Shown: positions 1 through 64,000 of the stretch, piece after piece
Layout of the letters: each line of letters begins with the position of its first letter
Position numbering within the stretch: position 1 is the stretch's first letter
Assembly: GCF_001280085.1 (NCBI RefSeq)
Contig: NZ_LGED01000195.1
Span: 58,339 to 122,338 of the forward strand
Origin: Saccharothrix sp. NRRL B-16348
GTDB lineage: Bacteria; Actinomycetota; Actinomycetes; Mycobacteriales; Pseudonocardiaceae
DNA length: 64,000 nucleotides
Direction: 5' to 3'
Translations under genes and position numbers: made by a program
Notes under the pieces: model-generated
What the model was told of the DNA's origin: nothing
The model's database searches: none
Seen by the model: only the letters and a program-made list of their open reading frames with translations

Positions 1-135
1 GATCCTCGCGACCAGGTCGAGCATCTCCGCGCCGCTCACCACGCGCGAGCCGTGTTCGAACACCGGCCGGCCCCCGGCGGTCTCGAGCACGTCGAGCACC
101 GCGCGCGGGAACGGCTCGGTGTCACGCGCCGGCAA
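1..135 (-). CDS. AMP-dependent synthetase/ligase, N-terminus only (runs off the window)
   Basis: The reverse strand encodes 45 open codons up to the window edge. The start is TTG at 135, preceded by an AAGGA SD site 5-6 nt upstream. It overlaps the end of the flavin monooxygenase gene by 14 nt, so the two are translationally coupled. The visible peptide, with VFEHGSRVVSGAEMLDLV near its end, looks like the first strand and helix of the ANL superfamily (acyl-CoA synthetase or 4-coumarate-CoA ligase type), where a short beta segment precedes the (T/S)xAEL motif. No AMP-binding motif falls inside the window, so the family call is an inference from this N-terminus and its position next to an aromatic amino-acid lyase. 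Confidence 0.55.
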   Translation of the reverse strand, partial: MPARDTEPFPRAVLDVLETAGGRPVFEHGSRVVSGAEMLDLVARI

Positions 136-1672
136 GGCATTCCTTCACGAACGCGGTCAGCGGCTGCTGGTGCACCGCCGGCAGGTCCCACTGGTTCTCG
201 AGGTTCTCGGCCAGGTGGTGGGTCGCGTTGAGCGTGCCGTCGCGGTAGTAGCGCACCACCGGGTGCAGGTAGCTCGCGTCGTGCGCGTTGGCCGCGTCGT
301 TCTCGACCACGCGCGGGACGGCGATGTCGAACGGGTCCACCGTGTCGTGGTCGGGCCCGTACTCCAGCGTCGCGACGAACCGGTGCTCGGCCGGGCCGAG
401 GCCGCCGTCGGCGACGTAGGCCACCGGCACCTCCTCCTCGTACCGCGCGGTGTCGCCGGACACCGTGACCACGTCGCCGATGACCGCGAACTGCTGCCAC
501 AGCGCGGACGACCGGTTCACCCTGGCCACCAGCGCGTCGCCGATCGCCTCCGGTGACGGCGCCAGCTGCGTCGACGGCCACGGGGTGTCGTGGTGGCGTG
601 CGGCGAGGATGCGGTGCAGGGCGCGGACCCCGTACCGGAAGCCGTGGATGAACCCGCTGGTGGACTTCTTGAAGTCGCGCTGCTGCGTGAGCGTGCCCGC
701 GAAGTACAGGCCCGGCACGGTGGTCGACTCGTACGCGGGCGTCTGCTCCGGGAACCGGTCGTCGATCACCAGCGCCGGGCGGCAGCTGTCGTCGAACACC
801 GAGGCGTCGAACCGGAACCCGGTGCACGCCACGATCCGGTCGTACTCCACCTCCCGCGACGACTCCGCCGCGCGGGCGTAGCGGAACCGGACGCGGAAAC
901 CGCCGCCGGGCCGCGGCTCGATCAGCTCCACCGCGCCGTCGATGACCGCGTTCTCCGACTTGAGCTGGTAGGTGTCGAGGAAGTTGTTGTTCACCGCGCG
1001 CAGGTGGCCGACGTAGTGCGTCTGCCACGCGAGCCGCACCGAGTGCGGGCCGGCCACGTGGATGACCGCCGCGTGCTCCACCAGGGCGTCGGCGGTCTCG
1101 AACCCCGAGTTGCCCTTGCCGATCACCAGCACCCGCTGGTCGGTGAACGACTCCGGGTCGGTGTCGAACGTGTCGTAGCGCTCGGCGTGCTCGATGCCGG
1201 GGATCGGCGGCACGTGGAGTTGCGAGACCCCGGTCGCCACCACGACCCGCGCGGCACGCCACGTCCGCCCACCGCCGTCGAGCACGGCGAACCCCTCGTC
1301 GTCACGGGAGATCCGCGCGACCTCGGTGCCGTAGTGGACCCGGACCCCGGTGGCCGCGGCGAAGTCGGCCAGGTACCGGACCAGGTCGTCGGCGCCGGGG
1401 AAGTACCGGGGGCTGTAGCGCGTGAACAGCAGCTCGGGATCGTCGGACAGCAGCGAGTTCCAGTCCATGCGCAGCCGCTGCTCCGGGTCGGAGTAGCCGC
1501 TGTGCACCTTGTTGATGGAGATCAGGGTCCGGTGCCGCGGGTAGCGGGTGAAGAAGGTGCCCGGTCCGGTGCCGCGTTCGAGGACGGCGTAATCGCGACC
1601 GTCGCGCTCCAGCAGGGCGGCGAGCTGCAAACCGGCCGGTCCCGCCCCGATGATCAGGTAGTCGTGCGCCAT
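122..1672 (-). CDS. FAD-dependent monooxygenase, FMO/FOXRED2-like
   Basis: A 516-residue flavoprotein. It has an N-terminal FAD Rossmann motif GAGPAG (residues 9-14), a second dinucleotide motif GKGNSG (185-190) for NADPH, and an ATG-type strand VVVATGVS (143-150). The segments PRHRTLISINK and DWNSLLSDDPELLF are typical of the FOXRED2-like branch of flavin-containing monooxygenases. The ATG at 1672 was chosen because the Rossmann strand starts four residues later and a TAGCTT -10 box (minus strand of 1681-1686) sits 8 nt upstream, which suggests a leaderless mRNA; the frame upstream has no family similarity. It is divergent from the MIO lyase and overlaps the downstream ligase gene. A role in oxidising a product of that pathway is inference; the substrate is unknown. 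Confidence 0.85.
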   Translation of the reverse strand: MAHDYLIIGAGPAGLQLAALLERDGRDYAVLERGTGPGTFFTRYPRHRTLISINKVHSGYSDPEQRLRMDWNSLLSDDPELLFTRYSPRYFPGADDLVRYLADFAAATGVRVHYGTEVARISRDDEGFAVLDGGGRTWRAARVVVATGVSQLHVPPIPGIEHAERYDTFDTDPESFTDQRVLVIGKGNSGFETADALVEHAAVIHVAGPHSVRLAWQTHYVGHLRAVNNNFLDTYQLKSENAVIDGAVELIEPRPGGGFRVRFRYARAAESSREVEYDRIVACTGFRFDASVFDDSCRPALVIDDRFPEQTPAYESTTVPGLYFAGTLTQQRDFKKSTSGFIHGFRYGVRALHRILAARHHDTPWPSTQLAPSPEAIGDALVARVNRSSALWQQFAVIGDVVTVSGDTARYEEEVPVAYVADGGLGPAEHRFVATLEYGPDHDTVDPFDIAVPRVVENDAANAHDASYLHPVVRYYRDGTLNATHHLAENLENQWDLPAVHQQPLTAFVKECLAGA

Positions 1673-1735
1673 GAGCCAGGAAGCTACGCACCGGATCTCA
1701 GAACTCTCTGAGATCGACTGCCTACCGTCAGTGCG
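1673..1735. promoter_or_regulatory. Divergent promoter with a perfect 9-bp-arm operator
   Basis: This 63-bp gap separates two divergent start codons. At 1694-1715 lies a perfect inverted repeat, arms GATCTCAGA and TCTGAGATC with a 4-bp spacer. Rightward, a TACCGT -10 box (1723-1728) ends 7 nt before the GTG at 1736. Leftward, TAGCTT (complement of 1681-1686) ends 8 nt before the ATG at 1672. Both look like leaderless promoters, and the palindrome covers the place where both -35 elements would be. One dimeric regulator could therefore shut off both genes. No candidate regulator gene is adjacent within the window. Confidence 0.65.
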
Positions 1736-3232
1736 GTGACCACGACCGTGACCGACGCCCCCGTGGACCTCGGCGCACCGCTGAGGAGCGACCACCTCCA
1801 CCGTGCCGCCGCGCCGCTACCGGTGCTCGTCAGCCCCGTCGTCCGGGAACGGGTCGACCGGGGCCGCGAGTACCTGCGCACGGTGCTGGCCGACGACGAT
1901 CGGCCCGTCTACGGCGCCAAGACCGGGTTCGGCGCCCTGATCGGCTTCGCGGGCCGTGAGGACGAAGCCGACCAATGCGACAACACCCTCGCACACCTCG
2001 GCGCGGGCCAAGGGCCCGACCTGCCCGCCGACATCGCCCGCGCCGCGCTGCTCGTGCGGGCGTGGTCGCTCGCCCAGGGCGTCTCGGGCGTGTCCGCGGA
2101 CGTGTTGGACGGGCTCGCGGCGATGTTCGCGACCACGTTCGTGCCGGCGATCCCGCGTTACGGCTCGGTCGGCGCGAGCGGCGACCTCATCCCGCTCGCC
2201 TACGCGACCCAGGCGTTGCGCGGCCGCGGTCACGCCTACCTGGACGGCGAGCGGATGCCCGCGGACGACGCCCTGCGCCGTGCCGGCCTCACGCCGCTCA
2301 CCCTCGACGGGCGTGACGCGCTGGCGCTCGTCAACGGCACGTCGGTCACGACCGCCGCCGCGGCTCTCGCGCTGGACAGCGTGCGCGCCTCGCACCGTGC
2401 GATCCAGGACTTGACCTGCCTGCTCGTGGACGTCGTCGGCGGTGACCCCGGTTTCCTCGACCCACGGCTGATCTCCGCGTACGGGCACCCCGGCGCGGCC
2501 ACCGTCGCCGAGCGCATGCGCGCCACCCTCGCGGGCACGGTGCCGACCGGTGAGCGTGCGCTCCAGGAGCCCTACAGCATCCGGTGCTCGCCGCAGCTGC
2601 TCGGCGCGGCCGAGGACGCGTTGCGCTACGTCGACGGCGTGGTGGCGGCCGACCTGGGCGGTGTCAGCGACAACCCGCTGTTCTTCCCCGGTGACGACCT
2701 CGTCGCGCACGGCGGCAACTTCTTCGGCCAGCCGGCCGCGTTCGCCGCCGACGTGCTGGCCATGGTCACGGCGTCGTTGGGCAACCTCGCCGAACGGCAG
2801 CTGGACCTGCTGGTCGACCCGGTGCGCAACACCGGCCTGCCGCCGATGCTGGCGGCCGGACCCGGACGTCAGCACGGGTTGCAGGGCGTGCAGCTGGCCA
2901 CGACCGCGTTCGTCGTGGAGATCCGCCGCGCGGCACTGCCCGCGAGCACCCAGAGCCTGCCGACGAACCTGCACAACCAGGACGTCGTGCCGTTCGGCAC
3001 GCAGGCCGCGCTGCGCGCCTACGACGTCGCAGAACTGCTCCGGCTGCTGTGCGGCTCGCTGGCGCTCGGCCTGCGGCAGGCGGTCCACGTGGGAGGCCGC
3101 CGACCGACCGCGCCCCGCTGCGCCGCTCTGCTCGACGCCCTCGCCGACGCGATCGCCCCGGTCGACCCGGACCGCCCGCTCGACGCGGACGTGCGGGCGG
3201 CCGCCGACCTGGTCACCGGGGGCCGGTACTGA
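1736..3232 (+). CDS. MIO-type aromatic amino-acid ammonia-lyase/aminomutase (tyrosine-type candidate)
   Basis: A 498-residue member of the histidine/phenylalanine/tyrosine ammonia-lyase family. The MIO-forming triad Ala-Ser-Gly is at 147-149 (SVGASGDLIPLAY), the Tyr-loop is VYGAKTGFG (58-66), and the conserved EPYSIRCSPQ and SDNPLFF blocks follow. In the substrate selectivity segment (LAHLGAGQG) the pair is His87-Leu88. This matches the His-Leu pair of tyrosine ammonia-lyases and aminomutases rather than Phe-Leu of PAL or Ser-His of HAL. The likely product is p-coumarate or beta-tyrosine. The GTG start lies 7 nt after a -10 box, so translation is probably leaderless. The neighbouring oxygenase and ligase support a secondary-metabolite role rather than histidine catabolism; no hut genes are near. 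Confidence 0.9.
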   Translation: MTTTVTDAPVDLGAPLRSDHLHRAAAPLPVLVSPVVRERVDRGREYLRTVLADDDRPVYGAKTGFGALIGFAGREDEADQCDNTLAHLGAGQGPDLPADIARAALLVRAWSLAQGVSGVSADVLDGLAAMFATTFVPAIPRYGSVGASGDLIPLAYATQALRGRGHAYLDGERMPADDALRRAGLTPLTLDGRDALALVNGTSVTTAAAALALDSVRASHRAIQDLTCLLVDVVGGDPGFLDPRLISAYGHPGAATVAERMRATLAGTVPTGERALQEPYSIRCSPQLLGAAEDALRYVDGVVAADLGGVSDNPLFFPGDDLVAHGGNFFGQPAAFAADVLAMVTASLGNLAERQLDLLVDPVRNTGLPPMLAAGPGRQHGLQGVQLATTAFVVEIRRAALPASTQSLPTNLHNQDVVPFGTQAALRAYDVAELLRLLCGSLALGLRQAVHVGGRRPTAPRCAALLDALADAIAPVDPDRPLDADVRAAADLVTGGRY

Positions 3233-3330
3233 TCCTCTTCGGGCCGGCTCGGCTGCGGCTGTCCGGTGCGGACGGCCGGGTTCGGCCACCGCTGTGCGGC
3301 GCTGATGGCCTCGGCTGCGGTGGCCGGCTC

Positions 3331-3417
3331 GGCCAAGGCTCGATGGCCTCGGCGGCCGGGTGGGCCAAGGCCCGATGGCTGCGGCTGCGGTGGCTGGTTC
3401 GGCCAAGGCCCGATGGC
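3331..3417 (+). repeat. Three imperfect copies of a 17-bp element between convergent genes
   Basis: GGCCAAGGCYCGATGGC occurs at 3331-3347, 3363-3379 and 3401-3417, separated by GC-rich filler built from CTGCGG/TGGC units. The stretch 3233-3439 lies between the end of the lyase gene and the end of the sensor kinase gene, and I see no coding sequence in it. It looks like low-complexity, slippage-grown spacer DNA. A protein-binding role is possible but unsupported. Confidence 0.5.
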
Positions 3418-3439
3418 TGCGGCGGCTGCGGCCGGGTGG

Positions 3440-4786
3440 TCACCGCCGTCCGGTGCCGATCTTGCCTTCGGCGGCGGGGTCGATCGGCTCGGTGACCGCC
3501 GGCCCGGTGCTGATCGCCTTTCCCGTGACCGAGCCGGCCTCGGTGGTGGTGTCGGCGGAGCTGGCGGCGGCGGGGATTCGGAGGGTGAACCGCGCGCCCT
3601 GGCCCGGGTGGCCCGCGGCCTCCACCGTGCCGCCGTGGCTCGTCACGACCTCCCGCAGCAGCGCCAGCCCCAACCCGAACCGCCGCTCCGCCCCGCCCGC
3701 GCCGCGGTGGAACCGGTCGAACAGCCGGTCCGCCTCGACCGGGTCGAAACCCTCGCCCGTGTCGGCGACGGTCAGCTCGACGTGCCCGCCCCGCAGCCCG
3801 AGGCGCACGTCGATCCGACCGCCTTCCGGCGTGTGGCGCACGGCGTTCGCCAGCAGCTCGTCCACCGCGCGCCGCAACGCGGTCTCCACACCGGTGACGA
3901 TCAGCGGGCCGGTGGGGCGTTCGACGGTCAGCGTGATCCGCCGTTCGTCCGCCCGGTCGCCCTCGGTCTCCACCGCGGACTCCGCCAACGCGGCCAGGTC
4001 CACCGCGTGACCGTCGACGCCCTCGGACCGGCGGTTCAGCCGCGCCGACAGCAGCAGGTCGTCCACCACGTCGCCGAGCCCGCGGATCGAGCTGGCGAGC
4101 TTGTCGAGACCGTCGCGGTGGTCGTCGGGCAGGTCCGCCGCCTTCGCCCACCGGGCGAGCAGCTGCGCCCGCGTGTACGCCCGCGCGATCGGCGTCCGCA
4201 GCTCGTGGCTCGCGTCCGTGACGAACCGCCGCTGCCTGGCCAGCGCCTCCGCCAGCGGCGCGACCGTGCGGCGGCCGACGCCCAGCCCGATCAACGCCGC
4301 CGCGAGCAGGCCGCCGACCTCCGCGATCGCCAGCGCCAGCAGCAGGTGCCGCCGGTCGGCGAGCTGGTAGCGCGTGTCGAAGACCGCCTGCACGGTGCTG
4401 TCGCCGGCGCCGCGCTGGGTCAGCACCAGGTACTCGGTGCCGTTCAGGTCGAGTTCGCGCTCGATGACCCCGCCGGACGCCGCGACCGCGTCGAGGTCTT
4501 CGCGCAGCGGGAAACCCGGCGGCACCTTCAGCACGCCGTCGTCCAGCACGCCGTCGTCGAGGATGAACAGCCACGTGCACCCCGGAGGGGTCGACGGCAC
4601 GCCGAACCGGGCGTTGTACTGCAGCTCGCGCGTCACCTGCGCGTCCTGCGCGTGCACCATCACGGCGTAGGCGATCCCGCCGACGAACGCGACCAGCACG
4701 GTGATCGCCAGCCCGACCAGCACGCTGATCCGCAGGCGAGCCCGCCGGACCACCGCGCGTTCCGCCTCGGCCCACGAACGGCTCAC
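3440..4786 (-). CDS. Sensor histidine kinase
   Basis: A 448-residue membrane kinase. Helices lie at about 19-43 and 147-170, flanking an extracytoplasmic sensor domain of about 100 residues. The DHp domain has the H-box DASHELRTP with phospho-accepting His194, followed by an N box (ELLANAVRHTPEGG), a G1 box (VADTGEGF) and a G2 box (FGLGLAL). The C-terminal tail (about 35 residues after the ATPase domain) is low-complexity. The GTG start at 4786 overlaps the stop of the upstream response regulator by 4 nt (GTGA), so the pair is one operon. A perfect 15-bp tandem duplication (4529-4558) adds a repeated VLDDG in the sensor domain. The ligand is unknown. Confidence 0.92.
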   Translation of the reverse strand: MSRSWAEAERAVVRRARLRISVLVGLAITVLVAFVGGIAYAVMVHAQDAQVTRELQYNARFGVPSTPPGCTWLFILDDGVLDDGVLKVPPGFPLREDLDAVAASGGVIERELDLNGTEYLVLTQRGAGDSTVQAVFDTRYQLADRRHLLLALAIAEVGGLLAAALIGLGVGRRTVAPLAEALARQRRFVTDASHELRTPIARAYTRAQLLARWAKAADLPDDHRDGLDKLASSIRGLGDVVDDLLLSARLNRRSEGVDGHAVDLAALAESAVETEGDRADERRITLTVERPTGPLIVTGVETALRRAVDELLANAVRHTPEGGRIDVRLGLRGGHVELTVADTGEGFDPVEADRLFDRFHRGAGGAERRFGLGLALLREVVTSHGGTVEAAGHPGQGARFTLRIPAAASSADTTTEAGSVTGKAISTGPAVTEPIDPAAEGKIGTGRR

Positions 4787-5472
4787 AACGCCCCCAAGCG
4801 ATATCCGAGTCCTTGCACCGTGTGCACCACCGAACGGTCGATCTTGGACCGCAGGTAGTACACGTAGGTGTCCACAATGGATGTTGCCGAAGCGTCCGGG
4901 AACACCACGCGCCGCAACGACGCCCGCGTGTGCACCGTGCCCGGGTAGGTGGCGAGCACGCGCAGCAGCGTGAACTCCCGGGTGGTGAGCGGCACCCGCC
5001 CGCCGTCGGGCAGCACCACCTCCCGCTGCCCGACGTCGAGGTGCCCGGAGCCGATCCGCAGCACGTCGGCCAGTTCCAGCGCCCGCCGGCACAGCGCCCG
5101 CAGCCGCGCGCTCAACTCGTCCAGGTCGAACGGTTTCACCAGGTAGTCGTCCGCGCCTGCGTCGAGACCGTCGATCCGGTCGTGGACGGTGCCCAGCGCG
5201 GTGAGGATCAACGCCCGCGCCCGCACCGACCTCGCCCTCAGCCGCACCAGCAGGTCGAGCCCGTCCAGGTCGGGCAGGCCGCGGTCGATGACCACCGCGT
5301 CGTACGGGCGGGTGAGGCCGAGGTGCAGCCCGCGCTGCCCGTCCAGGGCAACGTCCACGGTGTACCCCTCGTCGCGCAACGCGGCGGCGAGCAACTCCAC
5401 GAGCTCGCGGTCGTCCTCCACCAGCAGCAACCGGAAGCAGTTGGCCGGCCAGGATCTGGAGTTGCCCTGCAC
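4783..5472 (-). CDS. OmpR/PhoB-family response regulator
   Basis: A 229-residue regulator with a receiver domain (RLLLVEDD, phospho-acceptor Asp63 in VIDRGLPDLDG, Lys113 in LVKPF) and a C-terminal winged-helix DNA-binding domain from about residue 135, ending with the usual GLGYRLG. The start is GTG at 5472, which leaves a 12-residue extension before the first receiver strand, so a later start is possible. It is the first gene of a leftward regulator-kinase operon and is divergent from a PadR gene. Targets cannot be deduced. Confidence 0.92.
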   Translation of the reverse strand: MQGNSRSWPANCFRLLLVEDDRELVELLAAALRDEGYTVDVALDGQRGLHLGLTRPYDAVVIDRGLPDLDGLDLLVRLRARSVRARALILTALGTVHDRIDGLDAGADDYLVKPFDLDELSARLRALCRRALELADVLRIGSGHLDVGQREVVLPDGGRVPLTTREFTLLRVLATYPGTVHTRASLRRVVFPDASATSIVDTYVYYLRSKIDRSVVHTVQGLGYRLGAL

Positions 5473-5519
5473 GCCACCAGAATCCCACTTCCGGGTGTTC
5501 GGTCAACGTGATGAGAGCG

Positions 5520-5560
5520 CCGACCATCGGAGTTCCGCCGGCTGCGTCCCAGATGGTCGG
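5520..5560. promoter_or_regulatory. Long inverted repeat upstream of the response regulator
   Basis: Arms CCGACCATC (5520-5528) and GATGGTCGG (5552-5560) are perfect reverse complements separated by 23 bp. They lie 48-88 bp upstream of the response-regulator start. A regulator site bound with a DNA loop is possible; the wide spacing makes chance pairing also possible in such GC-rich DNA. Confidence 0.35.
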
Positions 5561-5587
5561 TCCCGCCCCGGTTGCGACCGCGCGATA

Positions 5588-5619
5588 CCTAGAAGTACTA
5601 TGCCTTGCACATCTAGGGT
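5588..5619 (+). promoter_or_regulatory. Candidate PadR operator and -10 box
   Basis: CCTAGA (5588-5593) and TCTAGG (5612-5617) form an inverted repeat with an 18-bp spacer, itself partly symmetric around ATGCCTTGCAC. The right arm overlaps a TAGGGT -10-like box (5614-5619) about 20 nt upstream of the PadR start. The arrangement fits autorepression by the PadR protein encoded just downstream, as is usual in this family. Confidence 0.45.
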
Positions 5620-5640
5620 ACGTCGTGAGGGGAGGTGTCG

Positions 5641-6015
5641 TTGAAGGTCACCAAGGACCTCGTGGCCGCGTCGGCGACGCCGATGGTGCTGGGCATCCTG
5701 GCCGAGGAGGACAGCTACGGGTACGCCATCCTCCGGCGGATCAACGAGCTGTCCGGCGGGGAGCTGGATTGGACCGAAGGGCTGCTCTACCCGTTGCTGC
5801 ACCGGCTGGAACGCCTCGGGCACGTGGAGTCGAGCTGGCGGTCGGTCGCCGGTGAGCGGCGGCGCAAGTACTACCGGATCACGCCCGGCGGCCTGGCCGA
5901 GCTCGCCGAGCAACGTCGGCAGTGGGCCGCGGTCGTGGGCGCGCTCAAGGAGATCTGGCCCCGTTCGGACGACGCGCGGCCGTTGACCACGTTCCCGCTG
6001 GGAGACTTCGCATGA
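5641..6015 (+). CDS. PadR-family transcriptional regulator
   Basis: About 124 residues with the PadR winged-helix signature: LVAASATPMVLGILAEEDSYGYAI, then GLLYPLLHRLERLG and a RRKYYRITPGG wing. (The first motif is split in this description by the start of helix 1.) A TTG at 5641 is preferred because the SD GGGGAGG (5629-5635) ends 5 nt upstream; a GTG at 5635 in the same frame would lie inside that SD. Its stop overlaps the start of the next gene (ATGA), the typical PadR plus membrane-protein pair in which PadR represses its own operon until a ligand or drug binds. Confidence 0.9.
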   Translation: MKVTKDLVAASATPMVLGILAEEDSYGYAILRRINELSGGELDWTEGLLYPLLHRLERLGHVESSWRSVAGERRRKYYRITPGGLAELAEQRRQWAAVVGALKEIWPRSDDARPLTTFPLGDFA

Positions 6016-7379
6016 CCGACGATCAAGGCGACCTCGAGGCGCAGTTCGCCCAGTGGCGGCACTACGTGCAGCGTCGCCGGGAGCTGCGGCAGACCGACGT
6101 GGAGGAGCTCGAAGACCACCTCCGCGGTTCGGTCGACGACCTCGTGGCCGCCGGGCTCCACGCCGACGAGGCGTTCCTGGTCGCGGTCAAGCGCATGGGC
6201 AGCCTGGACGAGCTGTCCCGCGAGTTCGCCCGGGAGCACTCGGAACGGCTGTGGAAGCAGCTGGTGCTGACCGGCGGACCCGACGGCCCGGCGCCGGGCG
6301 GCCGGTCGCGGCGGGACCTGTGGGTGATGGTGGCCTGCGCGGTGGGCGCGGCGGCGTCGGTGAAGGCGCCGGAGCTGTTCGGCCTGAGCCTGGAGGACGA
6401 CGCCGCGTTCTACGGGCCCAACGTCGGCCTGTTCGCGTTGCCGTGGCTGGCGGGCTTCCTGGCCTGGCGCCGCCGTGCCGCGGCCGGGTTGGTCGGCGTG
6501 CTGGTGGCGTTGTTCGCCCTCGGCGCCGTGGCCGCCAACGCCTACCCGCTCGCCGAGGACTCCCAGTCGGTGGTGTTGACGAGCATCCACCTGCCGATCG
6601 CGCTGTGGTTCGTGGTCGGCTTGTCCTACGTGTCCGACGACGTGCGGTCGTCACGGCGGCGCATGGACTTCGTCCGCTTCACCGGCGAGTGGTTCATCTA
6701 CTACGTCCTCATCGCGCTCGGCGGCGGTGTGCTGACCGGCTTCGTGTTCGGCACGTTCGAGGCGATCGGGATCTCGCCGGAGACCGTCATCGCGCAGTGG
6801 GTGCTCCCGTGCGGCGCCGCGGCGGCGGTGGTGGTGGCCGGGTGGCTGGTCGAGGCCAAGCAGAGCGTGGTGGAGAACATCGCCCCGGTGCTGACGCGGC
6901 TGTTCACCCCGCTGTTCACGGCGGTGCTGCTGGCGTTCCTGGTGACCCTCGTCGTCACCAGTTCGGGCATCGACGTCGAACGCGAGGCGCTGATCCTGTT
7001 CGACCTGCTGCTGGTCGTGGTGCTGGGCCTGCTGCTCTACTCGTTCTCCGCCCGCGACCCGCTGGCCCCGCCCGGCGCGTTCGACAAGCTGCAACTCGCC
7101 CTCGTGGTCAGCGCGCTGGTGATCGACGTGCTGGTGCTGCTGGAGATCACCGGCCGCATCACCGAGTTCGGCACCACGCCCAACAAGGCGGCGGCGCTGG
7201 GCGAGAACGTCGTCCTCCTGGCCAACCTCGCGTGGTCGGCCTGGCTGCTGTTCTCCCTGATCCGCCGGCGCAAGCCGTTCACCGCGCTCGAACGCTGGCA
7301 GACCGCGTACCTCCCGGTGTTCGCGGTGTGGGCGTGGGTCGTGGTGCTGCTGTTCCCGCCGCTGTTCGGCTACCTGTGA
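6012..7379 (+). CDS. Permease-prefix (HAAS) domain membrane protein
   Basis: A 455-residue protein. The first 80 residues form a soluble helical domain of the HAAS/permease-prefix type (VEELEDHLRGSVDDLVAAG, then EAFLVAVKRMGSLDELSREF), which is characteristically encoded next to PadR regulators. About ten hydrophobic helices follow from residue 100 to the C-terminus, with no ATPase or recognisable transport motif. The ATG at 6012 overlaps the PadR stop by 4 nt, so the two are co-translated. The family is thought to couple PadR-controlled signals to membrane functions; the actual activity is unknown. Confidence 0.85.
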   Translation: MTDDQGDLEAQFAQWRHYVQRRRELRQTDVEELEDHLRGSVDDLVAAGLHADEAFLVAVKRMGSLDELSREFAREHSERLWKQLVLTGGPDGPAPGGRSRRDLWVMVACAVGAAASVKAPELFGLSLEDDAAFYGPNVGLFALPWLAGFLAWRRRAAAGLVGVLVALFALGAVAANAYPLAEDSQSVVLTSIHLPIALWFVVGLSYVSDDVRSSRRRMDFVRFTGEWFIYYVLIALGGGVLTGFVFGTFEAIGISPETVIAQWVLPCGAAAAVVVAGWLVEAKQSVVENIAPVLTRLFTPLFTAVLLAFLVTLVVTSSGIDVEREALILFDLLLVVVLGLLLYSFSARDPLAPPGAFDKLQLALVVSALVIDVLVLLEITGRITEFGTTPNKAAALGENVVLLANLAWSAWLLFSLIRRRKPFTALERWQTAYLPVFAVWAWVVVLLFPPLFGYL

Positions 7380-7383
7380 CCGG

Positions 7384-7412
7384 GCCGAACGTCACCGCGC
7401 ACGCCGTTCGGC
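7384..7412. terminator. Possible bidirectional terminator hairpin
   Basis: Stem arms GCCGAACG (7384-7391) and CGTTCGGC (7405-7412) with a 13-nt loop lie between two convergent genes, overlapping the last codons of the leftward one. There is no U tract, as is common in high-GC actinobacteria. Confidence 0.4.
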
Positions 7413-8459
7413 GGTCCACAGGACCAGTGCCAGCGCCTGATCGCGGTTGAGGCGCGGGCCGCCGCCGGTCCCGGTGAGATCGTCGACCAGTTCCACGTGC
7501 AGGCCGCCGGCGTGGGTGCCGGCGGCCTGGTGCGCGTCGTGGAAGCCGCGTACCTCGGCCATCACGTCCGCGAAGTCACCGGCCCGGGAGCCGGACGTGT
7601 TGCCGTGCAGCGGATCGCACACCCACGCCACCGGGACGCCGGTGTCGGTCACGGCGTCGATCAACCGCGGCAGCTCCCGGCGCACCCGACCCGCGCCCAA
7701 CCGGGTGATGAACGTCAGCCGTCCGGGGACGTGACCGGGGTTGAGCCTGCGGGCCAGCCCGGCCGCGTTCCGCGCGGTGGCGTTCGGGCCGAGCGCCACC
7801 GCCACCGGGTTGTCGACCTCGGTCAGGAAGTCGAGGTGCGCGCGGGTGCGGTCGCCCGCCCACAGCAGGTGCCCGGAGGCGCCGAACCGGCGTCCGGTGC
7901 GGGGATCGACCCGGACCAGCGCGACCTCGTAGTCCGGCAGGACCGCCTCGTGGCTGACGAAGAGGTCCGGCGGCCCGGGGTGCGGTCCCGTCAGCCGTGA
8001 CCGCACGAGGGCGACCACCTCGGCGTGGTGCGTCGCGGCGCCCGCGGTGGCGAGGCGCCGGTCGAGCGAGGCCCGCACCAGCTCCGCGGTGGCCGGGTCG
8101 GACACCAGGACGCGCAGTTCCTCCAAGCGCCGGGCCGAGTTCCGGTACCGGCGGCGGACGTCCGGGCCCTCGGCGTCCACCCGGCCGACGGTGACCACCG
8201 GCAGGCACGCGGCGTGGCCGAGGACCAGCGCCAGCTCGCGCGACAACCGGTACGCGCCCGTGTCGTGGGACGGCTCCGAGCCTGATCCGCTGTGCAGGAG
8301 CAGCGCCCGCCCGTCGGCGACCTGGCCGAGTTCCGCGGTGAGCCGGTCGCACTGCTGCGGCAGCACCAGCGGCGGGAGGGCGGGCACGCGGGCGTTTCCG
8401 CGCTGGACCTGCCGCGGCACGGCCGGCGCCGCGCCGTCGACCTCAGACGAGTTCGCCAT
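7392..8459 (-). CDS. Divergent class II DAHP synthase-like protein lacking catalytic residues
   Basis: A 355-residue homologue of class II (AroG/PhzC-type) 3-deoxy-7-phosphoheptulonate synthases, recognised by LFVSHEAVLPDYE, HLLWAGDRTR, GRLTFITRLGAGRVR, WVCDPLHGNT and GGLHVEL. It keeps the metal-site His285 and Glu323. The Cys of the family's GGDCAE motif is absent (here HSGSGSE, 56-62), the GQFAKPRS arginine loop is lost, the PEP-binding Lys of VKVGP is Ala (VALGP), and the CDPRLN aspartate has become GGGPRLN. It is also shorter than usual (about 390-460 aa). It probably does not make DAHP and may have another aldol-type or non-enzymatic role. The ATG at 8459 overlaps the upstream monooxygenase gene by 17 nt. 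Confidence 0.75.
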   Translation of the reverse strand: MANSSEVDGAAPAVPRQVQRGNARVPALPPLVLPQQCDRLTAELGQVADGRALLLHSGSGSEPSHDTGAYRLSRELALVLGHAACLPVVTVGRVDAEGPDVRRRYRNSARRLEELRVLVSDPATAELVRASLDRRLATAGAATHHAEVVALVRSRLTGPHPGPPDLFVSHEAVLPDYEVALVRVDPRTGRRFGASGHLLWAGDRTRAHLDFLTEVDNPVAVALGPNATARNAAGLARRLNPGHVPGRLTFITRLGAGRVRRELPRLIDAVTDTGVPVAWVCDPLHGNTSGSRAGDFADVMAEVRGFHDAHQAAGTHAGGLHVELVDDLTGTGGGPRLNRDQALALVLWTAERRAR

Positions 8460-9687
8460 GGTGGGACTCCTCCAGGGTCGCCAGCGCGGTGTCCGCGTCG
8501 TAGCCGTGGATCCACGCCAGGTCTTCGGGCAGCCGGCGCAGCGCGTCGTCCCGCGCGTCGGCGGCGGGCCCGTCGGGGAGCTGGAAGCACTCGCCGTTGC
8601 GCCGCGAACCCCGTTGCAGCATCCGGGTCCTGGTGCGCCTGGCCCGTTCGTAGCGGTCCAGCGCCAGGGCGGGCTGCGCCGGCCACCTGCGGAGGCAGGC
8701 CGCCAGCACCACCGCGTCCTCGATCGCCTGGTTGCCGCCCTGGCCGTGGTGCGGGAGCATCGGGTGCGCGGCGTCGCCGAGCAGCGTCACCCGTTCCCGG
8801 CTCCAGCGGTCGACGGGTTCGCGGTCGAACAGGCCCCAGTGCGACACCTCGTCCGCGGCGCCGACGATCCGGGTGACCGCGGGCGACCAGTCGGCGAACG
8901 CGGCCAGCACGTCGGCGACCCGGCCGCGGCGCACCCACGACTCCCGGGTCCACCGCGGGTCGCGCACCACGGCGAGGAAGTTGACCGTCTCGCCACCGTG
9001 CACCGGGTAGACCACCATGTGCTTGCCCGGGCCGAGGTGGAACGACAGCTCGTCGGCCACGCCGCCGACCCGTTCGGCCGCGACCAGGCCGCGGTAGCCC
9101 GACCGGCCCGAGTAGACCGCGCGATCGGCTCCGACGACGCCCGTCCGCACCGCGGAGTGCACGCCGTCCGCACCCACCACCACACCGGCCTCGACCCGCC
9201 GGTCGCCGTCGAACTCGACGTCGACCCGGTCGCCCAGCGGGGTGACGGCCACGCAGCGGTGCCCGGTGCGCAGCTCGCCGCCCTCGTCGAGGTACCGGTC
9301 GGCGAGCAGCCGTCGCAGGTCCGCGCGGTGGAAGGTGCAGAACGGCGCGCCGAACCGCTCCTCGTAGTCGCGGCCGAGGGGTAGTGCCTGCCGCACCGCG
9401 CCGGTGCGCCAGTGGCGGAACACCACGTGCTCCGGCTGGAAGGCGATCCGCCGCAGCTCCGCGCCCAGTCCGAGCCGCACCAACGCCCTGGTGCCGTTCG
9501 CGCCGAGGGCGAGCCCCGCGCCCTCCTCGGTGAGCGCGTCGGCCTGCTCGAACACCACGACCCGGACACCCTGGCGGCGCAACGCCAAGGCGGTGACCAG
9601 GCCCCCGATCCCCGCGCCGATCACGGCGACGGGCACGTGCCCGTCGCTCTCGTCGCCGTTCGTGGACTGGGGTGGCACCTCTGGCAT
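8443..9687 (-). CDS. FAD-dependent aromatic monooxygenase (salicylate/3-hydroxybenzoate hydroxylase type)
   Basis: A 414-residue class A flavoprotein hydroxylase. The FAD Rossmann motif GAGIGG is followed by VVVFEQAD, the DG fingerprint appears as VVGADGVHSAVR, and the second FAD motif is GDAAHPMLPHHGQGGNQAIEDA. Such enzymes hydroxylate activated aromatic rings with NAD(P)H and O2. The ATG at 9687 has an AGGAG SD about 6 nt upstream. It is the first gene of a two-gene leftward operon with the DAHP-synthase-like gene, so an aromatic substrate that structurally resembles or derives from the shikimate pathway is plausible. The substrate cannot be named. Confidence 0.88.
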   Translation of the reverse strand: MPEVPPQSTNGDESDGHVPVAVIGAGIGGLVTALALRRQGVRVVVFEQADALTEEGAGLALGANGTRALVRLGLGAELRRIAFQPEHVVFRHWRTGAVRQALPLGRDYEERFGAPFCTFHRADLRRLLADRYLDEGGELRTGHRCVAVTPLGDRVDVEFDGDRRVEAGVVVGADGVHSAVRTGVVGADRAVYSGRSGYRGLVAAERVGGVADELSFHLGPGKHMVVYPVHGGETVNFLAVVRDPRWTRESWVRRGRVADVLAAFADWSPAVTRIVGAADEVSHWGLFDREPVDRWSRERVTLLGDAAHPMLPHHGQGGNQAIEDAVVLAACLRRWPAQPALALDRYERARRTRTRMLQRGSRRNGECFQLPDGPAADARDDALRRLPEDLAWIHGYDADTALATLEESHHGELV

Positions 9688-10101
9688 GGGTCGCTCCTGC
9701 GCGGAAGTCGCGGTGAGACGCGGTGGACCTCGACCCGCTGCCGGGTCTCGCCATCCGGTGTCGCCCCGTGCGGGCGGCCGATCGTCGCCGGCGGCATCAA
9801 CAGGCCGTCCTGTGCACCGAGCGTATGCGCCGGTTCCGGGGGCGGCAATCGCGTCCGGCGTGCTCCGCGTCGCCTCGTGGGTCACGCGCTGTCAGGGCGG
9901 TGTCCTCCGTAGAGGTTGCGTTCCGTCACACGACGAGTGGTCGGACGGCCGTGGAACCCGTCGGACCGGTGCAGGCTTCACCGCTTGTCGCGGAAGATCA
10001 CCCGACGAGGCGAATTCTTCGGGACGGCACCCGAACGCCGCCCGACGAGGTCGTGCGCCGGTGCCGGCCGGACGACCTCGTCGACGTGGTGGGACGTCCG
10101 A
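9688..10101. other. Intergenic stretch without a convincing gene
   Basis: These 414 bases separate two leftward operons and hold the upstream region of the monooxygenase gene. The only structure I see is a 10-bp direct repeat CCCGACGAGG at 10001-10010 and 10041-10050. A short rightward frame ending near 10109 has weak coding character but no SD, family motif or clear start, so I do not call it. Confidence 0.4.
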
Positions 10102-11025
10102 TCAGGTGACCGGTCGGTCGGGGCGCCGGCGGACGCGGCGCGGCAGGCCGCCCAACGCGAGCAGCGCCACGACCGGCAGGCCGTAGAAGACCGCCACCTC
10201 CAAGGACGTCGGCATGCGGAGCGACACGAGCAGCTGCGCGTAGCCCAGCACCATGGTCACGGTCGGCAGCAGCAGGATCAGCGCGGCCCGGCGGCCGACC
10301 CTCGACCGGTGGCCGCACGCCACCAGCGTGCCGCCGATCACCGCGGCCAGCCGGAGGAACTCGACCACCGGCTCGCGGGAGCCGAGCACGCCCAGCGCCA
10401 CGGTCGCGGCGACCGTCACGGCCATCACGAGGACCGCCTTGCGGCCGACCAGTTCCCGGCCGCGCGCCGGCCCCGGCGACCACGTCAGCGCGACCGCGGT
10501 CAGCAGGCCGACCAGGATCCACCCCGCGTCCATCCCGGTCCACCAGTGCTGGTGCGGGTAGAACGCCGCGACCAGCACGGACAAGACCACGGCGGGCCAC
10601 GCGACCACCGCGGCGGCACGCGACCGCCCGCGCAGGACGAGCACCGCCACCACACCCCAGAGGACCCACACCGGCGCGTCCGGGAACTGCGTGGTCCACG
10701 GCATGCTCCCGATCGCGCCCGCCTTCACGAACCACGCGATCTCGTGCACGCCGGTCGTGGCGCCGGCCAGCAGCGCCAGCGGCGCGAGCAGGCTGACGAC
10801 CGCCAGCACGTCCCGGGCGTCGACGCCGCCGTCGGCCACCACCACCCGCCGCAGGTGCAACCGCACCGCGGCCCACATCAGGTCGGCGGTCTCCCGCGTG
10901 CTCGGCCGGTCCCGGTCGCCGGCGGCCGACATCAGCACCGCCAGCATCTCGTCGCCGTGGCGTTCGCGGTGATCGCGCGGGTACCGCGCCAACAGCCGCC
11001 GGTAGCGCCGCTCCAACTCGCTCAC
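10102..11025 (-). CDS. Multi-helix membrane protein of a PadR operon
   Basis: A 307-residue protein whose first 60 residues are soluble and helical (LERRYRRLLARYPRDHRERHG and a later ADLMWAAVRLHLRR) and whose remainder is a series of about eight to nine hydrophobic helices. The N-terminal pattern is common in actinobacterial PadR-linked membrane proteins. The GTG start at 11025 overlaps the PadR stop by 4 nt (GTGA). No transport or enzymatic motif is visible, so the function is unknown; co-regulation with the PadR gene is clear from the overlap. Confidence 0.8.
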   Translation of the reverse strand: MSELERRYRRLLARYPRDHRERHGDEMLAVLMSAAGDRDRPSTRETADLMWAAVRLHLRRVVVADGGVDARDVLAVVSLLAPLALLAGATTGVHEIAWFVKAGAIGSMPWTTQFPDAPVWVLWGVVAVLVLRGRSRAAAVVAWPAVVLSVLVAAFYPHQHWWTGMDAGWILVGLLTAVALTWSPGPARGRELVGRKAVLVMAVTVAATVALGVLGSREPVVEFLRLAAVIGGTLVACGHRSRVGRRAALILLLPTVTMVLGYAQLLVSLRMPTSLEVAVFYGLPVVALLALGGLPRRVRRRPDRPVT

Positions 11026-11360
11026 GCCGTGCCCCCCGCCGGCCGTAGCCGCAAGCGTCGCTCCGCGGCTCGGGTCTGCGACCGCAACCTCTGCACCTCG
11101 ATCTCCAGCCTGGCTGCCCCCTCGTCGGTCAGCCGGTAGTAGCGACGGAGCCTGCCGTCCACGACCTGCTCCCGGTCGACAGCCACCCAGCCGTCCGCGG
11201 ACAACCGGTCCAGCGCGGTGTACAGGGTGCCCGCGCGCAGCTTGACCCGGCCCTCGGAGATCTCCTCGACGTCGAGCAGGATGCCGTAGCCGTGCTGCGG
11301 GCGCGCGGCCAACGCCGTGAGGATCAGGAACGTCGGTTCCCTCAAGGCCCCGTCTGTCAT
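11022..11360 (-). CDS. PadR-family transcriptional regulator
   Basis: A 112-residue PadR protein: EPTFLILTALAARPQHGYGI, then RAGTLYTALDRLSADGWV and a RLRRYYRLTDEG wing. The ATG at 11360 begins only a few bases from a perfect 20-bp palindrome (11362-11381), so the transcript is probably leaderless and the protein binds on its own promoter. Its stop overlaps the start of the membrane-protein gene. It is a second, independent PadR/membrane operon in the window, of different sequence from the one at 5.6-7.4 kb. Confidence 0.92.
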   Translation of the reverse strand: MTDGALREPTFLILTALAARPQHGYGILLDVEEISEGRVKLRAGTLYTALDRLSADGWVAVDREQVVDGRLRRYYRLTDEGAARLEIEVQRLRSQTRAAERRLRLRPAGGTA

Positions 11361-11361
11361 G

Positions 11362-11381
11362 TGATCGGTATATACCGATCA
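11362..11381. promoter_or_regulatory. Perfect 20-bp palindromic PadR operator over the promoter
   Basis: TGATCGGTAT is followed directly by its reverse complement ATACCGATCA with no spacer. The centre, TATATA on the coding strand, would serve as the -10 region and ends 8-9 nt before the PadR ATG. Binding here would block RNA polymerase, which strongly suggests autorepression. Confidence 0.8.
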
Positions 11382-11485
11382 TCGGAGCATTGCAACTTCC
11401 GGTCGCCACGATCGGGTGGGCCGCTCGCCTGGTGACGGCTGGGTGTGACACCGGCGGAGGTCGAGACCGCGCGGCGGCACGGCCG

Positions 11486-12115
11486 TCACACGGTCGTGGG
11501 GAGTTGAGCCGACGCCTCCCAGGCGAACCCGTCCGGGTCGGTGAAGGCGCCGGCGTCGCCGCCGATCGTGAGCCGGTGCGACCCGGTGCCCTCGGGCGGC
11601 ACGCCGACGTCCTTGGCCAGGGCGCGCCGCCGGTACAGCGCGAGCTTGACCGGGCCCGACCCGGCGGCGAACTCGACGTACACGCGGCCGAAGCTCTTGC
11701 CGACGGCGAGGCCCTGCCCGGTGTAGAACCGCTTGCTCGCGCCCACGTCGGCGACACCGAGCAGGAGCACGATCTCGTCGATCTCCCGGGTGGCGGGGCC
11801 GGTGTCCTTCTTCGCGGAGGTCGCGATCTTCCAGATCGCGCCGTCCGGCGCCTGCACGACGGCGCCGTAGCCCCAGAGCGACTTCGCGGCGGGCTTCAGC
11901 GTGGTCGCGCCGGCGGCGAGGGCGGTCGCGACGAGGCTGTCGACGGTGGACGGCTGGGACACCGTGAGCGCCAGCGTGAAGCCGCGGAAGCCGGTCGTGG
12001 GCGCCTCGGAGGCCCGCAGCCGGATCTGCCCGTCCAGGCCGAAGGCGGCGGTGTAGAAGCGTCGGGCGGCCGCGGTGTCGGCCACGTCGAGGGTGACGGA
12101 TTCGATGGTTGCCAT
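11486..12115 (-). CDS. Two-domain VOC (glyoxalase/bleomycin-resistance fold) protein
   Basis: A 209-residue protein formed of two vicinal-oxygen-chelate repeats: ESVTLDVADTAAARRFYTAAFG at the start (first module about 1-115) and EIVLLLGVADVGASKRFYTG (second module about 120-205, ending AFTDPDGFAWE). The usual metal-binding His of the first strand is not evident in either module, so it may bind a ligand rather than catalyse. The ATG at 12115 is preceded by TAGCGT 7 nt upstream, indicating leaderless translation. It stands alone between a PadR operon and the cyclase-fusion gene. Confidence 0.85.
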   Translation of the reverse strand: MATIESVTLDVADTAAARRFYTAAFGLDGQIRLRASEAPTTGFRGFTLALTVSQPSTVDSLVATALAAGATTLKPAAKSLWGYGAVVQAPDGAIWKIATSAKKDTGPATREIDEIVLLLGVADVGASKRFYTGQGLAVGKSFGRVYVEFAAGSGPVKLALYRRRALAKDVGVPPEGTGSHRLTIGGDAGAFTDPDGFAWEASAQLPTTV

Positions 12116-12128
12116 GGGGAGAACGCTA
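12116..12128 (-). promoter_or_regulatory. Leaderless promoter -10 box
   Basis: TAGCGT (complement of 12123-12128) ends exactly 7 nt before the VOC gene ATG, and no SD is present in between. Confidence 0.55.
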
Positions 12129-12212
12129 GGTCCGACCCCGTGACCGGTGCTTCTCGATTCCTGACCGGTCCGGGCGCCGGCGATCGGGGCCGCCGACCGG
12201 TACGGAGGTTTC

Positions 12213-13691
12213 ATGACGCAACCCGAGGCGCACCACCGCACGATCGTGGTCGTCGACATCGCCGACTACACCGACCCCGCACGCACCGCCGCGCACCAGG
12301 CCGCGGCGCACGACGGCCTCTACCGGATCCTCGGCTCGGCCTTCGCCGACGCCGGCGTGGACCTCGAACGGTGCTTCACCGAGAACCGCGGCGACGGCGC
12401 GTTGATCCTCGTCCCGTCCGACATCTCCAAGAGCGCGTTCGCCAACCGGCTGCCCGACGGGCTGCTCCGCGCCCTGCACCGGCACAACGCCGTGCACTCC
12501 CCGCAGGCCGCGATCAGGCTGCGGGTCGCGCTGCACGCGGGTGAGGTGCGGCTCAACAGCAGGGGAGCGGTGAGCCCCGCCATCAGCTTCGCGTTCCGCA
12601 TCCTCGACGCCGGCGCGGCGCGTGCCGCCCTGAAACGCGCCGGGACGCCGTTGTCGCTGGTCGTCTCGGACTCGTTCTTCCACGACGTGGTCGAGCAGGA
12701 CCCGGCCGCCGCGCCGGAGGAGTACCGGCAGATCCCGGTGCACGTGAAGCGCACCTCCGCCCACGCGTGGCTGCGCGTGCCCCGGCTGCCCGAGCCCGCC
12801 CCGAGCACCGGGTCCGCCGCGAGCACCGGGCCCGCGCCGCGGCGACGGGCGCTCACCCGCCGCGTCTCGCCCCCGAGGTTCGCCGTGCACGCGCTGTCCG
12901 CCTTCGGCGTCGCGGTCGCGGCCACCGCGCTCGCCGACGTGCTGCTCGACACGGCGGTCCGGCAGTCGTGGCAGGCGATGGCGGTCTCGGCCGCGGTGGG
13001 CGTGGCGTGGGGCGTGCGGAAGGGGTTGCGGCCGGTCGGCGCGCACCGGGACTTCCGGCACCCGGCGACCGCGGTCCGGGTGGTGGTCGGCGACCTGTTC
13101 GACCAGCCGGGGCACCTCGTCGTCGGCTTCACCGACACCTTCGACACCGACACCGCCGGCGACCTGGTGATCAGCGGGCGCAGCGTCCAAGGCCAACTGC
13201 TGAGCCGCCGGTACGCGGGCGACGTGGACCGCCTCGACCGCGACCTGGCCGAGGCGTTGGACGGCGTCGAGCCGCACGCCGTGATCGCCGCGGGCGACAA
13301 GCGGCTCGGCAAGCTGACCCGCTACCCGATCGGCACGGTGGCGGTGCTGCCCGCCGGCGACGGCAAGGTGTTCTGCTCGGCGTACAGCACGATGGGCGAC
13401 GACCTGGTCGCCCGCTCGACCGTCGACGCGCTGTGGACGAGCCTCGGCCTGCTGTGGGCGGCGTTGGCCGAGCACGGTCAGCGGCGGCCCGTCGCGCTGC
13501 CCGTGCTGGGCTCCGAGCTGGCCCGCATCGACCTGCTCGACCGCGAGAACCTGATCAAGCTGATCCTGCTGTCCTACGTCGCGCGTTCGCGGGAGCACCT
13601 GCTCTGCAAGGAACTCACCATCGTCGTGCACCCGGACGACGCGCCGGGGGTCGACCTGGCGGAGGTGGCCGCGTTCCTGCGGCGGTTGTGA
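12213..13691 (+). CDS. Class III nucleotide cyclase domain fused to 2 TM helices and a ThsA-type macro-like domain
   Basis: A 492-residue three-part protein. Residues 9-190 resemble a class III cyclase: metal ligands Asp15 (VVVDIADYT) and Asp61 (NRGDGALIL) are kept, and HAGEV and FRILDA follow, but the transition-state Asn position reads Ser (PAISFAFR). Two hydrophobic helices lie at about 222-243 and 252-268. Residues 287-480 match the DUF6430/Thoeris ThsA macro-like domain (VVGDLFDQPGHLVVGFTDTF, then ISGRSVQGQLL). A 2TM-macro unit is the layout of type II Thoeris effectors; the extra cyclase is unusual. ATG 12213 has a GGAGG SD. The gene converges, 3 bp apart, on a TIR-like gene. Likely role: membrane effector or signal synthase in antiphage defence (inference). 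Confidence 0.75.
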   Translation: MTQPEAHHRTIVVVDIADYTDPARTAAHQAAAHDGLYRILGSAFADAGVDLERCFTENRGDGALILVPSDISKSAFANRLPDGLLRALHRHNAVHSPQAAIRLRVALHAGEVRLNSRGAVSPAISFAFRILDAGAARAALKRAGTPLSLVVSDSFFHDVVEQDPAAAPEEYRQIPVHVKRTSAHAWLRVPRLPEPAPSTGSAASTGPAPRRRALTRRVSPPRFAVHALSAFGVAVAATALADVLLDTAVRQSWQAMAVSAAVGVAWGVRKGLRPVGAHRDFRHPATAVRVVVGDLFDQPGHLVVGFTDTFDTDTAGDLVISGRSVQGQLLSRRYAGDVDRLDRDLAEALDGVEPHAVIAAGDKRLGKLTRYPIGTVAVLPAGDGKVFCSAYSTMGDDLVARSTVDALWTSLGLLWAALAEHGQRRPVALPVLGSELARIDLLDRENLIKLILLSYVARSREHLLCKELTIVVHPDDAPGVDLAEVAAFLRRL

Positions 13692-13694
13692 CGG

Positions 13695-14909
13695 TCAGCC
13701 CAGCTCGGGCGCGCGCTCGTCCGCGGCGAGGCCGGCGAAGCGGTCCACCAGCCGCCAGTCGGCGCCCCGGTCGTCCACCGCGCAGCCCGCGTTCTTCAGC
13801 CTGCCCGCGATCTTGGCCAGGGAGACCTCGGTGCCGTCGAACCGGACCACGTTGAGCCCGTCGAGGTCGGCGATCCGCCGCAGCCGGCCGAACTCCACGA
13901 TCACCGTCCGGTCCCGGTAGGCGCTCAGCGCCATGCCCAGCTCGATCAGCACGTTCGGCCGGGACTGGAGCGCCAGGCCGGTCTCGTCGGCCGGGTCGCG
14001 CGGGGCGCGCAGGCTCGGGTGCAGCGTCACCACGTCGTCGGGCGTGAGCAGCACGACCACGGCCTGCGCGCTGCCCGGCGCGAGCCCCTGGGCCACCACG
14101 TCGTTGAGGAACGGCGTCGCGCTGCCGGTCGCGGCGACCAGGGGCTCCCACTCCTGCGGGTCGAGACCGAGCGCGCGCAGGAACTCGAACACCGCCCGCC
14201 GCACCTGCTCGTCACGTCCGTGCACGACGAACACCTTGCGCTGGTCCACCCGCGGTCCACCCCGTTCGGTCGGCTCGGTCGTTTCGGAGGCCTGGGCGGC
14301 GACGGCCGCGTAGGACGGCTCGGCGAACCGCAGCCGCACCGCGCGACGCGTGCCGGGCGGCGTGAGCGTGATGCCCTGCTCGGTCCACTCGGCCAGCCCG
14401 GCGCGGTGGAAGCGCTCCACGACGTCGGCCAGCTCCTCCGGGGGCAGCTCCGCCCGGAGGTCGTCGGGCAGCGCCTCGTGCAGTTCGGCCAACGTCCGCG
14501 GCCCGCCGCCGGCCGACCGGGCCAGCCGCGCGTGCAGCACGACCTCGCCCGCGTCCACGCGGACCGACTCGACCGACCACAGCAGCGCGGCCACCGCGGC
14601 CAGGGCGCCGGCGGGGAGGTGGTCGATCTCCATCAGCCACATCGCCGCCGTGGTCACCGCGCCGGTCAGCACGGCACGGGCCGCGGCGGGCGCCAGGTCG
14701 ATGCGCCACGTGCCGGTGCGGACCTCGAAGGCGGGCGTCGGCCCCGCGTGCCGGTCCACCAGGACCCGGATCGCGATGGTGAACTCCCGCAGGTCGGTCG
14801 CGAACGCCTCGGCGAGTTCGGCCACGAACGCGGAGTCGAGGACGACGGGCTCCCGCGCCTCGCCGCGGATCACGGCGGTGAGCCGTTCGCCGAGCTGCTC
14901 CCCGGTCAT
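13695..14909 (-). CDS. TIR-like (PF10137/CAP12-type) nucleotide-binding protein
   Basis: A 404-residue protein. The C-terminal domain (about 224-380) begins KVFVVHGRDEQVRRAVFEFL, continues with VVVLLTPDDV, and has the conserved RPNVLIELGMA with the putative catalytic Glu323. This is the TIR-like domain found as a CBASS or Pycsar effector and able to cleave NAD in studied members. Residues 1-200 contain two hydrophobic helices (about 75-115) and a possible winged-helix portion (140-200); I cannot assign them. ATG 14909 overlaps the stop of the upstream HExxH gene by 4 nt. Convergent neighbour: the cyclase-macro fusion. Together they look like the enzyme and sensor halves of a nucleotide-signal defence pair (inference). 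Confidence 0.8.
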   Translation of the reverse strand: MTGEQLGERLTAVIRGEAREPVVLDSAFVAELAEAFATDLREFTIAIRVLVDRHAGPTPAFEVRTGTWRIDLAPAAARAVLTGAVTTAAMWLMEIDHLPAGALAAVAALLWSVESVRVDAGEVVLHARLARSAGGGPRTLAELHEALPDDLRAELPPEELADVVERFHRAGLAEWTEQGITLTPPGTRRAVRLRFAEPSYAAVAAQASETTEPTERGGPRVDQRKVFVVHGRDEQVRRAVFEFLRALGLDPQEWEPLVAATGSATPFLNDVVAQGLAPGSAQAVVVLLTPDDVVTLHPSLRAPRDPADETGLALQSRPNVLIELGMALSAYRDRTVIVEFGRLRRIADLDGLNVVRFDGTEVSLAKIAGRLKNAGCAVDDRGADWRLVDRFAGLAADERAPELG

Positions 14910-16540
14910 TCCACCCCGTCCTGGTCGAGGACCCGCCACGCGCCCAGCACGTGGTTGAGCGCGTAGTTCAACGCCACGGCGTCCTCCCGGAGCACCTCGG
15001 CGGTGATCTCCAGGCGGTCGCCGTGCCGCAGGCGCAGCCGTTCGGCGAGCAGCGAGACCGCCGTCCGGCCGCCGACGTGGACGAACCGGAAGCCGGGCGA
15101 CCGGTCCACGTCGAAGGCGAGCAGCAGCAGGTCGCCGCCCTCGAACCCGTCCAGCGGCACGAGCGCCATCCGCACCGCCGCATCCTGCCGCAACCAGTCC
15201 TCGACGTGCCACGCGACGGGCAGGTCCATGAGCACGAACACCGGCTCGACCGTGCGCAACAACGCCGTCGTGCCGTCGTCCGTGAGGGTGTGGTGGGTGG
15301 TCAGCACCAGCAGCGGCACGTCCCCGAGCACGTCCTGGACCTGGCGGGGCGTCCAGTCCGACGGCAGCAGGCCGAACACCAGCACCTCGCCGTCCGGGAA
15401 CCGCATCGGCGCCATCAGCGCCACCACCGGGTCGGGCAGCTCGTCCTGGAACGCGAACTGCTTGCGCGCCACCCGACGCCCGAGCCACACGCCGCACACG
15501 TGCGGGTCGCCGTCGACGTCCCACGACTGGAACGCCCGCAGCGACGCCAGGGTGGTGTCGACGTCGACGGTCCGCGCGGGCAGCGGGCCGCGCAGCTCGA
15601 TCCCCTGCCGGTCGTACTCCAGCGCGTCGTCCAGCACCGGCCTCCGCTCGGCGACGACGGCCAGCCGCTCGCCCAGCTCCGGGTCGACCCGGCCGACCTC
15701 GTCCTTGAACAGCTCGGCGGCCTCCAGCTGCCGGTCCCACGGGATGGTGCGCAGTCCTTCGCGGGCCAGCACGTCGGACACGTGCTCGTAGCACCTGCGC
15801 AGCACGACGTCCTCCTCGAACGCGCGCACGCGGTCGAGATCGGCGTCGTCCGGCAGCTCCCGGCGGTCCGGGTCGCCCGCGTCCAGCGCGTGGTCCGGGA
15901 ACTCCGCCGCCAGGTCGCGGACCAGGTCCGCCCACGTGTCGGGGCCGCCGGCGCGTTCGAACGCGGCCAGCCGGACGTCCGGGTGGTCACCCTCGTCGAA
16001 CGCCCGGCGGGTCAGCCGGTCGAAGCCCCGCGCCAGGACGTCGAACAGGGCTTCCGGCGACATCACGGCGCGCAGCACCGAGGCCGACGCCGTCTCCCGG
16101 ATCCGCCACGGCAGGGTCGCCGGTCCGGCGAGCCCGTGGCCGCGATCGAGGTGGCCGAGGTAGTCGGTGTTGCCGGTGAGCAGCTCACGGGCACGGGCCA
16201 CGCCCACGACGGACGCCGACACCGTGGTGGCGAACGCCTCGTGCGTGCCGTGCGAGCGGTCCACCATGTCGAAGAACAGCTCGGTGAGCGCGGAGGAGCG
16301 GAAGCCGCGGCGGGCCAGCAACCGCGCCGACGCGGTGACCCGACCGTAGGCGGTGGACGCCTGCAGCTCGTGGTGCAGCCCTTCGTGCGTCTCGACCATC
16401 AGCTGCTCGTCGCCGGGCGCGATGTTGCCCAGGATCAGCGACCACGCGCCCGCGCCGTCGTAACCGCCGAGCAGCCCGCCTTCGAGCGTGGCCGCCAGCC
16501 CGTCCCGCGCACACCGGAAAACGATCCGTTCGGGTGACAA
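14906..16540 (-). CDS. Uncharacterised HExxH-containing protein, paralogue A
   Basis: A 544-residue protein of no family I recognise. It contains HEGLH (52-56), a zinc-metallopeptidase-like HExxH, followed by Glu101 in THEAFATTVSA, a candidate third ligand. It is clearly homologous over its full length to the divergent gene at 16620: shared GGYDG, ELQAS, RCxEHVxDVLA, EYDRQGIELR and a C-terminal alpha/beta region. The start is TTG at 16540 with a GGAGG SD 6 nt upstream; a longer ATG frame reaches the other gene's start but its extra residues have no counterpart in the paralogue. It is co-translated with the TIR-like gene, so a role in the same system is likely. Confidence 0.7.
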   Translation of the reverse strand: MSPERIVFRCARDGLAATLEGGLLGGYDGAGAWSLILGNIAPGDEQLMVETHEGLHHELQASTAYGRVTASARLLARRGFRSSALTELFFDMVDRSHGTHEAFATTVSASVVGVARARELLTGNTDYLGHLDRGHGLAGPATLPWRIRETASASVLRAVMSPEALFDVLARGFDRLTRRAFDEGDHPDVRLAAFERAGGPDTWADLVRDLAAEFPDHALDAGDPDRRELPDDADLDRVRAFEEDVVLRRCYEHVSDVLAREGLRTIPWDRQLEAAELFKDEVGRVDPELGERLAVVAERRPVLDDALEYDRQGIELRGPLPARTVDVDTTLASLRAFQSWDVDGDPHVCGVWLGRRVARKQFAFQDELPDPVVALMAPMRFPDGEVLVFGLLPSDWTPRQVQDVLGDVPLLVLTTHHTLTDDGTTALLRTVEPVFVLMDLPVAWHVEDWLRQDAAVRMALVPLDGFEGGDLLLLAFDVDRSPGFRFVHVGGRTAVSLLAERLRLRHGDRLEITAEVLREDAVALNYALNHVLGAWRVLDQDGVE

Positions 16541-16619
16541 GCAGGTCCTCCGTCGCGTGGTCGAACCGGCGCCGTGCCACCGCCTGGTATGCAGGAGACC
16601 CGAGGAGCGAGGGGGCGGC

Positions 16620-18218
16620 ATGCCGGATGTTATCGGCTGCCAAGGGTTCCGCGCCGCGTTCCGCCACGGCGCGCAGGGCGGCTACGACGGCGTGGACGCG
16701 TGGGAGGTGGCCGCGCCGGTCACCCGCGGGCGTCGGCTGAGGATCATGGTCGAGGAGCACGAGAGCCTGCACCGCGAGCTGCAGGCGTCCAGCGGCTGGG
16801 GGCTGGTGGCGGCGTTGAGCACGGCGGTCGGCGACCGCCGCGGCGCGCCGCGCGAGGCGCTCCGCTGGATGGCCGCGCTGTCGGAGGACACCCAGGAGTG
16901 CTTCGCCACCACGATGTCGGCCGCCCTGCTCGGCGTCGGCGCCGTCCGGGAACTGCTCGCGGGCAACGCCGAGTACACCGCGCACCTGACCCGCGGGCTG
17001 GCGCTGACCGGCGACGAGACCGCGCCGTGGGCGTTGCGGGAGGCCGCGTTGGAGGCGGCGGCGCGGTGCTTCATGTCGCCCGGCTCGGTGCCTGCGCTGC
17101 TGGACCGCGGCCTCACCAGGCTGGACACGCGGGCCGCGTTCCGGGTGGACCGGCCGGACGACCGGCTGGCGGCGTTCGAGGCCGCGGGCGGTCCGGCCGG
17201 GTGGTCGGCCGTGTACGCCGAACTGCTCGCCGAGCACGGTGACGACATCGCCGCGCTCACCGCGCTGTACCCGGATCGCTGGGTGCGGCTGGACGGCGAC
17301 GTGCCGTCGAGGCCGGCGGACGAGGTGCGGCGGCTCAGGGAGTTCACCGAGGACGTGCTGCTGCGCCGCTGCCACGAGCACGTGCGGGACGTGCTCGCCT
17401 CGACCGGTCGGGACACGATCGGGTGGGGTGACGAGGAGGTGCTGGTGCGGCGGCTGACGGAGGCGGTCCGCGCCGAGGACCCCGAGCTCGCGGCCGGGCT
17501 GGCGGTGCGCACGACCCGGATCAGCCCGGTCGAGGACCCGGCCGAGTTCGACCGGCAGGCGGTGCGGCTGCGCGAGCCGTTGGAGGTGCGGGTCGTCCCG
17601 GTCGACAGCCCGTTGCTGGACACCAGCCTGCGGGTGGCCGTGTGGCTGTCGCGGGACGCGGCGCGGCGGCAGTTCAGGTTCCCTCCGGACGTGGAGCTGC
17701 CGGACGTGGTGGTCGCGCTCCTGAACGGGCTGCGCACGCCCGACGGCCGGGCGGTCGTCGGCCTGCTGCCGTCGACCACGACACCCGCGGAGCTGCGTGA
17801 CCGGGGGATCGACGCGTCCGTGCTGACCACGCAGACGACGTTGACCACCACCGGCGTGCAGGACGTGCTGCGCGGCGAGGAGGTGTGCGTGCTGCTGGAC
17901 GGGCGGGTGGCGCGCACGTTCGACGAGTGGCTCGCCCGGGGCGACGTCACGATGACGTACGCCCTCGACCGGGTGTCGACCGACGACTTCGGCGACCTCG
18001 ACGTCCTGGTGTTCGCGCTCGACCGGCTGCCGGGCTTCCGCCTGGTCGCGGTGTGCGGCACGTACGCGGCGGCGATGCTGCTCGGCTACCTGAAAACCCG
18101 GCACCCCGCCCTGGTCAGGCCCGATCCCGGACTGGCGGACGGTGAGCGCACCGCCCTGGCGGTCGCGATCGTCCTGCGCGTCTGGAGCGTGCTGGGCAAC
18201 GGCCACCTGCGAGGCTGA
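16620..18218 (+). CDS. Uncharacterised HExxH-containing protein, paralogue B
   Basis: A 532-residue paralogue of the gene it diverges from, 79 bp away. It has HESLH at 47-51 and Glu93 in TQECFATTMSA, matching the candidate zinc ligands of paralogue A. Conserved landmarks are GGYDGVDAW (20-28), LRRCHEHVRDVL, FDRQAVRLREPL, and a C-terminal part with strands such as LDVLVFALDRLPGFRLVAVCG. ATG 16620 follows a GAGGGGGCGGC SD-like run. The divergent duplication flanking the TIR-like gene suggests two partners with separate targets or regulation. No signal peptide or membrane helix is visible. Peptidase activity is only inferred from the motif. Confidence 0.7.
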   Translation: MPDVIGCQGFRAAFRHGAQGGYDGVDAWEVAAPVTRGRRLRIMVEEHESLHRELQASSGWGLVAALSTAVGDRRGAPREALRWMAALSEDTQECFATTMSAALLGVGAVRELLAGNAEYTAHLTRGLALTGDETAPWALREAALEAAARCFMSPGSVPALLDRGLTRLDTRAAFRVDRPDDRLAAFEAAGGPAGWSAVYAELLAEHGDDIAALTALYPDRWVRLDGDVPSRPADEVRRLREFTEDVLLRRCHEHVRDVLASTGRDTIGWGDEEVLVRRLTEAVRAEDPELAAGLAVRTTRISPVEDPAEFDRQAVRLREPLEVRVVPVDSPLLDTSLRVAVWLSRDAARRQFRFPPDVELPDVVVALLNGLRTPDGRAVVGLLPSTTTPAELRDRGIDASVLTTQTTLTTTGVQDVLRGEEVCVLLDGRVARTFDEWLARGDVTMTYALDRVSTDDFGDLDVLVFALDRLPGFRLVAVCGTYAAAMLLGYLKTRHPALVRPDPGLADGERTALAVAIVLRVWSVLGNGHLRG

Positions 18219-18246
18219 GCGGAACCGTCACGCAGGAGGAGGAGAC

Positions 18247-19116
18247 ATGGACCTGCCGGTGCTCTTCGGCGCCAACGTCGACCCGACGTGGGAGCCGGTC
18301 GACGGACCCGAGCGGACGGCGCTCGCCGCCGAACGCCTCGGCCTCGACCTGGCCACCATCCAGGACCACCCGTACCAGAAGGCGTTCTACGACACCTGGA
18401 CGTTGCTGAGCTTCCTGGCGGCGCGCACCGAACGGGTGATCCTGGTGCCCACCGTGGCGAGCCTCCCGCTCCGGCCGCCCGCGGTGCTCGCGAAATCCGC
18501 CGCCAGCCTCGACCTGCTCACGGGAGGCCGAGTGCGGCTGGGGTTGGGCGCTGGCGCGTTCTGGGAGGCGGTCGGGGCCATGGGAGGTCCACGTCGCGGT
18601 CCGCGGGAGGCCGTGGACGCCCTGGCGGAGGCGATCGAGGTCATCCGGGCCATGTGGAGCGGGCAGCGGAGCGCGCGCGTCGACGGCGAGCACTACGCGT
18701 TGGCGGGCGTCCACCCCGGACCGCGACCCGGCGCCGACCTCGGCCTCTGGCTCGGCGCCTACGGTCCGCGGATGCTGGCGCTCACCGGTGCGCGAGCCGA
18801 CGGCTGGCTGCCCTCGCACGCCTTCCTCGGCCTCGACCGGCTCGGCGACGCCGTGCGGCGGGTGGACGACGCGGCGGTCGAGGCCGGGCGGGACCCGGCG
18901 GCCATCCGCAAGGTCTACAACATCTCCGGGCTGATCGAGCCCTCGGAGGTGGAGGCGTTCCGCGGTCCGGTCGCCCACTGGGTGGACCGGCTCGTCGCCC
19001 TGGTGACCGAGCACGGCATGAACGGCTTCGTCTACTGGCCGGCGGACGACCACGAACGGCAACTGGCGACGTTCGCCGCCGAAGTGGTCCCGGCGGTCCG
19101 CGAAGCCCTCCGCTGA
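18247..19116 (+). CDS. LLM-class flavin/F420-dependent oxidoreductase
   Basis: A 289-residue luciferase-like monooxygenase: ERLGLDLATIQDHPY, RVILVPTVASLPLRPPAVLAK, LLTGGRVRLGLGAGAFWEAV and LGAYGPRMLALTGARADGW are the standard beta-barrel strands and coenzyme-contacting loops of the family. These enzymes use reduced FMN or F420. The ATG at 18247 has a strong AGGAGGAGG SD. It follows paralogue B by 28 bp in the same direction and could share its transcript, but no functional link is evident. The substrate is unknown. Confidence 0.88.
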   Translation: MDLPVLFGANVDPTWEPVDGPERTALAAERLGLDLATIQDHPYQKAFYDTWTLLSFLAARTERVILVPTVASLPLRPPAVLAKSAASLDLLTGGRVRLGLGAGAFWEAVGAMGGPRRGPREAVDALAEAIEVIRAMWSGQRSARVDGEHYALAGVHPGPRPGADLGLWLGAYGPRMLALTGARADGWLPSHAFLGLDRLGDAVRRVDDAAVEAGRDPAAIRKVYNISGLIEPSEVEAFRGPVAHWVDRLVALVTEHGMNGFVYWPADDHERQLATFAAEVVPAVREALR

Positions 19117-19276
19117 CCGCCGTGGCGTGCGGGCGAGTGGGGACGCCCACCCCGGACCGCAAGTCGTTCTCGGGCGGCGAGGTAGGCAGGCTGGTCTGGT
19201 CGGCGCAACACCCCGGAGTCACGTCGGACGACCCACCGCCGTTCTCCGACTCGTGGTTGTCCGACCCCTCCGACCG

Positions 19277-19317
19277 CACGCCGGCGGCGACCGCGTCGAT
19301 CGGTCGCCGCCGGCGTG
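19277..19317. terminator. Strong bidirectional terminator hairpin
   Basis: A perfect 17-bp stem (left arm CACGCCGGCGGCGACCG, 19277-19293; right arm 19301-19317) with a 7-nt loop lies between the convergent oxidoreductase and WGR genes, 5 bp before the latter's stop codon. There is no U tract. Its length and position make it the clearest terminator in the window. Confidence 0.8.
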
Positions 19318-19322
19318 GGCGT

Positions 19323-20747
19323 TCAGCGCAGGCGCTTGATCTCGCCGCGCGTCCGGTAGAACGAGCCGCCTGCCGACGTGACCACCTCCGTGACCAGGTA
19401 ACGGGCGCCGGGCACGCGGATGTTCTTGGGGAACTGGACGCCCCACGACCGGTCGTAGCCGTCGGAGACGACGTGCACCCTGATCCGACCGCCCTCCTGC
19501 ACGCACTCGACCACGACGCCCTCGCCCGGCGCGGCGTGCGACACGACCTCGACCTCCGCGGTCGCCTCCACGCGGGCGATGGCGCCGGCCTTGATGTCCT
19601 GGCGCTGCGGCAACTGCCCCTGCTCCGCCGCGCGCACGGCGGCCGGGCTGGCGTCGAGGCACGCGAGCGAACCGTCCGTGGTCACCAGGTAGAGCCGCTC
19701 GTCGCGGTACTGCATGGAGAACGCCGAACCGCACCCGGTGGCGAGCTTCCACAGCCGGGTGCCGTCGGCGGCGAAGCAGTACACCGAGGACTGGTTGTCG
19801 CCCGCGAAGACGAACTCGCCGTCGGGTGACGTCGCGCAGGAGAACACGGCCGCGTCGCAGCGGTAGTCGCCGGTCATGCGCCCGTCCGACTTGGCGAACC
19901 GGTGCACCCGGCCACGACTGGTGCCCGCGAACACGGCGTCGCGCTCCTGCCAGCCGAACAGCACCGAGCCGACGGTGTCGGCGTGCCACGCCCGGTGCCC
20001 GCGCCCGGTGTAGTGGGTGACGCCCCGGGAATGGCCGTGGAACACGCCTTCCGGCGCGCAGCGGACCATCCAGGCGCTGTCGCCGCTGGCCGGGACCGAC
20101 CACTGGAACTCGTCCTCGTGGTCCACCACGGTCACCCGGCCCTGCCGGTCGGACACGCCGAGCACGCCGTCGTGGATGTCGAGCCAGTAGATGTCGACGT
20201 CCTCGGCGATCTCGTACGCCACCCGCGGCACCTTGGCGCCCAGGTCGTACACCTGGCCGTCGTCGCAGCCCGCGTAGATCCAGAAGTCGTCGGCCACGAT
20301 GCACTTCACCGCGTCGGGCAACCCGAACCGCCCGGTGACCTGGCCGTCGTGGGTGAGGGTGTAGACGTCGCCGTCCTCGTTGCCGACCCAGGCGCGGTCC
20401 TCGCCGATGAAGATCCCGAACGCCGGCGCGCCGGACGCGAACCGCCACAGCACCGGCGCCTGGGTGGCGGTGGAGCGGGTGCTGACGATCTGCCGCCTGC
20501 TCACCGACCGGCGCTGGCGCATGCCCTTGACGGCGGGCGCGTAGCCCTTGCGCACCTTCTCGCCGATCTTCTTCTCGGCGGCCTTGAGCGCCTTGGCGTG
20601 GTCGGCGAAGGTGGCGCTCCTGACCTGCCCCTGCTCCCCGATCCGCCCGTAGGTGATGGTGACCTCGGTGTCGTCGACCCGCACTTCGTAGAACTTGTGC
20701 GCGCCACCGTCGGCCTCAGACAGCTCCAGGTACGTCGTGGCAGACAT
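19323..20747 (-). CDS. WGR domain plus beta-propeller (WD40/PQQ-like) protein
   Basis: A 474-residue protein. Residues 1-80 are a WGR domain (HKFYEVRVDDTEVTITYGRIG, then FADHAKALKAAEKKIGEK), a nucleic-acid- or protein-binding module also seen next to PARP and MolR proteins. Residues about 95-365 contain six or seven repeats of the pattern VYxxxxDG...W or V as in a beta-propeller (DGDVYTLTHDGQVTGRFG, SSVYCFAADGTRLWKL). The C-terminal 100 residues are beta-rich and unassigned. ATG 20747 has an AAGGAG SD, with a TAGCGT -10 box at the complement of 20780-20785. A sensing or scaffolding role is inference. Confidence 0.8.
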   Translation of the reverse strand: MSATTYLELSEADGGAHKFYEVRVDDTEVTITYGRIGEQGQVRSATFADHAKALKAAEKKIGEKVRKGYAPAVKGMRQRRSVSRRQIVSTRSTATQAPVLWRFASGAPAFGIFIGEDRAWVGNEDGDVYTLTHDGQVTGRFGLPDAVKCIVADDFWIYAGCDDGQVYDLGAKVPRVAYEIAEDVDIYWLDIHDGVLGVSDRQGRVTVVDHEDEFQWSVPASGDSAWMVRCAPEGVFHGHSRGVTHYTGRGHRAWHADTVGSVLFGWQERDAVFAGTSRGRVHRFAKSDGRMTGDYRCDAAVFSCATSPDGEFVFAGDNQSSVYCFAADGTRLWKLATGCGSAFSMQYRDERLYLVTTDGSLACLDASPAAVRAAEQGQLPQRQDIKAGAIARVEATAEVEVVSHAAPGEGVVVECVQEGGRIRVHVVSDGYDRSWGVQFPKNIRVPGARYLVTEVVTSAGGSFYRTRGEIKRLR

Positions 20748-20823
20748 GCGTTCGCTCCTTCATCACGTGATCTGGGAGCACGCTATCGAGCGACACCGAC
20801 AATTCCGCGACCGACCGATCAAC

Positions 20824-20841
20824 CGCCCGTGATCACGGGCG
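20824..20841. promoter_or_regulatory. Perfect 18-bp palindrome between two leftward genes
   Basis: CGCCCGTGA is followed directly by TCACGGGCG. It lies 76 bp upstream of the WGR gene and 70 bp downstream of the large cargo-like gene, so it could be an operator for the former or part of a terminator for the latter. A smaller palindrome with the related core ATCACGTGAT sits at 20762-20771, next to the expected transcription start of the WGR gene. Confidence 0.45.
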
Positions 20842-20910
20842 CCCGGCCGACCGGTCGTCGAGGGTGATCGCGGTCGGCGATGGTCCGTCCTCAGTGGACT
20901 GTCCGGCGGG

Positions 20911-23415
20911 TCACGGCACCGGTTCGGGCTCGCGTTCGTGCGGCGGCGCGGGCAGGTGCGGTGGGATGCGTGGCAGCGGCGAGCCGGTCGGGACCGGGGC
21001 GGGAACCGGGGCCGGGGCAGGGACGGGCGCCGGGGGCGGCGGCGGTTCGGGGTTGAGCGGCCGGAGCGTGTTGTAGTCGATGGTCACCGTGCGGTCCGGG
21101 TGGATCGTGATGGTGCCGGGGCCGATCTTGCCCTGGAACACGTTGCCCGCGCCGTCGACGGCGAAGATGAACGGCGCGCCCTCGCCGGTGAAGTGGACGC
21201 CACCGCCCCTGGTCGGCGTGGCCCGGAAGTTCCACGAGTTGCCGCTCAGCTCGGTCAGCCGGGCGAACAGGACCCGGGTCGCGGCGGCGCGGTCGGCGGG
21301 CGGCAGGTCGAGGATGATCTGCCGCGCGGCCTCGAACCTGGCGTTGTTGTTCTCTCCCGCGATCGGGACGGTGTGCGGGTCGACGCGCGGCCGCGGCACG
21401 GGCTCCGGCGGCACGTCCGCCGGCGTGCGCACCGGTTCGCGGACGGGCGCGCGTTCGGAGAACAGCTTCTTCACCCCGCCCGCGACCACGAGCGCCAGGT
21501 TCACCACGCCCTGCGTGCCCCGTTCCCACCGCTCGAACGGGGTCATCTCGGTGGGCGAGAACGCCCGCCGCCCGACGGCCGCCTCCACGATGTACGGGAT
21601 GCCGGTGAGGTCGGCGATGCCCAGCCCGACCAGGCCGAGCCCTTCGAGGAAGCCCGGCCCGTTCCCGCCGTGGTCGGCCTTGAACTCCTGCCAGCGCCCG
21701 TAGATGCCCAACCCGGCGCCCAGGACCAGCAGACCCGCCAGCACGCCCCACCCGATCGGGCCCGCCATCAGCAGCCCGACGCCGATGAGGATCGTGGGGA
21801 TGGACAGGATCAGCCCGGACAGGATGCCGCCGAGGACGTCGCCGCACTTGTCCCGCAGCCACGACCGCATGGACCCGATGAGCTCGGCGAACCACCGCTG
21901 CACCGGCTGCTGGTCGCGGGCCTGCGCGGCGAGCCGCTCGGCCTCGCCCTCGAACCGGGTCGCGCCGCCCTCGCCGCGCGACCGCGCGTCCGACACCCAC
22001 GTCCGCTGCGCCTCGCCCGCCCGGTCGACGGTGCCGGTCAGCCCGGCCACGCCCTCCCGGTGCTTCGCGGCCAACGCCTCCGACGCTCTGGCGGGCAGGC
22101 GGTCCAGCTCGCCCGCCACGGCGTCCCGGGTCTGGTCCGCCTGCCCGGTGAACGCCGCGGCGCCCTGCCGCAGTGCCGCGCCCGCCGCCTCGCCGGTCCG
22201 ACCGAGCGCCGCGGCGGCCTGCTCGCCGACACCGCCGACGGCCTGCCCGTGGTCGGTCGCGAGCCGTCCCGCGCCCTCCTCCAGCCCGCCCGCGGCGTCC
22301 CCGATGCCCTGCGCCAACTCGTCACCGGCCGTGCGGACCGCGGCCAGGGCCTGTTCGCCGGCCGAGGGCGCGTGCCCGGCGCCCGCGACCAGCCCGGCCA
22401 GCGCACGTGCCTGCGCCACCAGGTTCGCGCCGAGCCTCGTCGCGGTCTCGCGCAACCGGGTCCGGCTCTCCGCCGCCCACGCCTCCAGGTCCGCCTCGGC
22501 GGTCCGCCGTCCCGCCCGCAGCGCCGCCACGAACCGCTGGTGCCCCGCCACGGCCGACTCGGTGGCACGCGTGGCGGTGGCGCGCAGTGCGGTCGTCGTG
22601 GCCGCCGCGCCCTCGCTGACGGCCTGGTCCGCCTCACGCGCGCCCGTCCGGATCTGCTCCGCCGCGCCCGCTTTCGCCGGTTCGTACAGGCTGGTCCTGG
22701 CCGCCGCCACCCCGGCCCGGACCTGGCCCGCGGCCTGGTCGCCGGACCTGGCGAGTTCCGTGCGCGCCTTGCCCGCCACGGCCTGCGCGATGCGTTCCTG
22801 CCCGGCCGCGACCTCCGGTTCGGCGGAGCCTGCGGCGGGACGTGCCGACTCCGGACCGGGGGACTCCTGGACGGCGCGGCCGGCCTCCCGTTCACCGGTG
22901 GCGCGGGCCTCGTCGCCCAAGGCGTCGACCCCGGCTCGGGTGGCGGTCGTGGTGGCCGCGGCCTTGGCCTCGATCGCCGCACGCGTCCCGGCCGCCGCGG
23001 CCCGGGTCGCGGCGGCCTGGGCCGAGGACTGGGCGTCGACGGACGTGCGCAACGTGCGCAGCGCCGCCGTGGCGGTGGCTTCCTGCGCGTCCGCCGTGGC
23101 GGCGATCCGCGCGCGGTGGGCGACGACCGACTCGTCGACCCGGGTCGCGGCGCGTTCGGCGGCCTCGTTCACGAGCAGTTCGCGCTGGTCGGCTTCTCGC
23201 ACGAGGTCGCCGGGCGTGCCGCGGTCGGGGATCTCGACGGCCACCTCGGGCGGCGGCTCGACGTCGTGCCGGGCGGTCGGTGGGCCGAACAGCGACGCGA
23301 CCGCCGCGTTGCCCGCCGAGCGCTGCAGCACCAGCAGGCCGGCGCCCCGGCGGACGGCGACCGGTGCGGGCCGCGTGCCGTCGGACGGCTGGGACGACTC
23401 TCGGTGGCGTCGCAT
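20911..23415 (-). CDS. Large coiled-coil protein with contractile-injection-system-type leader (LQRSAGNAAV)
   Basis: An 834-residue protein. LQRSAGNAAV at 30-39 is the short motif at the N-terminus of many proteins encoded near or carried by extracellular contractile injection systems in actinobacteria. Residues 75-505 are an Ala/Arg/Glu-rich, largely helical and coiled-coil region. A hydrophobic segment lies at about 520-580, followed by DLTGIPYIVEAAVGRR, which resembles a pre-toxin TG motif. Residues about 690-800 (from GENNNARFEAARQIILDLPP to GNVFQGKIGPGTITIHP) form a compact domain I cannot assign. The tail is Pro-rich. ATG 23415 has an AGGAGG SD. No phage-tail or injection-machine gene is in the window. 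It may be a delivered effector (inference). Confidence 0.75.
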   Translation of the reverse strand: MRRHRESSQPSDGTRPAPVAVRRGAGLLVLQRSAGNAAVASLFGPPTARHDVEPPPEVAVEIPDRGTPGDLVREADQRELLVNEAAERAATRVDESVVAHRARIAATADAQEATATAALRTLRTSVDAQSSAQAAATRAAAAGTRAAIEAKAAATTTATRAGVDALGDEARATGEREAGRAVQESPGPESARPAAGSAEPEVAAGQERIAQAVAGKARTELARSGDQAAGQVRAGVAAARTSLYEPAKAGAAEQIRTGAREADQAVSEGAAATTTALRATATRATESAVAGHQRFVAALRAGRRTAEADLEAWAAESRTRLRETATRLGANLVAQARALAGLVAGAGHAPSAGEQALAAVRTAGDELAQGIGDAAGGLEEGAGRLATDHGQAVGGVGEQAAAALGRTGEAAGAALRQGAAAFTGQADQTRDAVAGELDRLPARASEALAAKHREGVAGLTGTVDRAGEAQRTWVSDARSRGEGGATRFEGEAERLAAQARDQQPVQRWFAELIGSMRSWLRDKCGDVLGGILSGLILSIPTILIGVGLLMAGPIGWGVLAGLLVLGAGLGIYGRWQEFKADHGGNGPGFLEGLGLVGLGIADLTGIPYIVEAAVGRRAFSPTEMTPFERWERGTQGVVNLALVVAGGVKKLFSERAPVREPVRTPADVPPEPVPRPRVDPHTVPIAGENNNARFEAARQIILDLPPADRAAATRVLFARLTELSGNSWNFRATPTRGGGVHFTGEGAPFIFAVDGAGNVFQGKIGPGTITIHPDRTVTIDYNTLRPLNPEPPPPPAPVPAPAPVPAPVPTGSPLPRIPPHLPAPPHEREPEPVP

Positions 23416-23483
23416 CGACCCTCCTGGCGTCGACCCAACGTCAGCACGCGGCGGGCGTCCGGGGTCAGGACCGCGAGGGCGTC

Positions 23484-23511
23484 CACAGGGGCAGTCGGCG
23501 CTGCCCCTGTG
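23484..23511. promoter_or_regulatory. Palindrome with 11-bp arms in a divergent intergenic region
   Basis: CACAGGGGCAG (23484-23494) and CTGCCCCTGTG (23501-23511) are perfect reverse complements around a 6-bp centre. The element lies between the cargo-like gene (start 23415, leftward) and the lipoprotein gene (start 23560, rightward), about 70 and 50 bp from the two starts, so it could control both. A transcriptional hairpin is unlikely because neither gene ends here. Confidence 0.55.
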
Positions 23512-23546
23512 TGGAACTACTCATGCGGCCCGGCGACCGGCGCGGC

Positions 23547-23559
23547 TAGCGTGGCGGAC
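23547..23559 (+). promoter_or_regulatory. Leaderless promoter -10 box
   Basis: TAGCGT (23547-23552) is followed by exactly 7 nt and then the ATG of the lipoprotein gene, the same layout and hexamer as upstream of the VOC gene. Confidence 0.55.
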
Positions 23560-24336
23560 ATGGTCCCCTTACAACGGGTCGTGACGGTCGCGTGCGCGGG
23601 TCTGCTGCTCACCTCGTGCGGGTTCCTGAGCGGTTCGGGCGCGGTCGAGGGGGACACGGCTCGGCAGTCCCAGACGCTGGCCGACGCCATCGGTTACCCG
23701 AGGCAGTCGGACGCGGCCGGTCTCGCCCGTGCCGCGTTGGCCACGCCGCTCGGCAAGTCGGCCGGCTTCAGCGTCCTGGTGGCCGAGGACTTGCCGCACG
23801 AGGGCCCGGAAGAGCCGATGGCACGCCTGGTCTGGCGGATCCACCACGACGCGTACGACTCGGGCTGGAAGCAGACCCCGGCGGTCGACGCCTGCTACGA
23901 GGTGGACTTCAACTACTACGGCGTGATGGCGGAGCCGTCCCGCGTCACCTGCCCGGAGAACGCCACCCCGATCACGCCGCCACCCCTGCCGAAGCGGGGC
24001 ATCACGCCGGACTTCACCCCGGCCCTGGAAGCCACCCTCGGCGCGCTGCCCGCCGCGCCCGGCGAGGCCGAGGTGCGCGCCGCCCTGGCCGCCGGTCTGC
24101 CCGCACCGAAGGTGGACCCGGAGACGAACCTCGCGAGCATCCCGCCGAGGGTGCTGGTCCACGTCCGGGGCTCCGATGTCGGCGTGGCGTTGTCCGCGAA
24201 CACCGGCGGCGACGGCAAGCAGTGCGTGATGGGCAGTCGCGTCGGCGGCGCGGTCCGGGTGTGGTCGCTCAACTGGCGTGAGCTGGGGCCCATGGAGAAG
24301 CCGTGCAGCGCCGAAGCCGCGCTGGCCGTTTCATGA
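23560..24336 (+). CDS. Putative secreted lipoprotein
   Basis: A 258-residue protein with a lipoprotein signal: VVTVACAGLLLTSC, lipobox LLTSC with the lipidated Cys20, followed by a Gly/Ser-rich linker. The mature part has no domain I recognise; it contains conserved-looking CYEVDFNYYGVMAEPSRVTC, with Cys residues that may pair, and a Pro-rich stretch. The ATG at 23560 is supported by the leaderless -10 spacing. It is divergent from the LQRSAGNAAV protein across a palindrome, so the two may be co-regulated. Its 3' end converges on the VanY-like gene. Function unknown. Confidence 0.75.
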   Translation: MVPLQRVVTVACAGLLLTSCGFLSGSGAVEGDTARQSQTLADAIGYPRQSDAAGLARAALATPLGKSAGFSVLVAEDLPHEGPEEPMARLVWRIHHDAYDSGWKQTPAVDACYEVDFNYYGVMAEPSRVTCPENATPITPPPLPKRGITPDFTPALEATLGALPAAPGEAEVRAALAAGLPAPKVDPETNLASIPPRVLVHVRGSDVGVALSANTGGDGKQCVMGSRVGGAVRVWSLNWRELGPMEKPCSAEAALAVS

Positions 24337-24363
24337 CGGTTGTCGATCGGTGACGGCGGTCGG

Positions 24364-24948
24364 TCAGCCGCCCGCGTCGCTGCGCGGCACGGGGCACTCG
24401 CGACCCGGTTCGGTCGACAGCTCGAAGTGCCACATCTCGTTCGCGTACGTCTGGCAGAGGCCGTAGTCCGCGCCGTTGCGGACGAGCCAGTCGGCGGCGT
24501 CGGTCGGGCCGATGTCGATGGCCTTGCCGGTGACGTGCGCCGACTTCTCCGGCGTGCTGACCAACCGCCGCGCCTCCTCGAGGCTCCCGTACGTGGCCAC
24601 GGCCTCGTCGAGCAGGCGTTGTTGGTAGGCCTTGCTCCGCCACCCCGAGGTCACCCTCAGCTCGACGCCGGCCGCCCGCGCGTCCGCCGCCGCCTTCCGC
24701 ACCGCCGCCAGCAGGTCTGGGTCCAGCTTCGCGATGGCGGCGTGCCCGGAGTCGTCGGGGGAGATGCTCGTGTGGTCGGGGATGCTGCCGTCCTCCTCCG
24801 CGCGGCCCTTGGCGTGCCCGGCCGGGTCGACCGCCACCCCCGCCGAGCACGCGGACAGCGCCACGACGATCCCGCAGACCGCCGCCACCACCCGCCGACC
24901 CGATCGCCGGTCGCCGTCCACCCGTGCGCGTGCCGATTGGCAGACCAT
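24364..24948 (-). CDS. VanY-like D,D-carboxypeptidase lipoprotein (M15B)
   Basis: A 194-residue zinc D-alanyl-D-alanine carboxypeptidase. Zinc ligands are in SAHVTGKAIDIG (His138, Asp145) and EMWHFE (His174), with catalytic Glu171; SGWRS and the preceding helix also match the M15 fold. The N-terminus has a lipobox (LSAC, Cys34), placing the enzyme on the outer face of the membrane. Such enzymes trim D-Ala from peptidoglycan stems and can lower glycopeptide susceptibility. ATG 24948 has a GAGGAA SD. It lies 106 bp downstream of an OmpR/kinase pair in the same orientation, as in van-type clusters, but no vanHAX genes are present. Confidence 0.87.
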   Translation of the reverse strand: MVCQSARARVDGDRRSGRRVVAAVCGIVVALSACSAGVAVDPAGHAKGRAEEDGSIPDHTSISPDDSGHAAIAKLDPDLLAAVRKAAADARAAGVELRVTSGWRSKAYQQRLLDEAVATYGSLEEARRLVSTPEKSAHVTGKAIDIGPTDAADWLVRNGADYGLCQTYANEMWHFELSTEPGRECPVPRSDAGG

Positions 24949-25015
24949 GTTCTTCCTCGCTGGTAGTGCCGGATCCGGACACGTCCGACACTGCCCGCGC
25001 GATGTCCCGGGCCCA

Positions 25016-25037
25016 TGCGCGTTGTGTGCGCGTTGTG
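25016..25037 (-). promoter_or_regulatory. 11-bp tandem direct repeats upstream of the VanY-like gene
   Basis: TGCGCGTTGTG occurs twice head-to-tail without spacer. OmpR-family regulators bind tandem repeats with a helical-turn period, and the repeats sit about 70-90 bp upstream of the carboxypeptidase start, downstream of the cognate-looking regulator/kinase genes. A target site for that regulator is the simplest reading. Confidence 0.5.
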
Positions 25038-25054
25038 TGACAGCGGCTCGCCGA

Positions 25055-26485
25055 TCAGTCGACGAGCGGCGGCTCACCTCGCGGCACGGTGAGGGTGAAC
25101 ACCGCGCCGTCGTCGTTGCGGACGTCCAGGCGGCCACCGTGCAGGCGGGCGTTCTCCTGGGCGATGGCGAGGCCGAGGCCACTGCCTTCCGTGCGGCTGC
25201 GGGCGCGGTCGCCGCGCACGAAGCGGTCGAACACGACCGGTGCCAGCTCGTCGGGCAGGCCGGGTCCGGAGTCGGCGACGGTGACGCGCACGGCGTCGGG
25301 CGCGGTGCCGTCGACGGTCACCGTGACCGGCGCTTCGCCGTGCCGGACGGCGTTGGTCACGAGGTTGCGCACGATCGTGTGCAGGCGGCGGGGATCGCCG
25401 AACAGGGCGACGTCCCCGGTGCGCCGGACGGTGATGTCCGCGTCCGGCGCGCTCACCTGGACGGCGTCCGCGACCAGCGCTTCGAGGTCGACGGCCTCGG
25501 GCCGGAGTTCGGCGGCGCCCGCGTCGAACCGCGACACCTCCAGCAAGTCCTCGACCAGCGCGCCGAGGCGCCGCACCTGGCCGCCGAGCAGCTCCGCGGA
25601 GCGGGCGCGGTCCGCGGCGTCCGGGCTGTGCAGGCCGTCCGCGGCCGCGACCATCGACGCCAACGGCGTGCGCAGGTCGTGCGCCACGTCCGCGACGAAC
25701 CGCCGTTGCTGCCGGTCCTTGAGCCGCAGCTGCTCGATGGACTCCCCGAGCCGCTGCGCCATCGCGTTGAACGACCCGGCGAGGTCGGCCAGCTCGTCCC
25801 GCCCCCGCACCGGCAGCCTGGTGTCCAGCGCGCCGTCGCCGAACCTGCGCGCGGCGACGGCGGCGGTGCGCACCCGGCGTTGGACGGCCCGTGCCGCCAG
25901 CACGCCCAGCGCGCCGCCGAGCAGGGCGATCACCGCCGCCACGACCGCGAGCCGGTCGCGCAGGCCGGCCAGCTCGCGGTCGATGCTGCGCGCGTTGTAG
26001 AACTCGGCGAGGAGCAACCCCGGCTCGACCTCGCCGACGATGACGAGCTGCGGTCCGTCCGGGGTGTCGGCGGTGTAGCGCACGGAGCCCCGGCGGTCCC
26101 GCGCCGCGTCCACCTCGGACACCGGCAGCTGCCCGGCGAACGACCCGCCCGTGCCGGCGACCGGGACGTACCGGCCGTCCTCGGCGGTGGAGACGGGGCC
26201 GGACGTCGGCGTGAAGTTGACCAACGCCCAGGTCAGGCCGAGCCGGGCGCGCATGTACTCGGCCACACCGCCCACCGCGGACTCGAACCCGGCGCCGCGG
26301 ACGAGGAACTGGTGCGCTTGCTGGGCGTCGGAGTCGAACGCGGCCTGCGCGGAGGCGGTGAACCGCTCGCGGGCCGAGCCGGCCTGGAGCTGGTAGGTCG
26401 TCAACGCCATGGCGGCGGTCGTGACGAGGCTGACGGCCGCGACGGTCAGCACGATGGCGGCGCGCAGGCTCGGCCGCCACCTCAC
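25055..26485 (-). CDS. Sensor histidine kinase with HAMP domain
   Basis: A 476-residue kinase: helix 1 at 9-30, an extracytoplasmic domain of about 145 residues, helix 2 at 179-199, HAMP at about 200-252, DHp with DVAHDLRTP (His269), N box (NLVTNAVRHGEAP), G1 (VADSGPGLP) and G2 (GSGLGLAI). The GTG start at 26485 overlaps the response regulator's stop by 4 nt. With the downstream VanY-like gene it forms a set resembling VanR-VanS-VanY; cell-wall stress or antibiotic sensing is an inference, as the sensor domain is not recognisable. Confidence 0.92.
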   Translation of the reverse strand: MRWRPSLRAAIVLTVAAVSLVTTAAMALTTYQLQAGSARERFTASAQAAFDSDAQQAHQFLVRGAGFESAVGGVAEYMRARLGLTWALVNFTPTSGPVSTAEDGRYVPVAGTGGSFAGQLPVSEVDAARDRRGSVRYTADTPDGPQLVIVGEVEPGLLLAEFYNARSIDRELAGLRDRLAVVAAVIALLGGALGVLAARAVQRRVRTAAVAARRFGDGALDTRLPVRGRDELADLAGSFNAMAQRLGESIEQLRLKDRQQRRFVADVAHDLRTPLASMVAAADGLHSPDAADRARSAELLGGQVRRLGALVEDLLEVSRFDAGAAELRPEAVDLEALVADAVQVSAPDADITVRRTGDVALFGDPRRLHTIVRNLVTNAVRHGEAPVTVTVDGTAPDAVRVTVADSGPGLPDELAPVVFDRFVRGDRARSRTEGSGLGLAIAQENARLHGGRLDVRNDDGAVFTLTVPRGEPPLVD

Positions 26486-27171
26486 GGCTTGACCAGGCGG
26501 TAGCCGAACCCCCGGACGGTGCGCAGCAGCACGGGGTTGGCCGGTTCGGGCTCGATCTTCGCCCGCAGGCGGGCCACGGCGGCGTCGACCAGGCGCGAGT
26601 CGCCCGCGAAACCGTAGTCCCACACCCGTTTCAGCAACGCCTGCCTGCTCAGCACCTGGCCCGCGTGCTCGGCGAACTCGACCAGCAGCCGCAGCTCGGT
26701 CGACGTGAGGCTCAGCTCGACGCCGTCCCGGGTCACCGCCATGGCGGCCGTGTCGAGTTCGAGGTCGCCGATGGCGTGCACGTGCGGCCTCGGCGGCTGT
26801 GCGGGCGCGGACCGGCGCAGGATCGCCTTCACCCTGGCGTCGAGCACCCGCGGCTCGACCGGCTTCACCACGTAGTCGTCCGCGCCGCCCTCCAGCCCGA
26901 CCACGACGTCCACCGCGTCACCGCGCGCGGTCAACAGGATCACCGGCACGGTGTCGTCGGCGCGGATGCGGCGGCACACCTCGAACCCGTCGACACCGGG
27001 CAGCATCACGTCCAGCAGCACCAGGTCCGTGGCCGCCCGCCGCTCGCCCAGGACCTCCAGGGCCTGCTCGCCGCTGCCCGCCACCGTGACCTCGTGCCCG
27101 AGTCCGCGCAACGCCCGCGCGAGCGCCTCGGCCAACGTCGCGTCGTCCTCCACGAGCAACAACCGCGGCAC
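26482..27171 (-). CDS. OmpR-family response regulator
   Basis: A 229-residue regulator with receiver (MPRLLLVEDD, phospho-acceptor Asp54 in VLLDVMLPGVDG, Lys103 in VVKPVEP) and winged-helix effector domain (LTSTELRLLVEFAEHAGQVLS, then VDAAVARLRAKIE, ending GFGYRLVKP). GTG at 27171 is chosen over an upstream in-frame start at 27210 because a GAGGAG SD lies 8 nt before it and the protein then begins with the canonical first strand. First gene of the regulator-kinase(-VanY) operon; a TATACC -10-like box lies near 27213-27218 on the minus strand. Confidence 0.93.
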   Translation of the reverse strand: MPRLLLVEDDATLAEALARALRGLGHEVTVAGSGEQALEVLGERRAATDLVLLDVMLPGVDGFEVCRRIRADDTVPVILLTARGDAVDVVVGLEGGADDYVVKPVEPRVLDARVKAILRRSAPAQPPRPHVHAIGDLELDTAAMAVTRDGVELSLTSTELRLLVEFAEHAGQVLSRQALLKRVWDYGFAGDSRLVDAAVARLRAKIEPEPANPVLLRTVRGFGYRLVKP

Positions 27172-27323
27172 CGCTGGGACTCCTCGCTGTCGACCGGACC
27201 CCTCGCCCAACGGTATACCAGCGATTAAGCCGAACAGCCCACCGTCACACCGCGCCGCGGCACGGCAGTGGCACGACGCCGGGCCGGCTATGCTGTCGGC
27301 ACCAGCCGCGCACGGAGGTCTGC

Positions 27324-30300
27324 TTGTCGCTGCCGCCCCAAGAGCCTCCGTTGGGACTTCGCGCCGCCTTGGCGTTCGGGCGTCCGCTGCGCGACGGTCT
27401 CGAACTGGTCCGCGGGCAGTCGCACCTCGGCACGATCGTCGTGCTGGGTTGCGGTCCGTGCCACGAGTCGCAACTCGACGGGGGAGACGTCGTCGACCGG
27501 GCGCTCACCGACGAGGCGATCCTCCGTGCCGCCCGGGACGACAACGCGACGGTGCTCGACGCCGGCCTGGGCCGGATCGTCCGGAAGAACACGGAGCTGC
27601 GCACGTCGCTGTCCACGCGCGCGTCGGGTGGCGGGACGAGGCACAAGAACGGTGAGCGGTTCTCCGTCGAGACCGGCCACCCGGTGGCGGTCGTCAGCGA
27701 GGAACGGCAGACCATCACCGTCTTCCACGGTGAGCGGAAGTACCTCCTGCGCACCCGCGACGAACTGCGTGACGAGATCCGCGACCTGATGGCAGGGCTC
27801 CGCTCCGCCCTGAGCCGCCGTGAGCGGCAGGCGAGCGGTGAAGACCGGCTGCGGGCCGTGCTCGCCGAAGTGGGCGAACACCTCGTGGAACTCGGCGCCC
27901 CGGGCCGCGCGCTGCACACCGAGTGCGCGTTGATCGCGGCGGAGCTGGGCGTCGAGTGGGAGGTCCCCGCCGACCTCGGCACCTCCACCTTCACCGCACC
28001 CGACGGCCCCACGGCGGCGGAACGCAGGCTGCGCGCGTTGTCCGACCGGCTGGCGGTGGAGCTGGACCTGTCGAGCAGCCGCGAGTTCGAGGGCGACCAC
28101 CGCCTCAGCACCGGCCTGTACGTGCGCCGGACCCAGCAGGACGCCGTCCGCGACCTGCTCGCCCCGGCGGGCTACGACAAGCCGGTGCTGGTGAGCGGCG
28201 TGCCGGGTGAAGGCAAGAGCAGCCTGCTGTGGGGCCTGCACGAGGACTTGCGGGACGACCCGGTGCTCGTGCCCTACCTGCTGAACTCCCCGTGGCTGAC
28301 CGGGAGCCGCGGTGCGCCCGCGCTGCTCGGCGTGGACGACCTGCGCGCCACCGCCGAGTCCGCGCGTGGTCGCGGCCGCGTCGCGGTCTTCCTCGTCGAC
28401 ACCGTCGACCTGCTGCTGCACGACGAGGCGCACCGCCGGCAGGTGCTCGACCTGTGCGACGCGCTGGCCGAGGCGGGCGGCCAGGTCGTGCTCACCTCGC
28501 GGCCGGAGGAGGCCCAGTCCCTGCCCAAGGCGTCGTTCCGGGGCGTCGTCCTGCGCCCGTACGACGACGCGGAGCTGCCGGTGGCGGTGGCCAAGCACGT
28601 CGCCGCGTTCTGCCCCGACTCCGCCGCGGGCGGTCCGGCGGAGCAGGTCGCCGCCATCGTCGACTCCGCCGCACGGGGGCTGACGGTGCGCGAGGTCGTG
28701 CTGAACCCGCTCAAGCTGCGCCTGCTGTTCGAGCTCTACCAGCCCGACTTCCCGTCGCTGGAGCACGACGTGTCCAGCCTCTACCGCATGTACTGGGAAC
28801 GGCGCGTGCACACCGACCGGCGCGGCGAGACCGGTCTGGACGACGGCGCGGACCTCACGGAGGTCGCCGAGAACACCGCCATCGCGCTGCTCGCCGCCGG
28901 CCGCACCGAACTGGGCGAACCACCGCTGCGCCGGTCCGCCGCCACCGTCGCCGCGGGTCGGCGCCGGGCGGAGCGCGACGCCGCCGCGGTGACGGCCGAG
29001 ATCGCCGAGGGCATCACCGGGCTGGCCCGGCGCGGCGTGCTCGTCCGCTCCGAGCAGGCCGTCCGGTTCTTCCACCAGACGATGTTCGAGTACGCCGCGG
29101 CGGTCGGCCTGCTCGACCGCGACGGCGACGCGGCGCTGACCTTCCTGGTCGACCACCTCAAGGCACGCCCGGACGACCTGTTCGTCGGCGCGGTCGTCGA
29201 GCAGGCGCTGATCCTGGCCTTGGACGACCCCGTCGTGTCGCCCGCCGCCGTGTCCCTGCTGGAGGGCATCGCCACCGACGGCACGCCCGCGTTGCAGCGG
29301 ATCGCGTTGGGCGTCCTCGCGCACAAGCCGTCGCTCCAGGCCACCACCGAGCGGCTGGTCGACGCGGTGGACGAGGCGGCGTTGCGCCGTTACGCGCAAA
29401 CCGTGCCGACGGTGCTGAAAGCCGACGTCGGCCACCAGGTGGACATGCTGGTCAAGGTGTGGCAGCGCAGTGTCGGCGCGCGCGAGTCGGTGCTGCTGTC
29501 CCTGGAGCGGCTAGGCGCGCGCGACCCCGCCGTCGTCGTCTCGGCACTGCGGGAACTGGACTGCGTGACCGTGGCCCTGAGCTGGAAGGACTCGCCCGCG
29601 CGGATGGTGCAGCTGGTCGCCCGCGTGCTCGTGGTCGCCGCCAAAGCCGACCCGGAGTGGGCGCGCGCCCAACTGCTCGCCCTGCTCGACGCCATGCTCG
29701 CCCGCAACACCCACCGCACCCTCCCGCTGCACCTCCTCGACGTGCTGGCCGACCACTGGGCGCGACTCGGCTCACCCGACACGGCCACCGCGGTCGAAGC
29801 CCGGGTCCTGCGGGCGCAGGAGGACCACGACGCCGCAGCCGGCGAAGTCCGCCGCGCGCTCGGGCGGATCATCGCGCTGGACTGGCGGGACCGGCTGACC
29901 GCGGGTGAGGCCGCCGACCAGTGGTGGCCCGCGTTCGTCGAGGACCTGTGCGAACGGCTCGACGCCGACTACTACAGCGTGCTCGCCAACGCCCAGTTGC
30001 ACGCGATCTCGCACCTGGTCAAGTGGGACGTGCTGGACGCCGCGCGCGCGGTCTGGACCGTGGAGCGACTCGCCGCCGTGCCGGGGTACGGCGCTTTCGC
30101 GCTCGCCCACTCGTTGTTCGCGCCGCTGCTCGCCGCCGACGGCACGGGTTCCGCCGCCGCCGCCGTGGAACCGTTCCTGCTGGGGCTGCTCGACGGCCTG
30201 CCCGCGCCCGGTCACCAGCCTGCCGCCGGACCGCAGCGCCTGGCCCACGTGGTGCGCCAGGCGTTGCACGATGCGGATCTGCCCGCCGCTCGCCTGGCCG

Positions 30301-33300
30301 CGCTGCTGGCCGACGTCCCGGCCGCGCGCGAGGCGCCGAACTGGCTGTCCGACGAGCACCTCGCCGTCCTGCTCGTGCCCGCCGCGGTGGGCGGCCACCC
30401 GGTCGCGGGCGAGGCGTTCGAGCTGGTCGCCGCCGACCCGGGCGTGCTGTCCGAGACGGGGCTCAAGACCGCCGGGTACGACGCCGTGCGCCACCTGGGC
30501 GCCGACCCGCGGCTGCTGCCGCTGCTGATCGAGCAGAGCGTGCGCCGCACGTCCGCGGCGCCGTTCTCCGAGGTGGTCGACGACCTCACCGGCGGCCTGC
30601 TCGACGAGCTGCGCGCCCACTCCGCCCGGCTCACGCACCTCGTCGACCTGCTCTTCGGCGGAGGCGGTGCGGCGCAACGGGACGCGGCGAGCCTCTGGCG
30701 CCGCCTGCACCAGGTGGGCGCGGTGCCCGAGCCGGAGCACGAGGAGCTGGTCGCGCGGTTCCGGGCGACCCCGGCGCAGGCCGCGCGCGGCAACATCCTG
30801 GACCTCGCCGTCGACGTCGCCCTGCGGAACCCGGCACGGCTGGACGCGACGGACCGCCTGCTGCGCGACCTGTTCCGGGTCGACGCCGGGGCCGTGGTGT
30901 CGGCGCGTGACGGCGAACCCGGTCACGTGGCCGTGATCGCCAGGGCCGCCTGGCTGAGGCTGACGTGCGTCGGCCGCCCCACCGCGGAGGTCGACGCGCG
31001 GGAGGTCGTGGCCACGGCCGCGGCGGCGCCGACGACCACCGACAACCTGGCCGTGCTCGGGTACCTGATCAGCAGGCTCGCGGGGCAGGGAGCGCCGCGT
31101 GCCGCCGCCGACCTCCTGCTGGGCGTCACCGGGGTCGTGCGGGACGTGCCGTTGCAGCCGAAGCAGGAGAACCGCCTGGCCAACAAGCTGCGCACCCCGA
31201 TCCGGATGATCATGCGTGCGGCCAGGCCCGGCCTGCAACGCGAGCTGCTCGCGCAGGCGCCCACGATGCCGCAGACCCACGCGCGACTGCTCGTGACGGC
31301 GGCGGCGCAGGAGAACTTCGCCGCGTTGCGGGAGAACCTGGCGGCGCTGCTGGACGAGGACCTGCCCTACGGTGTGGCACAGCAGATCCACGACGACATC
31401 AGGATCCGTTCCCGTGCCGCGGCCAGCGGCTCCCTGCCCGGCCTGCTCGAACCGCTCCCCAGGACGGTGCCCGCTCCGGAAGAGGCTCCGGTTCCCGGAG
31501 AGGCGACCGTGCCTGCTCCGGGCGAGGCCGTCGCCGCGCCGACGGTGCAGGCGGGCGGTCCGAGCAGCCACAACGACTTCTCCGGCGTCGCGCACACCGT
31601 CGTGCAGGCCGGCTCGATCGGCTCGGTCGTCATCGCCGCCGAAGCGCCCGCGCCGCCACCCGTGCCGCGGCAGCTGCCCATGGCGCCCCGCGGGTTCGTG
31701 AACCAGGTCCACGCGCTCGCCCGGCTGTCGCAGGTGCTCACGCCCGACGCGCCACCGGTCCACTGCGTGGTGGGGCTCCCCGGCGTCGGCAAGACGGCCG
31801 TGGTCGTCCACTGGGCGCACCTCAACGAGCACCACTTCCCCGACGGCGTCCTCTTCGCCGACCTGCGGGGCTTCCACCCGGCCGGGTCACCTGCGGAACC
31901 GGGGGAGGTGCTCGACGCGTTCCTCACCGCCCTGGGGTTGTCCGGCCGCGCGTCGGGGAACACCTTGGACAGCAGGGCGGCGGTGTACCGCACCGCGCTG
32001 CGCGACCGCCGGATGCTCGTGGTGCTCGACGACGCCGTGACCGCGGACCAGGTGCGGCCGTTGCTGCCCGGTGGTCGCAGCGTCGTCCTGGTCACCAGCC
32101 GTTCGGCGTTGCGAGGCCTGGTGGTCAGGGAGGGAGCCGCGGTGATCGACCTCGACCCGCTGCCGCCCGACGAGGCCGTCTCGCTGCTCGTCCGGGACGG
32201 CGGCGCCGAGCCCGCGGACACCGCCACCGCCGACCTGGCCCGGTGGTGCGGGTACCTGCCGCTGGCGTTGCGGATCGCCGCCGAACGCCTGGCGAGCGGC
32301 TACTACGCGACCACCGCCGAGTTCGTCGCCGAGCTGACGCGCGAGGCGGACGTGCTCGACCTGTTCGACACCGACGACGACGCCTCGGCCCTCCGGTCCG
32401 TCTTCTCGGTCTCCTACCGCCACCTGGCGCCCGAACCGGCCCGGGTGTTCCGCTTCCTCGGGTTGTTCGCGGGCACGACCATCGGCGTGGAGGCCGCCGG
32501 GGTGCTGTCGGGCCTGGGCACGGGGAAGGCGCGCCGGGCGCTCGACGCGCTCCGCCAGGCCAACCTGCTCGAACTCGTGCGACCGGGCCACTACCGCATG
32601 CACGACCTGCTGCGGCACTTCGCGGCCGAACGGGTGCGACAGGAGGAGGACGACGCCGTCCGGCGCGACGCGGTGCGTGCCGTGCTGACGTGGTACCTGG
32701 TGAGCGCCGCGAACGCCGACGCCGTGCTGGACGCGGCGAACCCCGAGGTGCCGGCGGTCCCCGGCACGGGCGCGGAGTTCGCCGACGTCCCGCAGGCGAC
32801 CGCGTGGTTCGCCGCCGAACAGGTCAACCTCGTCGCGTGCGTGCGGCAGGCGGCCGGGCTCGGCGAGCACGACCTGGCGTGGCGGCTGGCCGCGACCCTG
32901 TTCGAGTTCTTCTACCGCACCAAGGCGTGGGAGGACTGGATCGACACCCACGTCACCGGCCTGGCGTCCGCGACGGCCGACGGCGACCGGCACGGCGTCG
33001 CGAACCTGCTCGGCAGGCTCGCCGTCGCGCACCGGGAGCGCCGCGACCACGAGTCGGCCGAGGAGCGCTTCCGCGAGGCCATGGCGATCTGGACCGACCT
33101 GGACGACGACCGCGGGCTGGCGTGGGTCGCGAGCCGGTACGCGCAGGCGTGCCGGGAACGCGGCCGGCACGACGAGGCCGTCGACCTGTGCCTGCGCGCC
33201 CTCGCCGCGGCCGAGCGGACGGGCGACCGCCAGGAAGCGGGCGTCATCCACAACAACCTGAGCGGCATCCACCGGGAAGCCGGCCGCCTCGACGACGCGT

Positions 33301-33659
33301 TGCGCCACTCGGATTACGCGATCGCCGAGTTCGAGGCCGTCGAGTACCGCCGGGGCCTGGCGTGGGCCCGGACCAACGCGGCGAACGTGCACCGGGACGC
33401 GCGCCGGTTCGACACCGCGCTGGACCTGTACCGCCTGGCACACGACGAACGCGCCCGACTCGGCGACCACTACGGCCGCGCGCTCACGTTGAGCGACATG
33501 GGGTACGCCCAGTGCCTGTCCGGCGACGTCGACACGGGCCTGACCACGCTCCACTCCGCCCTGACCCTGTTCCCACCCGACGACCCCGCCCTGGACCGCG
33601 TCCGCGCCCGCATCGCCGAGTTCGACCCGGACGGCGAGCGGACGGCCCTTCCCGGCTGA
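27324..33659 (+). CDS. Giant DAC (diadenylate cyclase)-STAND NTPase fusion with two NTPase modules and TPRs
   Basis: A 2111-residue protein. Residues 15-150 are a DisA_N/DAC domain: GRPLRDGLELV, GTIVVLG, DNATVLD (Asp73 in the DGA position, Gly replaced by Asn), GTRHKNGERF (Arg106-His107) and TGHPVAVVSE. A first NTPase has Walker A GVPGEGKS (292-299), Walker B VAVFLVDTVDLL (353-364) and the NACHT-like FFHQTMFEYAAAVG. A long alpha-helical, HEAT-like stretch covers about 700-1370. A short NDFSGVAHTVVQAGSIG motif (1417-1433) precedes an NB-ARC module (GLPGVGKT, 1484-1491) and C-terminal TPRs. TTG 27324 has a GGAGG SD 5 nt upstream. It probably senses invasion and makes, or is gated by, a cyclic dinucleotide; this is inference. 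Confidence 0.8.
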   Translation: MSLPPQEPPLGLRAALAFGRPLRDGLELVRGQSHLGTIVVLGCGPCHESQLDGGDVVDRALTDEAILRAARDDNATVLDAGLGRIVRKNTELRTSLSTRASGGGTRHKNGERFSVETGHPVAVVSEERQTITVFHGERKYLLRTRDELRDEIRDLMAGLRSALSRRERQASGEDRLRAVLAEVGEHLVELGAPGRALHTECALIAAELGVEWEVPADLGTSTFTAPDGPTAAERRLRALSDRLAVELDLSSSREFEGDHRLSTGLYVRRTQQDAVRDLLAPAGYDKPVLVSGVPGEGKSSLLWGLHEDLRDDPVLVPYLLNSPWLTGSRGAPALLGVDDLRATAESARGRGRVAVFLVDTVDLLLHDEAHRRQVLDLCDALAEAGGQVVLTSRPEEAQSLPKASFRGVVLRPYDDAELPVAVAKHVAAFCPDSAAGGPAEQVAAIVDSAARGLTVREVVLNPLKLRLLFELYQPDFPSLEHDVSSLYRMYWERRVHTDRRGETGLDDGADLTEVAENTAIALLAAGRTELGEPPLRRSAATVAAGRRRAERDAAAVTAEIAEGITGLARRGVLVRSEQAVRFFHQTMFEYAAAVGLLDRDGDAALTFLVDHLKARPDDLFVGAVVEQALILALDDPVVSPAAVSLLEGIATDGTPALQRIALGVLAHKPSLQATTERLVDAVDEAALRRYAQTVPTVLKADVGHQVDMLVKVWQRSVGARESVLLSLERLGARDPAVVVSALRELDCVTVALSWKDSPARMVQLVARVLVVAAKADPEWARAQLLALLDAMLARNTHRTLPLHLLDVLADHWARLGSPDTATAVEARVLRAQEDHDAAAGEVRRALGRIIALDWRDRLTAGEAADQWWPAFVEDLCERLDADYYSVLANAQLHAISHLVKWDVLDAARAVWTVERLAAVPGYGAFALAHSLFAPLLAADGTGSAAAAVEPFLLGLLDGLPAPGHQPAAGPQRLAHVVRQALHDADLPAARLAALLADVPAAREAPNWLSDEHLAVLLVPAAVGGHPVAGEAFELVAADPGVLSETGLKTAGYDAVRHLGADPRLLPLLIEQSVRRTSAAPFSEVVDDLTGGLLDELRAHSARLTHLVDLLFGGGGAAQRDAASLWRRLHQVGAVPEPEHEELVARFRATPAQAARGNILDLAVDVALRNPARLDATDRLLRDLFRVDAGAVVSARDGEPGHVAVIARAAWLRLTCVGRPTAEVDAREVVATAAAAPTTTDNLAVLGYLISRLAGQGAPRAAADLLLGVTGVVRDVPLQPKQENRLANKLRTPIRMIMRAARPGLQRELLAQAPTMPQTHARLLVTAAAQENFAALRENLAALLDEDLPYGVAQQIHDDIRIRSRAAASGSLPGLLEPLPRTVPAPEEAPVPGEATVPAPGEAVAAPTVQAGGPSSHNDFSGVAHTVVQAGSIGSVVIAAEAPAPPPVPRQLPMAPRGFVNQVHALARLSQVLTPDAPPVHCVVGLPGVGKTAVVVHWAHLNEHHFPDGVLFADLRGFHPAGSPAEPGEVLDAFLTALGLSGRASGNTLDSRAAVYRTALRDRRMLVVLDDAVTADQVRPLLPGGRSVVLVTSRSALRGLVVREGAAVIDLDPLPPDEAVSLLVRDGGAEPADTATADLARWCGYLPLALRIAAERLASGYYATTAEFVAELTREADVLDLFDTDDDASALRSVFSVSYRHLAPEPARVFRFLGLFAGTTIGVEAAGVLSGLGTGKARRALDALRQANLLELVRPGHYRMHDLLRHFAAERVRQEEDDAVRRDAVRAVLTWYLVSAANADAVLDAANPEVPAVPGTGAEFADVPQATAWFAAEQVNLVACVRQAAGLGEHDLAWRLAATLFEFFYRTKAWEDWIDTHVTGLASATADGDRHGVANLLGRLAVAHRERRDHESAEERFREAMAIWTDLDDDRGLAWVASRYAQACRERGRHDEAVDLCLRALAAAERTGDRQEAGVIHNNLSGIHREAGRLDDALRHSDYAIAEFEAVEYRRGLAWARTNAANVHRDARRFDTALDLYRLAHDERARLGDHYGRALTLSDMGYAQCLSGDVDTGLTTLHSALTLFPPDDPALDRVRARIAEFDPDGERTALPG

Positions 33660-33796
33660 GCGCCCCCGTTCCCAACCACGGGACAACCCGCTCGGCCCTT
33701 GCCGGTGCCCGGGCCCGGTGCGAGCCTGTGTTCCCGGCTCGTTCGGCGGCAGGGTCGCCTGCCGGGTGCGGAGAACGTGGCACGCGCGGAGGGGCG

Positions 33797-36676
33797 ATGG
33801 CCGAGTACCGGGACCTGCCCGACAGGTTCCGCGACGCGTTGACCTTCGGCCGTCCGCTGCGCGACGGTCTCGAACTCGTCCGCGAGAACGGCCTCGGCAC
33901 GATGGTCGTGCTGGGTTGCGGTCCGTGCCACCAGTCGCAGCTCGACAGGGGAGACGTCGTCGACCAGCCCCTCACCGGTGAAGCGATCCTCCGTGCCGCC
34001 CGGGACGACAACGCGACGGTGCTCGACGCCGACCTGAATCGGATCGTCCGGAAGCACACGGAGCTGCGCACTTCGCCGACCACTCAGGCGACGGGCGGTG
34101 GGACCAGGCACAACAGCGCGGAGAGGTTCTCCAGCGAGACCGGTCACCCGGTGGCGGTCGTCAGCGAGGAAAAGAAGAAGATCACCGTCTTCCACAACGG
34201 GCGGCAGCACCTCCTCCAGGACAGGTCGGAACTGGAGCGGAAGGCAGGCCTCCTCATGGCCTTCGTCGCGTTCGGAGACGGCCAGGGCAGGACGCAGGCG
34301 TCGAAGGCCGAGTTGGAGGACTGTCTCGCCGAACTCGGCCGCGCGGAGGAACCGCCGCGGGCGCCGTCCACCGACACGGGGCTGGTCGACCGGCACGACC
34401 ACCTCCGCGACCTGGGGAAGCGGCTCACCGAAGGCCCGTGGGGCGTGACCGTGCTGCAAGGGATTCGCGGCATCGGCAAGACGAAGCTCGTGGAAGCGGT
34501 GCTGGCGGACCTCGAACGGCAACGGGCCGAGGGCGCGTTGCTGCGGATCGGTCGCCACGACGCGCGGCCCGGCGCGGTGTTCGACGTCGCGACCCTCGTC
34601 GACCACCTGGAGGGAGGCCCGGACCCGCACCGGTCGACCGGCAAGTCGTCGCTCGTGCGGCTGGAGGTGGCGTTGCGCCGGCTCGGCGGATCCAGGGTCG
34701 TCCTCGTGGTCGACTCCGCCGAGAACCTCCTCGACGCCGACGGCGAGCTCGCCGACCCCGACCTGGACGAGGCGCTGGAGATGCTCGCGACCGGGTACGA
34801 GCACCGCGTCTCCGTGCTGGTGGTCAGCCGTCGTGAGCCGGTCTCGCCGAACGGCGGCACGTGGCCGAACGCCGAGCCGATCACCCTGGGCAGGCTGCCC
34901 GAGCCCTACTTCTTCACCTACCTCGCCGCGCTCGACCCCGTCGACAGCGGGAAGCTCGGCAGCCTGTCCGTGGCCGACCGCCGCGCGCTCTACGGCCGGT
35001 TGCGGGGCATCCCCAGGCTGGGCGAGCTGGCGCACGCGGTCGCCGTCGTCGAGGACAACCGGTTCGACCTGCCCTCGTTGACGGCCCACCTGCGGCAGCT
35101 GGACGCCAAGGCCGTGCCCGACGAACTCACCCACCTCCTGGTCGAGGGGACGAGTCCGGTACGACGACGGGTCATCGAAGCCCTTGCGGCACTGGACACA
35201 CCGGTTCCCGCGGAGACGGTGGCCGGCATGGTCAAGGGCGCCGGGGCGGACGTGATCAGCGAGGAGTTGGACGCGCTCGTCGCCCGGCGGATCGTCCACC
35301 GCGCGGAGCACGACCGGTACTTCCTGCCCTCCGAGGACGGCCGGTTGATCATGGCGGCACTGCCCCGCAAGCGGGCGCGGCCGCTGTACGTCCTCGCGGC
35401 CGACCACCTGACGCCGCTTCGGAACCCCGAACCCCGCGAGATCGGCGACCTGCGCGTGTACTTCGCGGAGGTGGACGCGCTGCTGCGCGCCGGCGAGTTC
35501 GGCGCGGCCGTCGAGACGATGCACGGGCTGCACGACATCCTCGGCGAGTGGAACTGTCGCCACCTGCTGTTCCACCGGCGCAAGAAGCTGGTCGGGAAGT
35601 TCGGCGGCGACCTCCACTGGGAGAAGCTGAACCTCAACGCGCTCGTCGAGATCTACCGGTCGCGCGGCAAGTACGAGGAAGCGGGCAAGTGCCTCGGGGA
35701 CGCGCTGAGGATCGCGCACGCCGAACAGGACGCCCTGAGCACGGCGCGGCTGCACACCAACCTCGCCGGGCTGTACTGGGAGATGAACGAGACCGAGCGT
35801 GCCCGCGGCTACTTCGAACTCGCCCGGGCGGAGAACGACCGGCTGCTCGATCCGAAGATCGACATCGCCACCGCCGAGGGCATCGCCGACTGCCACCGCC
35901 GCCAAGGCCGCTACGACCAGGCGATCCGGCACGCCGAGCTGGCGTTGGACGCGGCCGGGCGGAGCGACGCGGACGAGGTCCGGGCGTTCGCCGCGTCCCG
36001 GACCGTCACCATCGCCCTCAAGCTCGCCCGGTGGCTCGCCGAACTCGGGGACAGGGCGGGCGCCGACCGGTTCGTCGAGCTGGCGCGGACCACGTCGACC
36101 GCGGACGGCGCCGTGCCGTTGCGCGCGGCCTACCTCAACGGTTTCGCGGTCGCGCAGCACTACCGCGACGAGCGGGAGCTGGCACTGGCGTCGGCCCTCG
36201 GAGCGGTCGACCTGGCGTTGCGGCAGCGTGATCCGGTGATCCTGCTGGAGGCGCGGACCACGCTGTGCCTGCTCTACCTCCACTCCGGGGAGGTCGAGCG
36301 GGCCCGGACCGAGGTCGAGCTGGCCCGACCGTACCGCCGCAAGCACCGGTCGCTGATCGTGCAGGCGCTCCTCGCGCTGACGGCCCACCGGACCGGGGAC
36401 CGCAGGGCGGCGTCGAAGGCGTTCCGCCGGTTGTTCGGCGAGGCGGAGAAGCGGATCGCGCGCGACGAGCGGGACTTCGCCGCCCGGGACCTGCGCGGGT
36501 TCGCGGTGTGCGGGCTGCACCTCCACAACGGTGACGACCTCGGCGCGGCCGTCGCCGACTTCGCCGATGCCAGGCTGCTCACCCCGCCGACGCCACCACT
36601 GGTCGGTCGGCTGCGGTTCATGGTCGAGCAACTCGACGGGGCCGGCGCGTTGCGGCCGGTGCTCGACGTGTTGTGA
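33797..36676 (+). CDS. DAC (diadenylate cyclase)-STAND NTPase-TPR protein
   Basis: A 959-residue protein whose first 145 residues are a close paralogue of the DAC domain of the preceding gene: GRPLRDGLELV, DNATVLD (Asp71) and GTRHNSAERF (Arg104-His105). Walker A GIRGIGKT (222-229) and Walker B VVLVVD (301-306) define one STAND-type NTPase; VSRREPV is the sensor-like strand, and a winged-helix portion follows. Residues about 590-959 are TPR-like helical pairs. ATG 33797 has a GGAGGGG SD. It is 137 bp downstream of the giant paralogue and could be co-transcribed. The Arg-His-Arg/Lys catalytic motif ends in Asn here, so cyclase activity may differ from the first protein. Confidence 0.82.
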   Translation: MAEYRDLPDRFRDALTFGRPLRDGLELVRENGLGTMVVLGCGPCHQSQLDRGDVVDQPLTGEAILRAARDDNATVLDADLNRIVRKHTELRTSPTTQATGGGTRHNSAERFSSETGHPVAVVSEEKKKITVFHNGRQHLLQDRSELERKAGLLMAFVAFGDGQGRTQASKAELEDCLAELGRAEEPPRAPSTDTGLVDRHDHLRDLGKRLTEGPWGVTVLQGIRGIGKTKLVEAVLADLERQRAEGALLRIGRHDARPGAVFDVATLVDHLEGGPDPHRSTGKSSLVRLEVALRRLGGSRVVLVVDSAENLLDADGELADPDLDEALEMLATGYEHRVSVLVVSRREPVSPNGGTWPNAEPITLGRLPEPYFFTYLAALDPVDSGKLGSLSVADRRALYGRLRGIPRLGELAHAVAVVEDNRFDLPSLTAHLRQLDAKAVPDELTHLLVEGTSPVRRRVIEALAALDTPVPAETVAGMVKGAGADVISEELDALVARRIVHRAEHDRYFLPSEDGRLIMAALPRKRARPLYVLAADHLTPLRNPEPREIGDLRVYFAEVDALLRAGEFGAAVETMHGLHDILGEWNCRHLLFHRRKKLVGKFGGDLHWEKLNLNALVEIYRSRGKYEEAGKCLGDALRIAHAEQDALSTARLHTNLAGLYWEMNETERARGYFELARAENDRLLDPKIDIATAEGIADCHRRQGRYDQAIRHAELALDAAGRSDADEVRAFAASRTVTIALKLARWLAELGDRAGADRFVELARTTSTADGAVPLRAAYLNGFAVAQHYRDERELALASALGAVDLALRQRDPVILLEARTTLCLLYLHSGEVERARTEVELARPYRRKHRSLIVQALLALTAHRTGDRRAASKAFRRLFGEAEKRIARDERDFAARDLRGFAVCGLHLHNGDDLGAAVADFADARLLTPPTPPLVGRLRFMVEQLDGAGALRPVLDVL

Positions 36677-36687
36677 GACCCGTTCGC

Positions 36688-37287
36688 TCACAACCAGTGC
36701 AGCTCTTGTGCCCGCATGACCGCCTGGAGCCTGCCGCTCACGCCCATCTGCCGGTACAGCACCCGTAACAGCCGGAACATCGCCCGCTCGGAGTAGCCGG
36801 CCCGGCTCGCCAACCGTGCCACGGTCGTGCCGCCCGCCAGGTCGCGCAGCCAGGACAACTGGTCGGCCGACAGCGGGCTGTGCGCGTCCGTCTGCGAGCC
36901 GGCGGCGAGAGCGGCGGCGACGGCGGCCGGCATCACGGCCTGGCCACCGATCGTCGCGTCCACCGTCTGCCGGAGCGCGTCCACGCTCACCGAGCGCGGC
37001 AGCACGGACCGTGCGCCGAGCCGCACGGCCCTGGCTCCCGACGCGGCGGGGTCACCGTCCAGGACCGCGATGACGACCTGGGCGCCCAGCGTGCCGCACA
37101 GGCGGCTCAGGACGTCCCAGTCGTCCTCCGACAGCACCGTCAGCAGCACAACCGACGACGTCGAGCGGCGCACCCACGCCACCACGTCCGCCGGCGTCTC
37201 GACCGCGTAGCCCGCGCCGGCCAGGACTGCGGAGACGCCCTGCTGGAACACGGGCAGCGGATCCACGACCGCGACGCGGACGACCAC
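36688..37287 (-). CDS. Response-regulator-like protein with pseudo-receiver and LuxR-type HTH
   Basis: A 199-residue protein laid out as a NarL/FixJ regulator: receiver-like 1-120 (VRVAVVDPLPVFQQGVSAVL) and a helix-turn-helix at about 137-185 (SPLSADQLSWLRDLAGG, YSERAMFRLLRVLYRQMGV). The phospho-acceptor strand reads VVLLTVLSED, with Thr instead of Asp, and the usual acidic pair after the first strand is reduced to a single Asp. It is therefore probably not controlled by phosphorylation. GTG start at 37287. It converges on the second DAC-STAND gene 12 bp away and is divergent from a small ORF that precedes the CBASS-like operon, so it could regulate either. Confidence 0.82.
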   Translation of the reverse strand: MVVRVAVVDPLPVFQQGVSAVLAGAGYAVETPADVVAWVRRSTSSVVLLTVLSEDDWDVLSRLCGTLGAQVVIAVLDGDPAASGARAVRLGARSVLPRSVSVDALRQTVDATIGGQAVMPAAVAAALAAGSQTDAHSPLSADQLSWLRDLAGGTTVARLASRAGYSERAMFRLLRVLYRQMGVSGRLQAVMRAQELHWL

Positions 37288-37495
37288 GGTGACAGACGAT
37301 TCCTTCCCCGCCTACGTCCCGCGCCCGGACGGTGGGCGGCGGCGCCGGACGGCAACCGCCCGGAGATCATCCCGCTCCGGCGCGGGGAGGTGCAGCACTC
37401 CGGTCAGGGTCACGCCGGCACGGGTCGGCACCCTGCCACCTGATCCGTCATGGACCCGCGGGAGCACCGGTTCGTAGCGTCGTGAGGAGGGGGCG

Positions 37496-37759
37496 ATGCT
37501 CATGACTTACGACGACGACACAGGCAACCGTGTGCACCTCGACATCCGGCCCGAGGACCGCCCGGCCGACCGCGTGGCGCCACCGCCCCCACCGTCCAAG
37601 ACGGTCCGAACCCTGATCCTGGACCACGCCGACCGCCACCGCGAGTGGGGCCCGGACCGCATCCACGCCCACTTCCGCAACACCCACCGCCGGCACGACA
37701 TCCCGCTCACACTCGTCCGGTTCGTGCTGACGCAGGAAAAGGCCCGAGAGCGCCGCTAG
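37496..37759 (+). CDS. Small protein of unknown function
   Basis: An 87-residue ORF with strong third-position GC bias and a GAGGAGG SD just upstream of ATG 37496. The N-terminal 35 residues are acidic and Pro-rich; the C-terminal part (TLILDHADRHREWGPDRIHA, then HDIPLTLVRFVLTQE) looks like two helices of a helix-turn-helix, similar to that of integrase-core-type transposase N-termini. It could be a small DNA-binding protein or a remnant. It lies 153 bp upstream of the CD-NTase gene in the same direction. Confidence 0.55.
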   Translation: MLMTYDDDTGNRVHLDIRPEDRPADRVAPPPPPSKTVRTLILDHADRHREWGPDRIHAHFRNTHRRHDIPLTLVRFVLTQEKARERR

Positions 37760-37912
37760 CGCCCACCCGTGCCGGAACACCTCGGCGACTCACCCAGGAC
37801 GACCGCGCAGACACCGGCGAGCCGTGCCCCGGTCGAGCCCTCCGGAAATTGTCGGTGCCCCTCGCTACTGTGCGGCCATGTGTCAAACGTGAACAGGGCC
37901 AGGGGGTGACAG

Positions 37913-38881
37913 GTGGACATCGAGGCAGCGTTCGACGAGTACCAGCGCGCAGTGGACGCCGACGCGGAGCTGGTCAAGGTGGCGCGGGAACGCGCCGCGA
38001 CGTTCAAGGCGGCGTTCGAGTCCGAACCGGACGTGCGGAAGGCGTGGCTGTCCGGCTCCTTGCGTCGCTCGACGCAGCTGGACCCGGTGCACGACGTGGA
38101 CATGGTGATCGAATACGACCTCGTCGATCACCCTGACTGGGGACAACCCGGCCCTTCCGCGGGCGAGGCCGTCGAGCACGCGCGCACGAGGTGCAAGGCA
38201 CTGCTCGGCGATCCCGACGGCACGTTCGCCGAGCTGGTGCGGCGTGCGGATGGGCGCAACCGGGCCGCGAAGTGCTTCGTGGACGACCCCGACGACCCGG
38301 AAGCCTTCACCGTCGACGTCATGCCCGTGATCCGGCAGTCCGCCGACGCGCTGCACATCCCGGACGTCGAGGCGAGCTGCTGGATCACCGCGAACCCCGA
38401 GTACCTCATCGAGTGCGCCCAACGCCGTCACGAGAACTGGGGCCACTACCGACACATGGTCCGCGTGCTCAAGGCGTGGCGCCTGTCCGTCACCGGGACC
38501 GTGAAGATCAGGTCCCTGGTGATGGAAGTGCTGGCCTGGGAGTACCTGCCCGACGGGTCGACCAGGGCCGATGCGCTGGCCACCTTCTTCGAAGCGGCGG
38601 CCACCCAGGTCAACCTGCCGATCGAGGACCCGGCAGGCCTCTGCGGTCCCATCCAACCCGACCTCGACGTCGGCGCCCTGCGGACCGCGCTCGAGGAAGC
38701 CGCTGATATCGCGGCGTCCGCTCAGGTGGCCGCACGACGGGGGGACACCGACGAGGCCCTCGTGCTGTGGGGCAGGGTCCTGGGGCCGGAATTCCCCGCC
38801 CCGGCCTTGAAAAGCCGGACGACGTCCACCGCATCGGCCGCGCTCAGCACACTGTCGATGATCAACCGACCGCAGGGGTGA
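37913..38881 (+). CDS. CBASS-type CD-NTase (cGAS/DncV-like nucleotidyltransferase)
   Basis: A 322-residue nucleotidyltransferase. The polymerase-beta signature is WLSGSLRRST (Gly48-Ser49) then DVDMVIEYD (Asp61, Asp63), with the third acidic residue Asp135 in FTVDVMPVI. This is the active-site layout of CD-NTases, which make cyclic di- or trinucleotides on phage infection. The protein ends in NRPQG; a C-terminal Gly is what the E1/E2-like enzyme of type II CBASS conjugates to targets. The GTG start at 37913 has an AGGGGG SD. The gene is followed at 7 nt by an E2-like gene and then an E1-like gene, which supports the call. The product nucleotide cannot be predicted. Confidence 0.88.
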   Translation: MDIEAAFDEYQRAVDADAELVKVARERAATFKAAFESEPDVRKAWLSGSLRRSTQLDPVHDVDMVIEYDLVDHPDWGQPGPSAGEAVEHARTRCKALLGDPDGTFAELVRRADGRNRAAKCFVDDPDDPEAFTVDVMPVIRQSADALHIPDVEASCWITANPEYLIECAQRRHENWGHYRHMVRVLKAWRLSVTGTVKIRSLVMEVLAWEYLPDGSTRADALATFFEAAATQVNLPIEDPAGLCGPIQPDLDVGALRTALEEAADIAASAQVAARRGDTDEALVLWGRVLGPEFPAPALKSRTTSTASAALSTLSMINRPQG

Positions 38882-38888
38882 ATGCGCG

Positions 38889-39407
38889 GTGACCCCGTGG
38901 TGGGAGTCCGACCCGGACCGGCTGGATCGGGATCGTCGGGAACTGGCCGAGAAGTTCCCCGAGCTGGTGCTCGACCTGGAGTCCGAGCCGGCGGGTCGGT
39001 GGCACGGCCGTCTCCCCGACTGGCCCTTCGACCGACCTCCACCCGAACGACTGGACGCGCTGACGGAGGGGAGCGGTCTGCTGCTCGACCTCCGCTACCG
39101 GCAGAGCTACCCGATGGTGCCGCCTCGCGTCTTCCCGCTGGCTCCGAGCCCCGAGGTGAACCTCCGGATGCGGCACGACTGGCACTTGCAGGGTGACGGC
39201 AGCCTGTGCCTGCTCCGATCCGAGGCACTGTGGACCGGGCGTGAGTCCATTGTGGATCTTCTGCTCAAGGCCGCCGGCTGGCGCGTCGAGTACGCGTTGA
39301 TGACCGCCCGTGCGATCAAGTCCATGAGCGAGAACGGGATCGTCGACGACCCGGTCCACGACCACTTGGTGGAGGCCGTCGCATGTCTACTTCCGTCATC
39401 CTCCTGA
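38889..39407 (+). CDS. E2-like ubiquitin-conjugating fold protein of a CBASS operon
   Basis: A 172-residue protein with an E2-like core: LLLDLRYRQSYPMVPPRVFPL (beta-meander and proline loop), HDWHLQGDGSLCLL with the putative catalytic Cys107, and ALWTGRESIVDLLLKAAGW as the following helix. In type II CBASS an E2-E1 fusion (Cap2) transfers the CD-NTase C-terminus to other molecules; here E2 and E1 are separate genes. GTG 38889 lies 7 nt after the CD-NTase stop, and the end overlaps the E1-like start by 25 nt, so all three are translated together. Confidence 0.8.
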   Translation: MTPWWESDPDRLDRDRRELAEKFPELVLDLESEPAGRWHGRLPDWPFDRPPPERLDALTEGSGLLLDLRYRQSYPMVPPRVFPLAPSPEVNLRMRHDWHLQGDGSLCLLRSEALWTGRESIVDLLLKAAGWRVEYALMTARAIKSMSENGIVDDPVHDHLVEAVACLLPSSS

Positions 39408-40657
39408 CCAGGGAGGGCGCTGCGGCCATCCGCGCCGGCACGGGCTGGGGCTTCGTCACGACCCGGACGTCCGACGCGGACGGGGTGGGTGTGGTGATCG
39501 CGGTGTCGGACGGGCGCGGATTCCCTCGACCGGTGGGGATCGTGGATCGGCTGCACTACCTGAACGTCGGTGACGCCAAGCAGAACTGCACCTGGCACCG
39601 CGTAGCGGCCGACGTCAACCACTGGTGGCTGCACTGCTCGGCGAAACGAGGTGTGATCGCCTTCGACGAGTTCGCCGGGATGATCCCGGGCTTTCGCCAA
39701 CCAGGTGGCGTCACGTACCTCGCGATCACCCATGCGCCGGACCTCGACGAGCGGCACCGTCAGTGGGCGACACCCGAGTTCGCCGCCTGGCGCGTGACTC
39801 CCGCCGGCGTGCTGCCCCTGGACCTCGAAGTCCAGCGGGAGAAGGCGGGCACAGCCCTGCTGGAGTCGCACTGGCCGGTGGGGATCGTCGGTGCGGCACG
39901 GTTCCTGGTGGTCGGTCTGGGCAGCATCGGCGGCGCGGCCGCGCTCGCGCTCGCCACCGCGGGAGCAGGCACCCTCGACCTCGTCGACCCGGACCGGTTG
40001 CGTTGGCACAACCTGCCACGCCACGTCTGCGGCGCCCGGCACGTCGGCAGGATGAAGGCCGAGGCGATCCGGGCCGACCTCGAACTGCTGCGCCCGGACA
40101 CGAAGGTCAACGCGTACGGCCACGACGTGGTGGAGGACGCCGACCACATTCGCGACCTGCTGCCCGATGTGGACGTGATCGTGTGCGCCGCGGACGGCGT
40201 GGCTCCTCGTCGGGTGGTCAGCCACCTGGCGCGACGCGCCGGGAAGCCCGCGATCCTGTCGTGCGTCCTCGCCGACGGCGCCTACGGTGACGTGGTCCGC
40301 CTGTGGCCGTGGCCCCATCACGGCTGCCTGACGTGCCGGACGGAGGCGTTGGCGGATGCGGGCGGTCTGCTTCCCGACCTCCACGCGGACGCCGGGTACG
40401 GCTCCGCCGGACACCCGATGACGGCGGTGGGCTCGGACCTCCACCTGGTCGGCCAGTTCGCGGCGAAGTTCGCGGTCGCGACCCACCTGCAGGGCAAAGG
40501 GCAGCACGACCAGCGATTCGCCGGGGAACACGCGGTTCTGGCGTTGAGGCCTGAGCCTGGCTGGGCCGCGCCCTACGACCTGATCCGGGCAGGCGAGGTG
40601 CGCTGGCACTCCGCGACACCGCCCCGAGCAGGCTGTTCGACCTGCGGACCGGCCTGA
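39383..40657 (+). CDS. ThiF/E1-like adenylating enzyme of a CBASS operon
   Basis: A 424-residue protein. Residues 170-400 are an E1/ThiF domain: FLVVGLGSIGG (nucleotide-binding Gly-rich loop at 178-183), DLVDPDRLRWHNLPRH, VGRMKAEAI, DVIVCAADG and LSCVLADGAYGDVV with a candidate catalytic Cys. Two CxxC pairs (CLTC and, at the extreme C-terminus, CSTC) probably bind zinc. The N-terminal 165 residues are unassigned; they do not show the HxHx(7)SxxD motif of JAB peptidases, so a Cap3 function is not evident. ATG 39383. It would activate the CD-NTase C-terminal Gly for transfer to the E2 (inference from the family). Confidence 0.82.
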   Translation: MSTSVILLTREGAAAIRAGTGWGFVTTRTSDADGVGVVIAVSDGRGFPRPVGIVDRLHYLNVGDAKQNCTWHRVAADVNHWWLHCSAKRGVIAFDEFAGMIPGFRQPGGVTYLAITHAPDLDERHRQWATPEFAAWRVTPAGVLPLDLEVQREKAGTALLESHWPVGIVGAARFLVVGLGSIGGAAALALATAGAGTLDLVDPDRLRWHNLPRHVCGARHVGRMKAEAIRADLELLRPDTKVNAYGHDVVEDADHIRDLLPDVDVIVCAADGVAPRRVVSHLARRAGKPAILSCVLADGAYGDVVRLWPWPHHGCLTCRTEALADAGGLLPDLHADAGYGSAGHPMTAVGSDLHLVGQFAAKFAVATHLQGKGQHDQRFAGEHAVLALRPEPGWAAPYDLIRAGEVRWHSATPPRAGCSTCGPA

Positions 40658-40673
40658 AGAGGTCGTCCACACG

Positions 40674-40691
40674 GGACGCGCTTGCGCGTCC
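40674..40691. terminator. Terminator hairpin after the CBASS-like operon
   Basis: GGACGCGC and GCGCGTCC form a perfect 8-bp stem with a 2-nt apex, 16 nt after the E1-like stop codon. The right side also contains the putative -35 box of the next gene. Confidence 0.5.
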
Positions 40692-40904
40692 GTGACAACT
40701 ACGGCTATGCTGCGTGACATCTCGTTCTCGTGGACGTAGGCGGCTCCAGCCCCACCCACGGAATTCTCTTCAGATCCCCGGGACAGTGCCAGTTCACTGA
40801 CCGCGGCCGGACGTGGCTTGTCGCCTTTCCCGTCGTGTCACCGGGTTCCCCACCTCGCGGCGTGGCCGCGGTATCCACCATTCCCGATATCAGGGAGAAA
40901 ACCC
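40682..40904 (+). promoter_or_regulatory. rho-paralogue promoter and about 190-nt leader
   Basis: TTGCGC (40682-40687) and TATGCT (40706-40711) with 18-bp spacing form a good vegetative promoter. The remaining stretch to the TTG start at 40905 is a C-rich untranslated leader with no ORF I can support. rho genes are often autoregulated by early termination in such leaders, and that is a reasonable guess here. Confidence 0.5.
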
Positions 40905-42032
40905 TTGAACCACAACGATTCCACCGACACCCGGCTCGTCTCCGGCGTCCTCGACGTCGTGGACCGCCGGTCCGTGCTGCGCACCGACGGCTACCTGCCC
41001 GGACCGGACGACGTCACCGTCGCGGCGCACCTGGTGGCCGAACACGGTCTCCGGCGCGGTGACGAGGTGCACGGTCGCGTGGCGCCACCGGCGCGCGAGG
41101 GCAAGGCGCCGTCGCTGGTCACGGTCGAGGCCGTCAACGGCGCGCACCCACGCCACTCGCGGTCCCGGCCGGTGTTCACCGACCTCGTGCCCACCCACCC
41201 GCACGAACGGCTGCGGTTGGAGACGGAGGCGCACGAGTTGACCACGCGGGTGGTCGACCTGCTCATGCCCATCGGCAAGGGGCAGCGCGCGTTGATCGTG
41301 GCGCCGCCCAAGGCGGGCAAGACCTCGGTCCTGCGGGCGATCGCGCACGGCATCGCCAAGAACAACCCGGAGTGCCACCTGATGCTCGTCCTGGTCGGCG
41401 AACGGCCGGAGGAGGTCACCGACCTCTCCCGGGCGGTGCCGGCCGAGGTCGTCGCGGCGACCTTCGACCACCCGCCCCGGGACCACACCGCGCTCGCCGA
41501 ACTCGCCGTCGAACGCGCGAAGCGCCTGGTCGAGCTGGGGCGGGACGTGGTGGTGCTGCTGGACTCCGCGACCCGCCTCGGCCGCGCCTACAACCTCGCC
41601 GCGCCCTCGTCCGGCCGGGTCCTGTCCGGCGGCGTGGACGCGAGCGCCCTCACCGCGCCCAAGCGGTTCCTGGGCGCGGCGCGCAACGTCGAGGGCGGCG
41701 GTTCGCTGACGATCATCGCCACCGCGCTGGTCGACACCGGCTCCGCGGGCGACGCGCTGCTCTTCGAGGAGTACAAGGGAACCGGCAACGCCGAACTGCG
41801 GCTGGACCGCAAAGCCGCCGCACGGCGCGTGTTCCCGGCCGTGGACGTCAACCAGTCCGGCACCCGCCGCGACGACCTCCTGCTCACGCCCCGCGACGCC
41901 GCGGCCACCCGGCTGCTGCGCCGTGCCCTGGCCGGCAAGGAGGACGCGGTCGACGTGCTCCTCGACGGCCTGCGCAAGACCGGCGACAACGCCGAGTTCC
42001 TGATCCGCCTCACGCACACCACGCCACGCTGA
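40905..42032 (+). CDS. rho: Short transcription termination factor Rho paralogue
   Basis: A 375-residue Rho: OB/cold-shock-like domain ([17 protein letters not shown]) and the full hexameric helicase core with Walker A APPKAGKT (133-140), GERPEEV (165-171), Walker [17 protein letters not shown] and [13 protein letters not shown]. Canonical actinobacterial Rho is 600-700 aa with a long N-terminal extension that is absent here. The usual Asp of DERPEEV is Gly165, and the R-loop TGSKMDE is TGSAGDA, losing the RNA-contacting Lys. It is therefore probably a specialised second Rho, not the housekeeping copy. TTG 40905 has an AGGGAGA SD. Its position right after a CBASS-like operon may be coincidental. 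Confidence 0.85.
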
Positions 42033-42053
42033 CGTCCACGTTCCCGCAACGGG

Positions 42054-42956
42054 TCAGCGGCGCGACCCGACGCTGACGAACGCGACCGCGCCGAGCACCA
42101 CCAGGCACCCGAGGAGCTGCGGCACGCTCGGCCGCTCGTGCAGCAGCACGACGCCCATCAGGATCGCGCCCACCGGCTGCAACAGCATCATCGTCGCGCC
42201 CGTCGCACTGGACAGCCGGGGCAACGCCGTGGAGATCAGCAGCCAGCCCGCGATCTGGCCGATCAACGCCAGCGCGAGCATCCAGCCCAGCACGGGCCAC
42301 CCCGGCGACAGGTCGAGCCGGTCGGTCGGCACGCCGATCGCCACGGCCACCGCACCGGCCGACACCGTGGCCAGGAACAGTGTGTGGTCGCGGGCGCCGG
42401 GTCCGGTGCTCCGCCGCATCAGCACCAGGTAGGCGGCGAACCCCACCCCCGCGCCCAACGCGAGCACCGCGCCCAGCACGGGGTCCGGGCCGAACGCCGG
42501 CGTGCCCGCCAACCCGCCCGCGAGCACGATCCCGCCCACCAGCACGGGCGCGGCGTACACGAAGCGGTTCGACGGCCGTTCCCGGAACACCAGGTACGCC
42601 ACCGCGGGCACGATCACCACCTGCACGGACAGCAGCACGGTCGCGATGCCCGCGCCGACCAGCGCGATCGCGTCACCCCACAGCACGAAGTCCACGCCGA
42701 GCCCGACGCCCGCCAGCAGCGGCAGCAGCAACCGCCGCCGCGCGGTGCCCCGCCGCCGTTCCCACCACAGCAACGCGCCCAGCACCGGCAGCGAGAACAG
42801 GCACCGCCAGAACGCGCTGGTGCTCCCACTGGCGCCGGACACCTTGATGAACACGGACGACAACGCGATGCAGAGGCTGCCCGCCATCGCCAACAGCGCC
42901 GGGTTCACCCTGGTGGGGGACGGCACGGTCGCCGGACGGGCTTCGGTCGTGGTCAC
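42054..42956 (-). CDS. EamA/DMT-family transporter
   Basis: A 300-residue protein with ten transmembrane helices in two five-helix EamA repeats (first from [20 protein letters not shown], second from [20 protein letters not shown]), typical of metabolite or drug exporters. GTG 42956 is chosen because an AGGGTGG SD precedes it; an ATG at 42983 in frame is possible, while a still earlier start would lie inside the LysR operator. It is divergent from a LysR regulator and its 3' end converges on the rho paralogue. The substrate is unknown. Confidence 0.88.
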
Positions 42957-42987
42957 CCGTCCACCCTGAGGTCCACCGACCATCAAG

Positions 42988-43002
42988 GACAAGCGAATTG
43001 TC
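42988..43002. promoter_or_regulatory. LysR-type operator
   Basis: GACAA and TTGTC flank a 5-bp spacer, the short dyad typical of LysR-type regulators, in the 74-bp gap between the EamA gene and its divergent LysR gene. It lies just upstream of the LysR -10 box. Confidence 0.6.
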
Positions 43003-43017
43003 GTCAGCGGAACCCGG

Positions 43018-43030
43018 TAGCATCTCTACC
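43018..43030 (+). promoter_or_regulatory. Leaderless promoter -10 box of the LysR gene
   Basis: TAGCAT (43018-43023) is followed by exactly 7 nt and then the GTG start at 43031, with no SD. Confidence 0.55.
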
Positions 43031-43942
43031 GTGTTCGGTCTGGAGCGGATGCGCGCCCTGCACGCCGTGGCGACCCACGGGACGGTCGCGGCGGCGGCGA
43101 CGGCGCTGCACGTCACCCCGTCCGGCGTGTCGCAGCAGCTGGCGAAGCTGGAGCGGGAAGCCGGGCAGCGGCTGCTGGAGCCGCACGGCCGCACCGTCCG
43201 CCTCACCACCGCCGGTCACGTGCTGGCGGGCCACGCGGCGACCATCCTGGCCCAGGTCGACAAGGCGCGGTCGGACCTGGAGCTGCTGCGCGAGGACATC
43301 ACCGGCCCCCTGCGGATCGGCGCCATCTCCACCACCGTGCACGCCCTGCTGCCGCCCGTGCTGGCGACGCTGCGCGCCCAGCACCCCGGCCTGGAGGTGA
43401 CCCTGCACGAGGGCGAGGCCGAGGAGACCATGCCGCTGGTGGTCGACGGCAGGCTCGACGTGGCGGTCCTGGAGAGCTGGGAGCACCTCCCCGTCACCAT
43501 GCCGCCGTCGACCTCGCGGACCACGCTGCTGGCCGACGTGGCGGACCTCGCCCTGCCCGCGAGCCACCGCCTGGCGCACCGCAAGGCCGTCGACCTGGCC
43601 GAGGTCGACGACCTGCCGTGGATCGCCTGGAGCGCGGGCTCGGGTTGCCACGACTGGCTCGCGCACGTGCTGCGGCAGCAGGGCGTGGACGGGCGGATCG
43701 CCTGCGCCATCGGCAGCTACCCGACCCAGCTGGCGCTGGTGGCGGGCAACGTGGGCGCGGCGGTGGTCCCGCGCCTCGGCCGCGACTCCGTGCCCGAGGG
43801 CGTGCGGATCCTCACCACCCGTCCGGCCCTGAACCGCACCATCTACGCGATCAACCGCGCCGAGGACGACGACCGGGGCGCGATCAGGGCCTGCGTGGAC
43901 GCGCTGACGTCGGCCGCGGCCCGGTTCCACCACCTGGCCTGA
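43031..43942 (+). CDS. LysR-family transcriptional regulator
   Basis: A 303-residue LysR protein: winged HTH at 1-60 (LERMRALHAVATHGTVAAAA, then TPSGVSQQLAKLEREAG) and a periplasmic-binding-fold effector domain from about 88 (GPLRIGAISTTVHALLPPVL). It very likely controls the divergent EamA transporter through the dyad at 42988-43002. The effector molecule is not predictable. Confidence 0.92.
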   Translation: MFGLERMRALHAVATHGTVAAAATALHVTPSGVSQQLAKLEREAGQRLLEPHGRTVRLTTAGHVLAGHAATILAQVDKARSDLELLREDITGPLRIGAISTTVHALLPPVLATLRAQHPGLEVTLHEGEAEETMPLVVDGRLDVAVLESWEHLPVTMPPSTSRTTLLADVADLALPASHRLAHRKAVDLAEVDDLPWIAWSAGSGCHDWLAHVLRQQGVDGRIACAIGSYPTQLALVAGNVGAAVVPRLGRDSVPEGVRILTTRPALNRTIYAINRAEDDDRGAIRACVDALTSAAARFHHLA

Positions 43943-43962
43943 ACGCCACCACGCCCGAGCGC

Positions 43963-44007
43963 CCCCGCCTCCGACTCGACCGCCGTGCGATCGGGTCGGA
44001 AGCGGGG
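43963..44007. terminator. Terminator hairpin between convergent genes
   Basis: CCCCGCCTCCGAC (43963-43975) pairs with GTCGGAAGCGGGG (43995-44007) with a single mismatch and a 19-nt loop, between the LysR gene and the end of the GH43 gene. Confidence 0.5.
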
Positions 44008-44017
44008 CGTACCGGTC

Positions 44018-45463
44018 TCAGACGCGCGTCACCTGGAACTGCTGGTTCTGCCCGCTGCCGCACGGGTACTGCTTGAACTGCAGGTTCTCCTGCGAGCTGC
44101 TCGGCAGGTCCAGGCACTTGCCGGAGTGCCGCGCGACCAGCCGGGAGTAGCCCGACCCGGCGTCGACGAGCGACCACTGCTGGTTCTGCCCCGAGTTGCA
44201 GCTCCACTGCACCACCGCTGCGCCGTCGGCCGTGCTGGCGTCGCTCACGTCGAGGCACTTGTTGGAGTGCCGGGCGATCAACTGGACGTAGTTGCCGCCC
44301 GCGGACTGCAAGCGGAACTGCTGGTTCTGCCCGCTGCCGCACGGGTACTGCATCAGCGCCGCGCCGTCGGCCCCGCTCGCGTTGGCGACGTCGAGGCACT
44401 TGCCGGAGTGCCGCACGGTGATCCGGTTGTACGCCAGGGCGACGGTGTTGATCGTGCCGGTCGCGGTGTCGATGACGAGTTGGCCGGCGTTCGACAGGTT
44501 CATGGTGGTGTTGTCGGAGAACGTGATCGGCAGCCAGACGTAGCTGGAGTCGCTCACGGGCCCGTTCCACGCGCCGGCCCAGCGGTCGCCCATGTAGAGG
44601 TACGAGGTCGTCTGCGTGCCCTGGATCGGCAGCACGTACGCCGGTTGCGAGCGGTACGTGGTGGAGTCGCCCACGTTGCGCATCGCGCTCCACGGGCCGG
44701 AGACGCTGGTGGCGGTGGCGTACTTCGCCTGGTTCGGCGACCAGCCCGTGGCGCCGGAGGTGAGCATGAAGTACACGCCGTTGCGCTTGAACAACGCCGG
44801 CGCCTCGCGGTGCCCGCCCGGCCACGGGTTGGCGACCAGTTGCGCGACGTTCCGGTAGTCGGCGTTGAGGCGGTAGATGTGCAGGTCGTAGTTCTCCCGC
44901 GCGGCCGAGATCATGTACGCCGTGCCGTCGTCGTCCTTGTACAGCGTGATGTCGCGCGACATGTGCTGCCCGAGCGGCCGGAAGCTGCCCTGGTAGGTGT
45001 AGTTGCCGTCCACAGTGGACGAGTAGGCCACCGCCGCCCGCGCCTCGCCGTAGTGCTGCCCGTTCTCCCAGTGCATCCACATCACGTACTGGCCCGTGGA
45101 CGCGTTGTAGATGACCTTCGGCCGTTCCACCCAGGAGGTCCGCAGCTCCGAGTGGCTGTTCTGGGTGAGGACGTTGTTGCGGAACTCCCAGTTCTTCAGG
45201 TCGGTCGACCGGTAGACGGAGACGGCGCGGAACAGGTTGTCCGGGTGCCGGTTCTCGCCGAACCAGTAGTAGTAGCTGCCGACCTTGATCACGCCACCGC
45301 CGTGCGCCTGGACGAGGTTGCCGCCGGTGTCGGTGAACTGCACGCCCACGTCGACGGTCACGGGCGCGGCGTTCGCCGTGCCGCCGGGCAGCAGCAGGGT
45401 GGCCAAACCGACGGCCGCGGCGGTCAGCGCCGCACGCCACCGCCTCGGGGACAAGCGGGACAT
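44018..45463 (-). CDS. Secreted GH43 glycosidase (galactan 1,3-beta-galactosidase-like) with CBM13
   Basis: A 481-residue exoenzyme. A Sec signal peptide (RRWRAALTAAAVGLATLLLP, cleavage near ANA-AP at 32) precedes a five-bladed GH43 domain with HGGGVIKVGSYYYWFGE, SRDITLYKDDDG and REAPALFKRNGVYFMLTSG, the Glu of the last being the probable general acid. This pattern is that of exo-beta-1,3-galactanases. From about 355 to the end are three ricin-type CBM13 repeats, each starting (V/A)RHS(G/N)KCLD and ending QNQQFxL/V or QNQQWSL. ATG 45463 has an AAGGAG SD. A LacI-type palindrome lies 68 bp upstream. It degrades plant arabinogalactan side chains outside the cell (inference from family). Confidence 0.9.
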   Translation of the reverse strand: MSRLSPRRWRAALTAAAVGLATLLLPGGTANAAPVTVDVGVQFTDTGGNLVQAHGGGVIKVGSYYYWFGENRHPDNLFRAVSVYRSTDLKNWEFRNNVLTQNSHSELRTSWVERPKVIYNASTGQYVMWMHWENGQHYGEARAAVAYSSTVDGNYTYQGSFRPLGQHMSRDITLYKDDDGTAYMISAARENYDLHIYRLNADYRNVAQLVANPWPGGHREAPALFKRNGVYFMLTSGATGWSPNQAKYATATSVSGPWSAMRNVGDSTTYRSQPAYVLPIQGTQTTSYLYMGDRWAGAWNGPVSDSSYVWLPITFSDNTTMNLSNAGQLVIDTATGTINTVALAYNRITVRHSGKCLDVANASGADGAALMQYPCGSGQNQQFRLQSAGGNYVQLIARHSNKCLDVSDASTADGAAVVQWSCNSGQNQQWSLVDAGSGYSRLVARHSGKCLDLPSSSQENLQFKQYPCGSGQNQQFQVTRV

Positions 45464-45530
45464 CTGGACTCCTTTGTCCGGGCCCACCACAGGGAGGAGA
45501 AACCGGCGTGGGCGACTCCGTGCGCACGCA

Positions 45531-45546
45531 ATGTTTACGCAAACAT
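45531..45546. promoter_or_regulatory. LacI-family operator upstream of the galactanase gene
   Basis: ATGTTTACGCAAACAT: six-base arms around a CG-containing centre, the usual form of LacI/GalR operators, in an otherwise GC-rich region. It lies upstream of the GH43 gene; the matching repressor gene is not in the window. Confidence 0.6.
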
Positions 45547-45609
45547 CGCGCCCAATGCTGGCAGTGCGCGAGTGCCGGCGTCAAGCCTCGCTCGCCCTCC
45601 CGACGCCCG

Positions 45610-48600
45610 TCAGGTCCCGGTGACGGCTCGCCAGCTCGTCACGAACGCCCGGGTGATCGGGTGATCCTCGCCCAGCGCCCGTCGGCAGTCGGTCAGGGCG
45701 GCGTCGAACAGGGTGGTGGCCAGGTCGTGGTGGCCGGCGGAGTGGTGGGCGTGCGCGACGCGGACCCGGGAGATGAGGGTGTCCGGGTGGCCGTCGCCGA
45801 GGATCCGGCTGCGGGCGGCGAGGACGGCTTCGTACAGGGCGCGGGCGGTGGGCAGGTCGCCGAGCGCGTGGCGTGCCCCGGCCAGCGTGTCGAGCGAGAC
45901 GAGGGTGTCGGGGTGGTCGGGGCCGAGCACGCGTTCCCGGTCCGCCGCGACGGCCGCGATCTCGGGCGCCGCCCGGCGGAAATCGCCGGCGGACAGGTGG
46001 GCGTTGGCGAGGTTGTGCCGCGAGCTCAACGTGTCGGGGTGGTCGGGGCCCAGCAGCCGGTCGCGTTCGGCGAGGTTGACCTCGTGCAGCGCGATGGCCC
46101 GGGAACGGTCTCCCGCTGTCTCGTGGACGTTGGCGAGGTTGTTGCGGAGCGTGAGGGTGCTCGGGTGGTCCGGTCCGAGCGCGGTCAGGGCGGTCCGGTA
46201 GGTCTGCTCGTGCAGCGGGACGGCGCGGGCCAGGTCGCCCGCCGCCTCGTAGGCGCCGGCGAGGTTGCTCGCGTGGGAGAGGGTGTCGATGTGGTCGGGG
46301 CCGAGCTGCCGCGTGCAGGTGGCGAAGGTGGCTTCGTACAACGGGATGGCCGACGTGAGGTCGCCGACGTCCATGTGCACGCCGGCGAGTTCGCCGCGGA
46401 CGGAGACCGTGCGGGGGTGTTCGGGCCCGACCGCGTCCTCCATGCCGGTCAGGGTCTCGCGGTACAGCCGTGCGGCGTGCGCCAGGTGTCCCGCCGACCT
46501 GTGGGCGCGGGCGAGGTTCCCGCGTGCCGCGAGGGTGTCCGGGTGACCGGGGCCGAACGCGCGCTCGAACCCCGCGACCACCTCCTCGTGCACACTGATC
46601 GCCCGCGCCACGTCGCCCGCGATCAGGTACGTGCTCGCCACCCGGGCGCGGGAGATGAGCGTGGCGGGGTGGTCGGGACCGAACATCCGTTCCCGGTCGG
46701 CGAGGGTCTTGCGGTGCAGGGGGATCGCCAGGGCGAGTCTCCCCGCCGACAGGTAGGCGTCGGCGAGGTCGCCGCGGGAGACGAGGGTGTCGGGGTGGTC
46801 CGGCCCCAGCACCCGTTCGCGGTCGGCGAGAGTGGCTTCGTACAACGGGATGGCGGACGCGAGGTCGCCGGTGGACAGGAGCTTGTCGGCCAGGTTCGCC
46901 CGGGACGTGAGCGTGTGCGGGTGGTCGTCGCCCAGCACGCGTTCGCGGTCGGCGAGCGTCGCCCGGTGCAGCGCGAGCGCTTTGCCCACCTCGCCCGCCG
47001 CGTGGTAGGCGTTGGCGAGGTTGTTGCGGGAGTTCAACGTGTGGGGGTGGTCCGGCCCGAGCACGCGCTCCCGGTCGGCGAGAGTCGTTTCGTACAGGGG
47101 GATCGCGGACTCGAGATCGCCCGCCGACTCGTAGGTGCCGGCCAGGTTGCCGCGGGCCGACAGCGTCTGGGGGTCGTCCGGGCCCAGGACGCGCTCGCGG
47201 TCGGCGAGGGTGCGGCGTTCCAGCTCGATCGCCGTGGCCAGGTCGCCCGCGACCCGGCAGGCGTTGGCGAGGTTGCCGCGGACGGTGAGCGTGACGACGT
47301 CGTCGTCGCCCAGCTCCTCCTCGCACTGGCGCAGCACCGCCCCGAACAGCGCGACACCGCGGCTGACCTCCCCCTTGTCCACGTAGGCGCCGGCCAGGTT
47401 GTTCAGGCAGCCGAGCGTCTCGACGTGCCGCGGACCGTGCAGTCGTCCGGCCGCGCGGGCCGCGCGCGTGCACAGGGCGATGGCGTCCCTGACCGCGCCC
47501 TGGTTCCGCAGGAACTGGCCCAACGCGCCGAACAGGCGGCAGGTGGCGGCGGTGTCGTCGTCGTGCGCGGTGTGGTCGAACAACGCCATCGCGTGCGGCA
47601 GCACGGCTTCGTAGACCGGCCAGGACGCCGGGAGGCGGTGGTCCAGGCCGTCGACGGCGCGCGCGATGACCGAGGTCGCGGTCCGGCGTGCCTCCGCGAC
47701 GTCGGCGGGCAGGCGGAACGGGTCGTCGGCGTCCGGCGTGCGGGCGACGGCCTGGACGAGGCGGTGGACGCCGACGGTCGTGCCGGTGAGCGTCACCATG
47801 CTGTAGGCGGAGAGCTTGCCGAGGGCCTCGCGCAGGTCGGGTTCGTCGGCCGACCCGCTGAGGAACGCGCGCGGCACGGCGTCGGGGGCGTACCAGGCCA
47901 GCAGGCGCAGCACCCGCACCGCGAGCGGGGTGTCGGCGAGCCGTTCGAGGGTGACGTGCCAGACCCTCGCCATCGTGCGCTGCGCGTCACCTCCCTCGGC
48001 GGTCGCGGTGAACATCCGCGCCGGGAACCTCGCCAGCGAGTCCAGGTACTCCGCGACGGTGATGCGGGTCTGGGCGATGTAGGCGGCGGCCTGCTCGATC
48101 GCGAGGGGCAACCACCCCAGCTCCGTGCAGAGCACGTCGGCGCCCGCGAGGTCCGCTTCCGGCCACTCGGCGCGCACCAGCCGCGACAGCAGCTCCACCG
48201 CCTGGTCCGCCGGCAGCACGTCCACCGCGACGGTCGCCACCGCGCCCCAGCCGAGGCGCTTGCGCGAGGTGATCACGATCGTGCCCGTGCGCACGCGTTC
48301 CAGCAGCCACTTCGCGTCCTCGGGGCCGGTCAGGTTGTCCAGGACCAGCAGCCAGTCGTCGTGCGTGGCCAACCACCGCACACCCAGCCCGACGCGTTCC
48401 TCCAACGGCACGCGCGCCGCGTCGGGCGCCACCGCGACCGCCAGCTCCGCCAACCCGGCGTTCACCGCGGCGGGCGAGTCGGCGACCACCCACCAGACGA
48501 ACGCGAACCGGTCCGCGCGCACCTGCGCGAACCGCGCCGCCAACGTCGACTTGCCCACCCCGCCGAGCCCGTGCACCGCCACCACGGCGGCCCGACCCGA

Positions 48601-48819
48601 CCCGGACACGGCCTCGTCCAGCCGTCCCAGCTCGTCGTCGCGGCCGACGAACGGCCCGGAGACCAGCGGGGCACGACCCACGCCGGGTGGCGGCGACACC
48701 GACTCCATGGCCGGCGCACCACGTCCGGCCGTGACGTCACCGTGCACGGTCACGTCACCGGCCGCCTGGAAGACGACCGAGGCGCCCGACGCGACGACCG
48801 CCTGCTCGACCTCGCTCAC
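45610..48819 (-). CDS. NB-ARC NTPase with about 13 TPRs and an N-terminal amyloid-like motif
   Basis: A 1069-residue STAND protein. Residues 7-30 contain ASVVFQAAGDVTVHGDV, a Q-centred beta motif common at the start of actinobacterial STAND proteins. NB-ARC: Walker A GLGGVGKS (84-91), Walker B WLLVLDNL, ITSRKR sensor strand, GLPL-like LGWLPLAIEQAAAY. From about 470 to the end are 42-residue TPRs of the FALGPDHPDTLxxRxNLAxAY type, several almost identical in the ERVLGPDHP segment. GTG 48819, preceded by a GGGGGT SD, excludes a 13-residue extension. Role: sensor in signalling or defence, as inferred for the class; nothing nearby tells its partner. Confidence 0.88.
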   Translation of the reverse strand: MSEVEQAVVASGASVVFQAAGDVTVHGDVTAGRGAPAMESVSPPPGVGRAPLVSGPFVGRDDELGRLDEAVSGSGRAAVVAVHGLGGVGKSTLAARFAQVRADRFAFVWWVVADSPAAVNAGLAELAVAVAPDAARVPLEERVGLGVRWLATHDDWLLVLDNLTGPEDAKWLLERVRTGTIVITSRKRLGWGAVATVAVDVLPADQAVELLSRLVRAEWPEADLAGADVLCTELGWLPLAIEQAAAYIAQTRITVAEYLDSLARFPARMFTATAEGGDAQRTMARVWHVTLERLADTPLAVRVLRLLAWYAPDAVPRAFLSGSADEPDLREALGKLSAYSMVTLTGTTVGVHRLVQAVARTPDADDPFRLPADVAEARRTATSVIARAVDGLDHRLPASWPVYEAVLPHAMALFDHTAHDDDTAATCRLFGALGQFLRNQGAVRDAIALCTRAARAAGRLHGPRHVETLGCLNNLAGAYVDKGEVSRGVALFGAVLRQCEEELGDDDVVTLTVRGNLANACRVAGDLATAIELERRTLADRERVLGPDDPQTLSARGNLAGTYESAGDLESAIPLYETTLADRERVLGPDHPHTLNSRNNLANAYHAAGEVGKALALHRATLADRERVLGDDHPHTLTSRANLADKLLSTGDLASAIPLYEATLADRERVLGPDHPDTLVSRGDLADAYLSAGRLALAIPLHRKTLADRERMFGPDHPATLISRARVASTYLIAGDVARAISVHEEVVAGFERAFGPGHPDTLAARGNLARAHRSAGHLAHAARLYRETLTGMEDAVGPEHPRTVSVRGELAGVHMDVGDLTSAIPLYEATFATCTRQLGPDHIDTLSHASNLAGAYEAAGDLARAVPLHEQTYRTALTALGPDHPSTLTLRNNLANVHETAGDRSRAIALHEVNLAERDRLLGPDHPDTLSSRHNLANAHLSAGDFRRAAPEIAAVAADRERVLGPDHPDTLVSLDTLAGARHALGDLPTARALYEAVLAARSRILGDGHPDTLISRVRVAHAHHSAGHHDLATTLFDAALTDCRRALGEDHPITRAFVTSWRAVTGT
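45830..47430 (-). repeat. 126-bp-period tandem repeats encoding TPRs
   Basis: Within the NB-ARC/TPR gene, a unit of 42 codons recurs, best seen from the GTGTCGGGGTGGTCGGGGCC-like segment on the plus strand at about 45906, 46032 and 46284. Neighbouring units share long identical runs, so they are recent copies or kept alike by recombination. Boundaries are approximate. Confidence 0.6.
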
Positions 48820-48992
48820 ACCCCCATCATCGCGGCCGGCGCCCGGCACGACCAGCACCCGCTACGCAGCGGCACGGTGCACTCGACCGGACCACATGGC
48901 GTGATGGATCGGGTGAACCGCGCCGTCGACCCCTCCACCGGGGCACGGGACGGCACTAGCGTCCCGAGCGTCGAGCACCAGGAGGTCGTCGG

Positions 48993-49634
48993 ATGCGCGG
49001 GTTCGCCAAGTTCGCCACTGCCTTGTCGTCAATCCTGCTGGCGTCGGTCCTGGCCGCCGCCCCACCCGCCCACGCGGCGCAGACCGATCCCACCGAGTGC
49101 TCCGCCGAGCTGTACCACGGCGACCGCAGGCTCGGGCCCGAGCGCCTGCCCGTGGCGGGCGAGGTCGGTCGGCAGCTCGTCGGGTACAGCCGCACCGGTG
49201 ACCTCTCCGAGGAGACGTTCCTCGACACCTACTACGACGACGAAGCGGGCTCGTGGCGCTACCCGCCCGCGGACGGGTACCAGCTCGACGGGTCCGGCGC
49301 CCCGGTCAAGTGGCAGGAGACCCTGGACGAGGGCGAGCGGATCGACCGCTACGGCAGCGAGTACGGCGCGTTCCTCGCGCCCGAGGGCCTGCCGTACACC
49401 ACCCGTTCCATCCCGCCGCAGAACCTCGTCGGCACGCCCGCGGAGCAGTGCAACTACCACGTCTACCTCGTCATCAGGGACTTCGACGTGGACGCGGGCC
49501 CCATCGCGTCGTGGTTCGCCCAGTCCGGCGGCGGCGTCCAGTACCAGCTGCGGGGGGCGCTCGTGCCGGGTGCGCCGGAGCGGCTGAACGTGATGTGGTT
49601 GCTGGACAACGACTACCTGCAGCGCCTGCGCTGA
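48993..49634 (+). CDS. Secreted TNT-domain NAD glycohydrolase-like protein
   Basis: A 213-residue protein with a Sec signal peptide (cleavage near AHA-AQ, residue 28). Residues 100-213 match the tuberculosis necrotizing toxin (TNT/DUF4237) fold: RIDRYGSEYGAFLAPEG, TRSIPPQNL, YHVYLVIRDFDVDAGPIASW, FAQSGGGVQYQL (Gln183 at the catalytic Gln position), DNDYLQRL. TNT domains hydrolyse NAD+. Here it is a stand-alone exported form rather than the end of a large toxin, and I see no adjacent immunity gene. ATG 48993 has an AGGAGG SD; a TAGCGT -10 box is at 48957-48962. Confidence 0.85.
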   Translation: MRGFAKFATALSSILLASVLAAAPPAHAAQTDPTECSAELYHGDRRLGPERLPVAGEVGRQLVGYSRTGDLSEETFLDTYYDDEAGSWRYPPADGYQLDGSGAPVKWQETLDEGERIDRYGSEYGAFLAPEGLPYTTRSIPPQNLVGTPAEQCNYHVYLVIRDFDVDAGPIASWFAQSGGGVQYQLRGALVPGAPERLNVMWLLDNDYLQRLR

Positions 49635-49759
49635 CCGTGGCGCCGGGCTGCTCGGCCGAACGGTCGACCCGCACTGTGTGAACGCCCCGATCGGCAATCC
49701 GTACTCGACGGACCGCCGTGCCGCCACCACCATGGGGTGGAGCGCGGGAGGTGCGTCCA

Positions 49760-51106
49760 GTGGACCCGGCAACGCGGATTCCCATGGCACGAGGTCGGCT
49801 GCCGGTCGTCGGGCACGCCTGGCCGATGATGCGCGACCCGTTGGGCTTCCTCGGTTCCCTCGCCCGCCAGGGACCGCTGGTCCGCATCGCGTTCGGCCCG
49901 GTGAAGGCGGTCGTCGTCTGCGACGCCGGGCTGGCGCAGCAGGTGTTCCGCGACGACCGCACGTTCGACAAGGGCGGTCCGTTCGTCGACCGGGTGCGGG
50001 ACGTGGTGGGCAACAACCTGTCCACCTGCCCGCACCACGAGCACCGCAGGCAGCGGCGGCTGCTGCAGCCCGCGTTCCACGTCGGCAGGTTCGACGCGTA
50101 CGGGCGCACGATGGCCGCGCAGATCGCCGACCGGGTCGACGCGTGGCGGGACGGTCAGGTGCTCGACGTGCCCGCGGAGATGGGCATGCTCGCCACGAAC
50201 GTGCTCACCGCGACCATGTTCTCCGACACGCTGTCGCCCGCGGAGCTGAAGCAGTCGCAGGAAGACGCGGACGTGCTCGCCACCGACATCCTGCCGCGCA
50301 TGATGATGCCGAGGGCGCTCACGAAGCTGCCGCTGCCGGTGAACGTGCGGTTCGCGCGGGCGCACGCCCGGATCAGGGGGAAGGTCGAGGCCATCGTCAC
50401 GGCCCGGCGGGCGGAGGGCGGCGACCGGGGCGACCTGCTGTCCGCGCTCCTCGCCGGGTACGACGAGGAGTCCACCGGCGCGGACCGGACCCTGTCGGAC
50501 CACGAGGTCGTGGACCAGATGCTCACCTTCCACCTCGCGGGCAGCGAGACGACCGCCGTCACGCTCGCGTGGGCGCTGCACCTGATCGCCCGCCACCCCG
50601 ACGTCGAACGCCGCCTGCACGCCGAAGTGGACGCCGTGCTGGCCGGGCGGACCGCGACGACCGACGACCTGGCCGCGTTGGAGCTGACCGGCCGCGTGAT
50701 CACCGAGACCCTGCGCCTGCGCTCGCCGGTGTACATCCTCACCCGCCAGGTCACCGCCGACACCGAACTCGGCGGGCACCCGCTCGCGGCGGGCACCGTG
50801 CTGGCCTACAGCCCGTACCCCATCCACCACGACGCCGACCTGCACCCGGACCCGCACCGCTTCGACCCCGACCGCTGGGACCCGGCCCGCAAACCGGCGC
50901 GCCACGCGTTCGTGCCGTTCGCCAACGGCGCCCGCAAGTGCATCGGCGACAAGTTCAGCCTGATGGAGGCGACGTTGGCGCTGGCGTCCATCGTCACCCG
51001 GTGGCGGCTGGCGCACCTGCCCGGCGAGGAGGACGTCCGACCCGCCGCGGCCGCCGTGATCCGGCCGCGCCGGCTGCGGATGCGCGTGACGAGCCGGGTG
51101 TCGTAG
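49760..51106 (+). CDS. Cytochrome P450
   Basis: A 448-residue P450: oxygen-binding I-helix AGSETTAV, K-helix ETLRLRS (ExxR), and heme loop FANGARKCIGD with Cys394 as heme ligand. The N-terminal LPVVGHAWPMMRDPLGFL and the HHEHRRQRRLLQPAFH C-helix resemble terpene-oxidising P450s of the pentalenene oxygenase kind, but the substrate is not determined. GTG 49760 is chosen with GGGAGG 8 nt upstream. A SARP regulator follows 30 bp downstream. No terpene cyclase or redox partner gene is in the window. Confidence 0.9.
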   Translation: MDPATRIPMARGRLPVVGHAWPMMRDPLGFLGSLARQGPLVRIAFGPVKAVVVCDAGLAQQVFRDDRTFDKGGPFVDRVRDVVGNNLSTCPHHEHRRQRRLLQPAFHVGRFDAYGRTMAAQIADRVDAWRDGQVLDVPAEMGMLATNVLTATMFSDTLSPAELKQSQEDADVLATDILPRMMMPRALTKLPLPVNVRFARAHARIRGKVEAIVTARRAEGGDRGDLLSALLAGYDEESTGADRTLSDHEVVDQMLTFHLAGSETTAVTLAWALHLIARHPDVERRLHAEVDAVLAGRTATTDDLAALELTGRVITETLRLRSPVYILTRQVTADTELGGHPLAAGTVLAYSPYPIHHDADLHPDPHRFDPDRWDPARKPARHAFVPFANGARKCIGDKFSLMEATLALASIVTRWRLAHLPGEEDVRPAAAAVIRPRRLRMRVTSRVS

Positions 51107-51124
51107 CCGGCGGTCCCGGGTCGT

Positions 51125-51136
51125 TACGCTGGCGTT
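51125..51136 (+). promoter_or_regulatory. Leaderless promoter -10 box of the SARP gene
   Basis: TACGCT (51125-51130) ends 6 nt before the GTG start at 51137, with no SD, so this regulator probably has its own promoter despite the short distance from the P450 gene. Confidence 0.5.
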
Positions 51137-54100
51137 GTGGCCCCCGATCTCGTCCTGCTGTCCGGGGTGTCGTTCCGCGGCCGCGAGATCGCGGGCCCGC
51201 GGCTGCGCGGCCTGATCGCGCTGCTCGCCGGCGACCTGCGCGGCGGCTGCGGCACCGGGCGGTTGATCGACGCGCTGTGGCCGGACGAGCGGCCGGAGAA
51301 CCCCGCCAAGGCCCTGCAGGTCCTCGTGTCCCGGGCACGGTCCGCGCTCGGCGCCGACGTCATCGCCCGGACCCCGACCGGCTACCGGCTGACCCTGGCC
51401 GAGGAGCAGGTCGACAGCGCGGAGGTGCTGGTCCGGGCGGAGGCGTCCGCGCGGTGCTCGCGGGAAGGCGACCACGCCGCCGCCCTCGCGCACGCCGACG
51501 CGGGCTTGGCCCTGTGGGGAGGCGTCGAACCAGGTGACGACGCCGGGCCCGTGACCGCGTTGCGCGCGGAGCGGTCGGCCACCTGCCGCACGCTGGTGCG
51601 GGCCCGTGCGCTCGCCCTGGCCCGGCTCGGCCGGCCCGCCGAGGCGGTGGACGCGTTGGCGGAACTGGCCGCGGCGAGCCCGCGTGACGAGGAGGTGCTG
51701 GTCGAGCTGCTGCGGTGCGAGGCGGCGACGGTCGGCCCGGCCACGGCGCTGGCCCGTTACGACGCGTACCGGCGGGCGTTGCGCGAGGAGCTCGGCGCCG
51801 ATCCCGGCCCGGCGCTGCGAGCCGAGCACCGGCGGCTGCTCCAGGGTGTCGTGCCCGTGGTCCGGCACGGTGTCGCGCACGAGCCGAATCCGTTGCTGGG
51901 GCGGGACGAGGACGTCGCCGCGGTGGAGGCGCTGCTCCGCGCGTCCCGCGTGACGTCGATCGTCGGGCCGGGCGGGCTGGGCAAGACCCGGCTCGCCCAC
52001 GCCGTCGCCCGCCGTGCCGAGGCGCCGGTGGTCACCGTCGTGCCGCTCGCCGCCCTCGGCGCGGACGACGACGTGGCGCACGAGGTGGCGACGGTGCTCG
52101 GCGCGGGCGAGCACCGGGGCGGGCACGTGACGGGTGACGTCGCCGCGGCCATCGCGGCCAAGCTCGCCGGCGGCCCGTCCCTGCTGGTGCTGGACAACTG
52201 CGAGCACGTCGTCGCGGGCGTCGCCGACCTGGTCCGCACCCTCGTGGCGCTGACCGCCGACGTCCGCGTCCTCACCACCGGCCGGACACCGCTCGGCCTG
52301 TCGTCGGAGTCGGTCCACCCGCTGCCGGAGCTGAGCCTGACCACGAGCGTTGAGCTGTTCGGGCAGCGGGCGCGGGCGGCGCGGCCCGGCGTCGACCTGC
52401 CCGCGGCGGCCGTGCGGGAGCTGTGCCGCCACCTCGACGGGCTGCCGCTCGCGATCGAGCTGGCCGCCGCGCGGGTGCGGACCATGTCCGTGGGGGAACT
52501 GGCCCGGCGCCTGGACGACCGGTTCGCCCTGCTGCGCGGCGGCGCCCGGGACGCGCCGCGACGCCACCACACGCTGCACGCCGTCGTCGACTGGAGCTGG
52601 AACCTGCTGGACCCGGCCGGTCAGGCGGCGATGCGCGCGCTGTCGGTGTTCACCGACGGGTTCACCGCCGACGCCGCGCGCGTGCTGCTCGACGCGCTGC
52701 CGTCGACCACGCGTGACGTGGACGCGGTGCTGGAGCACCTGGTCGACCACTCGCTGGTCAAGGTGTCCGACACCCCGTCGGGGACCCGGCTGCGGATGCT
52801 GGAGACGGTCCGGGACTTCAGCGCCGCGCGCCGGTCGGCGGCGGGTGAGGCGGACGACGTGACGGCGGCGTTCCTGGGGTGGGCGCGGGCGTTCGGGATG
52901 GCCGAGCACGCGAACCTGTTCGACGCCGACCCCTACGCCACGGCCGCCGCGGTCAAGGCGGAGCAGGAGAACCTGGTCCAGGCGCTCCGGTCGGCTCTCG
53001 GTCGCGACGACCGGCCCACCGTCGCGGCCGTCACCGCGGTCCTGGGCGGCGGGTGGAGCCTGGAGTCGAACTACCCGCGGCTCACCGCGCTGATCCGGCA
53101 GACCTCCCGGCCGCTGTCGCGCTACCGGCCGGAGCCCGCGTTCGTCGAGGTGACCAGGACCGCGCTGACGGTGGCCGTGGCGTACACGTTCGGCGCCGAG
53201 GGGCAGGGGTCGTTGCGGACGGTCGTGGCGCTGCGCCGCCTCGGCCTGGGGCGGCCGGACACCGTGGTCCGGGCGATCGGCTGGGTGGTCGGCGCGCTCG
53301 GCGACCCGCCGGAGGTGCGCCGCCTGTGCGACAGCACCGAACCGCTGGTGGCCGCGGTCGCGAACGCTTTCGCCTGCTACCACTGGGAATCCGTCGGCGA
53401 CGTCGACGCGGCGTTGCGGGCGGCCCGGCTGGCGCTCGACGTGTTCACCGACCGCGACCTGCCGTGGCCGCGTTCGTTCGGCCACGGTCGGGTCGCCGAG
53501 ATCTGCCTGCGCGTGGGGCGGGGCGCGGAGGCCCGCGACCACCTGCTCGCCGCGCTGCCGCTGCTCCAGCGGCTCGGCGCGCGGGTCGACGCGGTCGGCG
53601 TGCGGGCGTGGCTGGTGCTGGCCAACCTCCAGCTCGGTGACACCGCCGAGGCCGAGCGGTGGCTGGACGGTCTCGCGCACGTCGCGCTCGACGAGGAGGA
53701 GGCGGCGGAGTCGGCCGGCTACGACCTCGGCATCCGGGCGGAGGTGCGGCTCGCGCGCGGCGAGGTGGAAGCCGGTCTGCGGCTGTGGCGCGGTGCGGTG
53801 GACCGGGTGCGCGACACGGGTGTCCTCGCCGGCGTCCCGTTCGACCTGGATCCGTGGGCGGTGCAGGCGTGGTCGGTGGCTGTGGTCGCGCACGCACGGC
53901 ACGGGCGGCTGGAGCTGGTGGCGGAGGTCGCGGACGCGTTGCCCGGACTGTTGGCGCGCCTGCTGACCCATCCGCTGGTCAAGCCGCCACCGCACCTGGT
54001 CGAGCAGGCGATCTGCGGGGCACTGCTGGTGGCCGTCGCCATGGCGGACCTCGCCCGCGCCCGCCGGACCGGTGACGCGTGCCTCGCGCGGTCGGCGGTG

Positions 54101-54301
54101 CGGATGCTCACGCTGGCCGAGCGGTTCCCGTTCCCGCGCGACTTCCAGCCGACCATGTCCGCCGCGTCGGTCCGGGCGGACGCCGAGCGGGCCGACCGGG
54201 CGGCGTACCACGAAGCGGTGTCGTCGTACGCCGCCCTGGACCGGGCCGGTGTCCGCGCGGCGGCGCTCGACCTGGTGCGTGAGCGCCCGATCGGCGGCTG
54301 A
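51137..54301 (+). CDS. SARP/AfsR-like regulator with NTPase domain
   Basis: A 1054-residue protein: winged-helix DNA-binding domain (1-85; LIDALWPDERPENPAKALQV, RTPTGYRLTL), bacterial transcriptional activation domain (about 90-235, ending LREELGADPGPALRAEH), NB-ARC-like NTPase with Walker A GPGGLGKT, Walker B LLVLDNCEH and TTGRTPLGL, then a long helical region. Such proteins activate antibiotic or secondary-metabolite clusters. The adjacent P450 and the convergent ABC exporter are possible targets. GTG 51137 by leaderless spacing; its end is 14 bp from that of the exporter operon. Confidence 0.9.
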   Translation: MAPDLVLLSGVSFRGREIAGPRLRGLIALLAGDLRGGCGTGRLIDALWPDERPENPAKALQVLVSRARSALGADVIARTPTGYRLTLAEEQVDSAEVLVRAEASARCSREGDHAAALAHADAGLALWGGVEPGDDAGPVTALRAERSATCRTLVRARALALARLGRPAEAVDALAELAAASPRDEEVLVELLRCEAATVGPATALARYDAYRRALREELGADPGPALRAEHRRLLQGVVPVVRHGVAHEPNPLLGRDEDVAAVEALLRASRVTSIVGPGGLGKTRLAHAVARRAEAPVVTVVPLAALGADDDVAHEVATVLGAGEHRGGHVTGDVAAAIAAKLAGGPSLLVLDNCEHVVAGVADLVRTLVALTADVRVLTTGRTPLGLSSESVHPLPELSLTTSVELFGQRARAARPGVDLPAAAVRELCRHLDGLPLAIELAAARVRTMSVGELARRLDDRFALLRGGARDAPRRHHTLHAVVDWSWNLLDPAGQAAMRALSVFTDGFTADAARVLLDALPSTTRDVDAVLEHLVDHSLVKVSDTPSGTRLRMLETVRDFSAARRSAAGEADDVTAAFLGWARAFGMAEHANLFDADPYATAAAVKAEQENLVQALRSALGRDDRPTVAAVTAVLGGGWSLESNYPRLTALIRQTSRPLSRYRPEPAFVEVTRTALTVAVAYTFGAEGQGSLRTVVALRRLGLGRPDTVVRAIGWVVGALGDPPEVRRLCDSTEPLVAAVANAFACYHWESVGDVDAALRAARLALDVFTDRDLPWPRSFGHGRVAEICLRVGRGAEARDHLLAALPLLQRLGARVDAVGVRAWLVLANLQLGDTAEAERWLDGLAHVALDEEEAAESAGYDLGIRAEVRLARGEVEAGLRLWRGAVDRVRDTGVLAGVPFDLDPWAVQAWSVAVVAHARHGRLELVAEVADALPGLLARLLTHPLVKPPPHLVEQAICGALLVAVAMADLARARRTGDACLARSAVRMLTLAERFPFPRDFQPTMSAASVRADAERADRAAYHEAVSSYAALDRAGVRAAALDLVRERPIGG

Positions 54302-54315
54302 GGCGGGCGGACCGG

Positions 54316-55107
54316 TCAGCGGGTGCGGTCCCGGTTGTAGAGCCGCTTCGCCCAGCCGTACCCGACCAGCGCGATCACGGCGCACCAGCCGAGCGCGAGC
54401 ACGGCGTTGTCGCCGATCGGCGTGCCGAGGAGCAACCCGCGCAGCGTCTCCATGATCGGCGTGAACGGCTGGTGCTCGGCGAACCACCGCAGCCCGGCCG
54501 GCAGCGAGTCGGTCGGCACGAACCCGCTGCCGACGAGCGGCAGCAGCGTCAGCGGCATGGACAGGTTGCTCGCCGCCGCGACGGTCTTCGTCACCAGCCC
54601 CATGGCGACGGCCAACCACACCAGGGCGAACGTCGTCGCCGTGAGCAGGCCGGCGACCGCCGACCACTCGACCGCGGTGGCGTTCGGCCGGAACCCGACG
54701 AGCAGGGCCACGCCGAGCACGACCGCGAGGCTGAACAGGGTGTGCAGCACGCTGCCGAGCACGTGCCCGGTCAGCACCGACACCCGCGCGATGGCCATCG
54801 TCCGGAACCGCGCGATGATCCCTGTCGTCATGTCGATGGCGACCGAGATCGCGGTGCCCTGCACGGTGCCGGCGATGGTGATGAGCAGGATGCCGGGCGT
54901 GACGTAGTCGGCGTACGCGCCGCGACCGCCCGCCCCGCCGCCGAGACCGTCGCCGAGCGTGCCGCCGAGCACGTAGACGAACAGCAGCAGGAAGACGATC
55001 GGCACGGCGAGCAGCATCAGCGTCATGGACCAGGCGCGGGACATGTGCCGCAGTTGGCGGCGCAGCATCGTGGTCGAGTCGCGGACGGCGAGGGTGATCT
55101 TGGTCAT
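54316..55107 (-). CDS. ABC-2 type permease (DrrB-like)
   Basis: A 263-residue protein with six predicted helices and the ABC-2 signature region (SMPLTLLPLVGSGFVPTDSL). The cytoplasmic N-terminus precedes helix 1 (TLMLLAVPIVFLLLFVYVLG). ATG 55107 overlaps the ATPase stop by 4 nt, so it is the membrane partner of that ATPase. Drr-type exporters pump out drugs or the producer's own metabolite; a role in self-resistance near SARP regulators is inference. Confidence 0.9.
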   Translation of the reverse strand: MTKITLAVRDSTTMLRRQLRHMSRAWSMTLMLLAVPIVFLLLFVYVLGGTLGDGLGGGAGGRGAYADYVTPGILLITIAGTVQGTAISVAIDMTTGIIARFRTMAIARVSVLTGHVLGSVLHTLFSLAVVLGVALLVGFRPNATAVEWSAVAGLLTATTFALVWLAVAMGLVTKTVAAASNLSMPLTLLPLVGSGFVPTDSLPAGLRWFAEHQPFTPIMETLRGLLLGTPIGDNAVLALGWCAVIALVGYGWAKRLYNRDRTR

Positions 55108-56075
55108 CGGGCGGTCACTTCCGGAGCGGTGGTGGTAGCGGGCCGGCCCGTCACGGCGAAGAACACGTCGTCGAGGTCGGGTGTCCGCACGGCCAGCCCG
55201 TCGACGTCGACGGAGGCCGCGTCGAGGCGGTCGAGCAGGGCCTTGAGCGAGCGGACGCCGCCGTCGCCGGGCACCCGCAGGACCGGCGACCCGTCGGCCG
55301 GGTCCGGCGCGACGTCCAGGACCGCGGCGGCGGCGACCAGGGCGCGTTCGTCGGCGAACCGCAGCTCGACGTGCCCGCCCGGCACCAGCCGCTTCAGCTC
55401 GGCCGGTGTGCCCTCGGCGACGACCCTGCCGTGGTCCAGCAGGGCGATCCGGTCGGCGAGCTGGTCCGCCTCCTCGAGGTACTGGGTGGTGAGGAAGATC
55501 GTCACGCCCTGGGCGACCAGGTCGCGCACGATCTGCCACAGGTCGCGCCTGCTGCGCGGGTCGAGCCCGGTGGTCGGCTCGTCGAGGAAGATCACCCGCG
55601 GGTCGCCGACGAGGCCCATGGCGAGGTCGAGCCGACGCCGCATGCCGCCCGAGTACGTCGCGCCCGCCCTCTTCGCCGCCTCACGCAGGCCGAACCGCTC
55701 GACCAGCTCCGCCGTGCGTCGCCGTCCCTCGGCCCGGCCCAGGTGGTGCAGGTCGGCCATGAGCAGCAGGTTCTCCTCGCCGGTGAGGAAGTCGTCCACC
55801 GCGGCGAACTGGCCGGTGACGCCGATGGCGGCCCGCACCAGGTCCGGCTCGCGCGCCACGTCGTGCCCGTCGACGCGAGCCTCGCCCGCGTCGGCGCGGA
55901 GCAGGGTCGACAGGATCCGGACCAGCGTGGTCTTGCCCGCGCCGTTGGGGCCGAGCAGCGCGAAGACGGTGCCTTCGGGCACGTGCAGGTCGATGCCGTC
56001 GAGCACCACCTGACTGCCGTACGACCGGCGCAGACCGGTCACCGCGATCGCGGGCTCAGTGGGGTTGTTGGTCAT
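55104..56075 (-). CDS. ABC transporter ATPase (daunorubicin-resistance DrrA type)
   Basis: A 323-residue ATPase: Walker A GPNGAGKT (42-49), Q-loop GVTGQFAAVDD, signature YSGGMRRRLD, Walker B VIFLDEPTTGLDPRSR and a C-terminal extension typical of DrrA-like exporters. ATG 56075 precedes TNNPTEPAIAV; a longer in-frame start exists but adds a non-family N-terminus. First gene of a two-gene leftward operon lying between SARP regulators, with tandem direct repeats 32-53 bp upstream of its start. Confidence 0.92.
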   Translation of the reverse strand: MTNNPTEPAIAVTGLRRSYGSQVVLDGIDLHVPEGTVFALLGPNGAGKTTLVRILSTLLRADAGEARVDGHDVAREPDLVRAAIGVTGQFAAVDDFLTGEENLLLMADLHHLGRAEGRRRTAELVERFGLREAAKRAGATYSGGMRRRLDLAMGLVGDPRVIFLDEPTTGLDPRSRRDLWQIVRDLVAQGVTIFLTTQYLEEADQLADRIALLDHGRVVAEGTPAELKRLVPGGHVELRFADERALVAAAAVLDVAPDPADGSPVLRVPGDGGVRSLKALLDRLDAASVDVDGLAVRTPDLDDVFFAVTGRPATTTAPEVTAR

Positions 56076-56542
56076 GCCGACGACAGTGCCGCCGGGCCGG
56101 ATCACGGCGGTTTCACCGCGGTTTCACCACCCGCCCGAAACGGGTGGTGGTCGGAAACGTCAGGCAGCCCGGCTTGCCGTCGCGGCGGACCCGCGTGGCC
56201 GCCGTTCGCTCTCCGGACGTGTCGGTGTTTACCGCTACTGTTGGCGACCAGGAGTGGCTCCCTGTGGTTATGTTGGAAGTGGGGAATCGTGTCGGTTCGG
56301 TGCGTGGGCCGATTGCCGCGGTTCGGAAGGGCGAGGGGGTTTGGTGATCCGATGTCGGCGGTCGACTGCGCGGCGGACGCCATTCCCGGTCGTGTGGAAT
56401 GCGGCACGCCGTCCCGCCCTCGGCGCCGGTGGCGGGTCCGCGCGGGTGTCGTGACGACCCGGCGCGGCGCGCGTGATCACCACCCGCGACAACGCACAGT
56501 CCGCCCCACGGCACCAACTCCCGGCCGCGGCGGGCGGAACCG
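56076..56542. promoter_or_regulatory. Divergent control region of the exporter and second SARP gene, with 11-bp direct repeats
   Basis: This 467-bp gap has no gene. GCGGTTTCACC occurs twice head-to-tail (56107-56117, 56118-56128), an 11-bp period like that of SARP binding sites, just upstream of the exporter ATPase. It is followed by a 9-bp-arm inverted repeat (CACCACCCG 56125-56133, CGGGTGGTG 56141-56149). A more AT-rich patch at 56221-56290 contains TATGTT (56269-56274), a possible -10 box for the rightward SARP gene. A SARP encoded here could bind the repeats. Confidence 0.5.
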
Positions 56543-59500
56543 GTGACAGCTGCCCCAGTCCCCGTCCGGGTGGAACTGCTGGGCGCGGTCCGGGCATGGC
56601 GGAACGGGGTCGAGGTCGACCTCGGGACGGCTCGGCGGCGCGCGGTGTTCGTCCTGCTCGCCCTCCGCGCCGGGCAGGCCGTGTCCAAGGACGAGCTGAT
56701 CGACGGCGTGTGGGGCGACTCGCCACCCGCGACGGCCGGCGCCGGCCTGCACACCTACATCTCCGGCCTGCGCCGGGCGCTGGAACCGGAACGGGCCAAG
56801 CGGTCCGCCGGGGTGGTGCTCACCTCCGCCGGGTCCGGGTACTGCCTGCGCGTGCCCGTGGACGGCGTGGACGTCCACCGGTTCGAACGCCACCGCGAAC
56901 GGGCCAGGGAGCTGGCCGACCGCGACCCGGCGCTCGCCCTGGCCGAGTTGGAGCAGGCACACGGGTTGTGGCGGGGTGAAGCGCTGTCCGGTGTGCCCGG
57001 ACCGTTCGCCGAGTCGCAGCGCTCCCGGTTGCACGAGCTGCGACTGGCCACCGCGGAACGGCGGGCCGAGCTGGCGCTCGTCGTCGGCCGGCACGAGGAC
57101 GTGATCGCGGACCTCGCGGCGCTCACCCGCGAGCACCCGGTGCGGGAGGGCCTGCGCGCCCTGCTCATGACGGCGCTGCACCGGGCCGGGCGGCAGGCGG
57201 AGGCGCTGGAGGTCTACCACGACGCACGCCGGGTGCTCGTGGAGGAACTGGGGATCGAGCCCGGCTCCGCCCTGCGGCAGGCGCTCCGGGCCGTGCTGGA
57301 GGACAAGGCCGACGACGTCCCGGCGCCACGGGTCGGCGCGTCGCCGATGATCGAGCCCGCCGTGTTCGTCGGGCGGGACGAGGAAGCGGACCTGCTGCGC
57401 GTGGCCGTCTCCGACCTGGTCGCCGGCCGGGGCGGCGCGGTGTGGGTCGGTGGCGAGCCCGGCATCGGCAAGTCCGCCCTGCTGGCCACCGGACTGTCCC
57501 GGGCGGCCGAGGCCGGGTGCCGGGTGGCGTGGGCCGCGGGCGACGAGTTCGGGCCGCGCACCCCGCTGCGGGTGCTGCTCGACTGCCTCGACGTCACCGA
57601 GTCCTCCGCCGACCCGCGCCGTGCCGCGCTGGCGCAGGCGTTGCGCGGCACCGCCGACGCGTCCGACGACCCCGTGCCGCTGGTGATCGAGCGGCTGCTC
57701 GGCTTGATCGACGAGCTGTGCGACGAAGCGCCGCTGGTCATCGTCGTCGACGACCTCCAGTGGGTGGACGAGGCCAGCGTCCTGCTGTGGCACCGACTCC
57801 TGCGGGTGGCGCGCCAGTGGCCCCTGCTGCTGGTCGCCGCCGGCCGGCCGGTGCCCCGGCGCGCCGACGTCGAGCAGGTGCGCCGCGCGGTCGTCGGCTC
57901 CGGCGGCCGGGTGGTGGAACTCGGCCCGTTGTCCGACGAGTCGGTCACCGCGATGCTGACCGAACGACTCGGCGCGCCTCCCGGCCGGAGCCTGCGCGCG
58001 GTCATCGGCCTCACCGCCGGGAACCCGCTCTACACCAAGGACCTGGTCGACGTCATGCTGCGCGAGGGCGCGGTCCGGGTGGTCGACGGCGTCGCCGAGC
58101 GGGCGCCGGGCGCGGACCAGGAGTTATCCCGCTCGCTCGTGTCGGTGCTGGCCCGCAGGCTGGGGTTCCTGTCCGCGGCCACCACGGACGTGCTGCGCTC
58201 GGCGTCGTTGCTGGGCGACGAGTTCGCCCTCGGGGACGTCGCCACCGCGACGGGCCGCCCGCTGGGAGGTCTCGTCGCCGCAGTGGAGGAGGCGACGGCC
58301 GCCGGCGTGCTGGACGACGGCGGGCCGAAGCTGGCGTTCCGCCACCGGCTCATCCGGAAGGCGCTCTACCTCTCCGTGCCCGCCGGCGTCCGGGCCGCGC
58401 TGCACCGCCAGGCCGCCGACGCGCTGGCCGAGGCGGGCGCACCGGTCGAAGTGGTCGTCGGGCAGCTGGCCGCCGCACCGGCCACGGTCGACGAGTGGGC
58501 CGCGGACTGGCTGGTCGCGAACGCGGTGGTGCTCGTGAACAGGGCGCCCGACGCGGCCATCGGACTGCTCCGCGCCGTCATCGCCGAGTCCACAGTGGAC
58601 GGCGAACACCGGGAGCGGCTGGCCGCCCTGCTGGCCACCTTGATGTTCTGGCTCGGCCGACCGCCCCAGGCGGCGGCGAGGTACGTGCTGGCCCGCACCA
58701 GGGACGCCGACCGGGCCGCCGGGATGCGCTGGATCCTCGCCTACACCTGCTACCGGGACGGCCAGGTGACGGAGGCCGTCGACGGGCTCCGCGCGGCCGT
58801 GGCGGACGACGCGGTGCCGCCGCCGTGGCGTGCGCGGCTGGAATCGCTGCTGGCGGTGGTGCAGCGGGAAGGCCTCAACGACGTCGCCGCCGCCGAGGAG
58901 ACCGCGAACCGCGCGTTGCGGCGCGGCGAGGACGCGGGCGACGACCTGGCCGCGGCCCACGCGCTGCAAGGCCTGTGGCAGGTCAGCACGGTCCGCCGCG
59001 ACCACGCGGAGGCACTGGAGCGGGTCGACCGCGCGCTGGCCCTGACCGACGGGCGGCACGACCTCGGCACGCTGCGGCTCAGCCTGCTCGACGACAAGGC
59101 GTTCACCCTGCAGAGCCTGGACCGGCTCGACGAGGCCGACGACGTGCTGCGCGCGGCCCGCGACCTGGCCCGCACCGGCGGGATCGGACCGCACGTCACC
59201 ACCACCGTGCAGGACTACTGGCGCGGCCGGTGGGACCGCGCGCTGGCCGAGGCGGACGCCCTGCGCGACGACCCGGGCACGGCCTACGAGCTGCGCGAAC
59301 GCGGACCGGTCCTGCTCGCGCGCGGGGTCGCCGCGCTGATCGCCGCCCGACGCGGGCGGACCCGTGACGCCGAGGACCACCTCCGTGCCGCCGCCGACCA
59401 GCCCTCCGTCACCCCGTCCGACCGGGAGAACGGCGACTACCTGCTGGCCGCACGGGCGGTGCTGGCCGACCGCGCCGGACGGCCCGACGAGGCCTTCGCC

Positions 59501-59956
59501 GCCGTGGAGCCCCTGCTGACCTCGAACCCCGGGCGGCTGCTCCCGCGGCACCAGTGGCTGCCGGACGTGGCGCGGCTGGCACTCCGCAACGGGCGGTCGG
59601 ACATCGCCGAGCGGGCACTCGCCGGGTGCGTCGAAGAGGCCGCCCTGGAACGGGTCCCCGGCCGGGCGTCCGCCGCCGAAGCCCACTGCCGAGGCCTGCT
59701 GGAGGGCGACCCGGAACCGGTGCTCGCCGCCGCGGCCCGCTACCGGGAGGTGGGCCGTCCGGTGGAGCTGGCCGAGGCGTTGGAGGACGCGGCGGTGCTG
59801 CTCGCGGCCCGCGGCGACCGCGCGGCGGCCGAGACGGCGTTCCGCGAGGCGGTGGCCCTGTACGAGGGACTGGGCGCGGTGCACGACGTGCGACGGGCGC
59901 AGGCCCGGATGCGCGGACCACGCGGTGAGGGGCAGGAGTTCGGATGGGTCGGCTGA
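56543..59956 (+). CDS. SARP/AfsR-like regulator with AAA NTPase and TPR-like C-terminus
   Basis: A 1137-residue protein: winged helix (8-100; VRVELLGAVRAWRNG, DELIDGVWGDSPP, SGYCLRV), activation domain (about 105-245, ending LVEELGIEPGSALRQ), NTPase with Walker A GGEPGIGKS near 305, Walker B IVVDDLQWVDE, and about 600 residues of TPR-like helices. It lacks a C-terminal LuxR HTH. GTG 56543. It has the same length as, and is clearly homologous along its whole length to, the next gene, so the two arose by tandem duplication. Confidence 0.9.
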   Translation: MTAAPVPVRVELLGAVRAWRNGVEVDLGTARRRAVFVLLALRAGQAVSKDELIDGVWGDSPPATAGAGLHTYISGLRRALEPERAKRSAGVVLTSAGSGYCLRVPVDGVDVHRFERHRERARELADRDPALALAELEQAHGLWRGEALSGVPGPFAESQRSRLHELRLATAERRAELALVVGRHEDVIADLAALTREHPVREGLRALLMTALHRAGRQAEALEVYHDARRVLVEELGIEPGSALRQALRAVLEDKADDVPAPRVGASPMIEPAVFVGRDEEADLLRVAVSDLVAGRGGAVWVGGEPGIGKSALLATGLSRAAEAGCRVAWAAGDEFGPRTPLRVLLDCLDVTESSADPRRAALAQALRGTADASDDPVPLVIERLLGLIDELCDEAPLVIVVDDLQWVDEASVLLWHRLLRVARQWPLLLVAAGRPVPRRADVEQVRRAVVGSGGRVVELGPLSDESVTAMLTERLGAPPGRSLRAVIGLTAGNPLYTKDLVDVMLREGAVRVVDGVAERAPGADQELSRSLVSVLARRLGFLSAATTDVLRSASLLGDEFALGDVATATGRPLGGLVAAVEEATAAGVLDDGGPKLAFRHRLIRKALYLSVPAGVRAALHRQAADALAEAGAPVEVVVGQLAAAPATVDEWAADWLVANAVVLVNRAPDAAIGLLRAVIAESTVDGEHRERLAALLATLMFWLGRPPQAAARYVLARTRDADRAAGMRWILAYTCYRDGQVTEAVDGLRAAVADDAVPPPWRARLESLLAVVQREGLNDVAAAEETANRALRRGEDAGDDLAAAHALQGLWQVSTVRRDHAEALERVDRALALTDGRHDLGTLRLSLLDDKAFTLQSLDRLDEADDVLRAARDLARTGGIGPHVTTTVQDYWRGRWDRALAEADALRDDPGTAYELRERGPVLLARGVAALIAARRGRTRDAEDHLRAAADQPSVTPSDRENGDYLLAARAVLADRAGRPDEAFAAVEPLLTSNPGRLLPRHQWLPDVARLALRNGRSDIAERALAGCVEEAALERVPGRASAAEAHCRGLLEGDPEPVLAAAARYREVGRPVELAEALEDAAVLLAARGDRAAAETAFREAVALYEGLGAVHDVRRAQARMRGPRGEGQEFGWVG

Positions 59957-60043
59957 GGGGCCGCGGCAGAGCAAGGGCGGTGGGGTGAACCCCGGTGGGC
60001 GGCGGTACGTGTGCACGGTGTCGGACGAGAGGTGGTCTGCGGG

Positions 60044-63000
60044 ATGACGGGCGCGTTGCGGGTCGAGCTGCTGGGCACGGTGCGCGCCTGGTCGGGTGAG
60101 CGGGAAGTGGACCTCGGCTCCTCGCGGCCACGGGCGCTGTTCGCGATGTTGGCGCTGCGCTCCGGCGGCGTGGGACGGGACGAGCTGGTCGCGGGCGTCT
60201 GGGGCGCCGACGCGCCGCCGACCGCGGAAGGCAGCGTCCACACCTACGTGTCGACCCTGCGCAAGGCGCTGGAACCCGACCGGCCGCGAGGCGTCCCGGC
60301 ACGGCTGCTCGTGTCCGTCGGCTCCGGCTACCGGCTGCTGGTGGACGGCGGGCTGGACGTGGCCGGGTTCGAGTCGCTGCGGGACCAGGCCAGGCGGCAG
60401 CTCGCCGACGGCGACCCCGGCGCCGCCCGGCGTGCGCTGGACGAGGCGTTGGCGCTGTGGCGCGGAGAGGCGCTGGCCGGGCTGACCGGCCCGTTCGCCG
60501 AAGCCCAGCGGCGCAGGCTCGGCGAGGCGCGGACCACCGCGCGGGAACTGCGCGCCGAGGCCGCGCTCGCCTCCGGCGCCCACGCCGAGGTCGTGGCCGA
60601 ACTCGCCGACCTCGTGGCCGAGGAACCGTTGCGGGAACGGGCACGCGAGCTGCTGATGCTCGCCCTGCACCGGTCCGGGCGCACCGCCGAAGCGCTCGAG
60701 GTGTTCCGCGACGCGCGCCGGGTCCTCGTCGCGGAACTGGAGGTCGAGCCCGGCCGTCGGCTGCGCGCCGCGCACGAGCACATCCTCAGCGGCACGGACC
60801 CCGCGCCGGTGGCCGCCGTGCGCCGACCGTCCTTCGTGGAGCCCGTCGACCCGCCGCTCGACGCGGAACTCGTGGGCCGGGACGTGGAGCTGGCCGCGGT
60901 GCGACGGGCGGTCGACGACGTCACCACCGGCGCGGGCAGGCTGCTGTGGATCGAAGGCGAGATGGGCATCGGCAAGTCCGCGCTGCTGGCCGCGCTGCTG
61001 GCGCAGGCCACCCGGTCCGGGCACCAGATCGCCCACGCCGTCGCCGACGAACTCGGCAGCCGGTTCCCGTTGCGGCTCGCCCTGGACTGCCTGCGCGTCG
61101 AGACGCGCTCCCGCGACCCGAGACGAGCGGCCACCGCGCGGGCCCTGCGCCAGGAACGGCCCGCCGGCTCGATCTTCGCCGACTCCGACCCGGTGTTCGG
61201 CGCGGTCGACCGGCTGGTCGCCCTGGTGGAACAGCTGTGCGCGGACGGTCCGCTGGTGTTCGCGCTCGACGACCTCCAGTGGTCGGACGAGACCAGCACG
61301 CAGGTGTGGCACCGGCTGACGACCGTGGCACGACGGCTGCCGCTGCTCCTGGTCGGCGCGGCCAGGCCGGTGCCGTACCGGGCCGAGGTCGCACGGCTGC
61401 GCCGGGACGTCGAATCGGGCGGTGGCGCGGTGCTCGACCTGGCGCCGTTGGCCGACACCGAGGTCGCGGGCCTCGTCGGACGCCTCGTGGGCGCGTCGCC
61501 CGGACCGGGCCTGCGCCGGATCGCCGCCCGCGCCGGCGGCAACCCGCTGTACCTGCGCGAGGTCGCCGACGCGCTCGTCCGCGAACGGGTCGTCGAGGTC
61601 GCCACCGGGGTCGCCGACGTCGCCACGCACGCGTTGGACCGGGTCCCGGTGTCGCTGGTGTCCGCGGTGACCGGCCGGCTGGACTTCCTGTCCGACCCGA
61701 CCCGGGAAGTGCTGCGCTGGTCCGCCCTGCTCGGCGGCGAGTTCGCCGTGGAGGACCTGTCGGTGGTGCTCGGCACGCCCGTGTTCGACCTCGCCGGACG
61801 GCTCGAGGAGGCCATCGCGGCGGGCGTGCTGCGCGACGCCGGCCCCCGGATGGCGTTCCGGCACCCGCTCATCCGGCAGGCGCTGTACGAGGGGACACCC
61901 GCCGCCCTGCGCACCGCGCTGCACCAGCAGGCGGCGCAGGCGCTCGCCGCGTCCGGCGCGCCCGTCGACCACGTGGCCGAGCAGCTGCTGGCCGCGTCCG
62001 GCGAGGTCGGCTCGTGGGTGGTGGACTGGCTGGTCGCGCAGGCGCCCGCGCTGGTCTACCGGGCGCCGTTGGTGGCGGTCGAGCTGTTGCAGCGCTGCCT
62101 CGGGTCGTCGGTCGTGCGGGACGAGCGTGACGCGACGTTGATGGCGCACCTCAGCAGCGCGTTGTTCCGGATCGGGCGGGATGCCGAAGCCGAGGAGCAC
62201 GCGCGCCGGGCGTTGCCGCGGTTGCGGTCGCCGGACCTGATCGCCGAGGTGCGCTGGACTTTGGCGTACATGCCGTACCGGGGCGCGCGGGCGGAGGAGG
62301 CGGTGACGGCGTCGCGGGAGGCGTTGGCCGATCCCGTGCTGTCGGACATGTGGCGCGCCCGGCTGCTGTCGTTGCTGGCACTGGTGCAGCGGGCGGGCAT
62401 CGGTGAGCTCGACGGGGCCGAGGCCAGCGCGCGGGCGGCCATCGAGGCGGGGGAGCGGGCGGCCGACCCGTTCGCGATCGGGCAGGCGCTGGAGGTGCTG
62501 TGGCAGGTGGAGGCGGTGCGCCGGGACTACCCGCGTGCCGTCGCGTACCTCGATCAGGCGCTGGACGTGGTCGGCACCGACGTCGCGCTCACCGACCTGC
62601 GGCTGTTGTTGCTGGACAACCGCATCTTCACGCTCCAGTGCCTGGACCGGTTGGACGAGGCTACGTCGAGCCTGCGTGCCGCGTTCGACCTGGCCGGGCG
62701 GGGCACCCCGGTGGCGGGCCTGCACCTGGCCGCCGCCGTGCACCAGTTCTGGCTCGGCGGGTGGGACGAGGCGGTGTCGCGGCTGGAGGCGGTCATCGCG
62801 GACCCCGAGTTCACCGGCTACGGGCTGCGGGAGGGCGGACCGGTGCTGCTGCACGGGGTGGTCGCGTTGATCGCCGCGCACCGGGACGACGGCGCGCGGC
62901 TCGACACGCACCTGACCACCGGGTTGACGTTGCCCCTGGTGACCGAGGCGTACCGGGAGAACTGCGACTTCCTGGTCGGGGCACAGGCGATGGCGGCGGC

Positions 63001-63457
63001 CCGCGAGGGTGATCACGCGGGGGCGGTCGCCGTGCTCGGCACGATCCTCGACACCCGGTACGCCGACATGATGCTGCGGCACCAGTGGCTGCCGGAGCTG
63101 GTGCGCCAGGCGCTGGCGTGCGGTGATCACGCCACGGCTCGGGCGGCCGTCGAAGCGTGCGAGGCCGAGGCCGCCCGAGAAACCAAGGCCGCCCGCGCCG
63201 CCGCGGCCGCGCGGCGGTGCCGGAGCGTGCTGGCGGCCGACCCGGAGGGCCTGGTGCCCGTCGTCGGTCACTACCGGGCGGCGGGTCGGACGTTCGAGCT
63301 GGCGCAGACTCTCGAGGACCAGGCCGTCCTGCTCGCCCGGCGGGGCGAGGCGGCGGAGGCCGAGGGCGTCGTCAGCGAGGCACTCGACCTCTACCGCGGT
63401 TTCGGCGCTCGCTGGGACGTGCGACGAGCCGCCGCACGGGTCGCGGAGGCGGGCTGA
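60044..63457 (+). CDS. SARP/AfsR-like regulator, tandem paralogue
   Basis: A 1137-residue paralogue of the preceding gene: LRVELLGTVRAWSGE, DELVAGVWGADAPPT, SGYRLLV, VLVAELEVEPGRRLR, Walker A GEMGIGKS near 305, Walker B FALDDLQWSDE, and TPR-like C-terminal helices, with the shared HQWLPELVRQAL block near the end. ATG 60044 is preceded by a GAGAGGTGG run; an in-frame GTG at 60011 would add 11 unrelated residues. It lies 87 bp downstream of its copy in the same direction. The third SARP in 12 kb, suggesting layered control of a nearby or distal metabolic cluster. Confidence 0.9.
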   Translation: MTGALRVELLGTVRAWSGEREVDLGSSRPRALFAMLALRSGGVGRDELVAGVWGADAPPTAEGSVHTYVSTLRKALEPDRPRGVPARLLVSVGSGYRLLVDGGLDVAGFESLRDQARRQLADGDPGAARRALDEALALWRGEALAGLTGPFAEAQRRRLGEARTTARELRAEAALASGAHAEVVAELADLVAEEPLRERARELLMLALHRSGRTAEALEVFRDARRVLVAELEVEPGRRLRAAHEHILSGTDPAPVAAVRRPSFVEPVDPPLDAELVGRDVELAAVRRAVDDVTTGAGRLLWIEGEMGIGKSALLAALLAQATRSGHQIAHAVADELGSRFPLRLALDCLRVETRSRDPRRAATARALRQERPAGSIFADSDPVFGAVDRLVALVEQLCADGPLVFALDDLQWSDETSTQVWHRLTTVARRLPLLLVGAARPVPYRAEVARLRRDVESGGGAVLDLAPLADTEVAGLVGRLVGASPGPGLRRIAARAGGNPLYLREVADALVRERVVEVATGVADVATHALDRVPVSLVSAVTGRLDFLSDPTREVLRWSALLGGEFAVEDLSVVLGTPVFDLAGRLEEAIAAGVLRDAGPRMAFRHPLIRQALYEGTPAALRTALHQQAAQALAASGAPVDHVAEQLLAASGEVGSWVVDWLVAQAPALVYRAPLVAVELLQRCLGSSVVRDERDATLMAHLSSALFRIGRDAEAEEHARRALPRLRSPDLIAEVRWTLAYMPYRGARAEEAVTASREALADPVLSDMWRARLLSLLALVQRAGIGELDGAEASARAAIEAGERAADPFAIGQALEVLWQVEAVRRDYPRAVAYLDQALDVVGTDVALTDLRLLLLDNRIFTLQCLDRLDEATSSLRAAFDLAGRGTPVAGLHLAAAVHQFWLGGWDEAVSRLEAVIADPEFTGYGLREGGPVLLHGVVALIAAHRDDGARLDTHLTTGLTLPLVTEAYRENCDFLVGAQAMAAAREGDHAGAVAVLGTILDTRYADMMLRHQWLPELVRQALACGDHATARAAVEACEAEAARETKAARAAAAARRCRSVLAADPEGLVPVVGHYRAAGRTFELAQTLEDQAVLLARRGEAAEAEGVVSEALDLYRGFGARWDVRRAAARVAEAG

Positions 63458-64000
63458 CAGCTCGCGGAGGTCGGCTGACGGCTCACGGTCGGCTGGCGGC
63501 TCTTGGCGGCGGGCTGACGGCTCGCGGTGGCCTGGCGGCTGTTGGTGGCGGGGGCGGGCTTGCGGCTCGCGGTGGGCCGACAGCTCGCGGAGGTGGCCGA
63601 CGGGGAACGCAGGCCGGCCGACAGGTCGCCGCGCGGGCGGGTGCACGTCACGGAGGTGCGGCGACAGGGCAGCGGCGGGTTGATGGTCGGCGGAGACAGA
63701 GGTCCGGCGGCAGGTGGTGGAGGTCGGCTGACGGGTGGTGGCGGAGCGGCGGCAGGTGGCGGTGGCGGGTTGATCGCTGGTGGAGGTCGGACGGCGGGCG
63801 GTGGTCGACCGAACGGTCGCGGTGGGCCGACGAGTGGCGGTGGTCGGCTGGCAGGTCGAGGTGCGGCGGAGGTTGGCAGTGGTCGGCTGGCACGTCGCGG
63901 CGGTGCGGCGGCAGGTGGTGGTGGGCTGGCGAGTGGTGGGGCGGCGAGTGGTGGCGGTGCGGCGGCGGGTGGTGGTCGGCTGGCGGGCGATGGTGGGGCG
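63458..64000. repeat. G-rich low-complexity degenerate repeats, no gene
   Basis: The last 543 bases consist of variants of GGCTGACGGCTCGCGG and, further right, GGTGGTGGxxGGCGG units on the plus strand. The open frames across it encode only Arg/Pro/His-rich or Gly/Arg-rich low-complexity peptides without SD sites. It resembles the repeat spacer at 3.3 kb but is longer. Confidence 0.55.

Follow-up and report, generated by a model that had tools for sequence, protein, structure and literature searches.

Avs defence proteins combine an N-terminal domain, a P-loop STAND NTPase and C-terminal repeats. Two tandem proteins, P1 and P2, encoded in the window (the whole stretch of DNA analysed, 64,000 nucleotides) share this domain layout and a defence-island setting with Avs and other NLR-like STAND defence proteins, whereas their N-terminal domain is a diadenylate cyclase (DAC) domain and they lie beside a second-messenger system, a type II CBASS operon. 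In the B. cereus case, as given in passages of PMC11153139, the tail of the type II CBASS cyclase is conjugated. The operon of the window resembles type II CBASS loci with Cap4 (L046, L047, L048 and L050) in its CD-NTase (49–52% identical), its E2/E1 order and its PQG terminus, whereas it differs in that no JAB or Cap4 relatives were found in the window and DAC genes stand in or near the effector place. Among CBASS sensors, parts of a review list SAVED and STING domains, NucC, CapV, Cap15 and the like (PMC10419184).

The comparison with DisA reveals further differences: the window's genome has no match to the DisA linker, the RHR and DGA motifs of P1 and P2 are altered, STAND modules and TPRs are attached in place of the linker and HhH of DisA proper, and the DAC domains fall on separate tree branches. 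P1 also carries, before its NB-ARC domain, a short SG-x-A-x-x-VVQAG motif like that of bacterial NLRs with the RHIM-like BASS3, although no Bell partner was identified and the comparison was visual and limited to the printed RHIM core (passages of PMC7885112). A DAC domain linked to CBASS or STAND effectors was absent from the literature matches listed, which cover few subscription papers or preprints, and from the relevant passages of PMC9813507 and PMC10243994; PMC7159879 does not contain the words ‘DisA’, ‘DAC’ or ‘diadenylate’. The name DACNV as such was likewise not found among the literature matches listed. DACNV and its kin are Pfam family names, and none of these families matched P1 or P2. 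Databases name at least three fusion-type proteins diadenylate cyclase (P0002, P0012 and P0013), and their motifs speak against it. We propose, with moderate confidence, that P1 and P2 are effectors of the adjacent type II CBASS, in which a degenerate DAC would bind the nucleotide made by the CD-NTase and switch on the STAND module.

Two DAC-STAND genes and the adjacent CBASS core

The features discussed below are as follows.

27324..33659, + strand: P1, DAC-STAND protein of 2111 aa with DAC, AAA_16-like STAND module and long repeat region, NB-ARC and TPR; TTG start
27417..27734, + strand: DAC domain of P1, residues 32-137 (PF02457 38.6 bits; DisA 7y0d E 3e-17; motifs DNA and RHK)
28197..28220, + strand: first P-loop of P1, GVPGEGKS
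31569..31622, + strand: RHIM/BASS3-like motif of P1, N-x-x-S-G-x-A-x-x-V-V-Q-A-G, before NB-ARC; resemblance only
31722..32417, + strand: NB-ARC of P1, residues 1467-1698 (PF00931 32.2 bits, cut-off 23.5)
33797..36676, + strand: P2, DAC-STAND protein of 959 aa with DAC, AAA/nSTAND6-like module and TPR; ATG start
33863..34204, + strand: DAC domain of P2, residues 23-136 (PF02457 49.2 bits; DisA 7y0d E 5e-19; motifs DNA and RHN)
36688..37287, − strand: LuxR/response-regulator-like gene with weak partial matches, also adjoining P2-type genes in L040 (86% identity) and L039 (61%)
37496..37759, + strand: small gene encoding 87 aa, also present in L040 (69%) and L039 (36%)
37913..38881, + strand: CBASS CD-NTase (PADLOC Cyclase E 9.6e-129; PDB 6p8u E 2.3e-17), C-terminus PQG
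38889..39407, + strand: CBASS E2 (PADLOC E2 E 1.7e-70)
39383..40657, + strand: CBASS E1, ThiF (PADLOC E1-E2 E 3.4e-157)

The sequence-only reading had placed two reading frames at 27324..36676, and both are present, on one strand and 137 bp apart, with GGAGG 5' of the TTG of P1 (27324) and of the ATG of P2 (33797); the codon bias of P1 is of the coding type. Both N-terminal domains exceed the curated PF02457 cut-off of 27 bits, which bears out their assignment to DAC in that reading, and its motif readings (D-N-A in both, RHK in P1, RHN in P2) are correct. The two DACs share 63% identity across 182 residues, and their C-terminal partners differ. Each of the three NTPase modules retains an intact P-loop (P1 292, P1 1484 and P2 222). 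Both proteins have a STAND-type P-loop NTPase with a helical or repeat region after it, recognised by NB-ARC in P1 and by fold in P2. The modules had been described as NACHT/NB-ARC-like; the NB-ARC part holds for P1, above its cut-off, whereas NACHT gave no confident match (P2 E 0.02). The first module of P1 matched AAA_16 only, slightly below threshold (31.1 of 32.6 bits), AAA_22 scored above its cut-off in P1 and below it in P2 (24.3 of 27 bits), and nSTAND6 remained sub-threshold in P2 (23.3 of 27.7 bits).

Fold comparison placed P2 closest to the STAND-TPR protein 6mfv, a match obtained from a low-confidence predicted model. In its DAC the pLDDT is mostly under 60, so that the DAC fold of P2 itself rests on sequence; the DAC-TPR protein of L042 provides the better DAC structure model. 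A second list of fold matches comprised chiefly TPR chains and DisA, and folds missing from it are uninformative. PADLOC assigned no family to P1 and the TPR model only to P2. Pfam profiles gave no match to a nuclease, TIR, phospholipase, membrane or other effector toxin domain in either protein. Chance similarity of the DAC was ruled out, as profile, PDB, fold and tree concur, and so was a housekeeping DisA with extra domains, given the missing linker match and the separate tree branches. Plasmid or phage origin was set aside; the sole plasmid match carried the annotation disA, and no phage matched.

A type II CBASS core of CD-NTase, E2 and E1 (37913-40657), absent from the sequence-only reading, lies 1.2 kb downstream of P2. 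The GS, DxD and third-Asp motifs of the CD-NTase are in place, the PQG tail recurs in all 12 CD-NTases of its clade, and a cyclase with this tail accompanied by E1 and E2 fits type II CBASS. As a point against binding by the DAC, the closest CD-NTases of solved structure may make a trinucleotide, larger than a DisA pocket holds. Directly downstream of E1 lies a short-form Rho paralogue (NF041509; 40818-42032), and genes for a transporter, a LysR regulator and a glycosidase follow it. Further NB-ARC/TPR and BTAD-AAA regulator-like genes occupy 45610-48858 and 51137-54301. No known effector family was found next to the CBASS core among the neighbours tested. Relatives of the clade's JAB or Cap4 were not found in the 64-kb window with one query each, which remote ones could escape: the single-copy JAB query missed the distant JAB within an E2-E1-JAB fusion protein of L054, so that a remote JAB could be missed in the window too. 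Elsewhere in the window's genome a second CD-NTase was observed (G000:C221:18376-18843, SMODS 70 bits). At genome level, Pfam SMODS failed to recover the CD-NTase of the window itself, and its silence elsewhere is therefore no proof that a CD-NTase is absent.

Fusion-type DACs and CBASS loci in the family

A PF02457 search across 390 genomes of the family gave matches in 43. By score (85–97 bits) 32 of these were taken as DisA, one of which (G647) was read, and a 143-aa fragment in G477 was excluded; ten genomes, sorted by score and then confirmed by reading of the neighbourhood, hold fusion-type DACs (G000, G406, G452, G461, G463, G518, G529, G596, G617 and G639). The DAC-STAND fusions proposed by the sequence-only reading are real, and they are rare. 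Outside the family, 384 genomes of the class were searched with two DAC profiles (E limits 1e-34 and 1e-38); among the best nine candidates per genome and beyond the window's two proteins, the A1 profile gave two matches (367 and 491 aa) and the A4 profile nineteen (357 to 780 aa), which we assigned to DisA by score and frame length rather than by domain content. One case outside the family is P0003, a protein named Nocardiopsis lambiniae.

Fusion-type DACs fall into two groups. Group A comprises those on the window's branch, most of which carry STAND modules; group B consists of DAC-TPR proteins of about 550–630 aa, and at each of the six loci seen (L036, L037, L038, L040, L042 and L044) an NB-ARC-TPR gene comes next. 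In L040 and L042, from two other genera, a CD-NTase-E2-E1 operon of the clade found in the window is followed by the DAC-TPR gene, about 60 bp after E1 in L040 and 28 bp in L042 by the starts chosen, and then by the NB-ARC-TPR gene. A DAC gene within the CBASS operon is thus seen for DAC-TPR in these two loci and not for P1 or P2; at distances of 0.7 and 3.2 kb from their CD-NTases, both loci have a group A gene as well. P1 joins DAC and NB-ARC-TPR in one chain, whereas L040 and L042 encode them as two separate genes. The NB-ARC-TPR frame of L042 and the DAC-NB-ARC-TPR frame of L039 are interrupted in the assembly.

CD-NTases of the window's clade occur in 12 of the 390 genomes at 270 bits or more, with weak matches in three more. 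Twelve loci of this clade (nine additional ones, the window, L040 and L042) were compared using a home-made frame picker, by which genes can be missed: all nine other loci have a JAB relative after E1, four of the nine, those named above, also have Cap4 endonuclease-SAVED relatives, and the window, L040 and L042 hold neither. An effector was not recognised in L049, L051, L052, L053 or the first CBASS of L054. Besides its JAB, L054 contains a DAC-STAND gene (L041) 4.7 kb past it. On the same strand, 3' of this gene, lie a 315-aa gene (92 bp gap), a gene for an E2-E1-JAB fusion and a CD-NTase that PADLOC places in a different class; CBASS loci of two cyclase classes therefore have DAC-STAND genes nearby. 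The 315-aa gene (L054 16497-17444, − strand), situated between the DAC-STAND gene and the E2-E1-JAB/CD-NTase unit, encodes Cys-x2-Cys pairs; it could be the effector of this second CBASS of G518, whose first CBASS keeps JAB.

These neighbourhoods also bear on the view that P1 and P2 form an independent defence system, next to CBASS only through the clustering of defence genes, a view that we regard as unlikely. P1 and P2 lie outside the CBASS operon as a separate unit, with the 1.2-kb interval occupied by the opposite-strand LuxR-like gene and the small gene, and the P2-type gene is grouped with a LuxR-like gene and a small gene not only in the window but again in L040 and L039. The defence context proposed by the sequence-only reading is borne out at all six group A loci whose surroundings were read, a count that leaves out six further proteins (P0003, P0004, P0005, P0008, P0009 and P0010): four adjoin CBASS, one Wadjet (JetA/JetB, L039) and one Mokosh (MkoA/MkoB, L035/L043), with no CBASS seen at the latter two. 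A system merely clustered with CBASS is, however, difficult to reconcile with a DAC-TPR gene directly 3' of E1 in two genera, with CBASS lacking the JAB and Cap4 of its clade in the window, L040 and L042, and with the proximity of fusion DAC and clade CD-NTase, which lie within 5 kb in all four genomes having both. No CD-NTase of this clade was found in the other six of the ten fusion-DAC genomes. In four of them (L036, L037, L038 and L044), where few genes are annotated, the 20 kb of sequence covered contained nothing related to the CD-NTase, E2 or E1 of the window; fusion-DAC genomes of this kind may use other cyclases or other signals, or may represent something else. Near Mokosh, a 600-aa group A DAC (L034 9842-11644, the same gene as L043 14545-16347) has a C-terminus that resembles a response-regulator receiver by eye only.

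Catalytic motifs, phylogeny and c-di-AMP context

The DAC alignment comprised 57 rows: 15 of group A, 12 of group B and 30 of DisA type, the last being the 29 best phylum matches and that of G647, assigned to DisA by match and, as those nearest to P2, no random sample. The full RHR, including its third Arg, is kept in 30/30 DisA-type rows and in 0/27 fusion rows, which gives weight to the altered motifs that the sequence-only reading had pointed out. The Gly of DGA is present in 30/30 DisA-type rows compared with 6/27 fusion rows (6/15 in group A, 0/12 in group B, where Leu occurs in the motif in 12/12 rows). The Asp of DGA persists in 26/27 fusion rows, with His in one group A row, and the Arg-His of RHR in all 27. 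Every fusion row also shows S-x-E (S-E-E in 24), similar to CdaS chain 2fb5, a Glu found in no DisA row. P1 and P2 accordingly lack the intact DGA and RHR of active DisA/CdaA cyclases.

According to passages of PMC3328451, changing RHR to AAA abolishes ATP binding and activity, and the G73A variant of DacA stays active; in CdaS, AAA in either motif abolishes c-di-AMP synthesis (parts of PMC4568413). The passages on DAC mutants contained no single change of the third Arg in RHR. Judged by their motifs, the fusion DACs are likely no longer active cyclases, and a kept pocket with lost catalysis is what one would expect of a receptor made from an enzyme. Since Asp and Arg-His persist and G73A DacA is active, the fusion DACs may nevertheless have cyclase activity.

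The sequence-only reading had taken the pair to be signal-producing. In such a mechanism, recognition of an invader by the TPRs would cause STAND assembly, and the DACs, brought into clusters, would synthesise a cyclic dinucleotide that acts on another effector. The order of N-terminal enzyme, STAND and C-terminal repeats agrees with that of Avs, and the conserved Asp, Arg-His and S-x-E residues, together with the behaviour of G73A DacA, are compatible with such a role. We nevertheless consider it improbable, given the third Arg lost in all 27 fusion rows, the Leu in DGA throughout group B, the single group A row with His in place of Asp and the absence of another DAC and of a c-di-AMP riboswitch among those searched for in the genome. 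The lost letters belong to motifs needed for c-di-AMP synthesis, the DAC gene takes the CBASS effector position in two relatives, and the neighbouring CBASS cyclase is already a signal maker; together these indicate that the DAC more likely receives a signal than produces one.

In the tree, from which one identical row (L036) was dropped, the fusion DACs branch apart from DisA (group A 100/100, group B 95/96). The DACs of P1, P2 and strain NRRL S-836 form one branch (100/99), which suggests that the DAC was probably copied while its fusion partners changed. Among the best 98 candidates per genome, no c-di-AMP riboswitch was found in the window's genome or in 11 genus-mates, while the same search recovered one in 8/8 genomes of other families. 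In the family as a whole, 347 of the 390 genomes gave no DAC match, so that most of its members appear to do without DAC-made c-di-AMP.

A degenerate DAC as a proposed CBASS receptor

Two facts speak most strongly for the receptor reading of P1 and P2: the DAC gene has the operon position in two genera, and JAB and Cap4 are missing in parallel. Its weakest points are that the DAC genes of the window lie outside the operon, though next to it, and that six fusion-DAC genomes show no CD-NTase of the clade. Phage infection would activate the CD-NTase, and E1 and E2 would act on the cyclase tail, presumably joining it to a target. The head-to-head arrangement is the working form of DAC enzymes (passages of PMC8573169), and the CD-NTase product could be held between two DACs in the way that DisA pairs close on c-di-AMP. 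Ligand-bound DAC pairs would bring STAND modules together, and the assembled STANDs may then stop or kill the infected cell. P1 seems to combine functions that are split over DAC-TPR and NB-ARC-TPR in L040 and L042, and P2 would be a second effector with a different STAND.

One candidate for passing the signal on is the RHIM-like motif of P1, judging by its resemblance to the printed core. The longer pattern N-x-x-S-G-x-A-x-x-V-V-Q-A-G-x-I was observed before NB-ARC/AAA modules in the window, L036, L037, L038, L041, L042, L043, L044 and L052. The window's genome contains ten matches at E up to 0.01, and the motif is thus not special to the P1 locus.

That the DAC fusions instead act as a brake, binding ATP or c-di-AMP and restraining CBASS or other genes like AfsR-like regulators, seems highly improbable: the NB-ARC-TPR part of P1 does resemble AfsR (NF053617, partial, 294 of 1430 bits) and DAC-TPR/NB-ARC-TPR pairs occur with no CBASS seen nearby, but Pfam profiles found no DNA-binding domain in P1 or P2 and the DAC gene occupies the post-E1 position in L040 and L042.

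Beyond this locus, and more tentatively, dead DisA domains that read a CBASS nucleotide and fire NLR-like STANDs may represent a new receptor and a STAND-type effector class with split and fused forms. If true, a DisA-like receptor would be a new way to sense the CBASS signal and would illustrate the conversion of a synthase into a sensor through loss of catalysis. It would also caution against reading every DAC domain as evidence of c-di-AMP synthesis, and would link second-messenger immunity with NLR-like switches in bacteria.
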